Shown: positions 1-42,166 of the stretch, in pieces
How the letters are laid out: each line of letters starts with the position of its first letter
How positions within the stretch are numbered: the stretch's first letter is position 1
Assembly (NCBI GenBank): GCA_020247005.1
Contig: JADCJN010000204.1
Coordinates: forward strand, 1 to 42,166
Origin: Silvanigrellales bacterium
GTDB lineage: Bacteria; Bdellovibrionota_B; Oligoflexia; Silvanigrellales; Silvanigrellaceae
Length of the DNA stretch: 42,166 nucleotides
Reading direction: 5' to 3'
The notes under the pieces: model-generated
What the model was told of the DNA's origin: nothing
The model's input: the letters and a program-made list of their open reading frames with translations, nothing else
Database searches by the model: none
Translations under genes and position numbers: made by a program

Positions 1-2
1 AC

Positions 3-92
3 TCGGCTTCAGCGCTTCGCCTCATGTCGTTCGTCCTCATGGAGCGCGGCGACGACTGGGGCAGCTCGAAGCGTTACGTAACCTTTAACTGA
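3..92 (+). CDS. 3' end of an unidentified gene (cut by window edge)
   Basis: One frame stays open from the left edge to a TGA at 90-92 and reads as about 29 residues, including a stretch MSFVLMERGDDWG and a terminus RYVTFN. It could be the tail of a gene that starts outside the window. I do not recognise the family. The other two forward frames also stay open for most of this short distance, so choosing this frame is a weak inference. It is in the same frame as the ATPase remnant that follows, separated from it only by the stop codon. Confidence 0.25.
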   Translation, partial: SASALRLMSFVLMERGDDWGSSKRYVTFN

Positions 93-413
93 ACGACAGC
101 GGAGGGATGGCGAAAGTACAGACGCGAGGTTGCACTATCTTTTCGGGTTCGGCTCGACCGCATGACGTCCGCAGAAAAACGATATCTGAGAGGCCTTGCC
201 GAGCTCGGCCCTGGGGCACGCGCAACTGGGGAAGTGGCAAATGTTTTTGGCAAAAAGGCTTCGGCATTCGGTGTCGTTCGAGAAAAGCTCATTGAAAAAG
301 GAATGATTTATCAGCCTTCGTACGGAATGATTGAATTCACCGTTCCCCTTTTCGATGACTTTCTTCGGCGCGAAATGGCTCTCGTTTCTTCGGCCAGCGA
401 AAAAGACGAATAA
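93..413 (+). pseudogene. C-terminal remnant of an AAA-type ATPase (winged-helix tail)
   Basis: From 93 the frame is open without a break to TAA at 411-413; the first ATG is at 162. The peptide resembles the C-terminal winged-helix tail of a widespread family of ~380-aa AAA ATPases, whose ends typically read like 'RVRFDRLTPxEKxYLRAMAELG...GMIYSPAHG...FTVPLFDEFMRR'. Here FRVRLDRM, EKRYLRGLAELGPG, KGMIYQPSYG and FTVPLFDDFLRR are visible. Matching sequence starts upstream of the first ATG, at FRVRLDRM. The usual N-terminal Walker A/B ATPase domain is absent, because an in-frame TGA lies at 90-92. I read it as a decayed gene tail. A stand-alone 83-aa DNA-binding protein starting at 162 is possible but less likely. 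Family recognition is from memory of conserved motifs, not from a search. Confidence 0.6.
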
Positions 414-461
414 TCCCTCCTCAAGAATGCTGCCCCGAAATAAATATATTGGAGGTTTTCC

Positions 462-1460
462 ATGCTCAGTTTAAGTTTGTCGACAGAAGCACTCGGAGCT
501 TTGCTGAAGGCAAATTCGACTCCCGCCGGGCGGGTTATTCAGTCGCTTTGCGGGCCCGAAGAACGAGGGCCCAATCCACTCTTCTTCGTGGGTAAAAAAG
601 CGGTCGCACATCTTCCTGCACTCTTGGCCGTTCCGAACGCCGTCCTCATTGTAGAAGAAAGTCTCATGGGTGATGCCGAGAAAGCCCAAACGCCCACTTC
701 CACCGCCGCTCTCTTTGAGGTCCCGAATGCTCGCCGTGCTCTGTCGCAAGTTCTTGAGCATGTGGAGAACAAGGACCTTGTCACGCCTAAAATTGCCGAA
801 CCCGGAATCCACCCCTCTGCGCGGGTCCACCCCTCTTCTGTGGTGGAGCCCTCGGCGAGATTAGATGCCGGCGTCGTGGTCGGCCCCCTTTGCTACGTGG
901 GTCATGACGTGTGGCTCGGTGAAGGCACGACTCTCTTGGCGGGTGCAAAAATCTCACGCAACACCCGAGTTGGGAAAAACAGCCTCCTGCGGGAAAACTG
1001 CGTGGTGGGTGGAAACGGCTTCGGCATCGAAACCGACGACGAGGGAAACAACGTCCGAATTCCCCACCTTGCCGGAGTTTCTATCGGCAACGAAGTCGAA
1101 ATTGGGGCACTGACCACCGTTTGCTCGGGCACTTTGAAGGAAACGGTGATCGAGGATTTCGCCAAAATAGACGACCACGTGCACGTGGCTCACAACGACC
1201 ACGTGGAGCGCAACGCCATTGTCACGGCAGGCACCACCATTTGCGGCTCGGTGCGCATAAAAGAAAAGGCGTGGCTTGGGGTCAATTCGTGCATTAAACA
1301 GGGCCTCACAGTTGGCGAAGGCTCTGTTGTGGGCATGGCCGCCTGCGTCACCAAAGACGTGCCGCCGCAAACAACCATCGCTGGAAACCCGGGCCGAGAA
1401 CTCGGGGAATTCGCGCGCATTCAAAAGTGGCTCGTCGCTCAGGTCATGCCAAAAAACTGA
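462..1460 (+). CDS. lpxD: LpxD-like UDP-3-O-acylglucosamine N-acyltransferase
   Basis: The 332-aa protein is probably cytoplasmic. LpxD-family enzymes transfer an acyl chain from acyl-ACP to the 2-amino group of a UDP-3-O-acyl-glucosamine in lipid A synthesis. Residues ~1-110 resemble the LpxD N-terminal uridine-binding domain. From ~115 a left-handed beta-helix of hexapeptide repeats runs almost to the end. The segment IGNEVEIGALTTV followed by KIDDHVHVAHN matches the LpxD signature and keeps the expected catalytic His (about residue 244, in VAHN). The usual TTIDRG is TTVCSG, so this is a divergent member and may act on another amino sugar. The start is well supported: GGAGG at 451-455, six bases before ATG. 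Its 3' end is only 4 bp from the convergent PIG-L gene. Typical lpxD neighbours (bamA, fabZ, lpxA) are absent, so a second or specialised copy is plausible. Confidence 0.75.
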   Translation: MLSLSLSTEALGALLKANSTPAGRVIQSLCGPEERGPNPLFFVGKKAVAHLPALLAVPNAVLIVEESLMGDAEKAQTPTSTAALFEVPNARRALSQVLEHVENKDLVTPKIAEPGIHPSARVHPSSVVEPSARLDAGVVVGPLCYVGHDVWLGEGTTLLAGAKISRNTRVGKNSLLRENCVVGGNGFGIETDDEGNNVRIPHLAGVSIGNEVEIGALTTVCSGTLKETVIEDFAKIDDHVHVAHNDHVERNAIVTAGTTICGSVRIKEKAWLGVNSCIKQGLTVGEGSVVGMAACVTKDVPPQTTIAGNPGRELGEFARIQKWLVAQVMPKN

Positions 1461-1464
1461 GCGC

Positions 1465-2106
1465 TCACACCACCCAGCGAAGCACTTCGAAGGCCTCGGC
1501 TGAGTTCACGCCAATTTGAACCCCTCGCATGCGCAAAATGCTTCGAATGACATCTTCATTCGCATAATCGCGGCCCTTCTGCGAAACGTAGCATTGCAGG
1601 GCCGCAATTTTGAGCTTCACTTCGTTTTCCGAAAGTGTGACGTAACAACCGGCACGAAAATCCAAGTTGTTCCACGGCACTTCGTACCCCAACATGGTCA
1701 CCCGTTTGAACGCGCGAAAGCCCTCTTCCCTCACAACGTTGTGGTCTTGGTGGGTGTCGTGAGAACTCGGAAGAAAAACCATGCGCGGATCGAACTGGGC
1801 ACGCAAGCGAATCATGTCGTCTAAAATCTCTTGGCGGAATTGCGAGAAGCGCCTCACGGGAAAGTCGCGCACCAGGCAGTCTTCGGCATCGATGCCGAGC
1901 ACCTGCGTGGCGGCAACTACTTCGTTTCTTAAAGTGTCAGGTGCCCACCCTTTTGGAAGAGACTCCCGCGCGTCGGAAAAAGCGATGTAAATTACGCGCG
2001 CGCCGCGCGATCTCAATTTCGCAATGGCGCCTCCGCAACCGAATTCTCCATCGTCGGTGTGGGGAGCCAAAACCAGAATGGGACGCGGGTCATTGGAATC
2101 GATCAT
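1465..2106 (-). CDS. PIG-L family deacetylase (LmbE-like)
   Basis: A 213-aa zinc-dependent N-deacetylase of the PIG-L/LmbE family, which removes N-acetyl groups from GlcNAc-containing substrates. The Zn site APHTDDGE is at residues 14-21 (usual form HPDD), followed by a CGG turn. A second metal/active-site motif HDTHQDH lies at 116-122. The frame extends upstream without a stop for another 39 codons, but homology begins at this ATG, so I set the start at 2106. An AAAGG about ten bases upstream could be its ribosome site. It follows the DUF2142-like membrane gene by 49 bp on the same strand and is probably co-transcribed with it. In this locus it could N-deacetylate a lipid-linked or polymer sugar; the substrate is not readable from sequence. 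It ends convergently, 4 bp from lpxD. Confidence 0.8.
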   Translation of the reverse strand: MIDSNDPRPILVLAPHTDDGEFGCGGAIAKLRSRGARVIYIAFSDARESLPKGWAPDTLRNEVVAATQVLGIDAEDCLVRDFPVRRFSQFRQEILDDMIRLRAQFDPRMVFLPSSHDTHQDHNVVREEGFRAFKRVTMLGYEVPWNNLDFRAGCYVTLSENEVKLKIAALQCYVSQKGRDYANEDVIRSILRMRGVQIGVNSAEAFEVLRWVV

Positions 2107-2155
2107 GGCGAAAGAACCTTTGTCACGTTGTTCGAGCCGGGCTGGAGCGCGGGAG

Positions 2156-4477
2156 TCATGGGAAGAATCTTTCGAGAACGAAACGGAGAGAATGGAACTG
2201 CAGGCACAGCGCGAGCACCACAAGCGCCTTCGTGGGCAGCCATTGAAGGGCCCGATTGGCGCGGCCCATGGCCAAAGGCAACACCGCCCCTGCCGTCAGA
2301 ACGAGGAAGGGCAGAGAAAGGTAGCGGCCGTGCAAGTTCACTCTTTCAAACGAAATGGCGAAGGCCTCGAGCGAAACGATGCCAAGACCCAGAGCCCAAC
2401 AGGCAACCAGAAACACCGCCGGACGCTTTCCATCGCTGCGCCACCACCACCCCGCAAGGGCTGCGAAGGCCAGCGCAATAGGCAGGCACTTCAAAACCCT
2501 CACCAGCCTGCGAGGAAACAGCGTGTCGAGCCAACCAAACCCAGACCAAAACGAAGACGACAAGAAATACTCCGGGTCGGAGATGCCGAGGCTCCGCACA
2601 AACCGGGGCAAAACCTCCCAAACGTAGGCAAGCCCACGCACGGCATCCACATCCTCATTTTCACGCAAGCCAGACAGGGGCACAAAATAAGAAACAACAA
2701 GAATGAAACTGAGCGCGGCTGCCAAAGAAAGGAACAAGGCCTTGTCGGAACGGGTGGGCTTCACAACGTCTGAAACAGGAGGCCCCGCTGGAAGCGGCCG
2801 AAGCTCTGCTTTCTGCGCAAGAAGGGTGTCGACTCCTGCCAGCACCACGCAGCCCAAAAACACAGGCGCGAGAAGAAACACATTCGGAGGGAGGTTCGGG
2901 GCGAAAGAAGCGAAGACGGCGAAACCTTGCCCCAAGAATGCAAAGCTTTGCGTTTTTGCGAACAACAAAGGGGCTGCAAACGCCACAAACGCCACCGCCC
3001 AAACCTTCCAGGCCGACACCGAAGGAACCGACGGCTTCCACAGCGAGGCCAAGGGCAACAAGACGAGGGCTGTGAGGCCAATGCGCCCCGAAAGGCAACA
3101 AAAGGCCAAAGCCAGACCAAAGGCCGCAAACTTCAAGACTCCCTGACGCTCGGTACGGGGTCGGATAGAGGCCGCTCCCAACACAAGAACAAGGGAGCCA
3201 ATGAGAAACCCGTAATTCGAGACGTGGGTCACAAACTGAGGCACCGCAGGCAACAATGCGAACAGCAGGAGTGCGGCATGGAAGCCGGCAGGCGTGTCTT
3301 CCAAGCTCACGCGTGTCAACACCCAACCGCACCCAAAGGCACACGCCAACGCCCACGCGGCAATGAGCAAACGCAGGTCGCGCAGGTAGCCAAACAAACT
3401 GCCTCCCGAGGCATCGAAAGCTGGAGGCTTCCATGCCCGGAAAAGTGCAGCCTCGAGCGCGGAACGCCCTGCGAGGTCGAAAGGTGCCACATGGGCCGAC
3501 CATGCCACGGGGTACGGCTGCAGGGCATCCGCCGCATTGAAGGTTTCTGCGCGCTGGAATTTGAGACGCTCGAAGTGCACCCGTTTCGCCTCTTCCGAAA
3601 GAGCTGCGTCGAGTTTGGCAACGGCGGCCGGACTCTCCGCCACACGAAAACCTGACATCAGGTGGTCAGGCTCGTCGGGCGCTTGCAAGGGTGGCGTTGC
3701 CACAATCCACAACCCGAAAAGGGGCGCCACAACCAGCAGAAATCCAACGGTGGCGCTGCGCGCTGCGCGCATGGGCAAAGGAAAAAGCAAAACACCAGCG
3801 CCCGAGCACAACAACACAACAAGAGCCACCACCAGCGACCCGAGTCCGTTCGTGCCTTCTTTCACACTAGCGTCCCAGTGAAAGGCGAGGAGCGACAGTC
3901 GGCTCCGGGGAGACGCTTCCGAAGGCCCCCGCGTGTAGCTCGCCAAAAGCCGCTCTGTTCCTTCCAGCAGAACAACGCCAGCCTCGCTTCGCGCCGTGTC
4001 AGTGTTCGGCAAAGCAACAAGAGAAAGAGACGCCAATTCTGGCTCGAAAACTTCGAGTCGAAACGCCACACGCCCTGTCGCACCCTCCACCACCGGCGCA
4101 CACCCTTCTTGCCGACGGAACGTCACGCGATCGCCTGTGCGCACGTTGCCCGCAGCTTCGGGCCTCCACACGCAGCTAGGAGCCACTTCCTCCACCAGCT
4201 TCGCGTGAAGGTTTTGGCGCGCACGAGGAAAAGAAAAGAAAAGATCGAGCCCCATCGTGTGCACGGGCAAGCTCCTTGCTTCCAGGCGCGCCACAAAGGT
4301 GGGTTGCAACTCTCCTTGCGACACTCGCGCCAAAGGCACCGCAACATCGCCCCGCGTGTCGACTCGGCTTCCAAACACGGCAATACGTTCCGCGCCCGTC
4401 GTCTTGAGTGCAGAAAAAAGGAATGCGCCTGCGAATGCAAGAACGAGAAGAAAAAGGGCGAGCCGGAGGAGTTTCAT
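2156..4477 (-). CDS. DUF2142-like polytopic membrane protein (GT-C-type glycosyltransferase candidate)
   Basis: A 773-aa integral membrane protein. One N-terminal helix (residues ~3-24) leads into a ~190-residue extracytoplasmic domain, then about ten or more hydrophobic segments from ~212 to the end. After the second and third helices the loop PPLQAPDEPDH (262-272) carries an acidic DE pair. Its position and sequence match the DUF2142 family, which has GT-C architecture and uses polyprenyl-phosphate sugars outside the inner membrane. A sugar-transferase role is inferred, not shown. I start it at 4477 (MKLLRLALF) because the helix begins there; the frame is open up to 4564, but that would run up to the divergent GT4 start at 4567. 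A good promoter candidate lies at 4516-4544. The PIG-L gene follows, suggesting a two-gene unit. Confidence 0.7.
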   Translation of the reverse strand: MKLLRLALFLLVLAFAGAFLFSALKTTGAERIAVFGSRVDTRGDVAVPLARVSQGELQPTFVARLEARSLPVHTMGLDLFFSFPRARQNLHAKLVEEVAPSCVWRPEAAGNVRTGDRVTFRRQEGCAPVVEGATGRVAFRLEVFEPELASLSLVALPNTDTARSEAGVVLLEGTERLLASYTRGPSEASPRSRLSLLAFHWDASVKEGTNGLGSLVVALVVLLCSGAGVLLFPLPMRAARSATVGFLLVVAPLFGLWIVATPPLQAPDEPDHLMSGFRVAESPAAVAKLDAALSEEAKRVHFERLKFQRAETFNAADALQPYPVAWSAHVAPFDLAGRSALEAALFRAWKPPAFDASGGSLFGYLRDLRLLIAAWALACAFGCGWVLTRVSLEDTPAGFHAALLLFALLPAVPQFVTHVSNYGFLIGSLVLVLGAASIRPRTERQGVLKFAAFGLALAFCCLSGRIGLTALVLLPLASLWKPSVPSVSAWKVWAVAFVAFAAPLLFAKTQSFAFLGQGFAVFASFAPNLPPNVFLLAPVFLGCVVLAGVDTLLAQKAELRPLPAGPPVSDVVKPTRSDKALFLSLAAALSFILVVSYFVPLSGLRENEDVDAVRGLAYVWEVLPRFVRSLGISDPEYFLSSSFWSGFGWLDTLFPRRLVRVLKCLPIALAFAALAGWWWRSDGKRPAVFLVACWALGLGIVSLEAFAISFERVNLHGRYLSLPFLVLTAGAVLPLAMGRANRALQWLPTKALVVLALCLQFHSLRFVLERFFP

Positions 4478-4515
4478 GCGTCGTCCCGCAAGGTGTGCGC
4501 TTTCTTTGCAAGGGG

Positions 4516-4544
4516 AGTATAAGACAAGCTTTCTGGAGCGTCCA
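4516..4544 (-). promoter_or_regulatory. Candidate sigma70 promoter for the DUF2142/PIG-L unit
   Basis: On the minus strand TGGACG (4544-4539) and TATACT (4521-4516) are separated by 17 bp, 39 bp upstream of the start at 4477. The -10 matches five of six consensus bases and the -35 four of six. The same 89-bp gap must also hold the promoter of the divergent GT4 gene; a TATAAG at 4518-4523 is a weaker candidate on the plus strand. Confidence 0.4.
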
Positions 4545-4566
4545 CCGCAAGCGGAGCCACTCACCT

Positions 4567-5817
4567 ATGCGCATCCTGTACGTGAACCACTACGCCGGAT
4601 CTCCCACCCTTGGAATGGAATTTCGACCACACACCCTCGCTCGCGAGTGGAACGCGGCAGGGCACGAAACACTTCTTGTGGGGTCGAGTTTCTCGCACCT
4701 CCGCCAGCGTCAGCCTCCTTCCGGTCGTTTTTTGGCGCGCCGTTCCCAGGAAGACGGCGTGCAGGCGCTCTGGCTTCCTTGCAATGCGTACCGTGGAAAT
4801 GGCTTCGGGCGCATTTTGAATATGCTCCTTTTTTTGTTCGGGTTGTTATTGCGCACCTTCGCTTTCGTCCGCTGGAAGCCCCACGCAGTTGTCGCGTCGT
4901 CAACCTACCCACTCGACATCTTCCCTTGCTGGCTCATTGCTCGTTTGGCCGGAGCAAAATTGGTGCACGAAGTGCACGACCTCTGGCCGCTCTCGCCCAT
5001 GGAGCTCGGCGGCCTTTCACCCCGAAATCCCTACATCATGGTCATGCAATGCGCCGAAAACTTCGCATGCCGTTCTGCAGATGCCGTCGTGTCCATTCTG
5101 CCTGCCGCCAAAGCCCATCTTGTGCAGCATGGCATGGCGCCCGAAAAGTTCACCCACGTTCCCAATGGCATTCTTCTCTCCGAATGGCCGGAAAACCCTC
5201 CTCCCAGCGTTCACGACGCTTTGTTGCGGTCGTGGAAAGAAGAAGGGCTGTTTTTGGCTGGCTATGTGGGTGGCCATGGCGTGTCCAACGCCCTTGAAAC
5301 CATGGTTGACGCAGCGGCCTTTTTCGCCAACCAACCCGTGGCCTTTGTTTTTGTGGGCAAAGGCCCAGAAAAAGAACGCCTCCGCGCACGGGCAGAGTCA
5401 CTTGCCGCCCGCACGTCGGGAGCCTTGCGCATCCATTTTCTCGATGCCGTTCCAAAAGCTCAAATTCCCTCGCTTTTGTCGCACTTCGACATTCTGTGCC
5501 ATACCTGCGACCGCAAAAGCATTTATCGCTTTGGCATCTCGCCCAACAAAACCTTCGACTACATGATGAGCGGACGGCCCATTCTGCAAGCTCTGGAAGC
5601 GGGCAACGATTTGGTGAAAGAAGCCTCGTGCGGGTGGAGCGTACCACCCGAAGACCCTGCCGCTTTCGCTCAGGGGCTCAGCGAAGCACGAGACGCTGGC
5701 GCCGCCGAGCAAGCACGCCGGGGTGCAAACGGAAAGAGGTTCGTGCTTGCGAATCACACATTCGGCGAGCTTTCCCGAAGGTTTTTGGCCGCGTTTTCTA
5801 TCGATTCGAAACGTTGA
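4567..5817 (+). CDS. GT4 glycosyltransferase, WbuB-like
   Basis: A 416-aa cytoplasmic or membrane-associated GT-B glycosyltransferase of family GT4. The opening ILYVNHYAGSPTLGMEFRPH and the following LAREW..GHE closely resemble WbuB-type enzymes, which add N-acetyl-fucosamine (or related) residues to lipid-linked O-antigen units. Residues ~130-150 hold VHEVHDLWPLSP and ~195-205 the VPNGI turn. The C-terminal donor domain contains GISPNKTFDYMMSGRP, the usual nucleotide-sugar binding region. The frame is open back to 4408, but homology starts at 4567. Its last 64 bp overlap the 3' end of the convergent 4,6-dehydratase gene. The acceptor and donor sugars cannot be assigned from sequence; the neighbouring dehydratase makes a 6-deoxy-HexNAc donor plausible. 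Confidence 0.8.
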   Translation: MRILYVNHYAGSPTLGMEFRPHTLAREWNAAGHETLLVGSSFSHLRQRQPPSGRFLARRSQEDGVQALWLPCNAYRGNGFGRILNMLLFLFGLLLRTFAFVRWKPHAVVASSTYPLDIFPCWLIARLAGAKLVHEVHDLWPLSPMELGGLSPRNPYIMVMQCAENFACRSADAVVSILPAAKAHLVQHGMAPEKFTHVPNGILLSEWPENPPPSVHDALLRSWKEEGLFLAGYVGGHGVSNALETMVDAAAFFANQPVAFVFVGKGPEKERLRARAESLAARTSGALRIHFLDAVPKAQIPSLLSHFDILCHTCDRKSIYRFGISPNKTFDYMMSGRPILQALEAGNDLVKEASCGWSVPPEDPAAFAQGLSEARDAGAAEQARRGANGKRFVLANHTFGELSRRFLAAFSIDSKR

Positions 5818-7652
5818 ATAAGGGCGAACAGCTTTTTCGCCAGAAGAGTGCCGCCCATTTCAAACGCACGGTGCGACAAGTCTTCAACCTCCGCCAAAAG
5901 TGACGGCGGCACGGCCACAAGGTTCGTGATGCGGGCGTAGTCGTCGTTCACGCTTTCCATGGTCTCGCCTTCCAGACTGAGCTCTTCATACATTTTTTCG
6001 CCCGGCCGCATGCCCGTGAAGGCAATGGGAATTTCTTCGTCGGGGGCATAGCCCATGAGCGAAATGAGGTCGCGTGCCAGGTCGACAATGCGCACCGGCT
6101 CACCCATGTTCAACACGTAGATGTCGCCCGGCGCCTTCGCGTTCGCAACCGCCTGCAACACGAGCGAAGCGGCTTCTGGAATAAGCAGAAAGTAGCGAGT
6201 CATGTCGGGGTGCGTCACCGTCACTGGGCCACCGGCACGAATCTGTTCCAAAAATCGGGGAATCACCGAGCCGGAACTGCCCAATACATTTCCAAACCGC
6301 ACACTGTAAAAACGCGTGCGTGAATCAGAAGCATGCTGGGCATACCAAAGCGTCAGAAGCTCACAGAGCCTTTTTGTGGCCCCCATGACGTTCGTCGGAC
6401 GCACGGCCTTGTCAGACGAAATGAGCACCACTCGTTCCACGCCACACCGCACGGCGGCTTCAAACACGCGCAACGCCGAGCCCACGTTGTTTCTAAACGC
6501 GGCAACAATGTTTTCTTCGCACAAAGGCACATGCTTATAGGCGCACGCGTGAAACACAATTTGAGGCGTCTGCAGGTTAAAAAGCGCATGAGTGAACGCG
6601 GTGTCGGCCACATCGCCCAGGCTTGTGACAATGCGCACATTGGGAAACCGCTCCAAAAGTTCTTGGTGGATGCGGTAAAGGGCAAATTCTGAAGCATCAT
6701 TCACCACAAGCACAGAAGGCTGTGCGAGGGCAACCTGGCGGCAGAGCTCAGAGCCGATGGAGCCGCCTCCCCCGGTGACAAGCACAACCTTGCCTTGAAG
6801 CGTGGCTCGAATGGCGTCGCGGTCCAAATTGCGCGGAGGACGGCGCAGGAGGTCGGCGATGTCGAGGTCGCGCACGTCCAAGGCACGGGTCGTGTTGCCT
6901 TGCAAAAAGGCATCAGGATCGGGCAATATTTTCGCCGATGCCCCGCAGGCCCTGATGTCGCGCACGATGCCGCGCAACTCTTTGCCCGGAAGGCTTGGCA
7001 TCGCCAAAATCACCTGCTCCACCTCGTGCCGCTTCACGAGCGAGGCCAGCTGCCCTCGGCCGCCCAACACGCGCACCCCTTGAACTTCCGCTCCACGTTT
7101 GCCAGGGTTGTCGTCCAAAAGGCCGACAATCACGTATTTGTCAGGCGACCGCAGCATCATGGGCAAAATACGGTCGGTGGTGAGGCCTGCGCCGTAAATA
7201 AGTGTGCGTTTGCCTTCCTGGTCGCGGGTAAAGGCAAAGCGTTCCAATATACGGAACGAAAATCGGAGCCCCACAGCCACCGGAATGGCCAGAAGAGCTT
7301 GAATGAGAATGGTGGAACGCGGCAGCGTAGGCTCGAAGGCAAACACGAACACCGCAAACACGTGAAAAAGACCGAAGCACAGGAGCAAGGCGCCTGCCAC
7401 GCGCAGTGCCGTGAAGAGATTCGCCAAGCGCAAAATAGCGAGGTGCGATTTCACCGTGTACGAGCACGCGAGCGAGAGCAAAAGCAGCAGAGCGTAATAG
7501 TCGGCGCCCACTTGCCGCAAAAACGCGACTGCTTCGGCCGGATCGAGCCGAAGGAACAAGGCCAGAGGCAACGTTGCCAACACCACCATGGCATCTGCTG
7601 CGAGCAAAGCAGCGCGTCGTAAATAGCGTTGTTTCAAATCCGTTATCGTCAT
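5754..7652 (-). CDS. Membrane-bound UDP-GlcNAc 4,6-dehydratase (WbpM/PglF/CapD-like)
   Basis: A 632-aa inner-membrane protein converting UDP-GlcNAc to a UDP-4-keto-6-deoxy-HexNAc. Four hydrophobic helices occupy residues ~15-130, followed by a Rossmann-like CoA-binding-type domain (~145-245). The catalytic SDR domain starts with TGGGGSIG at 293-300. The active-site region SSDKAVRPTNVMGATK (412-427) has Met423 where ordinary SDRs have Tyr, with Lys427 retained. This S-M-K arrangement is typical of WbpM/PglF enzymes. The length fits the long membrane-anchored class (about 600-660 aa). The start at 7652 overlaps the TGA of the upstream Wzy-like gene (ATGA). It is last in an operon with an aminotransferase and a PglC-like transferase, which fits synthesis of a bacillosamine-type first sugar. 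Its 3' end overlaps the convergent GT4 by 64 bp. Confidence 0.9.
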   Translation of the reverse strand: MTITDLKQRYLRRAALLAADAMVVLATLPLALFLRLDPAEAVAFLRQVGADYYALLLLLSLACSYTVKSHLAILRLANLFTALRVAGALLLCFGLFHVFAVFVFAFEPTLPRSTILIQALLAIPVAVGLRFSFRILERFAFTRDQEGKRTLIYGAGLTTDRILPMMLRSPDKYVIVGLLDDNPGKRGAEVQGVRVLGGRGQLASLVKRHEVEQVILAMPSLPGKELRGIVRDIRACGASAKILPDPDAFLQGNTTRALDVRDLDIADLLRRPPRNLDRDAIRATLQGKVVLVTGGGGSIGSELCRQVALAQPSVLVVNDASEFALYRIHQELLERFPNVRIVTSLGDVADTAFTHALFNLQTPQIVFHACAYKHVPLCEENIVAAFRNNVGSALRVFEAAVRCGVERVVLISSDKAVRPTNVMGATKRLCELLTLWYAQHASDSRTRFYSVRFGNVLGSSGSVIPRFLEQIRAGGPVTVTHPDMTRYFLLIPEAASLVLQAVANAKAPGDIYVLNMGEPVRIVDLARDLISLMGYAPDEEIPIAFTGMRPGEKMYEELSLEGETMESVNDDYARITNLVAVPPSLLAEVEDLSHRAFEMGGTLLAKKLFALIQRFESIENAAKNLRESSPNV

Positions 7653-9157
7653 GCGTCCTCACCCCGGGAGTTGGGGCGTGTGGCGTCGTCGGAACGGGTG
7701 GCTCTGATCAACAGAAAAAGGCACACCAGGAGGTTTGGAAACAAGGATTGCAAGGCACCCGACACTTGTAACACGACAGAGAAAAAAACGACCATCATGA
7801 CTGCAAAACAGGTTTCCGGGCGTGCCACCCCAAGCCGAAACGACTGATGCCTTGCCGCCTGCAGCCCTTTGAACACAAGGAAAATGACAACCCCCAAAAG
7901 TGCCAACCCCAGCAAGCCAAACGTCACCAAGAAGTCGAGTTCTATGTTGTGTGGGTAGCCATGAGGGTAATTTGCTTTCACACTTTGAAAGTGGGTGAAC
8001 CCAATGCCTGTCCAAGGGTGATTCAGAATTTCTCGCCAAGCAGTGACGTAGCCGTCCACCCGCGTTGAAATGGTGCCCAGAGGCATTTCACCTGTCTGCA
8101 TGCCCACCGTCTCCAGCGAGGCCTCACCTGCAACTAACAGCGAGAAGAAGGTTTTCAGGGTTTGCAGCTTTGACAAAGTACTTGCAAACGAGCCTGTGGC
8201 TCCAAGCCACAGCAGCGCTACCACAACGGCTGCAATGCCGCCCACGAAAGAGCCCCGCGCCAAGGCGCTTTGGCGCCAGCCCCCCTGAGGCCGAAAAAAA
8301 AGCGGAAGGCAAACGACTGAAGCCACGAGACCAAACAATGCACCCCTTTGGGTGAGCCAAAGAATAAGCACGACGTCCGCCAACAAAAAGAAACCAAGCA
8401 AAACACGGTCGGCACTGCTCGCAGCGAAGCCTTTGTTCAGCGCTTTTGCAGAACCCGCAAAAGTGCCCAAAAGAAATGAGACACACAAAGCGAAATGAGT
8501 GAACGTCACCACCGAAAGCCCAATGACGTTGTCGACCTCGCCTGGCGAAAAAGGGAGCGACAAAGCCTCGAAAAAACTGAGGCCAAGGCGAACGAGGAAG
8601 TACAGCAAGAACGCAGTCAACATTGAAAAGGAGGTCTTCATGAGAAATGCAAACTGCTCCGGCGTGCGGAGCGCCGCCACAATCACAAGGCCGGGGCCAA
8701 TGATCATGGCCATTCGCGCCAAAGCCCGGGTAAAAAAAGTGGTGTCGGGCGCGGAGTAGCCCGTCAAAGCGCAAAGCGCTGTTAGCACACCAGCAAACAC
8801 CACAAGCACCCACTCAAGGCGACCTTCGGGCCACGCCCTTGGCCTCGAAAACAAGGCGCTCGCCGCCCCCATCACAAAAATGAGATACGCCACGAGCCCA
8901 ACTGCAAACGGCTTCGAAATCCAACGCCCCAGTGTCAAACTGAGGGGGTAAAACCCCACGAAATGGAGCGCAAGAGACACCGCACCTTGGTGGAAAAACG
9001 CCAGCGCAGCAAAAAGCGTTGCCACGCCCAAAGCAATGGCGGGTATGGCTGCACTTGGCAAAAAGCTCGCCAAAAGCAAGAGCGCGGTGAGCAGCCCTGT
9101 TTCATAAGAGAGTGCAATCCTCCAAAGGGAAGTTGCTGATGCGACAGTTTCGCGCAT
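7649..9157 (-). CDS. O-antigen ligase/polymerase family membrane protein (Wzy_C)
   Basis: A 502-aa polytopic membrane protein with about 11-12 hydrophobic segments. The Wzy_C/O-antigen ligase signature lies in a large late periplasmic loop (residues ~390-430): WREILNHPWTGIGF, then PHGYPHNIELDFLVTFG, which carries the conserved His/Asn. Such proteins either polymerise undecaprenyl-linked repeat units (Wzy) or transfer glycans to an acceptor such as lipid A core or protein (WaaL/PglL). Sequence alone does not separate these roles. It lies 6 bp downstream of the PglC-like gene and overlaps the dehydratase start by four bases, so it belongs to the initiating-sugar operon. A second Wzy-like protein is encoded at 22705-24168, so one may be the polymerase and the other the ligase. 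Confidence 0.8.
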   Translation of the reverse strand: MRETVASATSLWRIALSYETGLLTALLLLASFLPSAAIPAIALGVATLFAALAFFHQGAVSLALHFVGFYPLSLTLGRWISKPFAVGLVAYLIFVMGAASALFSRPRAWPEGRLEWVLVVFAGVLTALCALTGYSAPDTTFFTRALARMAMIIGPGLVIVAALRTPEQFAFLMKTSFSMLTAFLLYFLVRLGLSFFEALSLPFSPGEVDNVIGLSVVTFTHFALCVSFLLGTFAGSAKALNKGFAASSADRVLLGFFLLADVVLILWLTQRGALFGLVASVVCLPLFFRPQGGWRQSALARGSFVGGIAAVVVALLWLGATGSFASTLSKLQTLKTFFSLLVAGEASLETVGMQTGEMPLGTISTRVDGYVTAWREILNHPWTGIGFTHFQSVKANYPHGYPHNIELDFLVTFGLLGLALLGVVIFLVFKGLQAARHQSFRLGVARPETCFAVMMVVFFSVVLQVSGALQSLFPNLLVCLFLLIRATRSDDATRPNSRGEDA

Positions 9158-9163
9158 GTTCTC

Positions 9164-9763
9164 TTAGGATCCTTTCAATACCGCAGCGAACGTTTTGAAA
9201 AGGATGCCCATGTCGCCCGCAAACGAGTACGTTCGGGCGTAAGCGCAGCCCATACGCAGCTTTTCAGGCAAGAGCACTTCCACGTAGGTGCGCTCCGGGT
9301 CTTCGCTTTGAGCCAAAATTTCGCTCTCGTTTCTGAACTTAATGGAGGCTGGGTCCGAAATGCCGGGCCTTACGCTTAAAATGCAATCCCGCTCCGCAGC
9401 CGGGTACAGGGCCACATACTTGGGCACTTCAGGTCGAGGGCCAATGAGGCTCATGTCACCTCGCACCACATTTAAAAGCTGAGGCAGTTCGTCGAGCTTC
9501 CACTTTCGCAGGGGTTCACCCAGGCGGGTGACACGGGGATCTCGTCCAATGGTAATTTGAGGGCCCTTCGCAGGGGCATCCATTCGCATGGAGCGGAATT
9601 TCAAGAGTTCGAATTCACGCCCGTAACGGCCAACCCTCTTCTGACGAAAAAACACGGGGCCCGGCGAATCAATGCGCACCAGAGCAGCCAAACACACAAA
9701 TAAAGGCAAGAGCACTAAGAGACCCGCTCCTGCAGAAAGCACATCAAACGCCCTTTTGAGCAT
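9164..9763 (-). CDS. PglC-type monotopic phosphoglycosyl transferase (initiating sugar transferase)
   Basis: A 199-aa small bacterial sugar transferase. It moves a phospho-sugar from a UDP-sugar to undecaprenyl phosphate and starts repeat-unit assembly on the inner membrane. An N-terminal re-entrant hydrophobic helix (~8-30) is followed by PGPVFFRQKRVG, KFRSM (55-59), the catalytic Asp91-Glu92 in KLDELPQ, and SLIGPRPE. The size fits the minimal PglC class (about 200 aa) rather than the long WcaJ/WbaP class. With the dehydratase and aminotransferase in the same operon, the natural donor is probably UDP-4-amino-4,6-dideoxy-GlcNAc or an acetylated form. No PglD-like N-acetyltransferase was found in the window. 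It is 3 bp downstream of the aminotransferase gene. Confidence 0.88.
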   Translation of the reverse strand: MLKRAFDVLSAGAGLLVLLPLFVCLAALVRIDSPGPVFFRQKRVGRYGREFELLKFRSMRMDAPAKGPQITIGRDPRVTRLGEPLRKWKLDELPQLLNVVRGDMSLIGPRPEVPKYVALYPAAERDCILSVRPGISDPASIKFRNESEILAQSEDPERTYVEVLLPEKLRMGCAYARTYSFAGDMGILFKTFAAVLKGS

Positions 9764-9766
9764 GTG

Positions 9767-10927
9767 TTAGTGCCCAAGCCTATGAAGAACCTTGGTCAAG
9801 GCTTCCACCACCCTCTGTTGGTCTGTGGTCGTCATTTTCGTATACAGCGGCAAAGAAACGGCCCTTTCGAAATTGGCCATGGCATTAGGGAAATCCGAAG
9901 GTTTGTGGCCGTAGCGCTCACGCCAGTAAGGCTGGGTGTGGCAAGGAATGAAATGCACACTGCAACCCACGCCTTCTTCCGCCATGGCTTCAATCACCTT
10001 GCCGCGGTCGTGCCGACTGTCGGTGAGTCGCACCACATACAGATGGTGGGCATGCAAATCGCCTGCCGGCGCGCGCGGTGGCAACTCCAAGGGAAGGTGT
10101 GCAAGAGCTTCATCATAGGCTTCCACCATGCGCTGTCGTTTGTCCCGCAGGGCATGCGCTTTCCGAAGCTGATGGATGCCAATGCTCGAGGCCACGTCGG
10201 TCATGTTGTATTTAAATCCTGGCGCCACCACTTCGTAGTACCAGGCAGGAGCCTTCGAGGTGTACCGGTCGAAGGCATCGCGGTTGATGCCATGCAGGCG
10301 CATTACTTTACAGCGCTTTGCGAGTTCCGGATTCCGCGTCACAATCATGCCACCTTCGCCTGTGGGCACTGTTTTTGTGGCGTAAAAACTAAAGATAGTG
10401 AAGTCGGAGTCGAGCGAGCCGATGGGCTTGGACTTGTAGGTTGTCGGCAGCGTATGCGCCGCGTCTTCCACCACCTTCAGACCGTGTTTGCGTGCCAGTG
10501 CGAGTATGGGGTCCATATCACACGCCAAACCCGCAAAATGCACAGGCATCAACACCTTCGTGCGAGGCGAAAGTGCCTTTTCAAAATCAGCCGCTGTCAC
10601 GTTGAACGTGCGCCTGTCGACATCTACGAACTTTACATCGGCCCCCAAATACCGCACCACCTCCCCAGAGGCTGTGAACGTGTACGTGGGCACCAACACT
10701 TCGTCTCCTGGGCCAACCCCAAGCGCTTCGAGGGCCAAGTGAAGTCCCGCCGTGGCGGAGTTTACAGCCAATGCTTCTGCAGAGGGGTCCACAAAGGCTT
10801 TAAAATCTGCCTCAAATTGACGCGTTTTAGGCCCTGTGGTGAGCCAACCTGAGCGCAAGGCGCTCACAACTTCATCAATTTCTTCATCACCAATGTCGGG
10901 AAGTGCAAACGGCAGGAACGTGGACAT
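9767..10927 (-). CDS. DegT/DnrJ/EryC1/StrS-family PLP sugar aminotransferase
   Basis: A 386-aa fold-type I aminotransferase that converts nucleotide-linked keto sugars into amino sugars using PLP and glutamate. Visible features are the PLP phosphate-binding NSATAGLH (~56-63), [10 protein letters not shown] (~80-89), EDAAH (154-158) and the Schiff-base lysine K185 in [13 protein letters not shown]. The start is set at 10927 (MSTFLPF), where AAGGAAG stands about six bases upstream; the frame is open nine codons further. It heads a four-gene minus operon with the PglC-like transferase, the Wzy-like protein and the 4,6-dehydratase. The predicted reaction is 4-amination of UDP-4-keto-6-deoxy-GlcNAc, like PglE. 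Other DegT substrates (3-amino sugars) cannot be excluded. Confidence 0.9.
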
Positions 10928-11307
10928 GGGGCTTCCTTCGCGGTCTCGCAACACCAGCTCCGAGGTTATCGCAGAGGAATGGCGGAGTAAAACGATGACG
11001 ATATTTCTAGTGCTTCAAGCCATTTCGGCTGGGCGGGGCAACTGGGTGGCACTCCAGTGGCTATACTGAAAGTCTTGCTCAACCTAGCGTCGAGCCGCAG
11101 AATAGCAGACTGGAAAGTCTAGAAGCCGTCACTGGGCCTCAGCTTTTGCAACCATAAGGACATGCGATAATTGAGTTATGAAGCTGTGACCGTCCTTGGC
11201 CCGGGGAGGCGACGTGCCCTTTCCCCAGAAGCATTAAAATTAAAAGCGACTTAAACTCCACAGTCCAAAATTGGAGCACAATTCAGAAGTTTCGCGAGGC
11301 TTTACCT
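10928..11307. other. 380-bp divergent intergenic region without a gene
   Basis: The region lies between the divergent aminotransferase (-) and GT2 (+) genes. All six frames are broken by stops and I recognise no gene remnant. It should hold two promoters. It is also the left edge of the block I think was exchanged. The part at 11215-11280 is clearly more A/T-rich than its surroundings. Confidence 0.5.
11146..11173 (+). promoter_or_regulatory. Candidate promoter for the GT2-wzx unit
   Basis: TTGCAA at 11146-11151 is followed after 16 bp by TAATTG at 11168-11173. The overlapping TGCGATAAT (11163-11171) would also serve as an extended -10. The leader to the ATG at 11308 would be about 130 bases. 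This is a pattern match only. Confidence 0.25.
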
Positions 11308-12066
11308 ATGACCAAGATTCTTTGCGGTATCGTGGTGCACAACACACCGCTTCGCACGCTCGAAGTAACACTCCGTTCTCTCGGTAACTCCCTCCAACTC
11401 GTCAAAATTGTCATCCACTGCAATTCAGATGACGTCGCTTACAATGACTCACTGAGAACACTGGCGTCGAAATACGGTGCAACCATTGACGCCATGAGGC
11501 CAAACCTTGGTTTCGGCGCGGGCCATAATGCCATCTGCAGTGGGCATGGGGCGGAGGCGGATTGGTACGTTTGCTGCAACCCAGATATTGAGGTTTACTC
11601 GGAGACCATCGAACGGCTCGTGACGTTCTGCGGCTCTAAGGATGATGCTATTTTGGTCGCGCCGCGCGTGCTGGACACGCAAGCCAGGACAGTTCCCCTT
11701 TGCCGTCGCCACGTCACATTGGCGCGCTTGGTAGGCCGTCAAATCTGGAGAGTCGCCCCTTGGCTTTACCTTCCACAGGAAGTCAAATACGATTACTCAA
11801 AGCCCGGCATCGTTGAGTTCGTCTCTGGATGTTTTTTCCTTGTTTCTATGGCAAATTTCCGCCGCCTGGGAGGCTTCTCGGAGGACTATTTTCTCTATTT
11901 TGAAGATGCTGACCTATCGCGCCGCGCATCGGCACTTGGGAATAACTATTATGTCGCTGACGCAACGGTTGTGCATCTTTGGGCCAAGGCCTGGACGCAC
12001 TCGAAGCGGATGGCCCAAATCCACATCACCTCCATGCTCACCTACTTCCGCAAGTTTGGTTACTGA
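11308..12066 (+). CDS. GT2 glycosyltransferase, rhamnosyltransferase-like
   Basis: A 252-aa GT-A fold enzyme of family GT2. The N-terminal IVVHNTPLRTLEVTLRSL fits the nucleotide-binding strand. NLGFGAGHN (~66-74), NPDIEV (91-96, the metal-binding D) and GGFSEDYFLYFEDADLSRR (188-206) are typical of WbbL-like rhamnosyltransferases of O-antigen loci. It adds a sugar to the growing lipid-linked unit at the cytoplasmic face; L-rhamnose is only a family-level suggestion, because no rml genes lie in the window. GAGG stands about nine bases before the ATG. The TGA overlaps the flippase ATG (TGATG), so the two genes are translationally coupled. Confidence 0.82.
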   Translation: MTKILCGIVVHNTPLRTLEVTLRSLGNSLQLVKIVIHCNSDDVAYNDSLRTLASKYGATIDAMRPNLGFGAGHNAICSGHGAEADWYVCCNPDIEVYSETIERLVTFCGSKDDAILVAPRVLDTQARTVPLCRRHVTLARLVGRQIWRVAPWLYLPQEVKYDYSKPGIVEFVSGCFFLVSMANFRRLGGFSEDYFLYFEDADLSRRASALGNNYYVADATVVHLWAKAWTHSKRMAQIHITSMLTYFRKFGY

Positions 12067-13394
12067 TGCGAAAGCATGTGTTTGCAATGAGACTCCTAGC
12101 GTATGGTCGAAAGAGGGGGCTCCTTATGGGAGTTGGCTTTCTCACGCCGGCCATCGGACTCGTCAACCACCTCGTCTTCGTCAGGATTTTCGGTGCTGGG
12201 AACGAGCTTGACTCCTATCTCATCGCTACTGGAATCATAATCTCGTTCGAGGCCATTTCGATATTACCCCTCCAACAGATGCTCCAAGAGTACCTAAGGC
12301 ACGACGACGTGGATCAGATTGGAAGGCTGGAAACCTTCCAATCTGCCTTCTTTATGGCTGTCATTTCAGGGATGCTCACCTACATCCTAATCCGGATGGC
12401 CCCCGCAGTTGTGGAAAGCATCTATATAAACGATTCAATTCCACAGAGTCGCCACGAGAGCATCATTGAACTTGGGCTAACGATGGCGCTCTCGATCATC
12501 ACAACTCCCGCTCTGTTCGTGCTTGATAAACTCCTCGCAGCGCAAGGTAAGTACTTTTTTTGTTACGTTACAAGCGCGGTGGCAGCCGCCTTAACTGGGG
12601 GATGGGTCCTGTATGGCTATCTTTCTGGCAACCCTTCTGGCCTTGAAGCGTACGCCTACATCCGCCCCATAAGTAACTTCATCCAATTGCTTGCCTTGCT
12701 CTCGGTCACGGCGCGCGGGGGACAATTCACGAGTTGGCGCCCTTCATTGCGCTCTGCCCGAAAGCTCGCGATGATAAGCATCCCCTTCAAGGCCGCATCG
12801 ACTCTCTCAGGACTGGCCGTGACGAGTATTGTGAGCCGCTCAGCCTCAACCTGGACTTCGGGAGCAGCAACCCATTATTATATGGCGGAGAAGATCGGGC
12901 TGGCAGCTTATAGCGTAATTATTGGCCCCCTCGGGAAGATCTTCCAAACTGAACTCGCACGCTCGCTTCATAATGGTGATACCCTCCGAATCGTGCATCT
13001 GCGGCGCCGCCAAATTCTCGAGAGCGGCGCATTTCTGCTCTTGTGCGTTGCTGGAATCGTAAGCGGTATGTTCTTGCTCGACACACTCGGTTTCAAGATC
13101 TTCTCTGGCCTCGATCTCTGGCTGCTAGCGACCATGCTCGCCCTAAACTTCATCTATTATTTATGCATAGTAGTGAACGCAACATACAATCTCGTATTAG
13201 TTTCTTTCCACGACCTGCAACGGTTCACCGCAGGATCGGTTTTCTCTGTGGTGGGTTTCGCCATGTTCGTCCTGGCATTTCGAGGCTGGGATGCTCGCGG
13301 ACTCCTTTCTGCGCGCATCGCGGCAGAGGTCCTTTCTGCAGTTATATTCTACTTTTTCGCACAGAGTTTGCTAAAGGAAAAGAAGCTCGGCTGA
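12066..13394 (+). CDS. Wzx/MurJ-type oligosaccharide flippase
   Basis: A 442-aa polytopic membrane protein of the MOP flippase superfamily, with about 12-14 hydrophobic segments across the full length. The N-terminal GFLTPAIGLVNHLVFVRIFG, then AGNELDSYLIA, matches the first-helix region of MurJ/Wzx proteins (…R.lG.g...Da...A). It is expected to flip an undecaprenyl-diphosphate-linked repeat unit to the periplasm. I start it at 12066, overlapping the GT2 stop; ATG 12087 is an alternative that loses seven residues. Its last 53 bp overlap the 3' end of the convergent GT4 gene. It is the only clear Wzx in the window, although the LPG-synthase-TM domain near 39-40 kb may also be a transporter. Confidence 0.8.
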   Translation: MRKHVFAMRLLAYGRKRGLLMGVGFLTPAIGLVNHLVFVRIFGAGNELDSYLIATGIIISFEAISILPLQQMLQEYLRHDDVDQIGRLETFQSAFFMAVISGMLTYILIRMAPAVVESIYINDSIPQSRHESIIELGLTMALSIITTPALFVLDKLLAAQGKYFFCYVTSAVAAALTGGWVLYGYLSGNPSGLEAYAYIRPISNFIQLLALLSVTARGGQFTSWRPSLRSARKLAMISIPFKAASTLSGLAVTSIVSRSASTWTSGAATHYYMAEKIGLAAYSVIIGPLGKIFQTELARSLHNGDTLRIVHLRRRQILESGAFLLLCVAGIVSGMFLLDTLGFKIFSGLDLWLLATMLALNFIYYLCIVVNATYNLVLVSFHDLQRFTAGSVFSVVGFAMFVLAFRGWDARGLLSARIAAEVLSAVIFYFFAQSLLKEKKLG

Positions 13395-14535
13395 GGAACA
13401 GATCAAGAAGGGGAAGTGCATCTCTCCAGAGGAACCGCGAGGCCGTTGAAACAGCTGCAGAGCGAAAGTGTGCACGCGCCATTTCATCAAGAGATTCGAA
13501 CTCCGCAATGGCGACGGCGAGCGAGCCCGGCACTGATGGATCGAAAAAGTAAGCGTTAACTCCATGCAGCACATATTGCGCTGTGCCGAGGTTGAAAGTG
13601 CAGAAGCAAACGCAGCCCGACCTCATCGCCTCGAGCACCGGTAGGCAGAAGCTTTCGTTACGCGTGGTGCTCACGACATAGTCCGACCCGCGTAAGAAAG
13701 TCGCAAGGACTTCGCGAGCAACGCCGACTCCCTCCACAACGATATTCTGAGGGTGAGAACCAGACTGCGGAGCTCGTGCTGACAGAAAGCAATGGATCAA
13801 CAACTTTGGCTCTAATGCCCTGAGACAGCTTGCCTGGCGAAGCAGGAGATCCCAACCTTTTGCATGCGTAACGTCACCAACGTAACAAAGCCGACGGACT
13901 CTCTGACTCGGCCCTGCCGAGGAAAAGATGTCATCGATACCATTCGGTATAACGGACGCGCCAGCGGCCAGTGCAACAGGATTGGCCAGGGCTGGGTTAA
14001 CATATGCAACGCTCAATTCCCCAAGGAATCGGCGGAACATGGGAATTACGAACCTGAACGAGAGCGGCCCAGTCCACACTTGCCTCGGGTTGTCGTGGAC
14101 GATAAGCATAGGCTTGGGAATCGCGCCCAAAAGGTGCAAAATGAACAGAACGAGGGCCAAGGGAGTGTATATTGTGACAGGGACGAAGTCGCCTCTTGGC
14201 GCATCAAAAGCCTGTCGGAAACCAACCCGCGCAAGCCTAATGAGTGGAAGAAGCAGCGGCAGGCAGAACGTAGCAACCACAAGCTTCTGCGGTACCGGCG
14301 TCTCAATTCGGACGATTGGTAGCGTCTTCGCCCAAAATGAAGGTCGTTCAGCCGTGGAAGAGTAAGCGACAACCACAGCCTTCCTTCCGGTTGATGCGAG
14401 GTGCCGGCAATAACGATCGACGACAAGCGTTCCTCCCGTGAGTTTCGTCGTTGGCAGGAAGAAAAAGACCGGCAGAGACACTGAGCGGGCTTCTCGGTTA
14501 GGCTCCCCCGTCTGACATTCCTCGGGCCGATTCAT
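13342..14535 (-). CDS. GT-B glycosyltransferase (GT4-like)
   Basis: A 397-aa GT-B fold protein. The N-terminal domain opens with PVFFFLPTTKLTGGT after a short basic leader, and the VIPNGIDDIF turn lies at about 220. The donor domain contains RLCYVGDVTHAKGWDLLL and a C-terminal NESFCLPVLEAMRSGC, the E-x7-E-like motif of GT4 enzymes. Part of the N-terminal half (~95-140) is unusually hydrophobic, suggesting membrane association. The start overlaps the stop of the upstream GT4 (ATGA), so it is the last gene of a four-gene minus operon. It overlaps the flippase 3' end by 53 bp. The donor sugar is unknown. Confidence 0.75.
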   Translation of the reverse strand: MNRPEECQTGEPNREARSVSLPVFFFLPTTKLTGGTLVVDRYCRHLASTGRKAVVVAYSSTAERPSFWAKTLPIVRIETPVPQKLVVATFCLPLLLPLIRLARVGFRQAFDAPRGDFVPVTIYTPLALVLFILHLLGAIPKPMLIVHDNPRQVWTGPLSFRFVIPMFRRFLGELSVAYVNPALANPVALAAGASVIPNGIDDIFSSAGPSQRVRRLCYVGDVTHAKGWDLLLRQASCLRALEPKLLIHCFLSARAPQSGSHPQNIVVEGVGVAREVLATFLRGSDYVVSTTRNESFCLPVLEAMRSGCVCFCTFNLGTAQYVLHGVNAYFFDPSVPGSLAVAIAEFESLDEMARAHFRSAAVSTASRFLWRDALPLLDLFLSRASFPLANSVRKSRI

Positions 14536-15632
14536 CGGCCGAGGCCCTCATAAGCTTGAAGCGTGAGCGAGGTCATTTTCTCCCAAGAATAAGCCGAGAG
14601 GCGCTCGCGGCCGATGGAGATGAGGTCACCGCGAAGAACGTCATCGGAAATGATTCGCTCCGCGAGGCGCGCGATTGAAGAAGGGCTCGACGGATCGCAG
14701 AGAAGGTCGGCCGGATACCCACTCACTTCTGGCAAAGATGCGCGGTTAGAAAGCACAAGCGGAGCGTCGACGCTCATGGCTTCAAGGACTGGATTCCCGA
14801 ATCCCTCATAGTATGAGGCGAAAAGAACGAGCCGCGCGCGACGGTAAAGCGCCGCGAGCTTAGCATCGGAAATGAAGCCTGTGAAGACAACGTTCGCAGC
14901 GAAAGCAGCTATTTCGTCTGCGAATGCACTCCTCAACGCCTGGCCTCGAGAGCCCACGATCACGAGCCTCAAATGCGGACGAACGGTGAGCAACTTCCGG
15001 AAGGCGCGCAGTGAGTTACGGAGGTTTTTGCGAGCATTTAAGGTACCTACCGTCAGAAGAAACTCGGTCTCTGTCAGGGCGAATTCGGTAAGTACAGAGT
15101 CGTCCGGCTCAATGAGGGCAAACTTCCGATACCCCGGCGATACAACCTCAGACTTCATCGCAGCTGCGCCAAAGAACTCAGCAAGGTCTGCTTGGCAACT
15201 ATGCGAAACGCAGAGGATGCGGTCGGCGCGTGCGAGGCTGCGCCCAACGCCCAGCTGGTAATAGGCGAGAGCGGCACTGGAATAAAATTCTGGATGGCGC
15301 AGGAAGGCGAAGTCATGGACGGTAACCACCCACGGCTGGTTCTTCTCGGCCCAGATAGGGAGCATGAACGAGGGAGAGTGGAACACTTCAATCTCTGGCT
15401 CAACGAGATCGATGACTTCCCTCCACTCAAACCAGGTCTTAGCAACAGGACCGGCTGACTTTCGGCCGAATCCTCGAGTTGCCGCGCCAAAGTACATATT
15501 TTCAAGCGATCCGTAGGTGTAAAGCCTCAATTCGACACCAGCCGCTAACAGACCTTCCGCGAGATGTCGGGTGACAACCTCAACGCCGCTCGCCGGGTTC
15601 TCTAAGACCATGGCGCAAAGTCCAACCTTCAC
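14532..15632 (-). CDS. GT4 glycosyltransferase
   Basis: A 366-aa GT4 (GT-B) enzyme. The N-terminal domain includes ASGVEVVTRHLAEGL and VTVHDFAFLRHPEF, then ILCVSHSCQADL. The donor domain has FLLTVGTLNARKNL, VIVGSRG, VVFTGFI and the catalytic E-x7-E region YYEGFGNPVLEAMSVDAPL. The layout resembles mannosyl/rhamnosyl transferases of O-antigen clusters. It starts with GTG at 15632, overlapping the stop of the gene upstream (GTGA), and its own TGA overlaps the next ATG. It acts at the inner face of the cytoplasmic membrane on the lipid-linked unit; the linkage cannot be assigned. Confidence 0.85.
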   Translation of the reverse strand: MKVGLCAMVLENPASGVEVVTRHLAEGLLAAGVELRLYTYGSLENMYFGAATRGFGRKSAGPVAKTWFEWREVIDLVEPEIEVFHSPSFMLPIWAEKNQPWVVTVHDFAFLRHPEFYSSAALAYYQLGVGRSLARADRILCVSHSCQADLAEFFGAAAMKSEVVSPGYRKFALIEPDDSVLTEFALTETEFLLTVGTLNARKNLRNSLRAFRKLLTVRPHLRLVIVGSRGQALRSAFADEIAAFAANVVFTGFISDAKLAALYRRARLVLFASYYEGFGNPVLEAMSVDAPLVLSNRASLPEVSGYPADLLCDPSSPSSIARLAERIISDDVLRGDLISIGRERLSAYSWEKMTSLTLQAYEGLGR

Positions 15633-17095
15633 GATCGGTCACCCTTTTTAACGAGTAACGAATGCGACGACGCTGCGCCCATATTTTTGTGAGCCAAATT
15701 CACGAAGCGGGAAAACGACTCAGCCATCTTCTCCGACGCCGTCCCGTCAACCACATGACACATGGACCGCGCCACCTCGGCGCGCTCGGACCTGCGCAGT
15801 GCCGGATCCGCGAGTGCTTCACGGATGGAAGAGAAAAGTTCGTCGAGCGACTCCACGAGCGGAGCTGCACGGCACTCCACAACCCTTTTAAAATGCGTAT
15901 AATCATAGTACCGACGCACGCTACCATCATAGTCCTTGAGGCGCAAAGGAGCATCTATGGCCAAAGTCACAACAGGCGTGTCAAAAAAACAAGCGTCGAT
16001 GGTGATGGTGCTCGCAATATTAAGAACGACCTGAGAGAAAACCATAGTCATCGCCAGGCGGTCCAGGTGTCCACGTCCGGGAACCCAATTGGCCAAGGGG
16101 GCGGTCAAGGAATCTTTTGAGCAATCCACGCGGAGCAGGGGATGATCCAGGCTCGCATAGTCCGTTGAGTCGAGAGGGTGGGGCCGCACGAGGAGCTGAA
16201 AACAGGGCAAGCGCCCATCATCCACTGCAGAAAGAACTTCCCTGGCGATCCAAGCGTGACAGCTGCCGAAGTACAAGGGCGGTATTGTGCAAAGGCTGAC
16301 CAGAGGGAGATTCGGGTTGAACCCAAGCGATTCAAAGAACACACTTCGGAGATTAGCGTCGGCCGCACCACGAAGCCTTGCGAAGGCATCGTACGAAGGC
16401 GAACCAGTGACCTCGACGAAGGCTGGGTCGTAACCGTGGTAGTTGACCGCCTCTTCCTTCATCCACTCGTTCCACACGAGTAACCTATCGGGCTTCTCGA
16501 TAAAGGCGCCCTTGGCTGTGAGATTATCCCAGCTGTAGACCGTAGCTAAACTAGGAATCCCTCGACGCGCGGCAGCCCCTAAAAAAGGGACATCAGCGAA
16601 CTTCTGACCCGGCGTAGAACACAAAAGAGTCCGCACGCAAGTCGACTCGAAATAGGCTTCTACCTCGCGCGAACGCGTCAACCACGAAAGTGCGCTGCAA
16701 ACGAGCCGGTGCAAATAGCTCGCCGAGCTCGCCCTGATCGCTTGGATAGCGAGGTACTTCCACCGGTTTTCCCGCCTCAGCTTCTCCATTTTGATGTTTA
16801 ATGTACCTGCGAGCCGGCGGTCGCCATGAAGACGCAGAAAGATAAAGATACGACGCAAGAGAGTAAGGTCGTACTTCGGAAGCCGCAAGACCCGTATTTT
16901 CATGCCGGTAGCTTCGAACACACTGCGAACCCGCCCCTCCAAGACTTCAGAACAAAAGATATCTATCGAGGCCCCCGTGCGATCGTGAAAACGGGACAAC
17001 ACGCCACTATCGACGACGTAACGGAGATGAAACCCATCGACAACCGTTATCGCGACACGCCACTCGTAAAGATTTTCCTCCGCGAGGCCGCTCAT
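15629..17095 (-). CDS. GT-B transferase of the CDP-glycerol-transferase/HP-motif type
   Basis: A 488-aa protein. The first ~130 residues resemble an acceptor domain. From ~190 on there is VYSWDNLTAKGAF, then RLLVWNEWMKEE and VTGSPSYDAF, and later LLVRPHPLDS followed by a VLNIASTITIDACFFDTPVV stretch. RPHP followed by a Ser/Thr-rich S-T-I-x-D turn is the pattern of CDP-glycerol glycerophosphotransferases and related GT-B enzymes that use CMP/CDP-activated or UDP-activated donors. Because neuBCA is adjacent, a nonulosonate transferase is an attractive but unproven guess. I chose ATG 17095 because GAGGG lies eight bases upstream and it begins 4 bp after the methyltransferase stop; the frame is open 30 codons further inside that gene. 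Confidence 0.6.
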   Translation of the reverse strand: MSGLAEENLYEWRVAITVVDGFHLRYVVDSGVLSRFHDRTGASIDIFCSEVLEGRVRSVFEATGMKIRVLRLPKYDLTLLRRIFIFLRLHGDRRLAGTLNIKMEKLRRENRWKYLAIQAIRASSASYLHRLVCSALSWLTRSREVEAYFESTCVRTLLCSTPGQKFADVPFLGAAARRGIPSLATVYSWDNLTAKGAFIEKPDRLLVWNEWMKEEAVNYHGYDPAFVEVTGSPSYDAFARLRGAADANLRSVFFESLGFNPNLPLVSLCTIPPLYFGSCHAWIAREVLSAVDDGRLPCFQLLVRPHPLDSTDYASLDHPLLRVDCSKDSLTAPLANWVPGRGHLDRLAMTMVFSQVVLNIASTITIDACFFDTPVVTLAIDAPLRLKDYDGSVRRYYDYTHFKRVVECRAAPLVESLDELFSSIREALADPALRRSERAEVARSMCHVVDGTASEKMAESFSRFVNLAHKNMGAASSHSLLVKKGDRS

Positions 17096-17099
17096 GAGC

Positions 17100-17951
17100 T
17101 CATTCCCTCGGTATATTTGCTTCGATACAGGCCACAGCTTCAGCACCTGGCCGGAAGGGATCGTAGACCCATCCGGCCTTGTCAATCAGACGCGATGAAT
17201 ATTTTGCGTCAGCCACCGCTGCGTATCCAGGCGCTACATCCCATCCACGGCCAAAATGTCTGTAGTAAGTCACGGTGCTCGAAGCTGGACCGAGCGCTTC
17301 GACGAGGCGCTCGATGCGAGCGTCGTCGAAGAGAATGAGCCAGTCGAGATCGGCAGAGGTGCCGCAGGGAACGGTCAGCAGAATCCTCCCCCCCGGCCGG
17401 GTGATCCGACGGAGCTCACGTGCCGCACTTGCGAAATCCTCCACCAAAGTCTCGTTGAAGCACTCATCGTTGGTGTAAAGTCGGCGGTTATTCATTCCCA
17501 CATGCTCAAGCGTGGACAAGCTCAAAACGACGTCGAACGAAGCGTCCTTGAAAAAGGTGCCGCGGAGATCCTGAAAAACATAGCCCACACCGCGCGAGTA
17601 CAAGCAATTCGTCTCGGGGGCGAGAGTCGCGATATGAAGGCGGTTCTCCCGCGCAATGTGTGTATCAGCAAAGGCTGGAAAGTTGAGCACAGATCCGGCG
17701 TCGAGGATATCGAGATCCTTAACCTCCTTGAGGCGAGAAAAAAGCCACGGATATTCAACAATCCTTTCATCGAGTATGTCGCCGAATCCAGCGGGAAGTG
17801 GGCAACCAGAAGCGAACGCTTCGAGGAGAGAGCGATTGCCAAGCACGGACTTAATCTGCCTCCACTTATATTTCTCGAACGCAAGGCAGCGCCCGCTCGT
17901 TCTCAAAACCCTCTGAACCCCGACGGCGAACTTTTCACAGGCATGCTGCAT
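17100..17951 (-). CDS. SAM-dependent class I methyltransferase
   Basis: A 283-aa cytoplasmic methyltransferase of the Methyltransf_11 type. Motif I is DILDAGSVLNFPAF (the usual GxGxG is altered), followed by VFQDLRGTFFKDASFDVVLS and STLEHVGM (motif II/IV region) and RRITRPGGRILLTVP (post motif). It probably O- or N-methylates a sugar of the repeat unit or an intermediate, since it heads a minus operon of three glycosyltransferases. I prefer ATG 17951, with AGGGA about seven bases upstream, over GTG 17972, which has no such site and adds seven residues. It is divergent from neuB across a ~180-bp gap that must hold both promoters. The substrate is unknown. Confidence 0.75.
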   Translation of the reverse strand: MQHACEKFAVGVQRVLRTSGRCLAFEKYKWRQIKSVLGNRSLLEAFASGCPLPAGFGDILDERIVEYPWLFSRLKEVKDLDILDAGSVLNFPAFADTHIARENRLHIATLAPETNCLYSRGVGYVFQDLRGTFFKDASFDVVLSLSTLEHVGMNNRRLYTNDECFNETLVEDFASAARELRRITRPGGRILLTVPCGTSADLDWLILFDDARIERLVEALGPASSTVTYYRHFGRGWDVAPGYAAVADAKYSSRLIDKAGWVYDPFRPGAEAVACIEANIPRE

Positions 17952-18129
17952 TTGAGATTCCCTATCACCCACGCCGCCAGTGTCGACCTAGGCTCGTTGA
18001 TGTGACCATGGTTGACCCCAAAGGTTAGCATACGGTTCCAATGGCGCAATGCCGTGAAGCTTGCACCGTTAAACCAATCATGAGAAACTCCCGACGAATT
18101 TCGGCACCAAAAAAGAGCATTGATAAAAC

Positions 18130-19134
18130 ATGAAAAAAATTTTCATCGTTGCAGAGATCGCACAAGCCCACGACGGGAGCATCGGGATTCTGCATTCGCT
18201 TGTTGAAGCCCTCGGACAGACGGGAGTAGACGCTATCAAGTTCCAGACCCATCTCGCGGATTTCGAATCAAGTCCGCTTGAGCCTTTCCGAGTTCCCTTT
18301 TCATACGTCGACAAGACCCGCTTCGACTATTGGAAGCGAATGGAACTCACGCCAGACCAATGGAGTGAGCTCCGCACCCATTGCGGCATGGTCGGAACCG
18401 AATTCATGAGCTCGCCCTTCTCCTGCGCGGCGGTGGGGCTTCTCGAAAGACTCGGCGTCCAGCGCTACAAGGTGGGTTCGGGTGAGATCACCAACACCCT
18501 ACTGCTGGATCGCATCGCTTCCACGCGCAAACCCGTTATCCTGTCCAGCGGCATGAGCGATCTCGCCGAGCTCGAAGCAGCTTACCGTTTCCTGCAAATG
18601 CGCGAAATCGACGTGTCGGTGCTCGAGTGCACCTCAACCTACCCCACACCGGCGGATGAAATTCGACTGAGGAACATCCCGTGGCTCAGGGAACGGTTTC
18701 AATGCCCGGTAGGCCTCTCAGACCATTCCGGAACGCCGTGGCCTTCCCTCGGCGCAGTGGCCATGGGAGCAGAAGTGCTCGAATTCCATGTAACCTTTGA
18801 CAAAAGAATGTTCGGCCCAGACGCTTCATCATCCTTGACCATCAACGAAACAAAGAAGCTCGTCGATGGAGTTCGCTTCCTCGAGAAAAGCCTTGCCGCT
18901 GAGCCAGGCAAGGAACTCAGTCCGACAGTCGCTCGCTTAAAGCCCATCTTTGAGAAAACCCTCTGCGTGACTGAACCGACGAAAGCTGGCACACCAATCC
19001 GGCTCGAGATACTGGACGCCAAGAAACCAGCGGACCAAGGCATCCCGGCATCTCGTTACAGAGAAGTTATCGGCCGCCGGGCTCGACTTAACCTGGAAGC
19101 CTTCCAATTCATAACCTGGGAGGATCTCGCATGA
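18130..19134 (+). CDS. neuB: Nonulosonic acid synthase, NeuB family
   Basis: A 334-aa TIM-barrel synthase that condenses phosphoenolpyruvate with an N-acetyl-hexosamine (ManNAc, or 2,4-diacetamido-2,4,6-trideoxy-mannose in LegI) to give a nine-carbon nonulosonic acid. Typical family features are IVAEIAQAHDG at the start, AIKFQTH, EFMSSPFS, YKVGSGEI, SSGMSDLAE, LECTSTYPTP and GLSDHSGT. The C-terminal SAF/antifreeze-like domain (~280-334) ends RARLNLEAFQFITW. Length is normal. No good Shine-Dalgarno precedes the ATG. The TGA overlaps the neuC start (ATGA). Whether it makes Neu5Ac or a 5,7-diamino acid such as legionaminic acid is open; the nearby 4,6-dehydratase and aminotransferase make the second worth testing. 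Confidence 0.9.
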   Translation: MKKIFIVAEIAQAHDGSIGILHSLVEALGQTGVDAIKFQTHLADFESSPLEPFRVPFSYVDKTRFDYWKRMELTPDQWSELRTHCGMVGTEFMSSPFSCAAVGLLERLGVQRYKVGSGEITNTLLLDRIASTRKPVILSSGMSDLAELEAAYRFLQMREIDVSVLECTSTYPTPADEIRLRNIPWLRERFQCPVGLSDHSGTPWPSLGAVAMGAEVLEFHVTFDKRMFGPDASSSLTINETKKLVDGVRFLEKSLAAEPGKELSPTVARLKPIFEKTLCVTEPTKAGTPIRLEILDAKKPADQGIPASRYREVIGRRARLNLEAFQFITWEDLA

Positions 19135-20294
19135 AGCGCAAGATTGCCGTCGTCATAACTGCACGGGCGAGCTACGCTCGAATTCGCACAGCACTCGAGT
19201 CCATCGATGCACATCCCGACCTCGAGCTTATTCTCATTGCCAGCGGGTCTCTGGTGCTCGAGCGTGCCGGAAACGCAGTCAAGGTCATCGAAAAAGACGG
19301 CTTTAGCTTTGCCGAAAGAATCTACATGGTTGTCGAGGGCGAGAACCCTGAGACCATGGCAAAGTCCGTCGGCCTGGGCATCGTTGAACTCACAACTGCT
19401 CTCAGCAGATTGAAACCCGATGCGGTGATTAGTATCGCCGACCGATTCGAGACCATTGCGACCAGCATCGCAGGCTCGTACTTGAACATTCCGGTGGTGC
19501 ATATCCAGGGTGGAGAAATTACAGGATCCATAGACGAAAAAGTGCGGCATGCCTCCACAAAGTTCGCCACCCTCCACTTCGTCTGTACCGAGCTCGCGCG
19601 CCAGCGAGTAATCCGTATGGGCGAAGACGGACGCTTCGTGTACAATGTCGGCTGCCCCTCTATTGACCTTGCGATTCGAAGTCTCAGCCTACCCCCGCTT
19701 GGCAATGAAGAACTCTACGGCCGCTTTGGCGGCGTGGGGGAGACAGTCGACGTTGCGAGCGATTTCATCATTTTAATGCAGCACCCTGTCACAACAGAGT
19801 GGAGCTCCGCCTACGCGCAAATGGAATCGAGCCTCGAGGCGGCATACGCTACAGGCATGCCCGTGCTTGCCTTCTGGCCGAATATCGACGCTGGCGCCGA
19901 TCAGGTTTCGAAGGCCATCCGAGTATTTCGGGAGCGTGTTAAGCCGCTGAACTGGCATTTCTTCAAGAACCTCCCGCCCGAGGACTTCCTGCGCCTTCTC
20001 CAAAGATGCAAGTGCATCGTGGGCAATTCCTCGGTGGGCATACGCGAGTGCTCGCTGCTTGGAGTGCCTACGGTGAACATCGGCGATCGCCAGGCTGGAC
20101 GTGAACGTGGCAAGAACGTCGTCGACGTTGACCATACCGTTGACAAAATTCGAATTGGCATCGAATCTCAGGCACGTGTGGGCCGATACGCTCGGGACCA
20201 GCTTTACGGTACGGGTGACGCTGGCAAGAAGATCGCAAGCATTCTCGCCTCGCTGCCGAGCTATCCGAATGAGAAGAGGTTCATCGACTCATGA
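19131..20294 (+). CDS. neuC: UDP-GlcNAc 2-epimerase, hydrolysing (NeuC/LegG family)
   Basis: A 387-aa GT-B-fold epimerase. It hydrolyses a UDP-N-acetyl-hexosamine and inverts C2 to release free ManNAc, or the 6-deoxy-diamino analogue, for the NeuB enzyme. Features are TARASYARI at the N-terminus (NeuC form TGTRADYG-like), SIADRFETIA, VVHIQGGEITGSIDEKVRHA, MQHPVTTEW, and the UDP-binding end NSSVGIRECSLLGVPTVNIGDRQAGRERGKNV. These separate it from the non-hydrolysing WecB class, one of which lies at 37945-39048. It is coupled to both neighbours through ATGA overlaps, which gives stoichiometric NeuB-NeuC-NeuA production. The substrate is not decided by motifs I can read. Confidence 0.9.
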   Translation: MKRKIAVVITARASYARIRTALESIDAHPDLELILIASGSLVLERAGNAVKVIEKDGFSFAERIYMVVEGENPETMAKSVGLGIVELTTALSRLKPDAVISIADRFETIATSIAGSYLNIPVVHIQGGEITGSIDEKVRHASTKFATLHFVCTELARQRVIRMGEDGRFVYNVGCPSIDLAIRSLSLPPLGNEELYGRFGGVGETVDVASDFIILMQHPVTTEWSSAYAQMESSLEAAYATGMPVLAFWPNIDAGADQVSKAIRVFRERVKPLNWHFFKNLPPEDFLRLLQRCKCIVGNSSVGIRECSLLGVPTVNIGDRQAGRERGKNVVDVDHTVDKIRIGIESQARVGRYARDQLYGTGDAGKKIASILASLPSYPNEKRFIDS

Positions 20295-20995
20295 CTGAAG
20301 GCGCCACTCCTCGCGTCCTTGCGCTTGTGCCCGCACGCGGCGGCTCAAAAGGGATTCCCCGTAAAAACCTTGTTGAAGTGCACGGGAAGCCGTTAATCGC
20401 TTGGACCATCGAACCCATGCTTAGTTGCCTGAATTCCGGATTACTCGTCGAAGGAGTCATTTCCACTGACGATGACGAGATCGCATGCACTGCATTCAAG
20501 TTCGGCGCCCGAGTCCCGTTTATTCGCCCGCCCGAACTAGCCTCCGATGCAGCAAAGAGCTTAGACGTTATCCTGCACGCACTTGACTTCTTTGAGGAGC
20601 GCGGCTGCGGGTTCGATTCTGTAATTCTGCTTCAGCCAACGAGTCCTCAGCGCACAGCCGAGGACATCCGCTCTGCTCTCCGCGTCTTCCACGAGGAAGG
20701 GAGAGATTCTCTCATCAGCGTGTACGAGGAGGACCACGTAAACGAGCTGATGATGTACCGCAAAGGAATCGGCAACGCAGGGAGTCCACTTTCGCCGTTT
20801 CATAACAAGGGCATCCGAAGGCAAGATAACGGGCCCCGCTACGTTCGCAATGGAGCCATATACATCTCTTCGAAAGAACTCCTCCGGAGAGGGACTATCA
20901 TCGGTGACGAACCTACACTCTTCGTTATGCCTAGAAATAGATCCATCAACCTCGACTCTATGGCCGACCTAGAGCTGCTTAGGAGGTCGTGGTGA
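20291..20995 (+). CDS. neuA: CMP-nonulosonate (acylneuraminate) cytidylyltransferase
   Basis: A 234-aa nucleotidyltransferase that activates the nonulosonic acid with CTP to the CMP-sugar donor. The P-loop-like LVPARGGSKGIPRKN is at residues ~12-26. ISTDDDEIA (~60-68), ELASDAAKS, LLQPTSPQR and RNGAIYISS are the standard NeuA motifs, and INLDSMADL sits near the end. Length (about 230 aa) fits the single-domain form without an esterase extension. The ATG overlaps the neuC stop. The 3' end carries AGGAGG (20981-20986), which is well placed for the small ORF that starts on its stop codon. CMP-donor use implies a dedicated transferase among the glycosyltransferases of this locus. Confidence 0.9.
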   Translation: MTEGATPRVLALVPARGGSKGIPRKNLVEVHGKPLIAWTIEPMLSCLNSGLLVEGVISTDDDEIACTAFKFGARVPFIRPPELASDAAKSLDVILHALDFFEERGCGFDSVILLQPTSPQRTAEDIRSALRVFHEEGRDSLISVYEEDHVNELMMYRKGIGNAGSPLSPFHNKGIRRQDNGPRYVRNGAIYISSKELLRRGTIIGDEPTLFVMPRNRSINLDSMADLELLRRSW

Positions 20996-21195
20996 GAATT
21001 GAGATGCACGAGTCGAGCGATTGTGAAGGCAAAGTAGTCGCCACGCACGCCGGAACAAACAATGCTCACAAGAATTTCTCTCCGTTGAAGGGGCTCGCAA
21101 ACATTGCCGGCGTTGGTTTGCGGTCTAGGAGCACAGCCAAAAATTGCATTGCTAAAACGCTCTTTGGATCCGTTGGGGCGGAGGCGAGAGCATGA
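20992..21195 (+). CDS. Small hypothetical protein, coupled at both ends
   Basis: A 67-aa ORF of unknown function. It begins with GTG overlapping the neuA stop (GTGA), five bases after a consensus AGGAGG at 20981-20986. It ends in TGA overlapping the GT2 start (ATGA at 21192). This exact fit on both sides argues that it is translated, or at least that it carries ribosomes from neuA to the GT2. The peptide is basic and Ala/Gly/Ser-rich (it contains KVVATHAGTNN and LANIAGVGLRS), with no membrane segment or motif I can name. It could be a remnant of a longer gene kept as a coupling leader. Confidence 0.45.
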   Translation: MRIEMHESSDCEGKVVATHAGTNNAHKNFSPLKGLANIAGVGLRSRSTAKNCIAKTLFGSVGAEARA

Positions 21196-22025
21196 AACTG
21201 GTGGCTTGCATCCCGGCAAAAAACGAATCATGGATCCTCAAATACACGCTCTCGGCGCTCGCCACCTTCGTCGACGAAATCATTGTGCTCGATGACGGAT
21301 CCACCGATGACACTGTTGCGATTGCCCGGGCTTGCTCCAAGGTCTCGGTTGTCATCGAGAAGGGCCCACAAGCGCCGCTCGCCCGTAATGAGCCTTCAGA
21401 TTGGAATCGGCTTACGGAAGCCGCACGACAGCGCGGGGCCGATTGGATTCTCTACACGGACGCCGACGAGATGCTTGAGCCTGGCTTCACACAATGCGTC
21501 AGATCTCTGATTGCATGCGACGACGTCGGCGTTTACCGCTTCCGAAAGATCTCACCTTGGAAAGGTCTCGATTACTATCGAACGGACGCGCCACGGTACG
21601 ATCACAAAGCAGCAGAGACTCTCAATCCTATCCTAATAAGGGTCACCCCAACGCTAGCCTGGCCAAACCCTAAAGGCTCAATTTGGAAAAGGTGGGTGAA
21701 ACGAGTTGTGCGCGGCGAGAAGTTCAAGCCCGTATTCGGCCGAATTTTTCCAGTTGGTGTTGAAGGTAAAATAGTCGACCGCGACGATCTTGTCAGCGTG
21801 CATTTCAACCACGTCGATTTCACCCGCCTCATCCGAAAGCAACTCTTTTATGCAGTGAACGAATGCAAGGAAAGGCCCCATAGGCCGGTCGACGACGTGG
21901 TAGAATGGGCCTACCGCGGCCTTGACGACAGCAAGGCCAAGTTTGTCGCGGTTGATCCTAAATGGCTCTGGCAGGAATACGTAGGAGCGATTGCATTTCC
22001 CATTACAAAGACTGCGCCGCGGTGA
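21192..22025 (+). CDS. GT2 glycosyltransferase
   Basis: A 277-aa GT-A family 2 enzyme of the WaaE/KdtX-like type. IPAKNESWILKYTLSAL begins the nucleotide-binding fold. IIVLDDGSTDDTVAIA (~30-45) and WILYTDADEML (~91-101) give the two aspartate sites (DDGS and DAD). RKISPWKGLDYYRTD and a C-terminal VSVHFNHVDF follow. It probably adds a sugar to the lipid-linked repeat in the cytoplasm. Start choice is secured by the ATGA overlap with the small ORF upstream. The next gene begins 26 bp later. The donor sugar is unknown. Confidence 0.82.
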   Translation: MKLVACIPAKNESWILKYTLSALATFVDEIIVLDDGSTDDTVAIARACSKVSVVIEKGPQAPLARNEPSDWNRLTEAARQRGADWILYTDADEMLEPGFTQCVRSLIACDDVGVYRFRKISPWKGLDYYRTDAPRYDHKAAETLNPILIRVTPTLAWPNPKGSIWKRWVKRVVRGEKFKPVFGRIFPVGVEGKIVDRDDLVSVHFNHVDFTRLIRKQLFYAVNECKERPHRPVDDVVEWAYRGLDDSKAKFVAVDPKWLWQEYVGAIAFPITKTAPR

Positions 22026-22051
22026 CCCCAAACGGGAGAGGTGCTGATCTC

Positions 22052-22708
22052 ATGTTCCGCAAGCTCACTGGAAAAATCGATAAGCTCAAGCGAGAAGCTT
22101 TTAATTTCCGAATCAGGCTCGGGGTCGGCAAAGCCGAATTCACCCTCGTCACCAACAACTGCCTCGGTGGCAGTATCATGCAGGTCCTTGCCCGCCCCTA
22201 CAATTCCCCCTTCGTAGGCCTCTTCCTGCATGCCCCCTGTTACATCACTCTGCTTGAAGACTTTGAAACAAACATTCGGCTCCCGCTTACGTTCGTCGAC
22301 TCCTCCAAGTATGAGTCGGCAAGTTTTGACCGGGGCTCGAAACTCCCGCGTTACCCCATCGCCCGCCTCGGTCCCGATATTGAAGTCCACTTCCTCCACT
22401 ACGCTGACGAAGCAGAGGCTCGTGGCAAATGGACGAGGCGGCTCGAGCGCATGCGCACCGACAACCTAGCAGTCCTCTTCCTGGGCCGCGATCACTGCCA
22501 AGCGGAGCATGTCCAGCGTTTTGCCGCGCTCCGCTTCCCGGTGAAGGCAGCATTCACCACCTTCGCTATTGACGCGCGTGACCTGTTTCACCGCGAATTC
22601 CCGGGCAAGATAGATTATCCCTATAAGCACAAGGACCTGCGCCTGCTACCCAAAGAGTTCGATCTGATTTCCTTTCTGCGCCGTGCCGCTCGAGCTAGCA
22701 AGGAATGA
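22052..22708 (+). CDS. DUF1919 family protein
   Basis: A 218-aa soluble-looking protein matching the DUF1919 family found in capsule and exopolysaccharide loci. Key stretches are FTLVTNNCLGGSIMQ, NSPFVGLFLHAPCYITLL, RYPIARLGPDIEVHFLHY, KWTRRLERM and VLFLGRDHC. The function is not established; members are often called exopolysaccharide biosynthesis proteins and may transfer or modify a group on the glycan. The start is set at ATG 22052 (GAGAGG upstream); the frame extends back into the GT2 gene but without homology. The stop overlaps the start of the Wzy-like gene (ATGA). Confidence 0.75.
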   Translation: MFRKLTGKIDKLKREAFNFRIRLGVGKAEFTLVTNNCLGGSIMQVLARPYNSPFVGLFLHAPCYITLLEDFETNIRLPLTFVDSSKYESASFDRGSKLPRYPIARLGPDIEVHFLHYADEAEARGKWTRRLERMRTDNLAVLFLGRDHCQAEHVQRFAALRFPVKAAFTTFAIDARDLFHREFPGKIDYPYKHKDLRLLPKEFDLISFLRRAARASKE

Positions 22709-24168
22709 AAAGAACCGATTTCTCCAAAGTCGAGCGCATCCAGATTGCCGAACAAGGAACCTCGGCGTCTTGGATACCAAAGACTGTTGCCTGGCGATTT
22801 GAGGGCTTCTTCTTTCTGCTCGTTCCTCTTGCCCTTTTCATCGCTGTCGACCTGCGCCTCGCTTCGTTTTCGCGCAAGGAATCCTTGGTCCTCTACATTG
22901 CCACAATCGTTTGCGCTTACCTACCGAAGTTGGGCCTCCGCGGGGCGTGCCTCATGGGCGTCCTAGCCTCAATCCCTTTTGACTATGCGGAATTCTACTA
23001 CTTCGGAAGCTTGAACATGCGGGTGTGGTACTTTCTGCTTCCCCCGCTTTTACTCGTCCCGCTCCCACACAAAAAATTGTCGCTTCTTCTCATCGCACTC
23101 ATATTGCTTGTCGGACTCACTCCGTTCTTGGTGACGCCCCTGCTCGCCGGTGGACAGGTTTCAAATCTTGCACTTCTCCAGTGCGCAAAGCTCTATTTCG
23201 GCAGTGTCCTAGCGCCGCTTGTCCTTTTCCTCTGGTTCCGAAAGCTCGGCTACCTCATCCCATGGGAACGAACACTTGCAGCACTCCTGCTGTTCATCTG
23301 CGTTTACGGGCTCCTCCAAGTGGCGATTCCCACCGACGCGAACCCGTTCATGCACGTTGCCGACAACCGACCCGTCGGTTTGTTCTCAGAGACGACCTGG
23401 TTTGCCGAGACAATAGTGATCGTCGGCCTCCCGCTCGCCCTGTCGTGGCTCGCTGTCGGACGAACCGTGGGAGCGGGTGCGTTGCTCTCGATCTGCTTCC
23501 CTCTGCTTATCCTTACTGAAACAAGGGCAGCCTTCCTGGGCATGGCCACGTGCATAGCCCTGTTTCTGGCGGTCATCGTCACACGCATCCATTTCGAGAG
23601 AGAGATTTCTCGCTCTTCAATCTTAGTCGTGGTCGCAACCGCAACATTTGCCATTTTCGCAGCATTTCTGTTGGAGGCATTTGGAATGGAATTCCTCCAC
23701 TCGAAGCTCCTACAGAGCGTAGGCCGATTTAGCCTCGGCGATGGGTCGGCATCGCAGAGGGTTGAAGGCTTCACCATCGGCACACTCGACGTGCTCGACT
23801 TCCCTTTTGGACAGATGGTCACGGAAAAGAACAGGGTCACGGCGATTACCGGGGCAATAGTGGGAATCAAGCATTTCAGCCTCCCATTCGCGCTCCAGGC
23901 CGGATTCGGTCTCCAGGGGATTTTTATCTTCTTCGGCATTTTGGCTCTATTCTACCGCGCCGTCGCATGGCGAGTCCTCTCCGAACCTGCGCTGAACCCT
24001 GTCGCGATCTTTCGCCTCACGTCGATGAGCGCATGGCTCGTAATGGCTACCTTTTCGCCTCTCCATTTCTATCCGCCAACGTTGTTGATCGCCCTACTGA
24101 TCGCCGGCGTCGAAAAGGGAAACGGGACGATTGGACAGGCATGGGAAATGCGGGCACGCCATGGGTGA
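22705..24168 (+). CDS. Wzy-like polysaccharide polymerase (O-antigen ligase superfamily)
   Basis: A 487-aa polytopic membrane protein with about 10-12 hydrophobic helices and a short soluble N-terminus (~1-25). The central loop VADNRPVGLFSETTWFAET resembles the RPxGLFsEps loop of Wzy-type polymerases, and ETRAAFLGM falls in the next helix pair. A larger loop at ~345-385 contains a Ser/Gly-rich GDGSASQR region where Wzy proteins carry catalytic residues. It is expected to join undecaprenyl-linked repeat units in the periplasm. It is distinct in sequence from the other Wzy_C protein at 7649-9157. The start overlaps the DUF1919 stop, and its end overlaps the SDR start by eight bases. Confidence 0.7.
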   Translation: MKRTDFSKVERIQIAEQGTSASWIPKTVAWRFEGFFFLLVPLALFIAVDLRLASFSRKESLVLYIATIVCAYLPKLGLRGACLMGVLASIPFDYAEFYYFGSLNMRVWYFLLPPLLLVPLPHKKLSLLLIALILLVGLTPFLVTPLLAGGQVSNLALLQCAKLYFGSVLAPLVLFLWFRKLGYLIPWERTLAALLLFICVYGLLQVAIPTDANPFMHVADNRPVGLFSETTWFAETIVIVGLPLALSWLAVGRTVGAGALLSICFPLLILTETRAAFLGMATCIALFLAVIVTRIHFEREISRSSILVVVATATFAIFAAFLLEAFGMEFLHSKLLQSVGRFSLGDGSASQRVEGFTIGTLDVLDFPFGQMVTEKNRVTAITGAIVGIKHFSLPFALQAGFGLQGIFIFFGILALFYRAVAWRVLSEPALNPVAIFRLTSMSAWLVMATFSPLHFYPPTLLIALLIAGVEKGNGTIGQAWEMRARHG

Positions 24169-25420
24169 ATTCCAATCCCTTAGCGGCGTGCGGATTCTCA
24201 TCACCGGAAGTTCAGGCTTCCTCGGTAGCAGACTATCCACTGCCCTCAAAGCTACAGGCGCTGAGGTCGTCCATTTCGATCGGAAATGGGGCCTAACGAC
24301 ACTGACTTCGCATTTTTCTTCCCGCCTGCATGCGATTTTCCACCTTGGCTGGGAGTTCCGAAAGCGGACGAGTCCCGACACAAGCGACATCCCAAACCTC
24401 GTGTTCGCGGAGGCCCTTGTCGAATGCGCACGCTCCGCCGCTCGTCCCCCGCTAGTGGTTTTTGCGAGCACGCTCTCGGTCCACTGCAAACCGCCCACGT
24501 GCTACGGCACCGAGAAAAGGGAGGCCGAACGCATTATCGCCTCGCTTCCGGAACACGTCATCCTCCGCCTCGGACTTGTGTTCGATCCCGCAGCTCCAGC
24601 AGGGCTTGCAGGACTGGTGTCGCGTCTCGTGGCGAGCATCCCCTTCGTGCCTGTCCTAGACACCGGTCGACAAGTCATCCAGCCCCTGCCGGTGGATGCA
24701 TTCGTAGCTGCCTGCCTTGGCCTGCTAGAGCAGAAGCAACTCGTGGCGAGGATAATTCCCTTAGCGGGGCCGGCATTGTATTTCCGCGACTTTTGTTCTC
24801 AGTTCGCGGGCGCACCGCAATCGAACATCTTCTTGCCCATTCCCTCGGTTTTCCTTCGCCTCTTGCTGACACTAGCGACCTCCGCAGGGCTCGCTCTTCC
24901 ACTCGATCATGACAACCTCGTGGGCCTGCTCAGGCAACGCGCCGTGCCGTCCATTCTATGGCGTCCCGAGGCAGGGGTTATGCACTTCCGTAATTCGCCA
25001 TCCGAGATCCGCAACGGCGCACTTCTCGACATCTTCTTCCGGCACCTGCTCGGCGAGCGCGCGGCGGACAGGGAGCGAGGTTTGTTTTTCGCTGGCCTCA
25101 CCGCCATGAACTTGGATCAAGCGAATCCCTCGATTCTTGAACGGATAGTCCTTGCGTGCCCTTGGATGCTTCTGGCGCTGGACTCCCCTCTGCGCCTGCT
25201 GTTTCCCAACGAGCCTCTCTATGGGAAGTTTTATGCAGCTTGCGCCATTGCCGAAACAAGTCCCCTCTGGGCGGGGTGGTTCCTGCGAGAATCAGACCCC
25301 GTCCTGCCCTGGCTATTTACGCTATCACGAGGATTACTGCGCGAAGTGGTTCTTTTTCCAATTGCGCTGGTCCTCGTCGTTGCGCTCGCGCGCCGGAGAA
25401 AAAGAGCGTTGCCACGATGA
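24161..25420 (+). CDS. NAD(P)-dependent SDR (epimerase/dehydratase) with a long hydrophobic C-terminal extension
   Basis: A 419-aa protein. The first ~240 residues form an extended SDR: ILITGSSGFLG (12-22) binds NAD(P), the catalytic Ser is near 103 (FASTLS), and Tyr115/Lys119 sit in YGTEK. It lacks the long substrate loops of GalE-type enzymes. Beyond ~245 the sequence changes: hydrophobic IPSVFLRLLLTLATSAG, then ~120 residues I cannot place, then a terminal membrane-like segment (~395-412) with a basic tail. Ordinary NDP-sugar SDRs have ~310-340 aa, so the extension is unusual. I start it at ATG 24161, overlapping the Wzy stop by eight bases. Its stop overlaps the GMC gene start (ATGA). The coupling suggests that the SDR and the flavoprotein act in sequence. 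Confidence 0.65.
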   Translation: MGEFQSLSGVRILITGSSGFLGSRLSTALKATGAEVVHFDRKWGLTTLTSHFSSRLHAIFHLGWEFRKRTSPDTSDIPNLVFAEALVECARSAARPPLVVFASTLSVHCKPPTCYGTEKREAERIIASLPEHVILRLGLVFDPAAPAGLAGLVSRLVASIPFVPVLDTGRQVIQPLPVDAFVAACLGLLEQKQLVARIIPLAGPALYFRDFCSQFAGAPQSNIFLPIPSVFLRLLLTLATSAGLALPLDHDNLVGLLRQRAVPSILWRPEAGVMHFRNSPSEIRNGALLDIFFRHLLGERAADRERGLFFAGLTAMNLDQANPSILERIVLACPWMLLALDSPLRLLFPNEPLYGKFYAACAIAETSPLWAGWFLRESDPVLPWLFTLSRGLLREVVLFPIALVLVVALARRRKRALPR

Positions 25421-27030
25421 TTCTATACGACCTCATTGTCGTCGGGGGCGGGCCAGCAGGAATTTCCGCAGCGCGTGGAGCCGCAGAGAAAGGAGCGAGA
25501 TGCCTCCTCGTGGAACCGGCCTCTCACACCCGTTCCGTTCCTGCGCGCGCAGACGAACAAAGCTTTGTGTCGATGCGGTTCACCGATCCCTCCCAAGAGA
25601 AGGTCCTGCTTGGACCCGACTTCGAGGCCCTGCGCTTCACTGATGCCAAGCTCGCACAGCTGTCCCCGCAGAGAATAGGGCTTGCTGACGGGGTCGAATC
25701 TCTCCTGCCGATGGAGCCGTCGCGGTTCGCCCGCGTAGAGAGCCTGCAAGCTGGTGGGCTCGGGAGTGCTTGGGGCCTCGGCTGCTACGGTTTCACGAAA
25801 AAAGAACTCCTCGCCGCCGGGCTACACTTCCTCGTCGATGGCGAGGCGATCGGCGCCGTGGCAAAGAATATAGGAGTCACAAAACCCGAGGGTGCACTTG
25901 CTCCGTACCTCTCGGGGCTGGTGACGCATTTTTCGGCTGCCCTACCGGTCGATCGGAATGCCGAATTCCTTCTCTCAAGGTATCGATCCCGCGCTGCGCG
26001 TGGACACACTGAGTGTATCATGGGAACACCAATGCTCGCCCTTGGTGGCAGCACGGATGGCGATTTTTCTGGATATCGACCGCCTTCGCGCTTGAGGGAG
26101 ATGGAGTTCTACGACGATGATGGGGGAGCGTCGTGGAGGCCTCAGATGGATCTCAGGATCCTAAATACGAAAGAGAGATTCGAGCGCCTCCAGGGGCACA
26201 TGGTGTTGCGCCTGCGTGAATCCGACGGTCGCGTCGAGGCCGACTGCTTTGATATTTCTACGCGCGAGTCGCGCACAGTTGCCGCGCGAAAGGCCGTCCT
26301 CTGCGCAGGCGCCTTAGGCAGTGCTCGCGTGGCCGCGGCTAGCCATCCCTCACACCGGACCGAACGCTTCTTCCGGTGCCAACCCTATTCCTATCTTGTA
26401 GGCCTCGTCCCTTCCCTGCTCGGCGAGAGCGACATAAAGAGGCGTGTGCATGCGCTTTGCCAATTCCAATTTGCACGCCTGCGTGAAGGGGGCCAAGAGG
26501 CAGCCTTCATCGGGTCGGGCTACTCGTATAGGTCCCTCCTGAATTTCCGGCTGCTGTCCTCTTCTCCCTTGGGTTTTCGCAACGCTATGAATTGGTGGCG
26601 CTGCGTAGCTCCCGCGCTCGTGATCGTGGGCCTGCACGAGCCCGACGACGCCGAGCCTCAGTTGCGCATCTCCTTTCCCTGCGGTGGCGACCACCGCGTC
26701 AACGCCAGCCAATTCCCCGCCATGAAGATCACTTCGTCAGAGCCGCTAGGCTGCGCAGTGAACGCCTCGTCAGCCAGCCGTTTCCTCCGCGGTTTAGGTT
26801 GGTACCCACTGCTCAAGCGACGGCTTCCGCCCGGCTCAGGGACCCACTATAGTGGGACCCTTGCTTCCGGCATCTGCGCGTCAGACAATGGCATTCTGAA
26901 CGGCTTTGAACATGTGCGGGTAGGGGATGCTGCATTCTTTTCGAGGATACCTGCCAAAGGCCTTACCTTAACCATTATGGCGTACGCTCGCTACGCGGCG
27001 CTCGCCAGCCTCGAAAACATAACGCGTTGA
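25417..27030 (+). CDS. GMC-type FAD-dependent oxidoreductase
   Basis: A 537-aa flavoprotein. LIVVGGGPAGISAARGA (~6-22) is the FAD-binding dinucleotide motif, preceded by no signal peptide. ARKAVLCAGALGSARVA (~290-305) is the second FAD-contact strand of GMC enzymes. The C-terminus has the active-site histidine region THYSGT (His ~477) and HVRVGDAAFFSRIPAKGLTLTIMAYA, the typical GMC end. GMC enzymes oxidise alcohols, often of sugars, to aldehydes or ketones. Inside a polysaccharide operon the likely substrate is a sugar or sugar-lipid hydroxyl. I set the start at 25417 on the SDR stop (ATGA); an open frame further upstream overlaps the SDR gene and has no homology. The downstream GT-C-like gene begins 17 bp later. 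Confidence 0.75.
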   Translation: MILYDLIVVGGGPAGISAARGAAEKGARCLLVEPASHTRSVPARADEQSFVSMRFTDPSQEKVLLGPDFEALRFTDAKLAQLSPQRIGLADGVESLLPMEPSRFARVESLQAGGLGSAWGLGCYGFTKKELLAAGLHFLVDGEAIGAVAKNIGVTKPEGALAPYLSGLVTHFSAALPVDRNAEFLLSRYRSRAARGHTECIMGTPMLALGGSTDGDFSGYRPPSRLREMEFYDDDGGASWRPQMDLRILNTKERFERLQGHMVLRLRESDGRVEADCFDISTRESRTVAARKAVLCAGALGSARVAAASHPSHRTERFFRCQPYSYLVGLVPSLLGESDIKRRVHALCQFQFARLREGGQEAAFIGSGYSYRSLLNFRLLSSSPLGFRNAMNWWRCVAPALVIVGLHEPDDAEPQLRISFPCGGDHRVNASQFPAMKITSSEPLGCAVNASSASRFLRGLGWYPLLKRRLPPGSGTHYSGTLASGICASDNGILNGFEHVRVGDAAFFSRIPAKGLTLTIMAYARYAALASLENITR

Positions 27031-27046
27031 AGAGGCGGAACTCTCC

Positions 27047-28777
27047 TTGGAAACTTCTCATGGCCTCGGCGCCGTTCGCCCATTCCTGAAGAACGAAGCG
27101 GGCAACCTGCTGCTCCTCGCGTGCTCGGGCGTGTGGCTCGCAGTATCGCTCGCAGCGGCCCTTCGGCACCATCTCGCTCTTGCGCCGGATGTCGCCACTG
27201 CGACCGCATTCATGCTCACAGCACTGCTCGCCGCTCTCACCTGGCTCCGCGGACTTCAATTCGAGGCCCATTTCGGGTCCCGAGCGTTAGCCTTCGCGGC
27301 CCTCCTTTTCGCAATTGTTCTACTTTCGCAGTGGCACCGAGATTGGGGCCCGTTCGTGTCGACAGGCCGGTTCGCGGGAGGCGACGCAGGGAACCACATT
27401 GTCCTGCGTGACCATTTTCTCAACGGAAAACCTTCGGCCTACAACGGCTTCACGGCGCTTTACGTTTCCACCTGGCTCCTCGAATACACCACCGGCATGC
27501 CACCCGCGAGCTCCTTTGCCATTGCCTTATACGCGGGACTTTTCATCCACGTTGCAGTGTTTGCGTCCTTCCTAGCAAGCGGGCTGTCTTCCATCAGGAG
27601 TTTCTCGCTAAGGGCGGCGCTCATCGCTGCAAGCGTCAGCGCCCTGTGCGTGCTCACGCTCGTTCCCTTCGCGTATTACCAGGCGGAGGGATTCTATGCG
27701 CATCTCGCCACCCTTGCGCCCGCTTCGCTCTCACTCTGGTTCTTCTGCCATTGCCGCGTAGGGCTGTTGGGCCGATGCTTGGCTGCCGGCCTCGCTGCCG
27801 TCGCCTTGCGCTTCACCTACGGGCTCAACCTTGCCGACTTCCTCGCGGCCCTCGCTCTAACCTTCGCACATGTCGTCATCATGGAGCCAAAGGACGGGGC
27901 GCAGACATGGACCCGGCCCTTCCACACGGGCGTTACACTAATCGCTCTGCTTGGCGCACTAGCAGCCTATAAAGCCCTTTGGCCTGTGGCGTTCGACGCG
28001 GGTGGTGGTATCCGATGGACCAACATGGGCCCACTCGACCTCGCCTTTCTACCGCTGTCGCTCGCGTCCTTTGTATTGCTTGCAAAGGGGCGCATGGATT
28101 TCGGACTGACGCTCGCATGTTCACTCGGCATGGTCACTGGCGTCGTTCTGCTCCTCCACGCGGCAGCGGGACTTCCCCACCTCTTTTATTACTTTAAGTA
28201 CCCATTCACCCCATTGGCTATTGTCGCTGGGGCGTCTCCGCTCTTTCTGGCGCGCTGCCTGAAGCTCGAGTCCCTAGCCTGGAGGACGACGTCGATCACG
28301 CTCTTTTTGCTCGTGATCGGGCTCGGAGCCTGGGGGTATGCACCGTACCTGGAATTTTGGACGCACAGGTTCACAGGCGACCGCAGTAAGCGCGCCATCG
28401 ATCGGCTCGTGGAACCAGCCATCGTCGCGCATATCGTCGCAACGCTCGAAAAACAGGGTCGCCGATTCGGAGGCTACTACGATCCTATCTGGGCATATTC
28501 GCACTTCATGAACTCCTCCCTTGGAAACGTAGAGGCGAGGAGGTTCGCCCATTTAGGTCACTTCCGCTCTGGTTCCTACGTCACCCCAACGGAATCGACC
28601 TGCAGTTTCTGGCGCGATCTCGGCGAGGCCAACACACTTTATGCCGAAACGGACGCCGTACTGGCCGCATCCGTTAGCGCTCGGCTTTCGCGCCTTCAAA
28701 CCGAAGCTGGGGTCACTTGCTCGAGCATCCGCGTGTCGGACAGTTCGTTCGAAACTCTTTGCACACTGTGTCCATGA
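27047..28777 (+). CDS. Polytopic membrane protein, GT-C glycosyltransferase candidate
   Basis: A 576-aa protein with about 11-13 hydrophobic segments from residue 20 to ~440, then a soluble C-terminal domain of ~140 residues with several Cys. The loop RFAGGDAGNHIVLRDHF (108-124) sits after the third helix, where GT-C enzymes carry their catalytic Asp, so I propose a GT-C transferase. I do not recognise the exact family. It starts with TTG at 27047, because an in-frame TAA lies at 27020-27022 and no ATG or GTG intervenes; GGCGGA lies seven bases upstream. It closes the plus operon and ends 17 bp from the convergent DUF2304 gene. A nearby DPM1-like enzyme could supply its polyprenyl-phosphate donor. 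Confidence 0.6.
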   Translation: METSHGLGAVRPFLKNEAGNLLLLACSGVWLAVSLAAALRHHLALAPDVATATAFMLTALLAALTWLRGLQFEAHFGSRALAFAALLFAIVLLSQWHRDWGPFVSTGRFAGGDAGNHIVLRDHFLNGKPSAYNGFTALYVSTWLLEYTTGMPPASSFAIALYAGLFIHVAVFASFLASGLSSIRSFSLRAALIAASVSALCVLTLVPFAYYQAEGFYAHLATLAPASLSLWFFCHCRVGLLGRCLAAGLAAVALRFTYGLNLADFLAALALTFAHVVIMEPKDGAQTWTRPFHTGVTLIALLGALAAYKALWPVAFDAGGGIRWTNMGPLDLAFLPLSLASFVLLAKGRMDFGLTLACSLGMVTGVVLLLHAAAGLPHLFYYFKYPFTPLAIVAGASPLFLARCLKLESLAWRTTSITLFLLVIGLGAWGYAPYLEFWTHRFTGDRSKRAIDRLVEPAIVAHIVATLEKQGRRFGGYYDPIWAYSHFMNSSLGNVEARRFAHLGHFRSGSYVTPTESTCSFWRDLGEANTLYAETDAVLAASVSARLSRLQTEAGVTCSSIRVSDSSFETLCTLCP

Positions 28778-28794
28778 GGCCTCACGCAAGCGTA

Positions 28795-29148
28795 TCATCT
28801 TGAGTCGCTTTCCGGGACAATTTCCACCACGCTGGTGAGGGCATCCTTCCGAGCCAGATCGGTTATCTGGCGCTCGAGTGCCGCAGTGCGAGCCCTGCTC
28901 AAAAACAGTTCGCGAATGAGCACAACGGTTACAATGTAGAGCACCAAGTCGACAGGACGGCCAACCCCAAGAAGCTCGGCGAGCTCGAAGAAGGGTGCCG
29001 TGTACAGCGAGGCGGCGCCCGCTCCAGTGAACAAGAAAAACATCGTCCACCATGCCTTGCGCGCATGGGCACCTAGCATCATGGCGTCTAAGGATAGCAA
29101 GGCCGCAAGCAATACGACGAAAACAAATGTGAAGGGTTTAATTTCCAC
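28795..29148 (-). CDS. DUF2304 small membrane protein
   Basis: A 117-aa protein with three hydrophobic helices (~7-25, ~32-52 and ~60-78) and a charged, probably coiled-coil C-terminal tail rich in R/E/L. This is the DUF2304 layout. Members commonly sit next to a DPM1-like GT2, as here, and are thought to assist or anchor that enzyme; the biochemical role is not established. I start it at GTG 29148, which gives the usual family length and an 11-bp overlap with the GT2 gene; ATG 29193 would add 15 residues. It is the last gene of the GalE/WecA-like/GT2 group. Confidence 0.7.
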   Translation of the reverse strand: MEIKPFTFVFVVLLAALLSLDAMMLGAHARKAWWTMFFLFTGAGAASLYTAPFFELAELLGVGRPVDLVLYIVTVVLIRELFLSRARTAALERQITDLARKDALTSVVEIVPESDSR

Positions 29149-29899
29149 TGAAAAGGAAGACCTTAATGAGATCGTGGAGGATTCGAACTGCACCCAAATT
29201 CGACTGCCCCTTCCGAAGAGTTTCTTCAGTATATGCGATTGAAACTGGAACTTCAGCGTATCGCGCCCGATGTCGTTTCACGATGAGCTTGATCTCTGTC
29301 GCATGGGCCATCCTATTCTGCCTCAATCTGAGCACCTCTGCGAAGGAACGGTTGAATACCCGGTACCCGTTGTGAGCGTCGTTCAACGCGAGGCCGGTCA
29401 CAAACCGCTCAAATATAAGAGCCGCATAGAGCAAGAGTTTACGCGTCATAGGCACTTCTAACGCGACTCCCTTACCAAATCGATTTCCAAAAACAATGTC
29501 GGCACCTGAAGATGCCATCTGACCTAAAAACTGGCGCAAGTCGGCCACGTCATGTTGGCCATCGCCATCCATGGTGATGAAATAGACCGTTTTAGGATCC
29601 GCCAGGCCGATGCGCACGCCCGTTTCAATGGCTGCACCCTGCCCGAGGTTAATTGGATGAGTCACAACGAACAGACGAATGCGCGGATCGGGTTCGGTGC
29701 GCAGCCTCACACGGCTCACCGACTCTGCGGAGCCATCGTCGACGATAATGAGCTTGAATCCTGAAACGTGGTCGAAACCTGTATCATTGAGGAGAGACAC
29801 AAGCTCCAATTCGAGGCGCTCGATGAGCCGCGGAAGCCGTGCCATCTCGTTGTAGCAGGGAATTATGATCGCCGCGATCTGGTTCATTCTGTCCTTCAT
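29138..29899 (-). CDS. DPM1-like GT2 (polyprenyl-phosphate glycosyltransferase)
   Basis: A 253-aa GT2 enzyme without membrane helices, like dolichyl-phosphate mannose synthase. IIIPCYNEMARLPRLI opens the fold, LIIVDDGSAES is near 50-60, NLGQGAAIETG near 86-96, and the metal site is TMDGDGQHDVADL (~112-124). A C-terminal SIAYTEETLRKGQSN follows. It probably loads a hexose onto undecaprenyl phosphate, making a donor for extracytoplasmic GT-C transferases such as those at 2156-4477 or 27047-28777. The ATG overlaps the stop of the WecA-like gene (ATGA), and a DUF2304 partner follows. Confidence 0.85.
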   Translation of the reverse strand: MKDRMNQIAAIIIPCYNEMARLPRLIERLELELVSLLNDTGFDHVSGFKLIIVDDGSAESVSRVRLRTEPDPRIRLFVVTHPINLGQGAAIETGVRIGLADPKTVYFITMDGDGQHDVADLRQFLGQMASSGADIVFGNRFGKGVALEVPMTRKLLLYAALIFERFVTGLALNDAHNGYRVFNRSFAEVLRLRQNRMAHATEIKLIVKRHRARYAEVPVSIAYTEETLRKGQSNLGAVRILHDLIKVFLFSGN

Positions 29900-31707
29900 C
29901 CGTAGACGACACGCAGACCGAAGACCGAGACCAAGAGAACGTACAGAAGCGCCCCTGATGAAAGGATTTTCAATCGATACACGTTGCCCTTGTGGCGCTT
30001 CTGCATGGTCTGAATCGCGGCGAACAATACCAGGCTGCGGAGTCCGATGACGTTGAGTCGGTGCTCGGACCTGTAGGGCTCGGGCACGAGCAGAAGCAGC
30101 ATCGGCAAGAGGATCATCAGGAAATCACTCGGCGTAACGATAAAGTACTGCCGGCGAAAAGTAATCACTATGAATAGCAACGTACTGATAGTGAGCCACA
30201 AGAAAACATAATTGTATATAAATTGTATATTCAACCGCTCGCCGCCCCAGATAATCCAAATGGAGTTGGCGTTATTAGCAACGAGAACTACAGTAACAGC
30301 TGAAGCTATAGCCACAGAGTCGAGGAAGTCTACCTTGCTGCGGGGAACGAAGATGCTCATAAGCAGAATGGTCATCACGATCGCTGCGATGAAGCCTACC
30401 ATCCGAGGCGGCACGCCCGCGAAGACCGGCGTCGCCAGGAGGATCCCATAGATTATGTACCTGTTCGATTTTTCCCAGACGCGAATTAGGCGCGAGAGTG
30501 TAGGACCGCTGTTAGCGTCGAACGCGAACAGCGCCCGTTGGGTGCGAAGCCGCAAGAGGAAGCCCTCATCGAGCCGGACCACAAGTGGCATCACTAAGAA
30601 GAGAAACCCAGCGCTAAGGTAGGGTACCCACCAGAGCTGATAGGCGGGGAACGCCACGGGTAGCACGCCAGTCACAGCGAACACCACGGCCACAAAATAT
30701 ACTGCCGCCACGCTCTGTGAATGTGACAACCCCAACTTCAGGAGCCCGTGGTGAAAGTGACGCTTGTCAGGCGCCATAGGCGAAATACCCGCCTTCACGC
30801 GACCCGTGATGACCCAGGCCGTGTCGAAGATGGGGACCGCCAAACAGAGCACAACCGTTATGAGTGGAACGCTTTCCACGACAGCCGGACTCGGCTTTTC
30901 GGCGAACGTCAACCAGCCGGGGGCAAGCGCGAGCCCCTGCCCGTTAGCCACGAGCAAGAAGAGCACACCAGTCATGAAACCGAGCCAATTACTCCCTCCG
31001 TCGCCCATGAACATCGTTGCCGGGTAAGTATTGTATTTTAGGAAGCCAATCAGAGCACCGATCATGGGCAGGGAAAGCGCGAGCAGAAGATAAAGATCGC
31101 CCGTGTTGAGAAAATGAAGGTAACTCAGGAAGAGGACCGCGATGAGGACCACCCCTCCGGCGAGTCCATCGAGCCCATCGATCATATTGATGCTGTTGAT
31201 GGCACCCACGACTACGAAGACGCTGAACGTGAAACCGAGGATTGGCGGCACGGCTATCCCGTAGCCTGGAGCGAGATAGAGGTACTCGAGTCCGAGCCCA
31301 GCGCTCCCGACCGCGAGCGCGGCGGCGCCCAACTGCACCAGCAGCCGCAGCTTCGCCGAAAGAGGCCGGAGATCATCGGTGAGACCAGTGAGGAACATAA
31401 CTATTGAGGCGGTGAAAACACCCGTGAGATTGCCCGGCACGGCCGTGAAGAGCAGACTCAAAAAGAAGCCGCTAACGATGGCCACACCACCAAGCCGCGG
31501 GATTGGTCGAGTATGGATCCTGCGGGGTGGATCCGAAGGTCCGTTTGATGGGGATGGCACATCTCGCACCGCCAGGGTTGCGCATCCAGCCGCGTCCGGA
31601 AAGTCGTACAGTTTGCGCACTTGCGCGAACCGCATTATCGCTGGCATCAGAGCCAACGAACAGACCAAAGACGCAAAAAAAGCGAGGACGAGTTGAAGGC
31701 TAAGCAC
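29896..31707 (-). CDS. WecA/MraY-family polyprenyl-phosphate HexNAc-1-phosphate transferase with an extra C-terminal membrane domain
   Basis: A 603-aa protein. Residues 1-~380 are a complete WecA-type transferase with about 11 helices. Metal and substrate motifs are present: TGLTDDL (Asp111-Asp112), NSINMIDGLDGLAGG (171-185), FMGDGGSNWLG (233-243) and DKRHFHH (314-320, the family HIHH-like motif). Such enzymes move HexNAc-1-P from a UDP-sugar to undecaprenyl phosphate. Residues ~400-603 add about five to six further hydrophobic segments not found in ordinary ~350-aa WecA. The start is GTG at 31707, with AGGTAGG just upstream. It is the second initiating transferase of the locus, unrelated in fold to the PglC-like one. 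A broken second copy of its 5' end lies at 33474-33599. Confidence 0.88.
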   Translation of the reverse strand: MLSLQLVLAFFASLVCSLALMPAIMRFAQVRKLYDFPDAAGCATLAVRDVPSPSNGPSDPPRRIHTRPIPRLGGVAIVSGFFLSLLFTAVPGNLTGVFTASIVMFLTGLTDDLRPLSAKLRLLVQLGAAALAVGSAGLGLEYLYLAPGYGIAVPPILGFTFSVFVVVGAINSINMIDGLDGLAGGVVLIAVLFLSYLHFLNTGDLYLLLALSLPMIGALIGFLKYNTYPATMFMGDGGSNWLGFMTGVLFLLVANGQGLALAPGWLTFAEKPSPAVVESVPLITVVLCLAVPIFDTAWVITGRVKAGISPMAPDKRHFHHGLLKLGLSHSQSVAAVYFVAVVFAVTGVLPVAFPAYQLWWVPYLSAGFLFLVMPLVVRLDEGFLLRLRTQRALFAFDANSGPTLSRLIRVWEKSNRYIIYGILLATPVFAGVPPRMVGFIAAIVMTILLMSIFVPRSKVDFLDSVAIASAVTVVLVANNANSIWIIWGGERLNIQFIYNYVFLWLTISTLLFIVITFRRQYFIVTPSDFLMILLPMLLLLVPEPYRSEHRLNVIGLRSLVLFAAIQTMQKRHKGNVYRLKILSSGALLYVLLVSVFGLRVVYG

Positions 31708-31899
31708 GGATGCACCTACCTGGGACCGGCACCTGCCGGCTCGTGAGGAAGCACTTGTAAAGGGTACGCCATTAGAACGTAGTCCGAAGCCTCCACCGTT
31801 TCAATCCACTCCCGCCGCGAAGTAGTACACGCGCATGACTCCTAAGGCTCCTAGAATCCGCGAAGCTAAACGCGGCGTGCGGGTTGGCAGCGGACTCCA

Positions 31900-32925
31900 T
31901 CAGTGCCGCGTCCAGAAACGCTCATTCCACCGGAGCGCGTCAGCGACACCTGCCTCGAGCGAAAATTCGGACTTCCAACCGAGGAGATTGCTGGCGAGGC
32001 CGGCATCGGCGAAGGCTCCCGCGACGTCACCCTGGCGCCTTGGCCCAACCCGCCATGGCACGGCGCACCCCACGGTTGACTCGAAGGCCTTGATCAATTC
32101 GAGAACCGTGCATCCCCGACCCGTTCCGAGATTCAAGACACGGTAGTCCGTCATAAGTCCTGAAAATCCCATCGACGCGTTCACGGGTGCAGCGAAGACG
32201 TCATCAAAGCGCCGGACAGCCAACATGTGCGCACGGGCCAGATCCCAAACGTGTATGTAGTCGCGGACAGCGCTCCCATCCCGCGTAGGCCAATCGCCCC
32301 CTGCAACCACGAATTCCCGCTCACGCCCCGCATGGACTGAAATGAGACGGCCGAGCGCATGCGACGGAAACCGCAAATGCTGACCTGTTCTAAGCTCAGG
32401 GTCGGCACCGATGGGGTTAAAATACCTGAGCGCCAGGGTCCTCAAACCATGAGACCTGGCGAAGTCGGAAAGGATAAACTCAGTCATCAACTTAGAGCGA
32501 GCATATGGACTCGCGGGCTCCACGGCTGCGTTCTCGTCCACCGCACCCCCAGTGGCGTCACCGTATACAGAAGCCGAAGAACTGAAGATGAATTTGCGGA
32601 CGTTGCTCGTGCGCAAGGTCTGGAGGAAGGCCAAGGTTCGCGAGACGTTGCACTCATAGTAGCGCCCCGGTTCGTTGATAGACTCGGGGACGTCGATGAG
32701 CGCCGCGCAATGGATCACAACATCGATATCGGGGTGGTCTCGGAGAATGCATCGGACGAGGGACGCGTCGGCAACGTCCCCCTCGTAGAAAAGGTGCCCG
32801 GCGGCAAACTCACGCCTTCCCGTCACAAGTGAATCCAAGATCACGGGCGTCATAGCCTCGTTCGCAAGAGCTGAACAAACAGTACTGCCGATGAACCCAG
32901 CTCCACCAGTTACCAAAACCTTCAT
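31900..32925 (-). CDS. galE: UDP-glucose/UDP-GlcNAc 4-epimerase, GalE family
   Basis: A 341-aa extended SDR that interconverts UDP-Glc/UDP-Gal (or the N-acetyl forms) via a 4-keto intermediate. VLVTGGAGFIGS (3-14) binds NAD. SSSASVYGD (115-123) carries the catalytic Ser, and YARSK (141-145) the Tyr and Lys. ALRYFNPIGAD, SAVRDYIHVWDLARAH and the C-terminal LGW end are typical of GalE. It supplies a galacto-configured donor for the locus. The promoter probably lies in the gene-poor region upstream, and a 192-bp gap without recognisable content separates it from the WecA-like gene, so that gene may have its own promoter. Substrate preference cannot be read with confidence. Confidence 0.9.
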   Translation of the reverse strand: MKVLVTGGAGFIGSTVCSALANEAMTPVILDSLVTGRREFAAGHLFYEGDVADASLVRCILRDHPDIDVVIHCAALIDVPESINEPGRYYECNVSRTLAFLQTLRTSNVRKFIFSSSASVYGDATGGAVDENAAVEPASPYARSKLMTEFILSDFARSHGLRTLALRYFNPIGADPELRTGQHLRFPSHALGRLISVHAGREREFVVAGGDWPTRDGSAVRDYIHVWDLARAHMLAVRRFDDVFAAPVNASMGFSGLMTDYRVLNLGTGRGCTVLELIKAFESTVGCAVPWRVGPRRQGDVAGAFADAGLASNLLGWKSEFSLEAGVADALRWNERFWTRH

Positions 32926-33006
32926 AGAACCACACTTCTTCCTTGCGACTCAACCGAACGAAAACAGCTCCAAACTGCACACCCAAGAAGCACTAGCTGA
33001 ACTGAT

Positions 33007-33132
33007 TCAACCCAAAAACTGTCGACCATCTCGCTGTTCTAGGCGATCGAGCTCGACCAGCAAACTTTGCATATTTAGCGCAAAACATTCCGCGTCACCC
33101 AATCTAGGAAACAAGAAAACTGCGACATGAAA
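33007..33132 (-). pseudogene. Possible C-terminal remnant of a glycosyltransferase
   Basis: On the minus strand the frame is open from just after a TGA at 33135-33133 to a TGA at 33009-33007, 41 codons. It includes LFPRLGDAECFALNMQ, then LLVELDRLEQRDG. The pattern 'FP.GDAE.FA..M..LL.....L' is common at the end of GT4 enzymes, where it forms the last helices of the donor domain. There is no start codon context, and the rest of a gene is missing. The resemblance is short and could be chance. Confidence 0.3.
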
Positions 33133-33473
33133 TCAAAATGCACATTATCAACCCGCATTGAATGGAACAATGCTGCCGTCAGTATCCTATGCCCCTGACC
33201 GGTAGACTCCCAGGTTTGAAGATACGGTGTCCGGCTCAGACGGAGAGCACTACAAGCACACTCAGCCCGAGCCAGTTTACAATCCACTGCGTCCCATTTG
33301 GACACACAAAAGGGTCGACTTTGCGGTCCGAACGCGTAAGGCAAACTCCAACCAAATTGGCTCCCAAAGGCTATGTGACAGCACCAGGGGCCCGGCACAC
33401 GCAAGGCGAATAATATCGTAATAATCTTCCCACGAAGATCAAATTCCACACTTGTCTGCGGCGAGGACGCTCC

Positions 33474-33599
33474 TCACAATGAAAACAATCCCAATAAGGA
33501 GTTACGCCCCAAAAACAGGAATCGGAGCACAAGCGGCATGAGTGCCAGTGAACACACCAACGATGTGGCGAAAGTCAGCATGAGTTGCAAACTCAGCAC
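33474..33599 (-). pseudogene. Truncated 5' end of a second WecA-family gene
   Basis: A minus-strand ORF starts at GTG 33599, with GGAGG about five bases upstream, and stops at 33474 after 41 codons. Its first ~26 residues align without gaps to the start of the intact WecA-like protein at 29896-31707. Both begin (V/M)LSLQL, and both contain SLVCSLALMP and an RF pair at the same spacing. At DNA level many third positions differ, so it is a diverged homologue rather than a recent copy. After 'LRF' the similarity ends abruptly; the rest of the gene, including every catalytic motif, is missing. It lies directly downstream of the GT2 gene at 33691 on the same strand, as if it had been the next gene of an older operon. 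Confidence 0.75.
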
Positions 33600-33690
33600 G
33601 ATGCCTCCGTCCGCGAAAAAGGTTGTTGTGATCTATTTGAGTGGAAAGGAATCTTGAGCAAACAGAAGGTAAACTGTTCTGTAGCCGAGT

Positions 33691-34695
33691 TCAAAGGCCT
33701 CCCGCTTTCCCAAGCCTTCCCCGCATCCCGTCCCAGGTTCCTCGCAGGCAGGCTGCAGACTTTTGAAAGAACCCCCCTTGTTCATGAGAAAGCATTTTGC
33801 ACTGCCAAAACAGGAACTTTATGCGCCACAAAAGGCAAAAGAACTTCCAGAAGCCTTGGGAGGCCTGAAGTTCAAGCCAGGTATGGTTGCGGCAAATGTA
33901 GTAGAGCCTGAGTGCAGAATAGTGTGGCAACCGCAGCCAAAGCTTCCGAAATCGCGACTGCACAATGCGGGTTTCACCCAAGGCATGTTTCATAGGAGCA
34001 CGAGGCACAACGACAACGCGAAACTGCGCACGCCGCACCTCCAGGCACATGGCGTGGTCGACACCATCTATGAACAAAGCGGGCCAGGGGAGGGCTAACC
34101 AAGGCAGGGCGGCCAAATTCACCAATGTGCCCGAGGTGATGGTGGCGTCGCAGTCATAGGGTTCGAGCGCGTAAGGCGATTCATCAGGAGTGTCGACGGA
34201 GGGAAGGGGTGCGCGCTGAGGCCTCACAAAGCGGAACTTTCGAAACTCAAGCCCGTGTAACGGCGCGCCATCGGGCTGCACCAGAGGAAGGCAACAGGCG
34301 AGCGCAACTCGAGGGTCACCTGCAACTTTTTTGAGCTCTGCATGCGCCTGAAAACTGGGCACGCTGTCTTGATCGAAGAGCCACAGGTGCGTGAAGCGCT
34401 GCTGCGCAGCCAAACAGAAGGCAATTTGTAGCGCACCTGAAATGCCGAGGTTTTCGGGATGATGTTCGTAAAAAAGTAAAAAACGGCTTTGCGAGGCGAG
34501 AGCCTCCACATGCTCTTGATGGGGGGATGGGGAGTTGTCGACCACCACAATGCCAGCAATGCTTTCCGTTTGTTTTTGAAGTGACTCAAACAACGATGCG
34601 AGGCCGCCGAGGTCGCCGTAGAGCGTCACCATGGCCAACGTGCGTGAGGCGCCTTCGGGGCGCTGCAGCGTGCTGACGGTCGAGGATTGAATCAT
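33691..34695 (-). CDS. GT2 glycosyltransferase, rhamnosyltransferase-like
   Basis: A 334-aa GT2 enzyme. TLAMVTLYGDLGGLASLFESL begins the GT-A fold after a short leader (usual form 'vvt.yn...l...l.sl'). IVVVDNSPSP (~50-60), HHPENLGISGALQIA (~78-92) and HLWLFDQDSVP (~103-113, the Asp-x-Asp site) match rhamnosyltransferases of the WbbL/RfbF type. TSGTLVNLAALP and FIDGVDHAMCLEVRR follow. The C-terminal ~60 residues are aromatic and basic, as in membrane-associated members. I start it at ATG 34695, because the frame upstream overlaps the control region of the divergent lipoprotein gene. It stands immediately upstream of the WecA-like remnant. Confidence 0.8.
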   Translation of the reverse strand: MIQSSTVSTLQRPEGASRTLAMVTLYGDLGGLASLFESLQKQTESIAGIVVVDNSPSPHQEHVEALASQSRFLLFYEHHPENLGISGALQIAFCLAAQQRFTHLWLFDQDSVPSFQAHAELKKVAGDPRVALACCLPLVQPDGAPLHGLEFRKFRFVRPQRAPLPSVDTPDESPYALEPYDCDATITSGTLVNLAALPWLALPWPALFIDGVDHAMCLEVRRAQFRVVVVPRAPMKHALGETRIVQSRFRKLWLRLPHYSALRLYYICRNHTWLELQASQGFWKFFCLLWRIKFLFWQCKMLSHEQGGFFQKSAACLRGTWDGMRGRLGKAGGL

Positions 34696-34833
34696 GTCTG
34701 GAATCTTTCCGAATTCACAAAGTCGTGTCAATGCGACCGAGCCCGGCAAGTCGTGCGCAGCGCAGCGGCTCCCGGTGAACCGATGCAATCCTTCGAGTGC
34801 AATTTGAAAGCCTGGGCATTGGGGAACGAAGAC

Positions 34834-36489
34834 GTGCGAATCGAATTTTTTCTAACGCACCAAAGAAAAGCCCGACATTGCAGTGGTATCGGCGTTTGCG
34901 CAAGCGCACTGCTTGTGGGTGTGTTGGGCTCGTGCAACCCCGCTCCCAAGGTTCTGGTCCACAGGGAAAAAGAACCTCCCGCCAGGGAAACCGACGCCTT
35001 CAAAACACCCTCGCACCAATGCGACAGTGTTCTTCCAGAGTCGGAGTCGGTGTTTTTACTTTCCGGTAAAGCCTACGAAAACGAGATGCGGAAGCTGTGG
35101 AACTGGACACGCCCGGACGGGCTTTCACCCGAGGCAGCCGCATCCGAGCGTTTGGTGGCTTTAGACGCCGAAGGGCAGTGCTTGAGTGAAAACCTCAGAA
35201 TGCACCTCGCGAACACATTTGCTTTGACCAAAGAACTCGCCAACGCGGCTTTGACACCCGAAGGGCCTGCCCTGGCCGACCTCTTGTCTGAAATTGAAAG
35301 GCGACCGGTGTCTGCCGAGGAGGTGGATGCCAAACGAACTGCCGCGCAACAAGAGGCTGTTTCTTTCAACGAGCACACGTTCATTTCCACTCTTCTTGGC
35401 CAGACCCTGACAGCACCCGCGTTCTTGCTCCCCCCAAAGCTCCCCCGCTCGCGTGGAGCTGAAATGCTGCAGTCCGCTTTGGGCCGAGCATCGCTTGTTC
35501 ATGCGTTCAGCTTCGCCCTCCAAGACGCCTCTGCACCCCCTTCGGACGTCAAACGCCTGAGTGCGCTGAAATCGTCTGCATTCAAAAATGCATTGAGCGC
35601 ATTGGCAGTGAAATGGATGGGCGAGGGGGCCTTCCATCGAAAAGCCATCGGCATTGCCGAGAGCTACCTGGGCATTGAAGCTTTGCGTTCCAATAAGGGC
35701 TCTTCGTTGAGCGAGGTGCAACGGCGCGAAATTCTCAGGGACTTCGACGACTACACCGTCCGCACGCTCCTTCAGCCCGGGTCCGGTTTTGCAAAATTCT
35801 TCACTCAGGCTGACTCTTTGTCGTCTCCAACCTTGGACAGCTTCCACCCCGATTCAAGCCTAGACGCCGACACGGGGCGTCATATTTGGCGCGCTGAAAA
35901 ACGAAAGGGTGCGCTCGGCCACCCTGCTTTCCTCATTGTTCACGCGAATTATGCGCAGCCTGATCCCGTGAAACGGGGGGTTGCCGTGTTGCAAAATATA
36001 CTTTGCATCTCGCTTCCTTCCCCGCCAGCCGACGCCCTTGAGCAAAAAATCCCGGACCCACCAGAGTCCACCAATCGCGAACGCTTCGAATTTTTGGCCA
36101 CGTTCCCTGCCTGCGCAAGCTGCCACCGGATTATAAATCCGGTGGGGTACTTATTCGAAGAATACGACCAGATCGGGCGGTTTCGGGCAATGGACGCAGG
36201 CAAACCCGTGGATGCGTCGGGTCATCTTCCCGATATGGCCGCGCTGGAAGGGGAAGCCATGCCACCCCGCATGCAAAGCATCGCGGACCTCTCGACATGG
36301 ATTTCACAATCGCGCAAAGCGAGAGGCTGTTTTGCCGAGAGGGTTCAAAAAACGCTTCTTCCCTCCTTTTCTGAAGGCCTCGCTGGCCCAACCCAAGCTT
36401 TTTTGGACACAGGAGATTTTCGCACGCTCGTTCTGAACAGCCTGTGGCACGCGGTCTTCACAGAAGACCACCCCGGAGACGCGAAATGA
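34834..36489 (+). CDS. DUF1592/DUF1588-type lipoprotein with a CxxCH heme motif
   Basis: A 551-aa exported protein. A hydrophobic segment ends in the lipobox LGSC, so Cys34 is the probable lipidation site. The middle contains ASLVHAFSFALQDAS and EILRDFDDYTVRTLL, diverged DUF1592-like regions. QPDPVKRGVAVLQNILC leads into the DUF1588 core FPACASCHRIINPVGYLFEEYDQIGRFR, where C427-A-S-C-H431 is a c-type heme-binding pattern. A DUF1585-like end follows. These proteins occur with DUF1552 partners in Planctomycetota and Myxococcota; their role is uncertain. Several starts are possible: GTG 34834 (GGGGA seven bases upstream), ATG 34783 or TTG 34687. I chose the one giving the shortest signal peptide. 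The stop overlaps the next start (ATGA). Confidence 0.75.
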   Translation: MRIEFFLTHQRKARHCSGIGVCASALLVGVLGSCNPAPKVLVHREKEPPARETDAFKTPSHQCDSVLPESESVFLLSGKAYENEMRKLWNWTRPDGLSPEAAASERLVALDAEGQCLSENLRMHLANTFALTKELANAALTPEGPALADLLSEIERRPVSAEEVDAKRTAAQQEAVSFNEHTFISTLLGQTLTAPAFLLPPKLPRSRGAEMLQSALGRASLVHAFSFALQDASAPPSDVKRLSALKSSAFKNALSALAVKWMGEGAFHRKAIGIAESYLGIEALRSNKGSSLSEVQRREILRDFDDYTVRTLLQPGSGFAKFFTQADSLSSPTLDSFHPDSSLDADTGRHIWRAEKRKGALGHPAFLIVHANYAQPDPVKRGVAVLQNILCISLPSPPADALEQKIPDPPESTNRERFEFLATFPACASCHRIINPVGYLFEEYDQIGRFRAMDAGKPVDASGHLPDMAALEGEAMPPRMQSIADLSTWISQSRKARGCFAERVQKTLLPSFSEGLAGPTQAFLDTGDFRTLVLNSLWHAVFTEDHPGDAK

Positions 36490-37853
36490 TCATGAACAGA
36501 CGCAAACTTTTGTCGCGCGCATTGAAAGCCTCGGTTTTCGGTCTGGCTGCGCATGGCATTCGCAATGTCTCTTTGGCCGACGGCGTCGGATCGCCTCGTC
36601 TTTTGTTTGTCTTCACGCCGTGCGGACACACTCCCGGCTGGCGGAAAGGACAGTCGGCAAAAAAAGTGGTGCTCGACCCCACGATGATGCCGCTTCAAAA
36701 GTACCAGGACAGAACAACGCTGATTGAAGGCCTCTCACTTGGCCATTTCGACTACGTGAAACTCAATGGTCATTGGGGCGCTTTGCACAGCCTTCTTACA
36801 GCGCGCAAGGCCGACACGGTGAAGGGCAATAGACCCGACCTCAGTGAGGCCAGCAGCGCCTCATTCGACCAAGTCATGGGGCGATTGATTGGGAAAGACT
36901 GCCCCTTGTCTGCAGTGGTGGCCGGTGGCCCGGAAACGTCGAACACCGTGGGACAGCTCTTATTAAGTTGGCACGACAAAGGCAGGGCGGCTTTGCCCAT
37001 TCACGATCCGAAGCTTCTTTATTTTCTCCTTTTTGGCACAGGCAGCAGCGAAACCGAGGCACACACCGATGCCTCGCGAAACGCAGCAGCGTGGGAAGCG
37101 GCCGTGGTGGAAGAGAATTTGCGCAACGCAACTTCACTCCTCCGGGAGGCTGCTCCCGAAGAGCGCCCTGTGCTCGAAGCCTATTTTTCTGCCTTCGAAA
37201 CCATGGCGGGCAGCATAAAGTCGACGCGAGAACGCGAAGCAAGCCAACGTTCGACTCGAACGGAAGACACGACCTTTTCGAATATGGCTGGGCTTACTCC
37301 CATTGCCGACATCGCTGGCCAAATGGACCTGCAGAGCAGGCTCCTGGCCGCGGGCCTCGCCTTTGAATCGACGCGTGTGGCCACTTACGTCATGGCACCT
37401 TCGCCCAGCTACATGGTAGTTCCCGGGGCCGACAAAGGACACCACTTCCACTCCGACTCCGAAGAACATTATTCCAAATTCGACACCTTTTACGCGGAGC
37501 GAATGAAGACGCTTCTCGATGCCCTGGACAGCTACCCCGAGGGCGACGGCACTGTGCTCGACAACACGCTCGTGGTGCAAATGTCAGAAATCTCTTGGCC
37601 ACCCCAGAACCACGTTCACGACAATTTACCGGTGTTTCTTTTCGGCGGACTTCCTCGGAAGACCCTTGCCATGGGGCAACACATCCACTTCCCGACCTTC
37701 GGCAAAGGGCGGGGGGCGATAAATGAGAATCCTTCGAACCGCCGCATCGGCGAGCTGTATTTGACCCTGGCTGAAGCTGTTGGCCACCCATTTTCGGGAT
37801 TTGGGGACGACCTGAACACGCGTGTTCTCAGGGAACTCTTGGCAGCGCGTTGA
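36486..37853 (+). CDS. DUF1552 family protein with Tat-type signal
   Basis: A 455-aa exported protein. The N-terminus MIMNRRKLLSRALKASVFG carries a twin-arginine pair before a hydrophobic stretch, suggesting Tat export in folded form, perhaps with a cofactor. The mature part shows the DUF1552 pattern: LLFVFTPCGHTPG, HWGALHSLLTA, SFDQVMGRLIG, YVMAPSPSYMVVPG, HHFHSDSEEHY and VVQMSEISW. Many conserved His/Asp/Glu residues resemble the metal-dependent sulfatase/phosphatase-like or DUF1501 group, but the activity is unknown. ATG 36486 overlaps the stop of the DUF1588 gene, and the two families co-occur in other genomes, so they very probably act together. A strong palindrome follows three bases after its stop. 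Confidence 0.8.
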   Translation: MIMNRRKLLSRALKASVFGLAAHGIRNVSLADGVGSPRLLFVFTPCGHTPGWRKGQSAKKVVLDPTMMPLQKYQDRTTLIEGLSLGHFDYVKLNGHWGALHSLLTARKADTVKGNRPDLSEASSASFDQVMGRLIGKDCPLSAVVAGGPETSNTVGQLLLSWHDKGRAALPIHDPKLLYFLLFGTGSSETEAHTDASRNAAAWEAAVVEENLRNATSLLREAAPEERPVLEAYFSAFETMAGSIKSTREREASQRSTRTEDTTFSNMAGLTPIADIAGQMDLQSRLLAAGLAFESTRVATYVMAPSPSYMVVPGADKGHHFHSDSEEHYSKFDTFYAERMKTLLDALDSYPEGDGTVLDNTLVVQMSEISWPPQNHVHDNLPVFLFGGLPRKTLAMGQHIHFPTFGKGRGAINENPSNRRIGELYLTLAEAVGHPFSGFGDDLNTRVLRELLAAR

Positions 37854-37855
37854 AT

Positions 37856-37885
37856 TTCAATTCCGGCGCGCGCCGGGCAATTGAA
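37856..37885. repeat. Perfect GC palindrome with flanking arms (hairpin; terminator or operator candidate)
   Basis: TTCAATT (37856-37862) and AATTGAA (37879-37885) flank the self-complementary core CCGGCGCGCGCCGG (37863-37876), with two unpaired bases on one side. As RNA it would form a very stable stem right after the DUF1552 stop codon. No T-run follows, so it is not a classical intrinsic terminator. The right arm provides the TTGAAC of a promoter candidate, so it could be an operator or mRNA 3'-end stabiliser. Confidence 0.55.
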
Positions 37886-37909
37886 CCGGGTGCAGGAATC
37901 TTCTACGCT
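37881..37909 (+). promoter_or_regulatory. Candidate promoter for the WecB-like operon
   Basis: TTGAAC (37881-37886), a 17-bp spacer and TACGCT (37904-37909) stand 36 bp before the GTG start at 37945. The match is moderate (four and three of six bases). The -35 lies on the right arm of the palindrome at 37856-37885. Confidence 0.25.
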
Positions 37910-37944
37910 GACGGGGCTCAGAACACCAACGCGCGCAGGCCCCC

Positions 37945-39048
37945 GTGATTCACGTCGTTATTGGCACCAAAGCCCAGCTCATTAAAATGGCACCGCTCAT
38001 GCTCGCCCTGCAAAAGGCAAGCGTCCATTACAATTTCATTTTTACTGGCCAACACCAAGAGACCATCAACGACCTCCGAGAGAATTTCTCGCTCAAGGCC
38101 CCCGACGTCACGCTTCATTCGGGCAAAGACGTCACGTCTCTTCCCATGATGCTCATGTGGATTCTCAAAATCCTATTCAACACGATTTTTCGACGCCACC
38201 GTATTTTTGATGGCGACACTTCGAAGGAAAGTGTTGTGCTTGTGCATGGCGACACCTTTTCAACACTCCTGGGCGCGTTGATGGGCAAAGTGGCTGGCAT
38301 GCGCGTGGGCCATGTTGAGTCGGGGTTGAGGTCTTTCAACCTTTGGCACCCGTTTCCGGAAGAACTCACAAGGCTGGCTGTGTTCCGCTTAAGCGATGTT
38401 TTTTACTGCCCCGGGCCTTGGGCTCTTTCGAATGTTGCAAAGTACAATGGCGAGAAAGTGGACACAGGGTACAACACCCTTATGGACGCGCTTCGCCTTG
38501 CAACCGATAGCTTCCAAGGTGCGGCATCGACAGGCACAGGTGAGCCGCTCTGCCCAGGTCATCCTTATTGCGTCATCACCATCCACCGGTTCGAAAACAT
38601 CTTTTCGCAATCCACGCTTGAAATGATTGTGGCCCTTGTCGAGCGCATTGCCTCCAAAGTGCAGGCCGTTTTCATATTGCACCCTGTCACGGAGCGCCGT
38701 TTGCGGGAATTTGGTTTGATGGAGCGAATGCGCTCGAACCGTCGCGTGGAATTGAGGCCCCGCTCCGATTACTTCACTTTCATGCGTTTGGTGCAGTCGT
38801 CGGAATTTCTCGTGTCTGACGGAGGCAGCAATCAAGAAGAAGCTTTTTATATGGGAAAGCCGTGTCTTCTGCTGCGACGTGCCACGGAACGTCAAGAGGG
38901 CATGGGTGTGAACACGGTTCTGAGCAACTATAACACGGACACCATCGACGACTTTCTCAACACTTACGAAACACTGTCTAGCCCTGCCCGTTACATGGAG
39001 CATTCTCCCACGGCACTCATCCTCGCTCATTTGCGGGAATCGCAGTGA
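37945..39048 (+). CDS. UDP-HexNAc 2-epimerase, WecB-like (non-hydrolysing type)
   Basis: A 367-aa GT-B-fold epimerase related to WecB/MnaA, which interconverts UDP-GlcNAc and UDP-ManNAc. VVIGTKAQLIKMAPL (4-18) replaces the usual GTRPExIK, a variant I associate with a sub-family of surface-polysaccharide clusters. VHGDTFSTLLGAL, GHVESGLRSFN, PFPEELTRL and SDGGSNQEEAFYMGKPCLLLR are the remaining epimerase motifs. Because the N-terminal Arg/Glu are changed, activity on UDP-GlcNAc should not be assumed; it could act on another UDP-amino sugar. It starts with GTG at 37945 and its TGA overlaps the GTG of the next gene (GTGA). It heads a three-gene plus operon. Confidence 0.75.
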   Translation: MIHVVIGTKAQLIKMAPLMLALQKASVHYNFIFTGQHQETINDLRENFSLKAPDVTLHSGKDVTSLPMMLMWILKILFNTIFRRHRIFDGDTSKESVVLVHGDTFSTLLGALMGKVAGMRVGHVESGLRSFNLWHPFPEELTRLAVFRLSDVFYCPGPWALSNVAKYNGEKVDTGYNTLMDALRLATDSFQGAASTGTGEPLCPGHPYCVITIHRFENIFSQSTLEMIVALVERIASKVQAVFILHPVTERRLREFGLMERMRSNRRVELRPRSDYFTFMRLVQSSEFLVSDGGSNQEEAFYMGKPCLLLRRATERQEGMGVNTVLSNYNTDTIDDFLNTYETLSSPARYMEHSPTALILAHLRESQ

Positions 39049-40817
39049 GCGCTCCCCCACTGAAAACGGGCAGGATGGCGGGCTGGAAGGCGGTTCTCGG
39101 CCTCACATTGAGTTTCGTGCTCGTGGGCATCTGCGTCTGGTTCGTTCTGAAGGATGCCAACACCCTTTCGCGCCTTGCAAACACCAATCCGCTGGGCATT
39201 GGGATTGCCTCGCTCTGCATGATAGCCTTTCTTTGGTCGAACGGACTCGTTCTGAATGAAATGCTTCGAGCCTGGAATGTGAGCCTCAAACCTCTCACTT
39301 CGTTTTCTTTGAGTGTCGTAACGAACGCAGGAAACACGTTCCTCCCTCTCTCTGCAGGCATGGGCCTGCGCGCGTTGTACCTTCGAAAAACGCTGGGAGT
39401 CCCTTTGCCTGCGTTTCTGGGCGCCTTGGCAGGCATTTATATCGTCAATTTTCTTGTTGTCTTTGCAACGGGCTTCGTGATGCTAGCGCTTCTGCGCGCG
39501 AATGGCTCTGCTCTTTCCCACTGGCTTTTGGTGGCATTTGGCATAGCCACTTCAGGACTTGCTTTTGTGGCCTTTGCACCTCTTGTGGCGCCTCGCTTCG
39601 CAAACAAAGGCTTGAAAAGGCTTTCAGTCCTGATGCCGGGTTCCGTCGCAAAGCGTTTCTTCAACATCTTCACCAGTTGGCAAGCATTGCTTGCCGACAA
39701 GCGCGCGGTAGGAACCATCGCGCTCTATTCCATTCTGAACGTGGCACTTTCCAGTGGTCTACTTTGGGGTAGCTTTTCCGCTCTCGGAGAATCGCTGTCC
39801 ATGGAATCCGCTCTCTTTCTGTCGGTGATGAACAGCCTCGCCATTTTCTTGAAAATAACACCTGGCAATTTGGGCGTGAATGAAGTTCTTCTGCTTGCAG
39901 CTGGCTCCACACTCTCTCTTGACCCTGGGCTTGTGGCCTTGGCTGCGGGAATATCTCGTGCCGTTCAATATGGAACAATGCTTTTCTTGCTGCCCTTTGG
40001 GCTTGTCTTTTTGTTCGGAGCGGGGTGGAAGGCCTCCTTGGCAGAAGCCTCCCACTCCATGCGAAAAAACGCATTCGCGACAAACACAGGGGAATCCGAC
40101 ATGACGCCTTCTTTGGGTTCACCTCCAAGTGAAAGTCATCGCAAGGCCTTGCACGGAAAAGAGTACGCGGAAGCTTTTGAGGCCAAGCAAGACCCCCAGC
40201 GCATTGGACGCATTCTGGAGCGCCTGTCCATTCCCGAGGGCGGACAAATATTGGATGTCGGGTGTGGCAATGCGCTCGCATTGGAATGGCTCGAGACCCT
40301 CACTCCGAACCGTATCGGCGGTTATACTGGCGTCGATTTTTCGGAAGAACTGCTTGCCTTCGCCCTCGCTCGCCAAAAAGCACTGGGCGCCCAGCATGCG
40401 CGCTTTTTCCAAGGCTCGTTGAAAGAACTTCTTTCAAAATTTGGAGCTTCTTGGGTCGACCTTGCCTTTGCCTTCGACGTTTCGGAACATGTGGCTGACG
40501 ACGAATGGCTCGAGGCCTGTAGGGATGTGCGCAAGGCGCTCAAACCTGGGGGCGAGTTCGTGCTCCACACTCCCAATGCGGGATTTTTTCTTGAACAGAT
40601 GAAGGCCCGCAATTTTATTGTGCGTCAGTTCCCAGAGCACATTGCTGTGAGAGATGCCAAACAGAACCTAGCGCTGCTCAAAGAGGCCGGATTCTCGCAA
40701 GTCACAATCCAAATTCTTCCCCACTACAACGTGCTGCGATATGTTCACCCTCTGACAAAACTTCCGGGGCTCGGACGTCTCTTCGAAGCCCGTTTGCTCT
40801 TGACGGCCACAGCATGA
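39045..40817 (+). CDS. Fusion: LPG-synthase-TM/UPF0104 membrane domain + SAM methyltransferase
   Basis: A 590-aa two-domain protein. Residues ~12-335 form the UPF0104 / lysylphosphatidylglycerol-synthase TM domain with about eight helices. Family marks are NAGNTFLPLSAGMGLRALYL (~86-105) and FLKITPGNLGVNEVLLLAAG (~267-286). Some relatives are implicated in moving or modifying lipid-linked sugars. A ~35-residue polar linker leads to a class I methyltransferase: QILDVGCGNALALEWL (~401-416), YTGVDFSEELL, AFAFDVSEHV and LKPGGEFVLHTPN. The two families normally occur as separate proteins, and I see no frameshift or internal stop at the joint. A methyltransferase anchored at the membrane could act on a lipid-linked glycan. 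GTG 39045 overlaps the WecB-like stop, and the end overlaps the GT2 start (ATGA). Confidence 0.8.
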   Translation: MSAPPLKTGRMAGWKAVLGLTLSFVLVGICVWFVLKDANTLSRLANTNPLGIGIASLCMIAFLWSNGLVLNEMLRAWNVSLKPLTSFSLSVVTNAGNTFLPLSAGMGLRALYLRKTLGVPLPAFLGALAGIYIVNFLVVFATGFVMLALLRANGSALSHWLLVAFGIATSGLAFVAFAPLVAPRFANKGLKRLSVLMPGSVAKRFFNIFTSWQALLADKRAVGTIALYSILNVALSSGLLWGSFSALGESLSMESALFLSVMNSLAIFLKITPGNLGVNEVLLLAAGSTLSLDPGLVALAAGISRAVQYGTMLFLLPFGLVFLFGAGWKASLAEASHSMRKNAFATNTGESDMTPSLGSPPSESHRKALHGKEYAEAFEAKQDPQRIGRILERLSIPEGGQILDVGCGNALALEWLETLTPNRIGGYTGVDFSEELLAFALARQKALGAQHARFFQGSLKELLSKFGASWVDLAFAFDVSEHVADDEWLEACRDVRKALKPGGEFVLHTPNAGFFLEQMKARNFIVRQFPEHIAVRDAKQNLALLKEAGFSQVTIQILPHYNVLRYVHPLTKLPGLGRLFEARLLLTATA

Positions 40818-41842
40818 GCTTGCGCGCTCCCGTCAGCGTTGTTGTTGCAGCCTATAATGCGGAAGAAACTCTCGACTCGTGTTTGGAAGCACTCGCGAGT
40901 CAGCATGATTGGCGCGTGGGTGACGATTTCGAAGTCATTGTTGTGGATGATGGCAGCACCGACAAAACAGCCGAATTGGCTGAAAAACACCCTGTGCGGC
41001 TCATTCGCCTGAACGAAAATCAAGGCCGAGTGGTTGCACGAGAAACCGGCGTGGCAGCAGCAACCCACGAACGCGTGTTGATTGTCGATGCCCGTGTGAT
41101 TGTCGACCATGGGCTTTTGAAAGCACAGGATGCCATAGAAGGGCGCTGCCTCATGGCGGGAGACTTCGGAGAACGAGAACTCATGACGAGCTCGACTTTC
41201 GCATCGCGCATGGAACGCGTCTTCCTTCTTCTTCGCAACACATACTATGCGGGCGGGTATCCTCAGCATGTTGACGTGCTGGAAATTGATGCCAAGAACT
41301 TTTCTCGTTCCCCCAAAGGACTTGGCTGTGCGCGTATCGAAAAATCACTCTTCTTGAAACTTCAGCCCGAAGAAAAAGGCAAACACGTTAACGACGACAG
41401 CAAACTTCTTTGGGCACTGGTTCAAGAACACTCCATTCCATTGAAGCGATGCCTTGCCTTGAAAGTGCGTTACTTACAAAGAACATCTGGGCATTCCCTC
41501 CGATCGTGGCTTGTGGGTCGGGGTGTCCTTTTTGCTGATTTTGTATTCCCTCGAAACGTCATGGTTCAAGCACTTTTCCTGGCATCTTGGTTGGCAATTC
41601 TAGCATTCCCATTCCTGATGATTTTGCAACCCCGGATTCTTCTCGTTTTTCTTGGAGCGATAGTCGCCGGACTCCTTGCCCTGGGCGTTTGGATTTCAAA
41701 GCGACCCTTCGACGTGCCACTGCTTCTGGTTTCTCTGCCCGAAATCGGGCTAACGTTTTGGTGGGGATTGTCGAAGGGGGTTTGGTTGCGCTTCTGTCGC
41801 CGCTGGCGCGCGGAAAACGCTCCCTCGCACCCCCAAGGTTGA
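40814..41842 (+). CDS. GT2 glycosyltransferase with C-terminal membrane helices
   Basis: A 342-aa family-2 enzyme. VVVAAYNAEETLDSCLEAL opens the GT-A domain. FEVIVVDDGSTDKTAELA (~38-55) and RVLIVDARVIVD (~91-102) give the acidic sites; the second one is DAR rather than DxD. Residues ~245-315 form two to three hydrophobic helices, and a basic tail follows, so the protein is membrane-anchored like processive or polyprenyl-phosphate GT2s. The ATG overlaps the stop of the UPF0104-methyltransferase gene, so the three genes from 37945 are a coupled operon. The donor is unknown. Confidence 0.8.
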   Translation: MSLRAPVSVVVAAYNAEETLDSCLEALASQHDWRVGDDFEVIVVDDGSTDKTAELAEKHPVRLIRLNENQGRVVARETGVAAATHERVLIVDARVIVDHGLLKAQDAIEGRCLMAGDFGERELMTSSTFASRMERVFLLLRNTYYAGGYPQHVDVLEIDAKNFSRSPKGLGCARIEKSLFLKLQPEEKGKHVNDDSKLLWALVQEHSIPLKRCLALKVRYLQRTSGHSLRSWLVGRGVLFADFVFPRNVMVQALFLASWLAILAFPFLMILQPRILLVFLGAIVAGLLALGVWISKRPFDVPLLLVSLPEIGLTFWWGLSKGVWLRFCRRWRAENAPSHPQG

Positions 41843-41919
41843 CACCCGCATGCACCCACCCGAGAGTGTTGTGTGCGCGCTCGCAGAGCCTCTTGGAATG
41901 GGAAGTGCTTATGTATCGT

Positions 41920-41940
41920 CACCGCAGGGTTGCAGCGGTG
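41920..41940. repeat. Short inverted repeat after the GT2 gene
   Basis: CACCGC (41920-41925) and GCGGTG (41935-41940) could form a 6-bp stem with a 9-base loop, 78 bp after the GT2 stop. No T-run follows. It may be part of a transcription end or of the leader of the next gene; evidence is weak. Confidence 0.25.
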
Positions 41941-42009
41941 TGAGGTGCCAGTTTTCTGGTTGGAGAACGAGGCAGAATGTGAGCGACTTTCTGGTGAGGA
42001 GGCCTCGCC

Positions 42010-42166
42010 ATGGAAAAAGAGTTCGAAAAGTTCTGCAGCCGATTGAAACGCGAGCGTGAATGTTTTTATTCAAGAACAAAAGTTGCTTCTTGGATAAAGG
42101 AAGAAGGCCTCGATTGGCTCGAACACTATAGTGGTCCCATTCGTCAAGACAGGAAAATGGGTTTTC
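42010..42166 (+). CDS. 5' end of an unidentified gene (runs off the window)
   Basis: An ATG at 42010 is preceded by a perfect AGGAGG (41997-42002) with seven bases between, and the frame stays open for the remaining 52 codons. The visible N-terminus is charged (MEKEFEKFCSRLKRERE) and then contains TKVASWIKEEGLDWLEHYSG. There is no signal peptide or membrane helix, so the protein is probably cytoplasmic. I do not recognise the family. The separation of 167 bp from the GT2 gene suggests an independent transcript. Confidence 0.6.
   Translation, partial: MEKEFEKFCSRLKRERECFYSRTKVASWIKEEGLDWLEHYSGPIRQDRKMGF

Follow-up and report, generated by a model that had tools for sequence, protein, structure and literature searches.

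We identified, in the window (i.e., the whole stretch of 42,166 nucleotides that was analyzed, from a contig of an uncultured Silvanigrellales bacterium), an 84-bp scar that most likely represents a defunct 5' end left by a second and divergent gene of the wecA family and that most likely does nothing now. The sequence comparisons described below indicate that a divergent member of this 600-aa family very probably lay downstream of the glycosyltransferase (GT2) gene at 33691 and was truncated in an IS-associated rearrangement. All that survives of this second gene is its first transmembrane helix; the PF00953 catalytic domain, which spans residues 95 to 252 of the intact wecA protein, is absent from the scar. 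The scar and its surroundings are listed in Table 1.

Table 1. Features of the region around the wecA-family scar (window positions)
Feature	Position	Strand	Remarks
PpgS-like GT2, related to polyprenyl-phosphate sugar synthases	29138..29899	-	PF00535; NF058614 E 8.4e-50, below equivalog cut-off; overlaps wecA end
Intact 603-aa wecA-family gene	29896..31707	-	PF00953 E 7.9e-36, plus C-terminal membrane region
galE-type epimerase	31900..32925	-	TIGR01179 E 3.4e-93, above curated cut-off; upstream of intact wecA
Gene-free stretch from galE to scar (~590 bp)	32926..33515	.	No homologue besides the IS end; GC 0.46-0.51 (lower) outside the IS end
Left-end fragment of probable IS3-family (IS2-type) element (~62 bp)	33193..33254	-	Terminal repeat 33227-33254, outer end towards wecA scar
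3' tail of 41-aa frame to its stop, non-homologous	33474..33515	-	Lacks D35, P37 and D38, invariant in aligned family; chance identity past nt 84
41-aa open reading frame	33599-33474	-	GTG start; peptide VLSLQLMLTFATSLVCSLALMPLVLRFLFLGRNSLLGLFSL followed by a stop
Scar, homologous part: codons 1-28 (TM helix 1) from putative second wecA-family gene	33516..33599	-	20/28 aa, E 9.6e-7, z 9.4, codon-position bias, profile match
GGAGG ribosome-binding site of putative lost gene	33604..33608	-	Read directly from sequence
Rhamnosyltransferase-like GT2, looks intact	33691..34695	-	TIGR01556 E 3e-22, below cut-off; directly upstream of scar

The protein encoded by the intact wecA gene begins with VLSLQLVLAFFASLVCSLALMPAIMRFA and aligns with the scar peptide over 28 ungapped residues, 20 of which are identical; the BLOSUM62 score is 98. 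The best of 20,000 composition-matched shuffles of the remnant reached 50. With the remnant as the query against its own 4.28-Mb genome, the intact wecA was the only real match; the same query yielded no match better than an E value of 0.01 in 114 relatives, all from other genera. A profile built from full-length relatives detected the remnant at profile positions 1 to 26 (E = 1.8e-4). We also screened peptides read from start codons across all of the loci compared (n = 16,010). The window's own wecA ranked first (98), followed, as the next distinct hits, by the wecA-family starts of four relatives (63, 51, 48, and 39); one unrelated peptide, scoring 47, was present among the top scorers. The motif GCATC(C)GTG at the start is common to the scar and the intact gene. 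The homology thus goes well beyond hydrophobic composition, and the start at the scar is related to a working member of the family at the statistical significance expected of a pseudogene fragment. The first-pass annotation, which had noted from the letters that the minus strand at 33474-33599 resembles the start of wecA, is confirmed in this respect by the alignment, shuffles, genome search, peptide screen, and profile. It had also proposed that the idea should fall if the alignment was no better than that of random membrane-protein N-termini, and the scar clearly exceeds that level in both the shuffles and the peptide screen.

The extent given in that annotation holds for positions 33516 to 33599, which are homologous, and does not hold for positions 33474 to 33515, which are non-homologous and open by chance. 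Similarity extends only to residue 27, just short of the D-x-P-D motif found without exception across the aligned family, and DNA identity with wecA drops to chance level past nucleotide 84 as well as upstream of the ribosome site, bearing out the claim of an abrupt end. Within the scar, 53/84 bases match (63%), and the mismatches are distributed as 10, 3, and 18 over the first, second, and third positions of the 28 codons. Seven codons are identical, 13 differ synonymously, and 8 differ nonsynonymously (i.e., synonymous changes account for 13 of the 21 altered codons); dN is approximately 0.26, and dS is saturated, so that no estimate of it is possible. This codon-position pattern shows that the two wecA starts diverged long ago while being translated as proteins. 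The earlier statement that the scar is not a fresh tandem copy therefore holds, given the DNA mismatches, the codon pattern, and the saturated dS. No further remnant of the lost gene was detected in the six frames of the window (family profile at a lenient E value), in the rest of its own genome (intact protein as the query, E <= 0.001), or among translated gap peptides compared with 1.6 Mb of loci.

Full-length relatives of the 603-aa protein, most of them 43 to 47% identical to it, are present in roughly twelve related genomes, and each genome with the 600-aa family carries one full-length copy. The other matches are shorter and mostly cover the core catalytic region common to the MraY/WecA superfamily. 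The intact gene shares the PF00953 catalytic domain with the known WecA/MraY family (PF00953; TIGR02380; solved MraY structures 8g01 and 4j72) but differs in its length (603 aa versus approximately 350 aa in a standard WecA) and in its extra C-terminal membrane region, and it scores 113 on the WecA model, for which the cut-off is 326. This extra region comprises about 250 membrane residues that have neither a Pfam match nor a relative of solved structure; the two-part layout is kept in a dozen or so Bdellovibrio/Oligoflexales-related genomes and in one Spirochaetia MAG (L086). The window also contains an initiating sugar-phosphate transferase of an unrelated type (Bac_transf, 9164-9763), and the presence of both this and the WecA-type enzyme in 42 kb suggests that two glycan systems lie next to each other.

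The gap between galE and the scar contains an IS remnant that was absent from the first-pass annotation. Window positions 33193 to 33267 match positions 36220 to 36294 of another contig of the same genome (C106) over 75 bp (81%; E = 2.8e-13), and the two copies agree inward for 62 bp. The 28-bp terminal repeat begins with TG and recurs elsewhere in the genome: its core, TGTAGTGCTCYCCGTYTGAGCCGGACAC, occurs at exactly three genome places within 3 mismatches, whereas a reversed-pattern control gave 0. Outside the initial TG, the three repeat copies have nothing consistent in common. In C106, a transposase frame of the HTH_Tnp_1 type starts approximately 130 bp inside the repeat. A further contig (C26) carries an intact element composed of an IS2-repressor-like (IS2 TnpA-like) orfA and an IS3-family transposase orfB, and right after the orfB stop, read inward, lies TGGAGTTACCCCCGTGTCAACGGACACT, laid out like the repeat in the window. 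The association of the IS end with IS3-type orfA/orfB genes is thus seen in C106 and the related C26 element, and not within the window. Because of the C106 transposase frame and the similar end of the C26 element, positions 33193 to 33254 most likely represent, on sequence grounds, the left terminus of an element of the IS3 family (IS2 type) whose body has been lost. A search of the window for a second IS end or a target-site duplication revealed no second end, and the sequence is therefore considered a fragment rather than a complete element. The repeat was not found in 57 other genomes of the class and was seen only in its own genome; plasmid searches with the gap DNA and with the C106 copy gave no match. 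At its end, C106 carries IS66-type tnpB/tnpC genes beside a decayed IS3-type orfA (L080 4010-6678; the C26 element is L164 196-1376). C106 and C26 have 142 bp in common at 99% identity, and repeated IS copies therefore probably broke the assembly there. An open reading frame at 33075-33449 was rejected as a gene, having no significant family match and overlapping the IS fragment.

As stated in the first-pass annotation, the scar lies just downstream of the GT2 at 33691 in the same direction; the distance is 91 bp. The alignment of that GT2 with its best homologue (30% identical; genome G001) extends to residue 361 of the 365-aa frame. The annotation had suggested searching relatives for such a GT2 followed directly by a full-length wecA, and this arrangement was not found among the 114 relatives, all from other genera, or the 80 loci; the G001 homologue lies beside rml-type genes, followed by two unrelated paralogues. 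A GT2 directly precedes wecA in one relative (G012) and a sugar epimerase does so in another (G048). Neither GC nor GC3 changes at the supposed boundary (GC3, 0.59 to 0.68 on the wecA side and 0.61 to 0.64 on the GT2 side), and no undisturbed parental arrangement of a replaced cassette was found among the 114 relatives or 80 loci. The proposal of an older GT2-wecA operon cut by recombination and filled by a new block is accordingly borne out in part: the second gene start, its divergence, its abrupt end, the GT2 neighbor, and the lack of a conserved 41-aa frame in relatives agree with it, the IS-end fragment between the scar and the next gene lends it additional support, and a parental arrangement and a composition step are missing. 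An IS-associated deletion fits the scar as well as a cut by recombination does.

Several other observations concern the wider window. A PSCyt3 (DUF1588) and HXXSHH (DUF1552) gene pair (34687-37853) lies amid the polysaccharide genes, divergent from the GT2 at 33691. Genes for NeuB, a UDP-GlcNAc 2-epimerase, and a cytidylyltransferase stand in a row at 18130-20995, forming a nonulosonic (sialic-like) acid set, and a similar three-gene set is found beside the wecA relative in G031 (L071). An LPG_synthase_TM-type membrane domain is fused to a methyltransferase domain at 39045-40817, and a 576-aa plus-strand open reading frame with no Pfam match (27047-28777) is convergent with the wecA block. No Rfam match was found in the window, and a promoter and terminator scan performed no better than shuffles.

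We propose that the GT2 at 33691 was formerly followed downstream by a second member of the 600-aa WecA-type (polyprenyl-phosphate sugar-1-phosphate transferase) family, presumably full length and co-transcribed with this glycosyltransferase. The rest of the gene would have been lost in a rearrangement that left only the 5' end, and the IS3-family (IS2-type) end lying in the gap suggests a role for IS activity or for recombination around IS copies. Since 261 bp separate the IS end from the break, this role is only plausible, and the element may have been inserted later and independently. The galE-wecA-GT2 block across the gap would now supply the function and may have come in as a replacement. 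The truncation reading draws on the homology, the truncation, the old divergence, the IS fragment in the gap, the lack of any other remnant, and the single copy per relative; against it stand the shortness of the scar (84 bp), the distance between the IS end and the break, the absence of a GC or GC3 step, and the lack of a relative showing the undisturbed arrangement among those compared.

Saturated synonymous divergence with a conserved protein would fit two long-maintained paralogues as well as it fits alleles, and the genome could have kept two wecA-family genes for a long time before all but the start of one was lost, without any block coming in. We regard this as unlikely: every relative with the 600-aa family has a single full-length copy, which favors replacement of an allele or block over loss of an ancient paralogue. 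Replacement of the second wecA by the present galE-wecA-GT2 block thus appears to be the likelier of the two histories. An assembly artefact that misjoined wecA copies is extremely improbable; the assembly is fragmented (291 contigs), but the scar lies mid-contig and the copies, only 63% identical over 84 bp, offer no long exact repeat to confuse an assembler. Chance likeness of two membrane-protein N-termini, both of which are leucine-rich first transmembrane helices, has practically no probability left and is refuted by the shuffles (z = 9.4), the genome search (E = 9.6e-7), the predominance of the wecA family at the top of the 16,010-peptide screen, and GCATC(C)GTG in both starts.

It is very unlikely that the 41-aa frame encodes a functional small membrane protein, such as a regulator derived from the first transmembrane helix of WecA. 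The frame does have a start, a ribosome site, and a stop, is wholly hydrophobic, and lacks internal stops, but 28 codons are too few for the absence of stops to be meaningful, residues 29 to 41 match nothing, and no homologue of the frame as a short protein of its own was found in the 114 relatives, all from other genera, a search that the first-pass annotation had named as able to overturn its reading. We attach very little credence to the related ideas that the detached helix might still be translated as the 41-aa peptide and modulate the intact WecA, or that a recombination-prone start might be reused for cassette exchange.

Under the preferred reading, a second wecA-family gene truncated in an IS-associated rearrangement, the scar would be the trace of a single earlier rearrangement in the surface-polysaccharide genes of a sparsely sampled lineage with ties to Bdellovibrio and Oligoflexales. 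It links this rearrangement to IS3-family debris and adds a further instance of a process that is already well described. The finding is sound and small, an ordinary scar of rearranged surface-sugar clusters. In Salmonella O-antigen clusters, remnants of genes and of IS elements have been documented where blocks meet (PMC3715488). In group D2, an H-repeat/IS remnant lies at the D1/E junction (PMC3715488); the element here differs in being a probable IS3-family (IS2-type) end, and the likeness lies in a scrap of insertion element at a proposed block junction. The wzy remnants of groups B1 and D1 (PMC3715488) concern wzy rather than a wecA-type transferase, and sister serogroups are known to have the ancestral form intact, whereas our comparison set comprised genomes from other genera. 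The resemblance to these groups is nonetheless twofold: a truncated polysaccharide gene lies between intact genes, apparently after functional replacement, and IS fragments lie in the same interval.

Follow-up and report, generated by a model that had tools for sequence, protein, structure and literature searches.

Results

The fusion reading frame and its neighbours

The window, that is, the whole 42,166-nucleotide stretch of DNA that was analysed, corresponds to contig 118 in an assembly of 4.28 Mb and 291 contigs, with a completeness of 92%. Its forward strand carries an uninterrupted open reading frame of 590 codons (39045–40817), which runs from a GTG start at 39045 to a TGA at 40815–40817 and in which a PF03706 membrane domain and a complete class I SAM methyltransferase, each above the curated Pfam cut-offs, are joined in a single 590-residue chain. 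Both ends of this fusion gene overlap its neighbours by 4 bp, through a GTGA at the 5′ end and an ATGA at the 3′ end. The upstream operon member (37945–39048, plus strand) is a WecB-like gene of the UDP-N-acetylglucosamine 2-epimerase family; its product reaches the cut-off of PF02350 with 178.9 bits and falls under that of TIGR00236 wecB (187.6 bits, cut-off 210.15). The downstream gene (40814–41842, plus strand) encodes a GT2 glycosyltransferase (PF00535, 84.1 bits) with a C-terminal hydrophobic region, as judged by hydropathy. The contig ends at 42166, 324 bases past the GT2 gene, and locus L001 (4622 bases) ends at the same position.

The fusion gene sits in a surface-glycan cluster of ~40 kb that is O-antigen/exopolysaccharide-like. 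The cluster encodes a PIG-L deacetylase, a Polysacc_synt_2 protein, a Wzy_C protein, an initiating sugar transferase, a DegT aminotransferase, NeuB together with an epimerase and a cytidylyltransferase, GalE, a WecA-like GT4 protein and many glycosyltransferases. The sequence-only reading had placed the fusion in a glycan setting, with a WecB-like epimerase and a membrane-anchored GT2 as its neighbours. Both neighbours were borne out by Pfam matches, with the hydrophobic region of the GT2 seen by hydropathy, and the surrounding genes indeed form a surface-polysaccharide cluster.

Several other features of the cluster were recorded. The NeuB, NeuC-like epimerase and cytidylyltransferase genes follow one another in series with 4-bp overlaps (18130–20995, plus strand) and form a nonulosonic (sialic-acid-like) sugar module. 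The WecA/MraY-like GT4 gene (29896–31707, minus strand) matches PF00953 at residues 95–252 of a 603-residue frame, which far exceeds the 346 positions of the WecA model and the 321 of the MraY model and whose last ~250 residues carry no assignment. A DUF1588 (PSCyt3)/DUF1552 (HXXSHH) pair lies mid-cluster, directly 5′ of the epimerase gene (34687–37853, plus strand), and a second methyltransferase-like gene (17100–17972, minus strand) matches Pfam over the second half of the domain alone (profile positions 44–94 of 95). Four long frames of the cluster, at 11979–13394, 15629–17185, 22705–24168 and 27047–28777, gave no Pfam match at E 1e-5.

The membrane domain belongs to the PF03706 family

The N-terminal part of the fusion protein contains a PF03706 LPG_synthase_TM/UPF0104 domain (residues 22–312; 39108–39980, plus strand). 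In the Pfam search it scored 67.2 bits against a cut-off of 33.4 (E 2.2e-18) and covered profile positions 3–298 of 302, and a second PF03706 profile search, from which the coordinates were taken, gave 69.4 bits. Hydropathy analysis revealed eight membrane segments, the last one comprising residues 306–324. Loops on the side of the membrane that bears both termini contain 20 lysine and arginine residues (five loops) versus 4 on the four opposite loops; thus, both termini are predicted to be cytosolic, where SAM is found. An alignment of the window protein with six distant PF03706 members showed that Pro273, Gly274 and Gly277 of the P-G-x-x-G stretch (residues 273–277) are invariant. The score against the TIGR00374 flippase-like subfamily of NCBIfam (32.1 bits) lies under the cut-off of 43.2, and the Pfam search found no PF09924 LPG_synthase_C domain, the partner domain in MprF, in the fusion protein.

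The C-terminal domain is a class I methyltransferase

The methyltransferase core spans residues 381–553 (40185–40703, plus strand) and was assigned from Pfam matches and from its predicted fold. Six Pfam methyltransferase models score above their cut-offs within these residues, namely Methyltransf_23, Methyltransf_25, Methyltransf_12, Methyltransf_11, Methyltransf_31 and Ubie_methyltran. Methyltransf_23 is the strongest (E 2.7e-15) and Ubie_methyltran the weakest, exceeding its cut-off by 1.8 bits (21.9 versus 20.1). The domain bears a D-x-G-C-G motif, the acidic-loop residues and an S-E-H stretch. Motif I (G-x-G-x-G) reads GCGNA, with alanine in place of the third glycine at a position (position 58) where glycine is nearly invariant in the family alignment; GCGAA is present in another homologue in a separate methyltransferase alignment.

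When the chain was predicted from Met353 onward, the methyltransferase formed a complete domain with a mean pLDDT of 81.6. Against solved class I enzymes, the predicted fold reached its highest Z score, 20.0, with 5w7k, at an rmsd of 2.6 over 190 aligned residues. The best 50 solved entries listed are near-tied, with Z scores of 18.7–20.0, and act on many different substrates, so the fold does not indicate a substrate for the enzyme. A whole-chain structure predicted without an alignment had a pLDDT of 42 and was set aside. The open frame, the two domains and the operon layout are direct observations, and the class I fold is a prediction. The single 590-codon frame, the names given to its two domains, and the eight helices followed by a polar stretch up to the methyltransferase had all been proposed in the sequence-only reading, and they hold up against the internal-stop check, the Pfam cut-offs and the hydropathy profile, respectively.

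None of the NCBIfam methyltransferase models with a named substrate reached its cut-off with the fusion protein; the top match was UbiG, with 33.2 against a cut-off of 102.95, and UbiE-like models came next, MenG_MenH_UbiE scoring 24.1 against 158.35. This ranking, the narrow Ubie_methyltran match in Pfam and the silence of the predicted fold on substrate would fit a real fusion in which the membrane domain merely tethers the methyltransferase for some other substrate, such as a quinone, a protein or a soluble nucleotide sugar. We consider such a tether very unlikely: the UbiG score is far from its cut-off, the PF03706 motif is conserved and the operon serves glycans.

The joint carries a gene-boundary signature inside an open frame

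A polar linker (residues 325–380; 40017–40184, plus strand) leads from helix 8 to the methyltransferase core and holds a possible gene boundary. Residue 324 marks the approximate end of helix 8 and residue 381 the approximate start of the core; between them lies Met353, encoded by an internal ATG at 40101. This ATG is preceded by an RBS-like stretch and takes part in an ATGA overlap (together 40088–40104, plus strand), in which the TGA at 40102–40104 closes a +1 frame that is open from 39880. The bases 5′ of the ATG pair with the 16S tail, which we take to be the common bacterial one, at −6.5 kcal/mol, compared with a gene-start median of −6.1 that was obtained from a mechanically defined gene set by taking as the start the best within the first 60 codons, a procedure that flatters starts. 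Pairing energies as good as this were found at 18 of 262 internal ATGs in genes of this genome, and an A comes next after 23% of internal ATGs, which gives them the ATGA form. The combination of an equally good site with ATGA occurred at three of 192 internal ATGs examined, ATG 40101 among them. Junctions in the window most often overlap by exactly 4 bp, as do 12 of its 22 pairs of same-strand neighbours, two of these being the fusion gene's own ends. With its RBS-like site and ATGA overlap at 40101, the methyltransferase therefore resembles an independently started gene, and because of the +1-frame stop within the ATGA and the commonness of 4-bp overlaps, a shift by a single base would turn the fusion into two ordinary coupled genes. 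The joint is ambiguous, with the signature of a gene boundary lying inside an open frame.

These features could be explained by two ordinary, translationally coupled genes that overlap at ATGA 40101–40104, are separate in the population of the organism and had their frames joined by an indel in the linker, introduced in sequencing or assembly, or by a very recent mutation. Besides the start site, the open +1 frame and the frequency of 4-bp overlaps, the sizes of the products would agree with this: a separate membrane protein of ~352 residues would suit the stand-alone PF03706 frames, which mostly have 310–420 residues, and the methyltransferase from Met353 is predicted to fold as a complete domain. 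Three observations speak the other way. The division of the assembly into 291 contigs points to short-read data, which seldom contain indels; no plainly frameshift-split gene was noticed in an unsystematic look through the window, despite 40 homopolymer runs of at least six; and codon usage is slightly against a switch to the +1 frame. Over 40017–40100, frame 0 was preferred to a +1 switch, with −1.1 log units for the best switch and −10.1 for the worst, an early one. A switch within the last few codons costs just the 1.1 log units, and codon usage cannot bar a shift in the last ~25 bases. Overall, we hold two separate genes to be somewhat unlikely. Since the assembly looks short-read and no plainly broken genes were noticed in the window, we judge that the in-frame joint is probably real.

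A further explanation is that one DNA frame gives two products, either the fusion plus a free methyltransferase made from the internal start, or a membrane domain freed by a −1 slip in the linker. The start signature at 40101 would serve the former. For the latter, an in-frame heptamer of slippery type, A AAA AAC, lies in slippery phase in the linker (40064–40070, plus strand), and a −1 slip there would lead to the −1-frame stop at 40130. Codon usage favours a −1 switch in the linker by 1.95 log units over frame 0, a small value that counts against the in-frame reading but is within noise for ~28 codons. A search of 58,818 coding bases for four heptamer types gave only four in-frame occurrences, yet a frequency of about one in 15 kb needs no explanation. 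Two products from one frame are, in our judgement, quite unlikely.

Searches for a second fusion

The fusion gene was not found in the phylum genomes searched other than its own (56 and 58 genomes, its own included), the other genomes matching its methyltransferase domain only. PF03706 itself is present in 49 of the 56 phylum genomes, and PF03706 frames of more than 500 residues account for five of 63 rows, namely that of the window and four with LPG_synthase_C (MprF-type). No methyltransferase gene was found beside a PF03706 gene in 39 phylum loci (L014–L053 minus L052, flanks mostly 1.5 kb) when their ORFs were searched with a methyltransferase profile. Two weak profile matches, L045 3991–4647 (E 1.5e-4) and L050 1356–3350 (E 0.005), are each separated from the PF03706 gene by over 1 kb. 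The neighbouring GT2 was matched at E 1e-15 in one of the 56 phylum genomes, its own, and the neighbouring epimerase has relatives, at 26–35% identity only, in 13 of the 56, again including its own.

In a species-genome collection (84,980 species by its description), a narrow protein-derived pattern gave 59 pattern matches and a widened, still narrow motif gave 13, with no confirmed relative in either case. The fusion was not found on plasmids, where two records matched the methyltransferase part only and none the membrane part, nor in viral contigs, and phages gave no match to it. A search of the open-licence literature returned no paper evidently on a PF03706-methyltransferase pair. We describe the architecture as new within limited searches, which covered the phylum genomes and narrow pattern scans.

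Discussion

The reading that we favour is a real in-frame fusion of two once-adjacent operon genes, in which a lipid-translocating membrane domain of the MprF/AglD type is joined to a cytosolic class I methyltransferase, and we give it an even chance. In its favour stand the open frame with two domains above their cut-offs, the predicted cytosolic placement of both termini, the conserved P-G-x-x-G stretch, the D-x-G-C-G, acidic-loop and S-E-H residues, the predicted class I fold, the glycan setting, the codon preference for frame 0 over a +1 switch and the precedents described below. Against it count the gene-start signature and ATGA at the joint, the slightly better codon score of a −1 switch, the failure of the searches to find a second example, the alanine in motif I and the putative status of flippase activity in stand-alone UPF0104 proteins. 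The working proposed below, including the presence of the fusion in the living cell, the flippase activity, the methyl acceptor and the order of the steps, is what we infer. The neighbouring GT2 would add a sugar, whose source might be the 2-epimerase, to a membrane lipid carrier or a phospholipid. The methyltransferase domain would then methylate the headgroup of the modified lipid on the cytosolic face, and the membrane domain would carry the product to the outer leaflet. Some free methyltransferase may still be made from the former start at 40101. By analogy with known systems, the epimerase-fusion-GT2 trio would assemble a lipid-linked sugar, methylate it and move it. The methyl tailoring of a lipid-bound glycan that the sequence-only reading hinted at would be plausible.

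In its fullest form, this proposal would describe the first flippase-methyltransferase, with a single chain both methylating its cargo at the cytosolic face, be it a lipid-linked sugar or a phospholipid headgroup, and carrying it across the membrane. We put this forward tentatively, as a possibility with the odds against it; if true, methylation joins the modify-and-flip designs of MprF and AglD. To our knowledge, few UPF0104 membrane domains have a known substrate. If the fusion is real, the fused modifier would reveal the chemistry that is done on the UPF0104 cargo and would provide a handle for finding it.

The methyltransferase part shares its core motifs and predicted fold with class I enzymes of the Methyltransf_23/25 type (UbiG-like, 3mgg, Rv2258c). 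It differs from them in being fused to a membrane domain and in scoring under the cut-off of every NCBIfam family with a named substrate. The PF03706 family, as described in the available part of PMC5898192, has mostly stand-alone members, with MprF and AglD as its two-domain cases. In MprF (PF03706 plus PF09924), as is proposed here, a membrane domain of this family is fused to a cytosolic enzyme that modifies lipid headgroups, following a modify-then-flip logic (PMC5898192). The fusion protein departs from MprF in that the partner is a methyltransferase rather than an LPG_synthase_C aminoacyl transferase and the membrane part is a single eight-helix block. AglD (GT2 plus UPF0104) likewise joins a UPF0104 domain to an enzyme of glycan assembly (same part of PMC5898192). 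Its glycosyltransferase, however, is N-terminal in the same chain, whereas in the window the GT2 has a gene of its own directly after the fusion gene, and the enzyme joined to the membrane domain is a methyltransferase at the C-terminal end.

The closest operon comparison is with gpgSDF and hexSDF, which, in the sections available of PMC12713373 and PMC10128005, combine a lipid glycosyltransferase with a deacetylase that modifies the headgroup and with a flippase of the UPF0104/MprF-like kind. The locus resembles them in grouping a glycosyltransferase, a headgroup modifier and a UPF0104/MprF-like protein in one operon (PMC12713373, PMC10128005). In contrast, the modifier of gpgSDF and hexSDF is a separate deacetylase, and the same sections describe neither a methyltransferase nor a fusion (PMC12713373, PMC10128005). 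Because HexF is dispensable for glycolipid production (PMC10128005) and GpgF is a putative flippase (PMC12713373), the flippase activity of stand-alone UPF0104 proteins is, on these partial accounts, putative. Should the joint prove to be two genes, the locus would still group a flippase, a methyltransferase and a GT2 in an operon that can be compared with gpgSDF and hexSDF.
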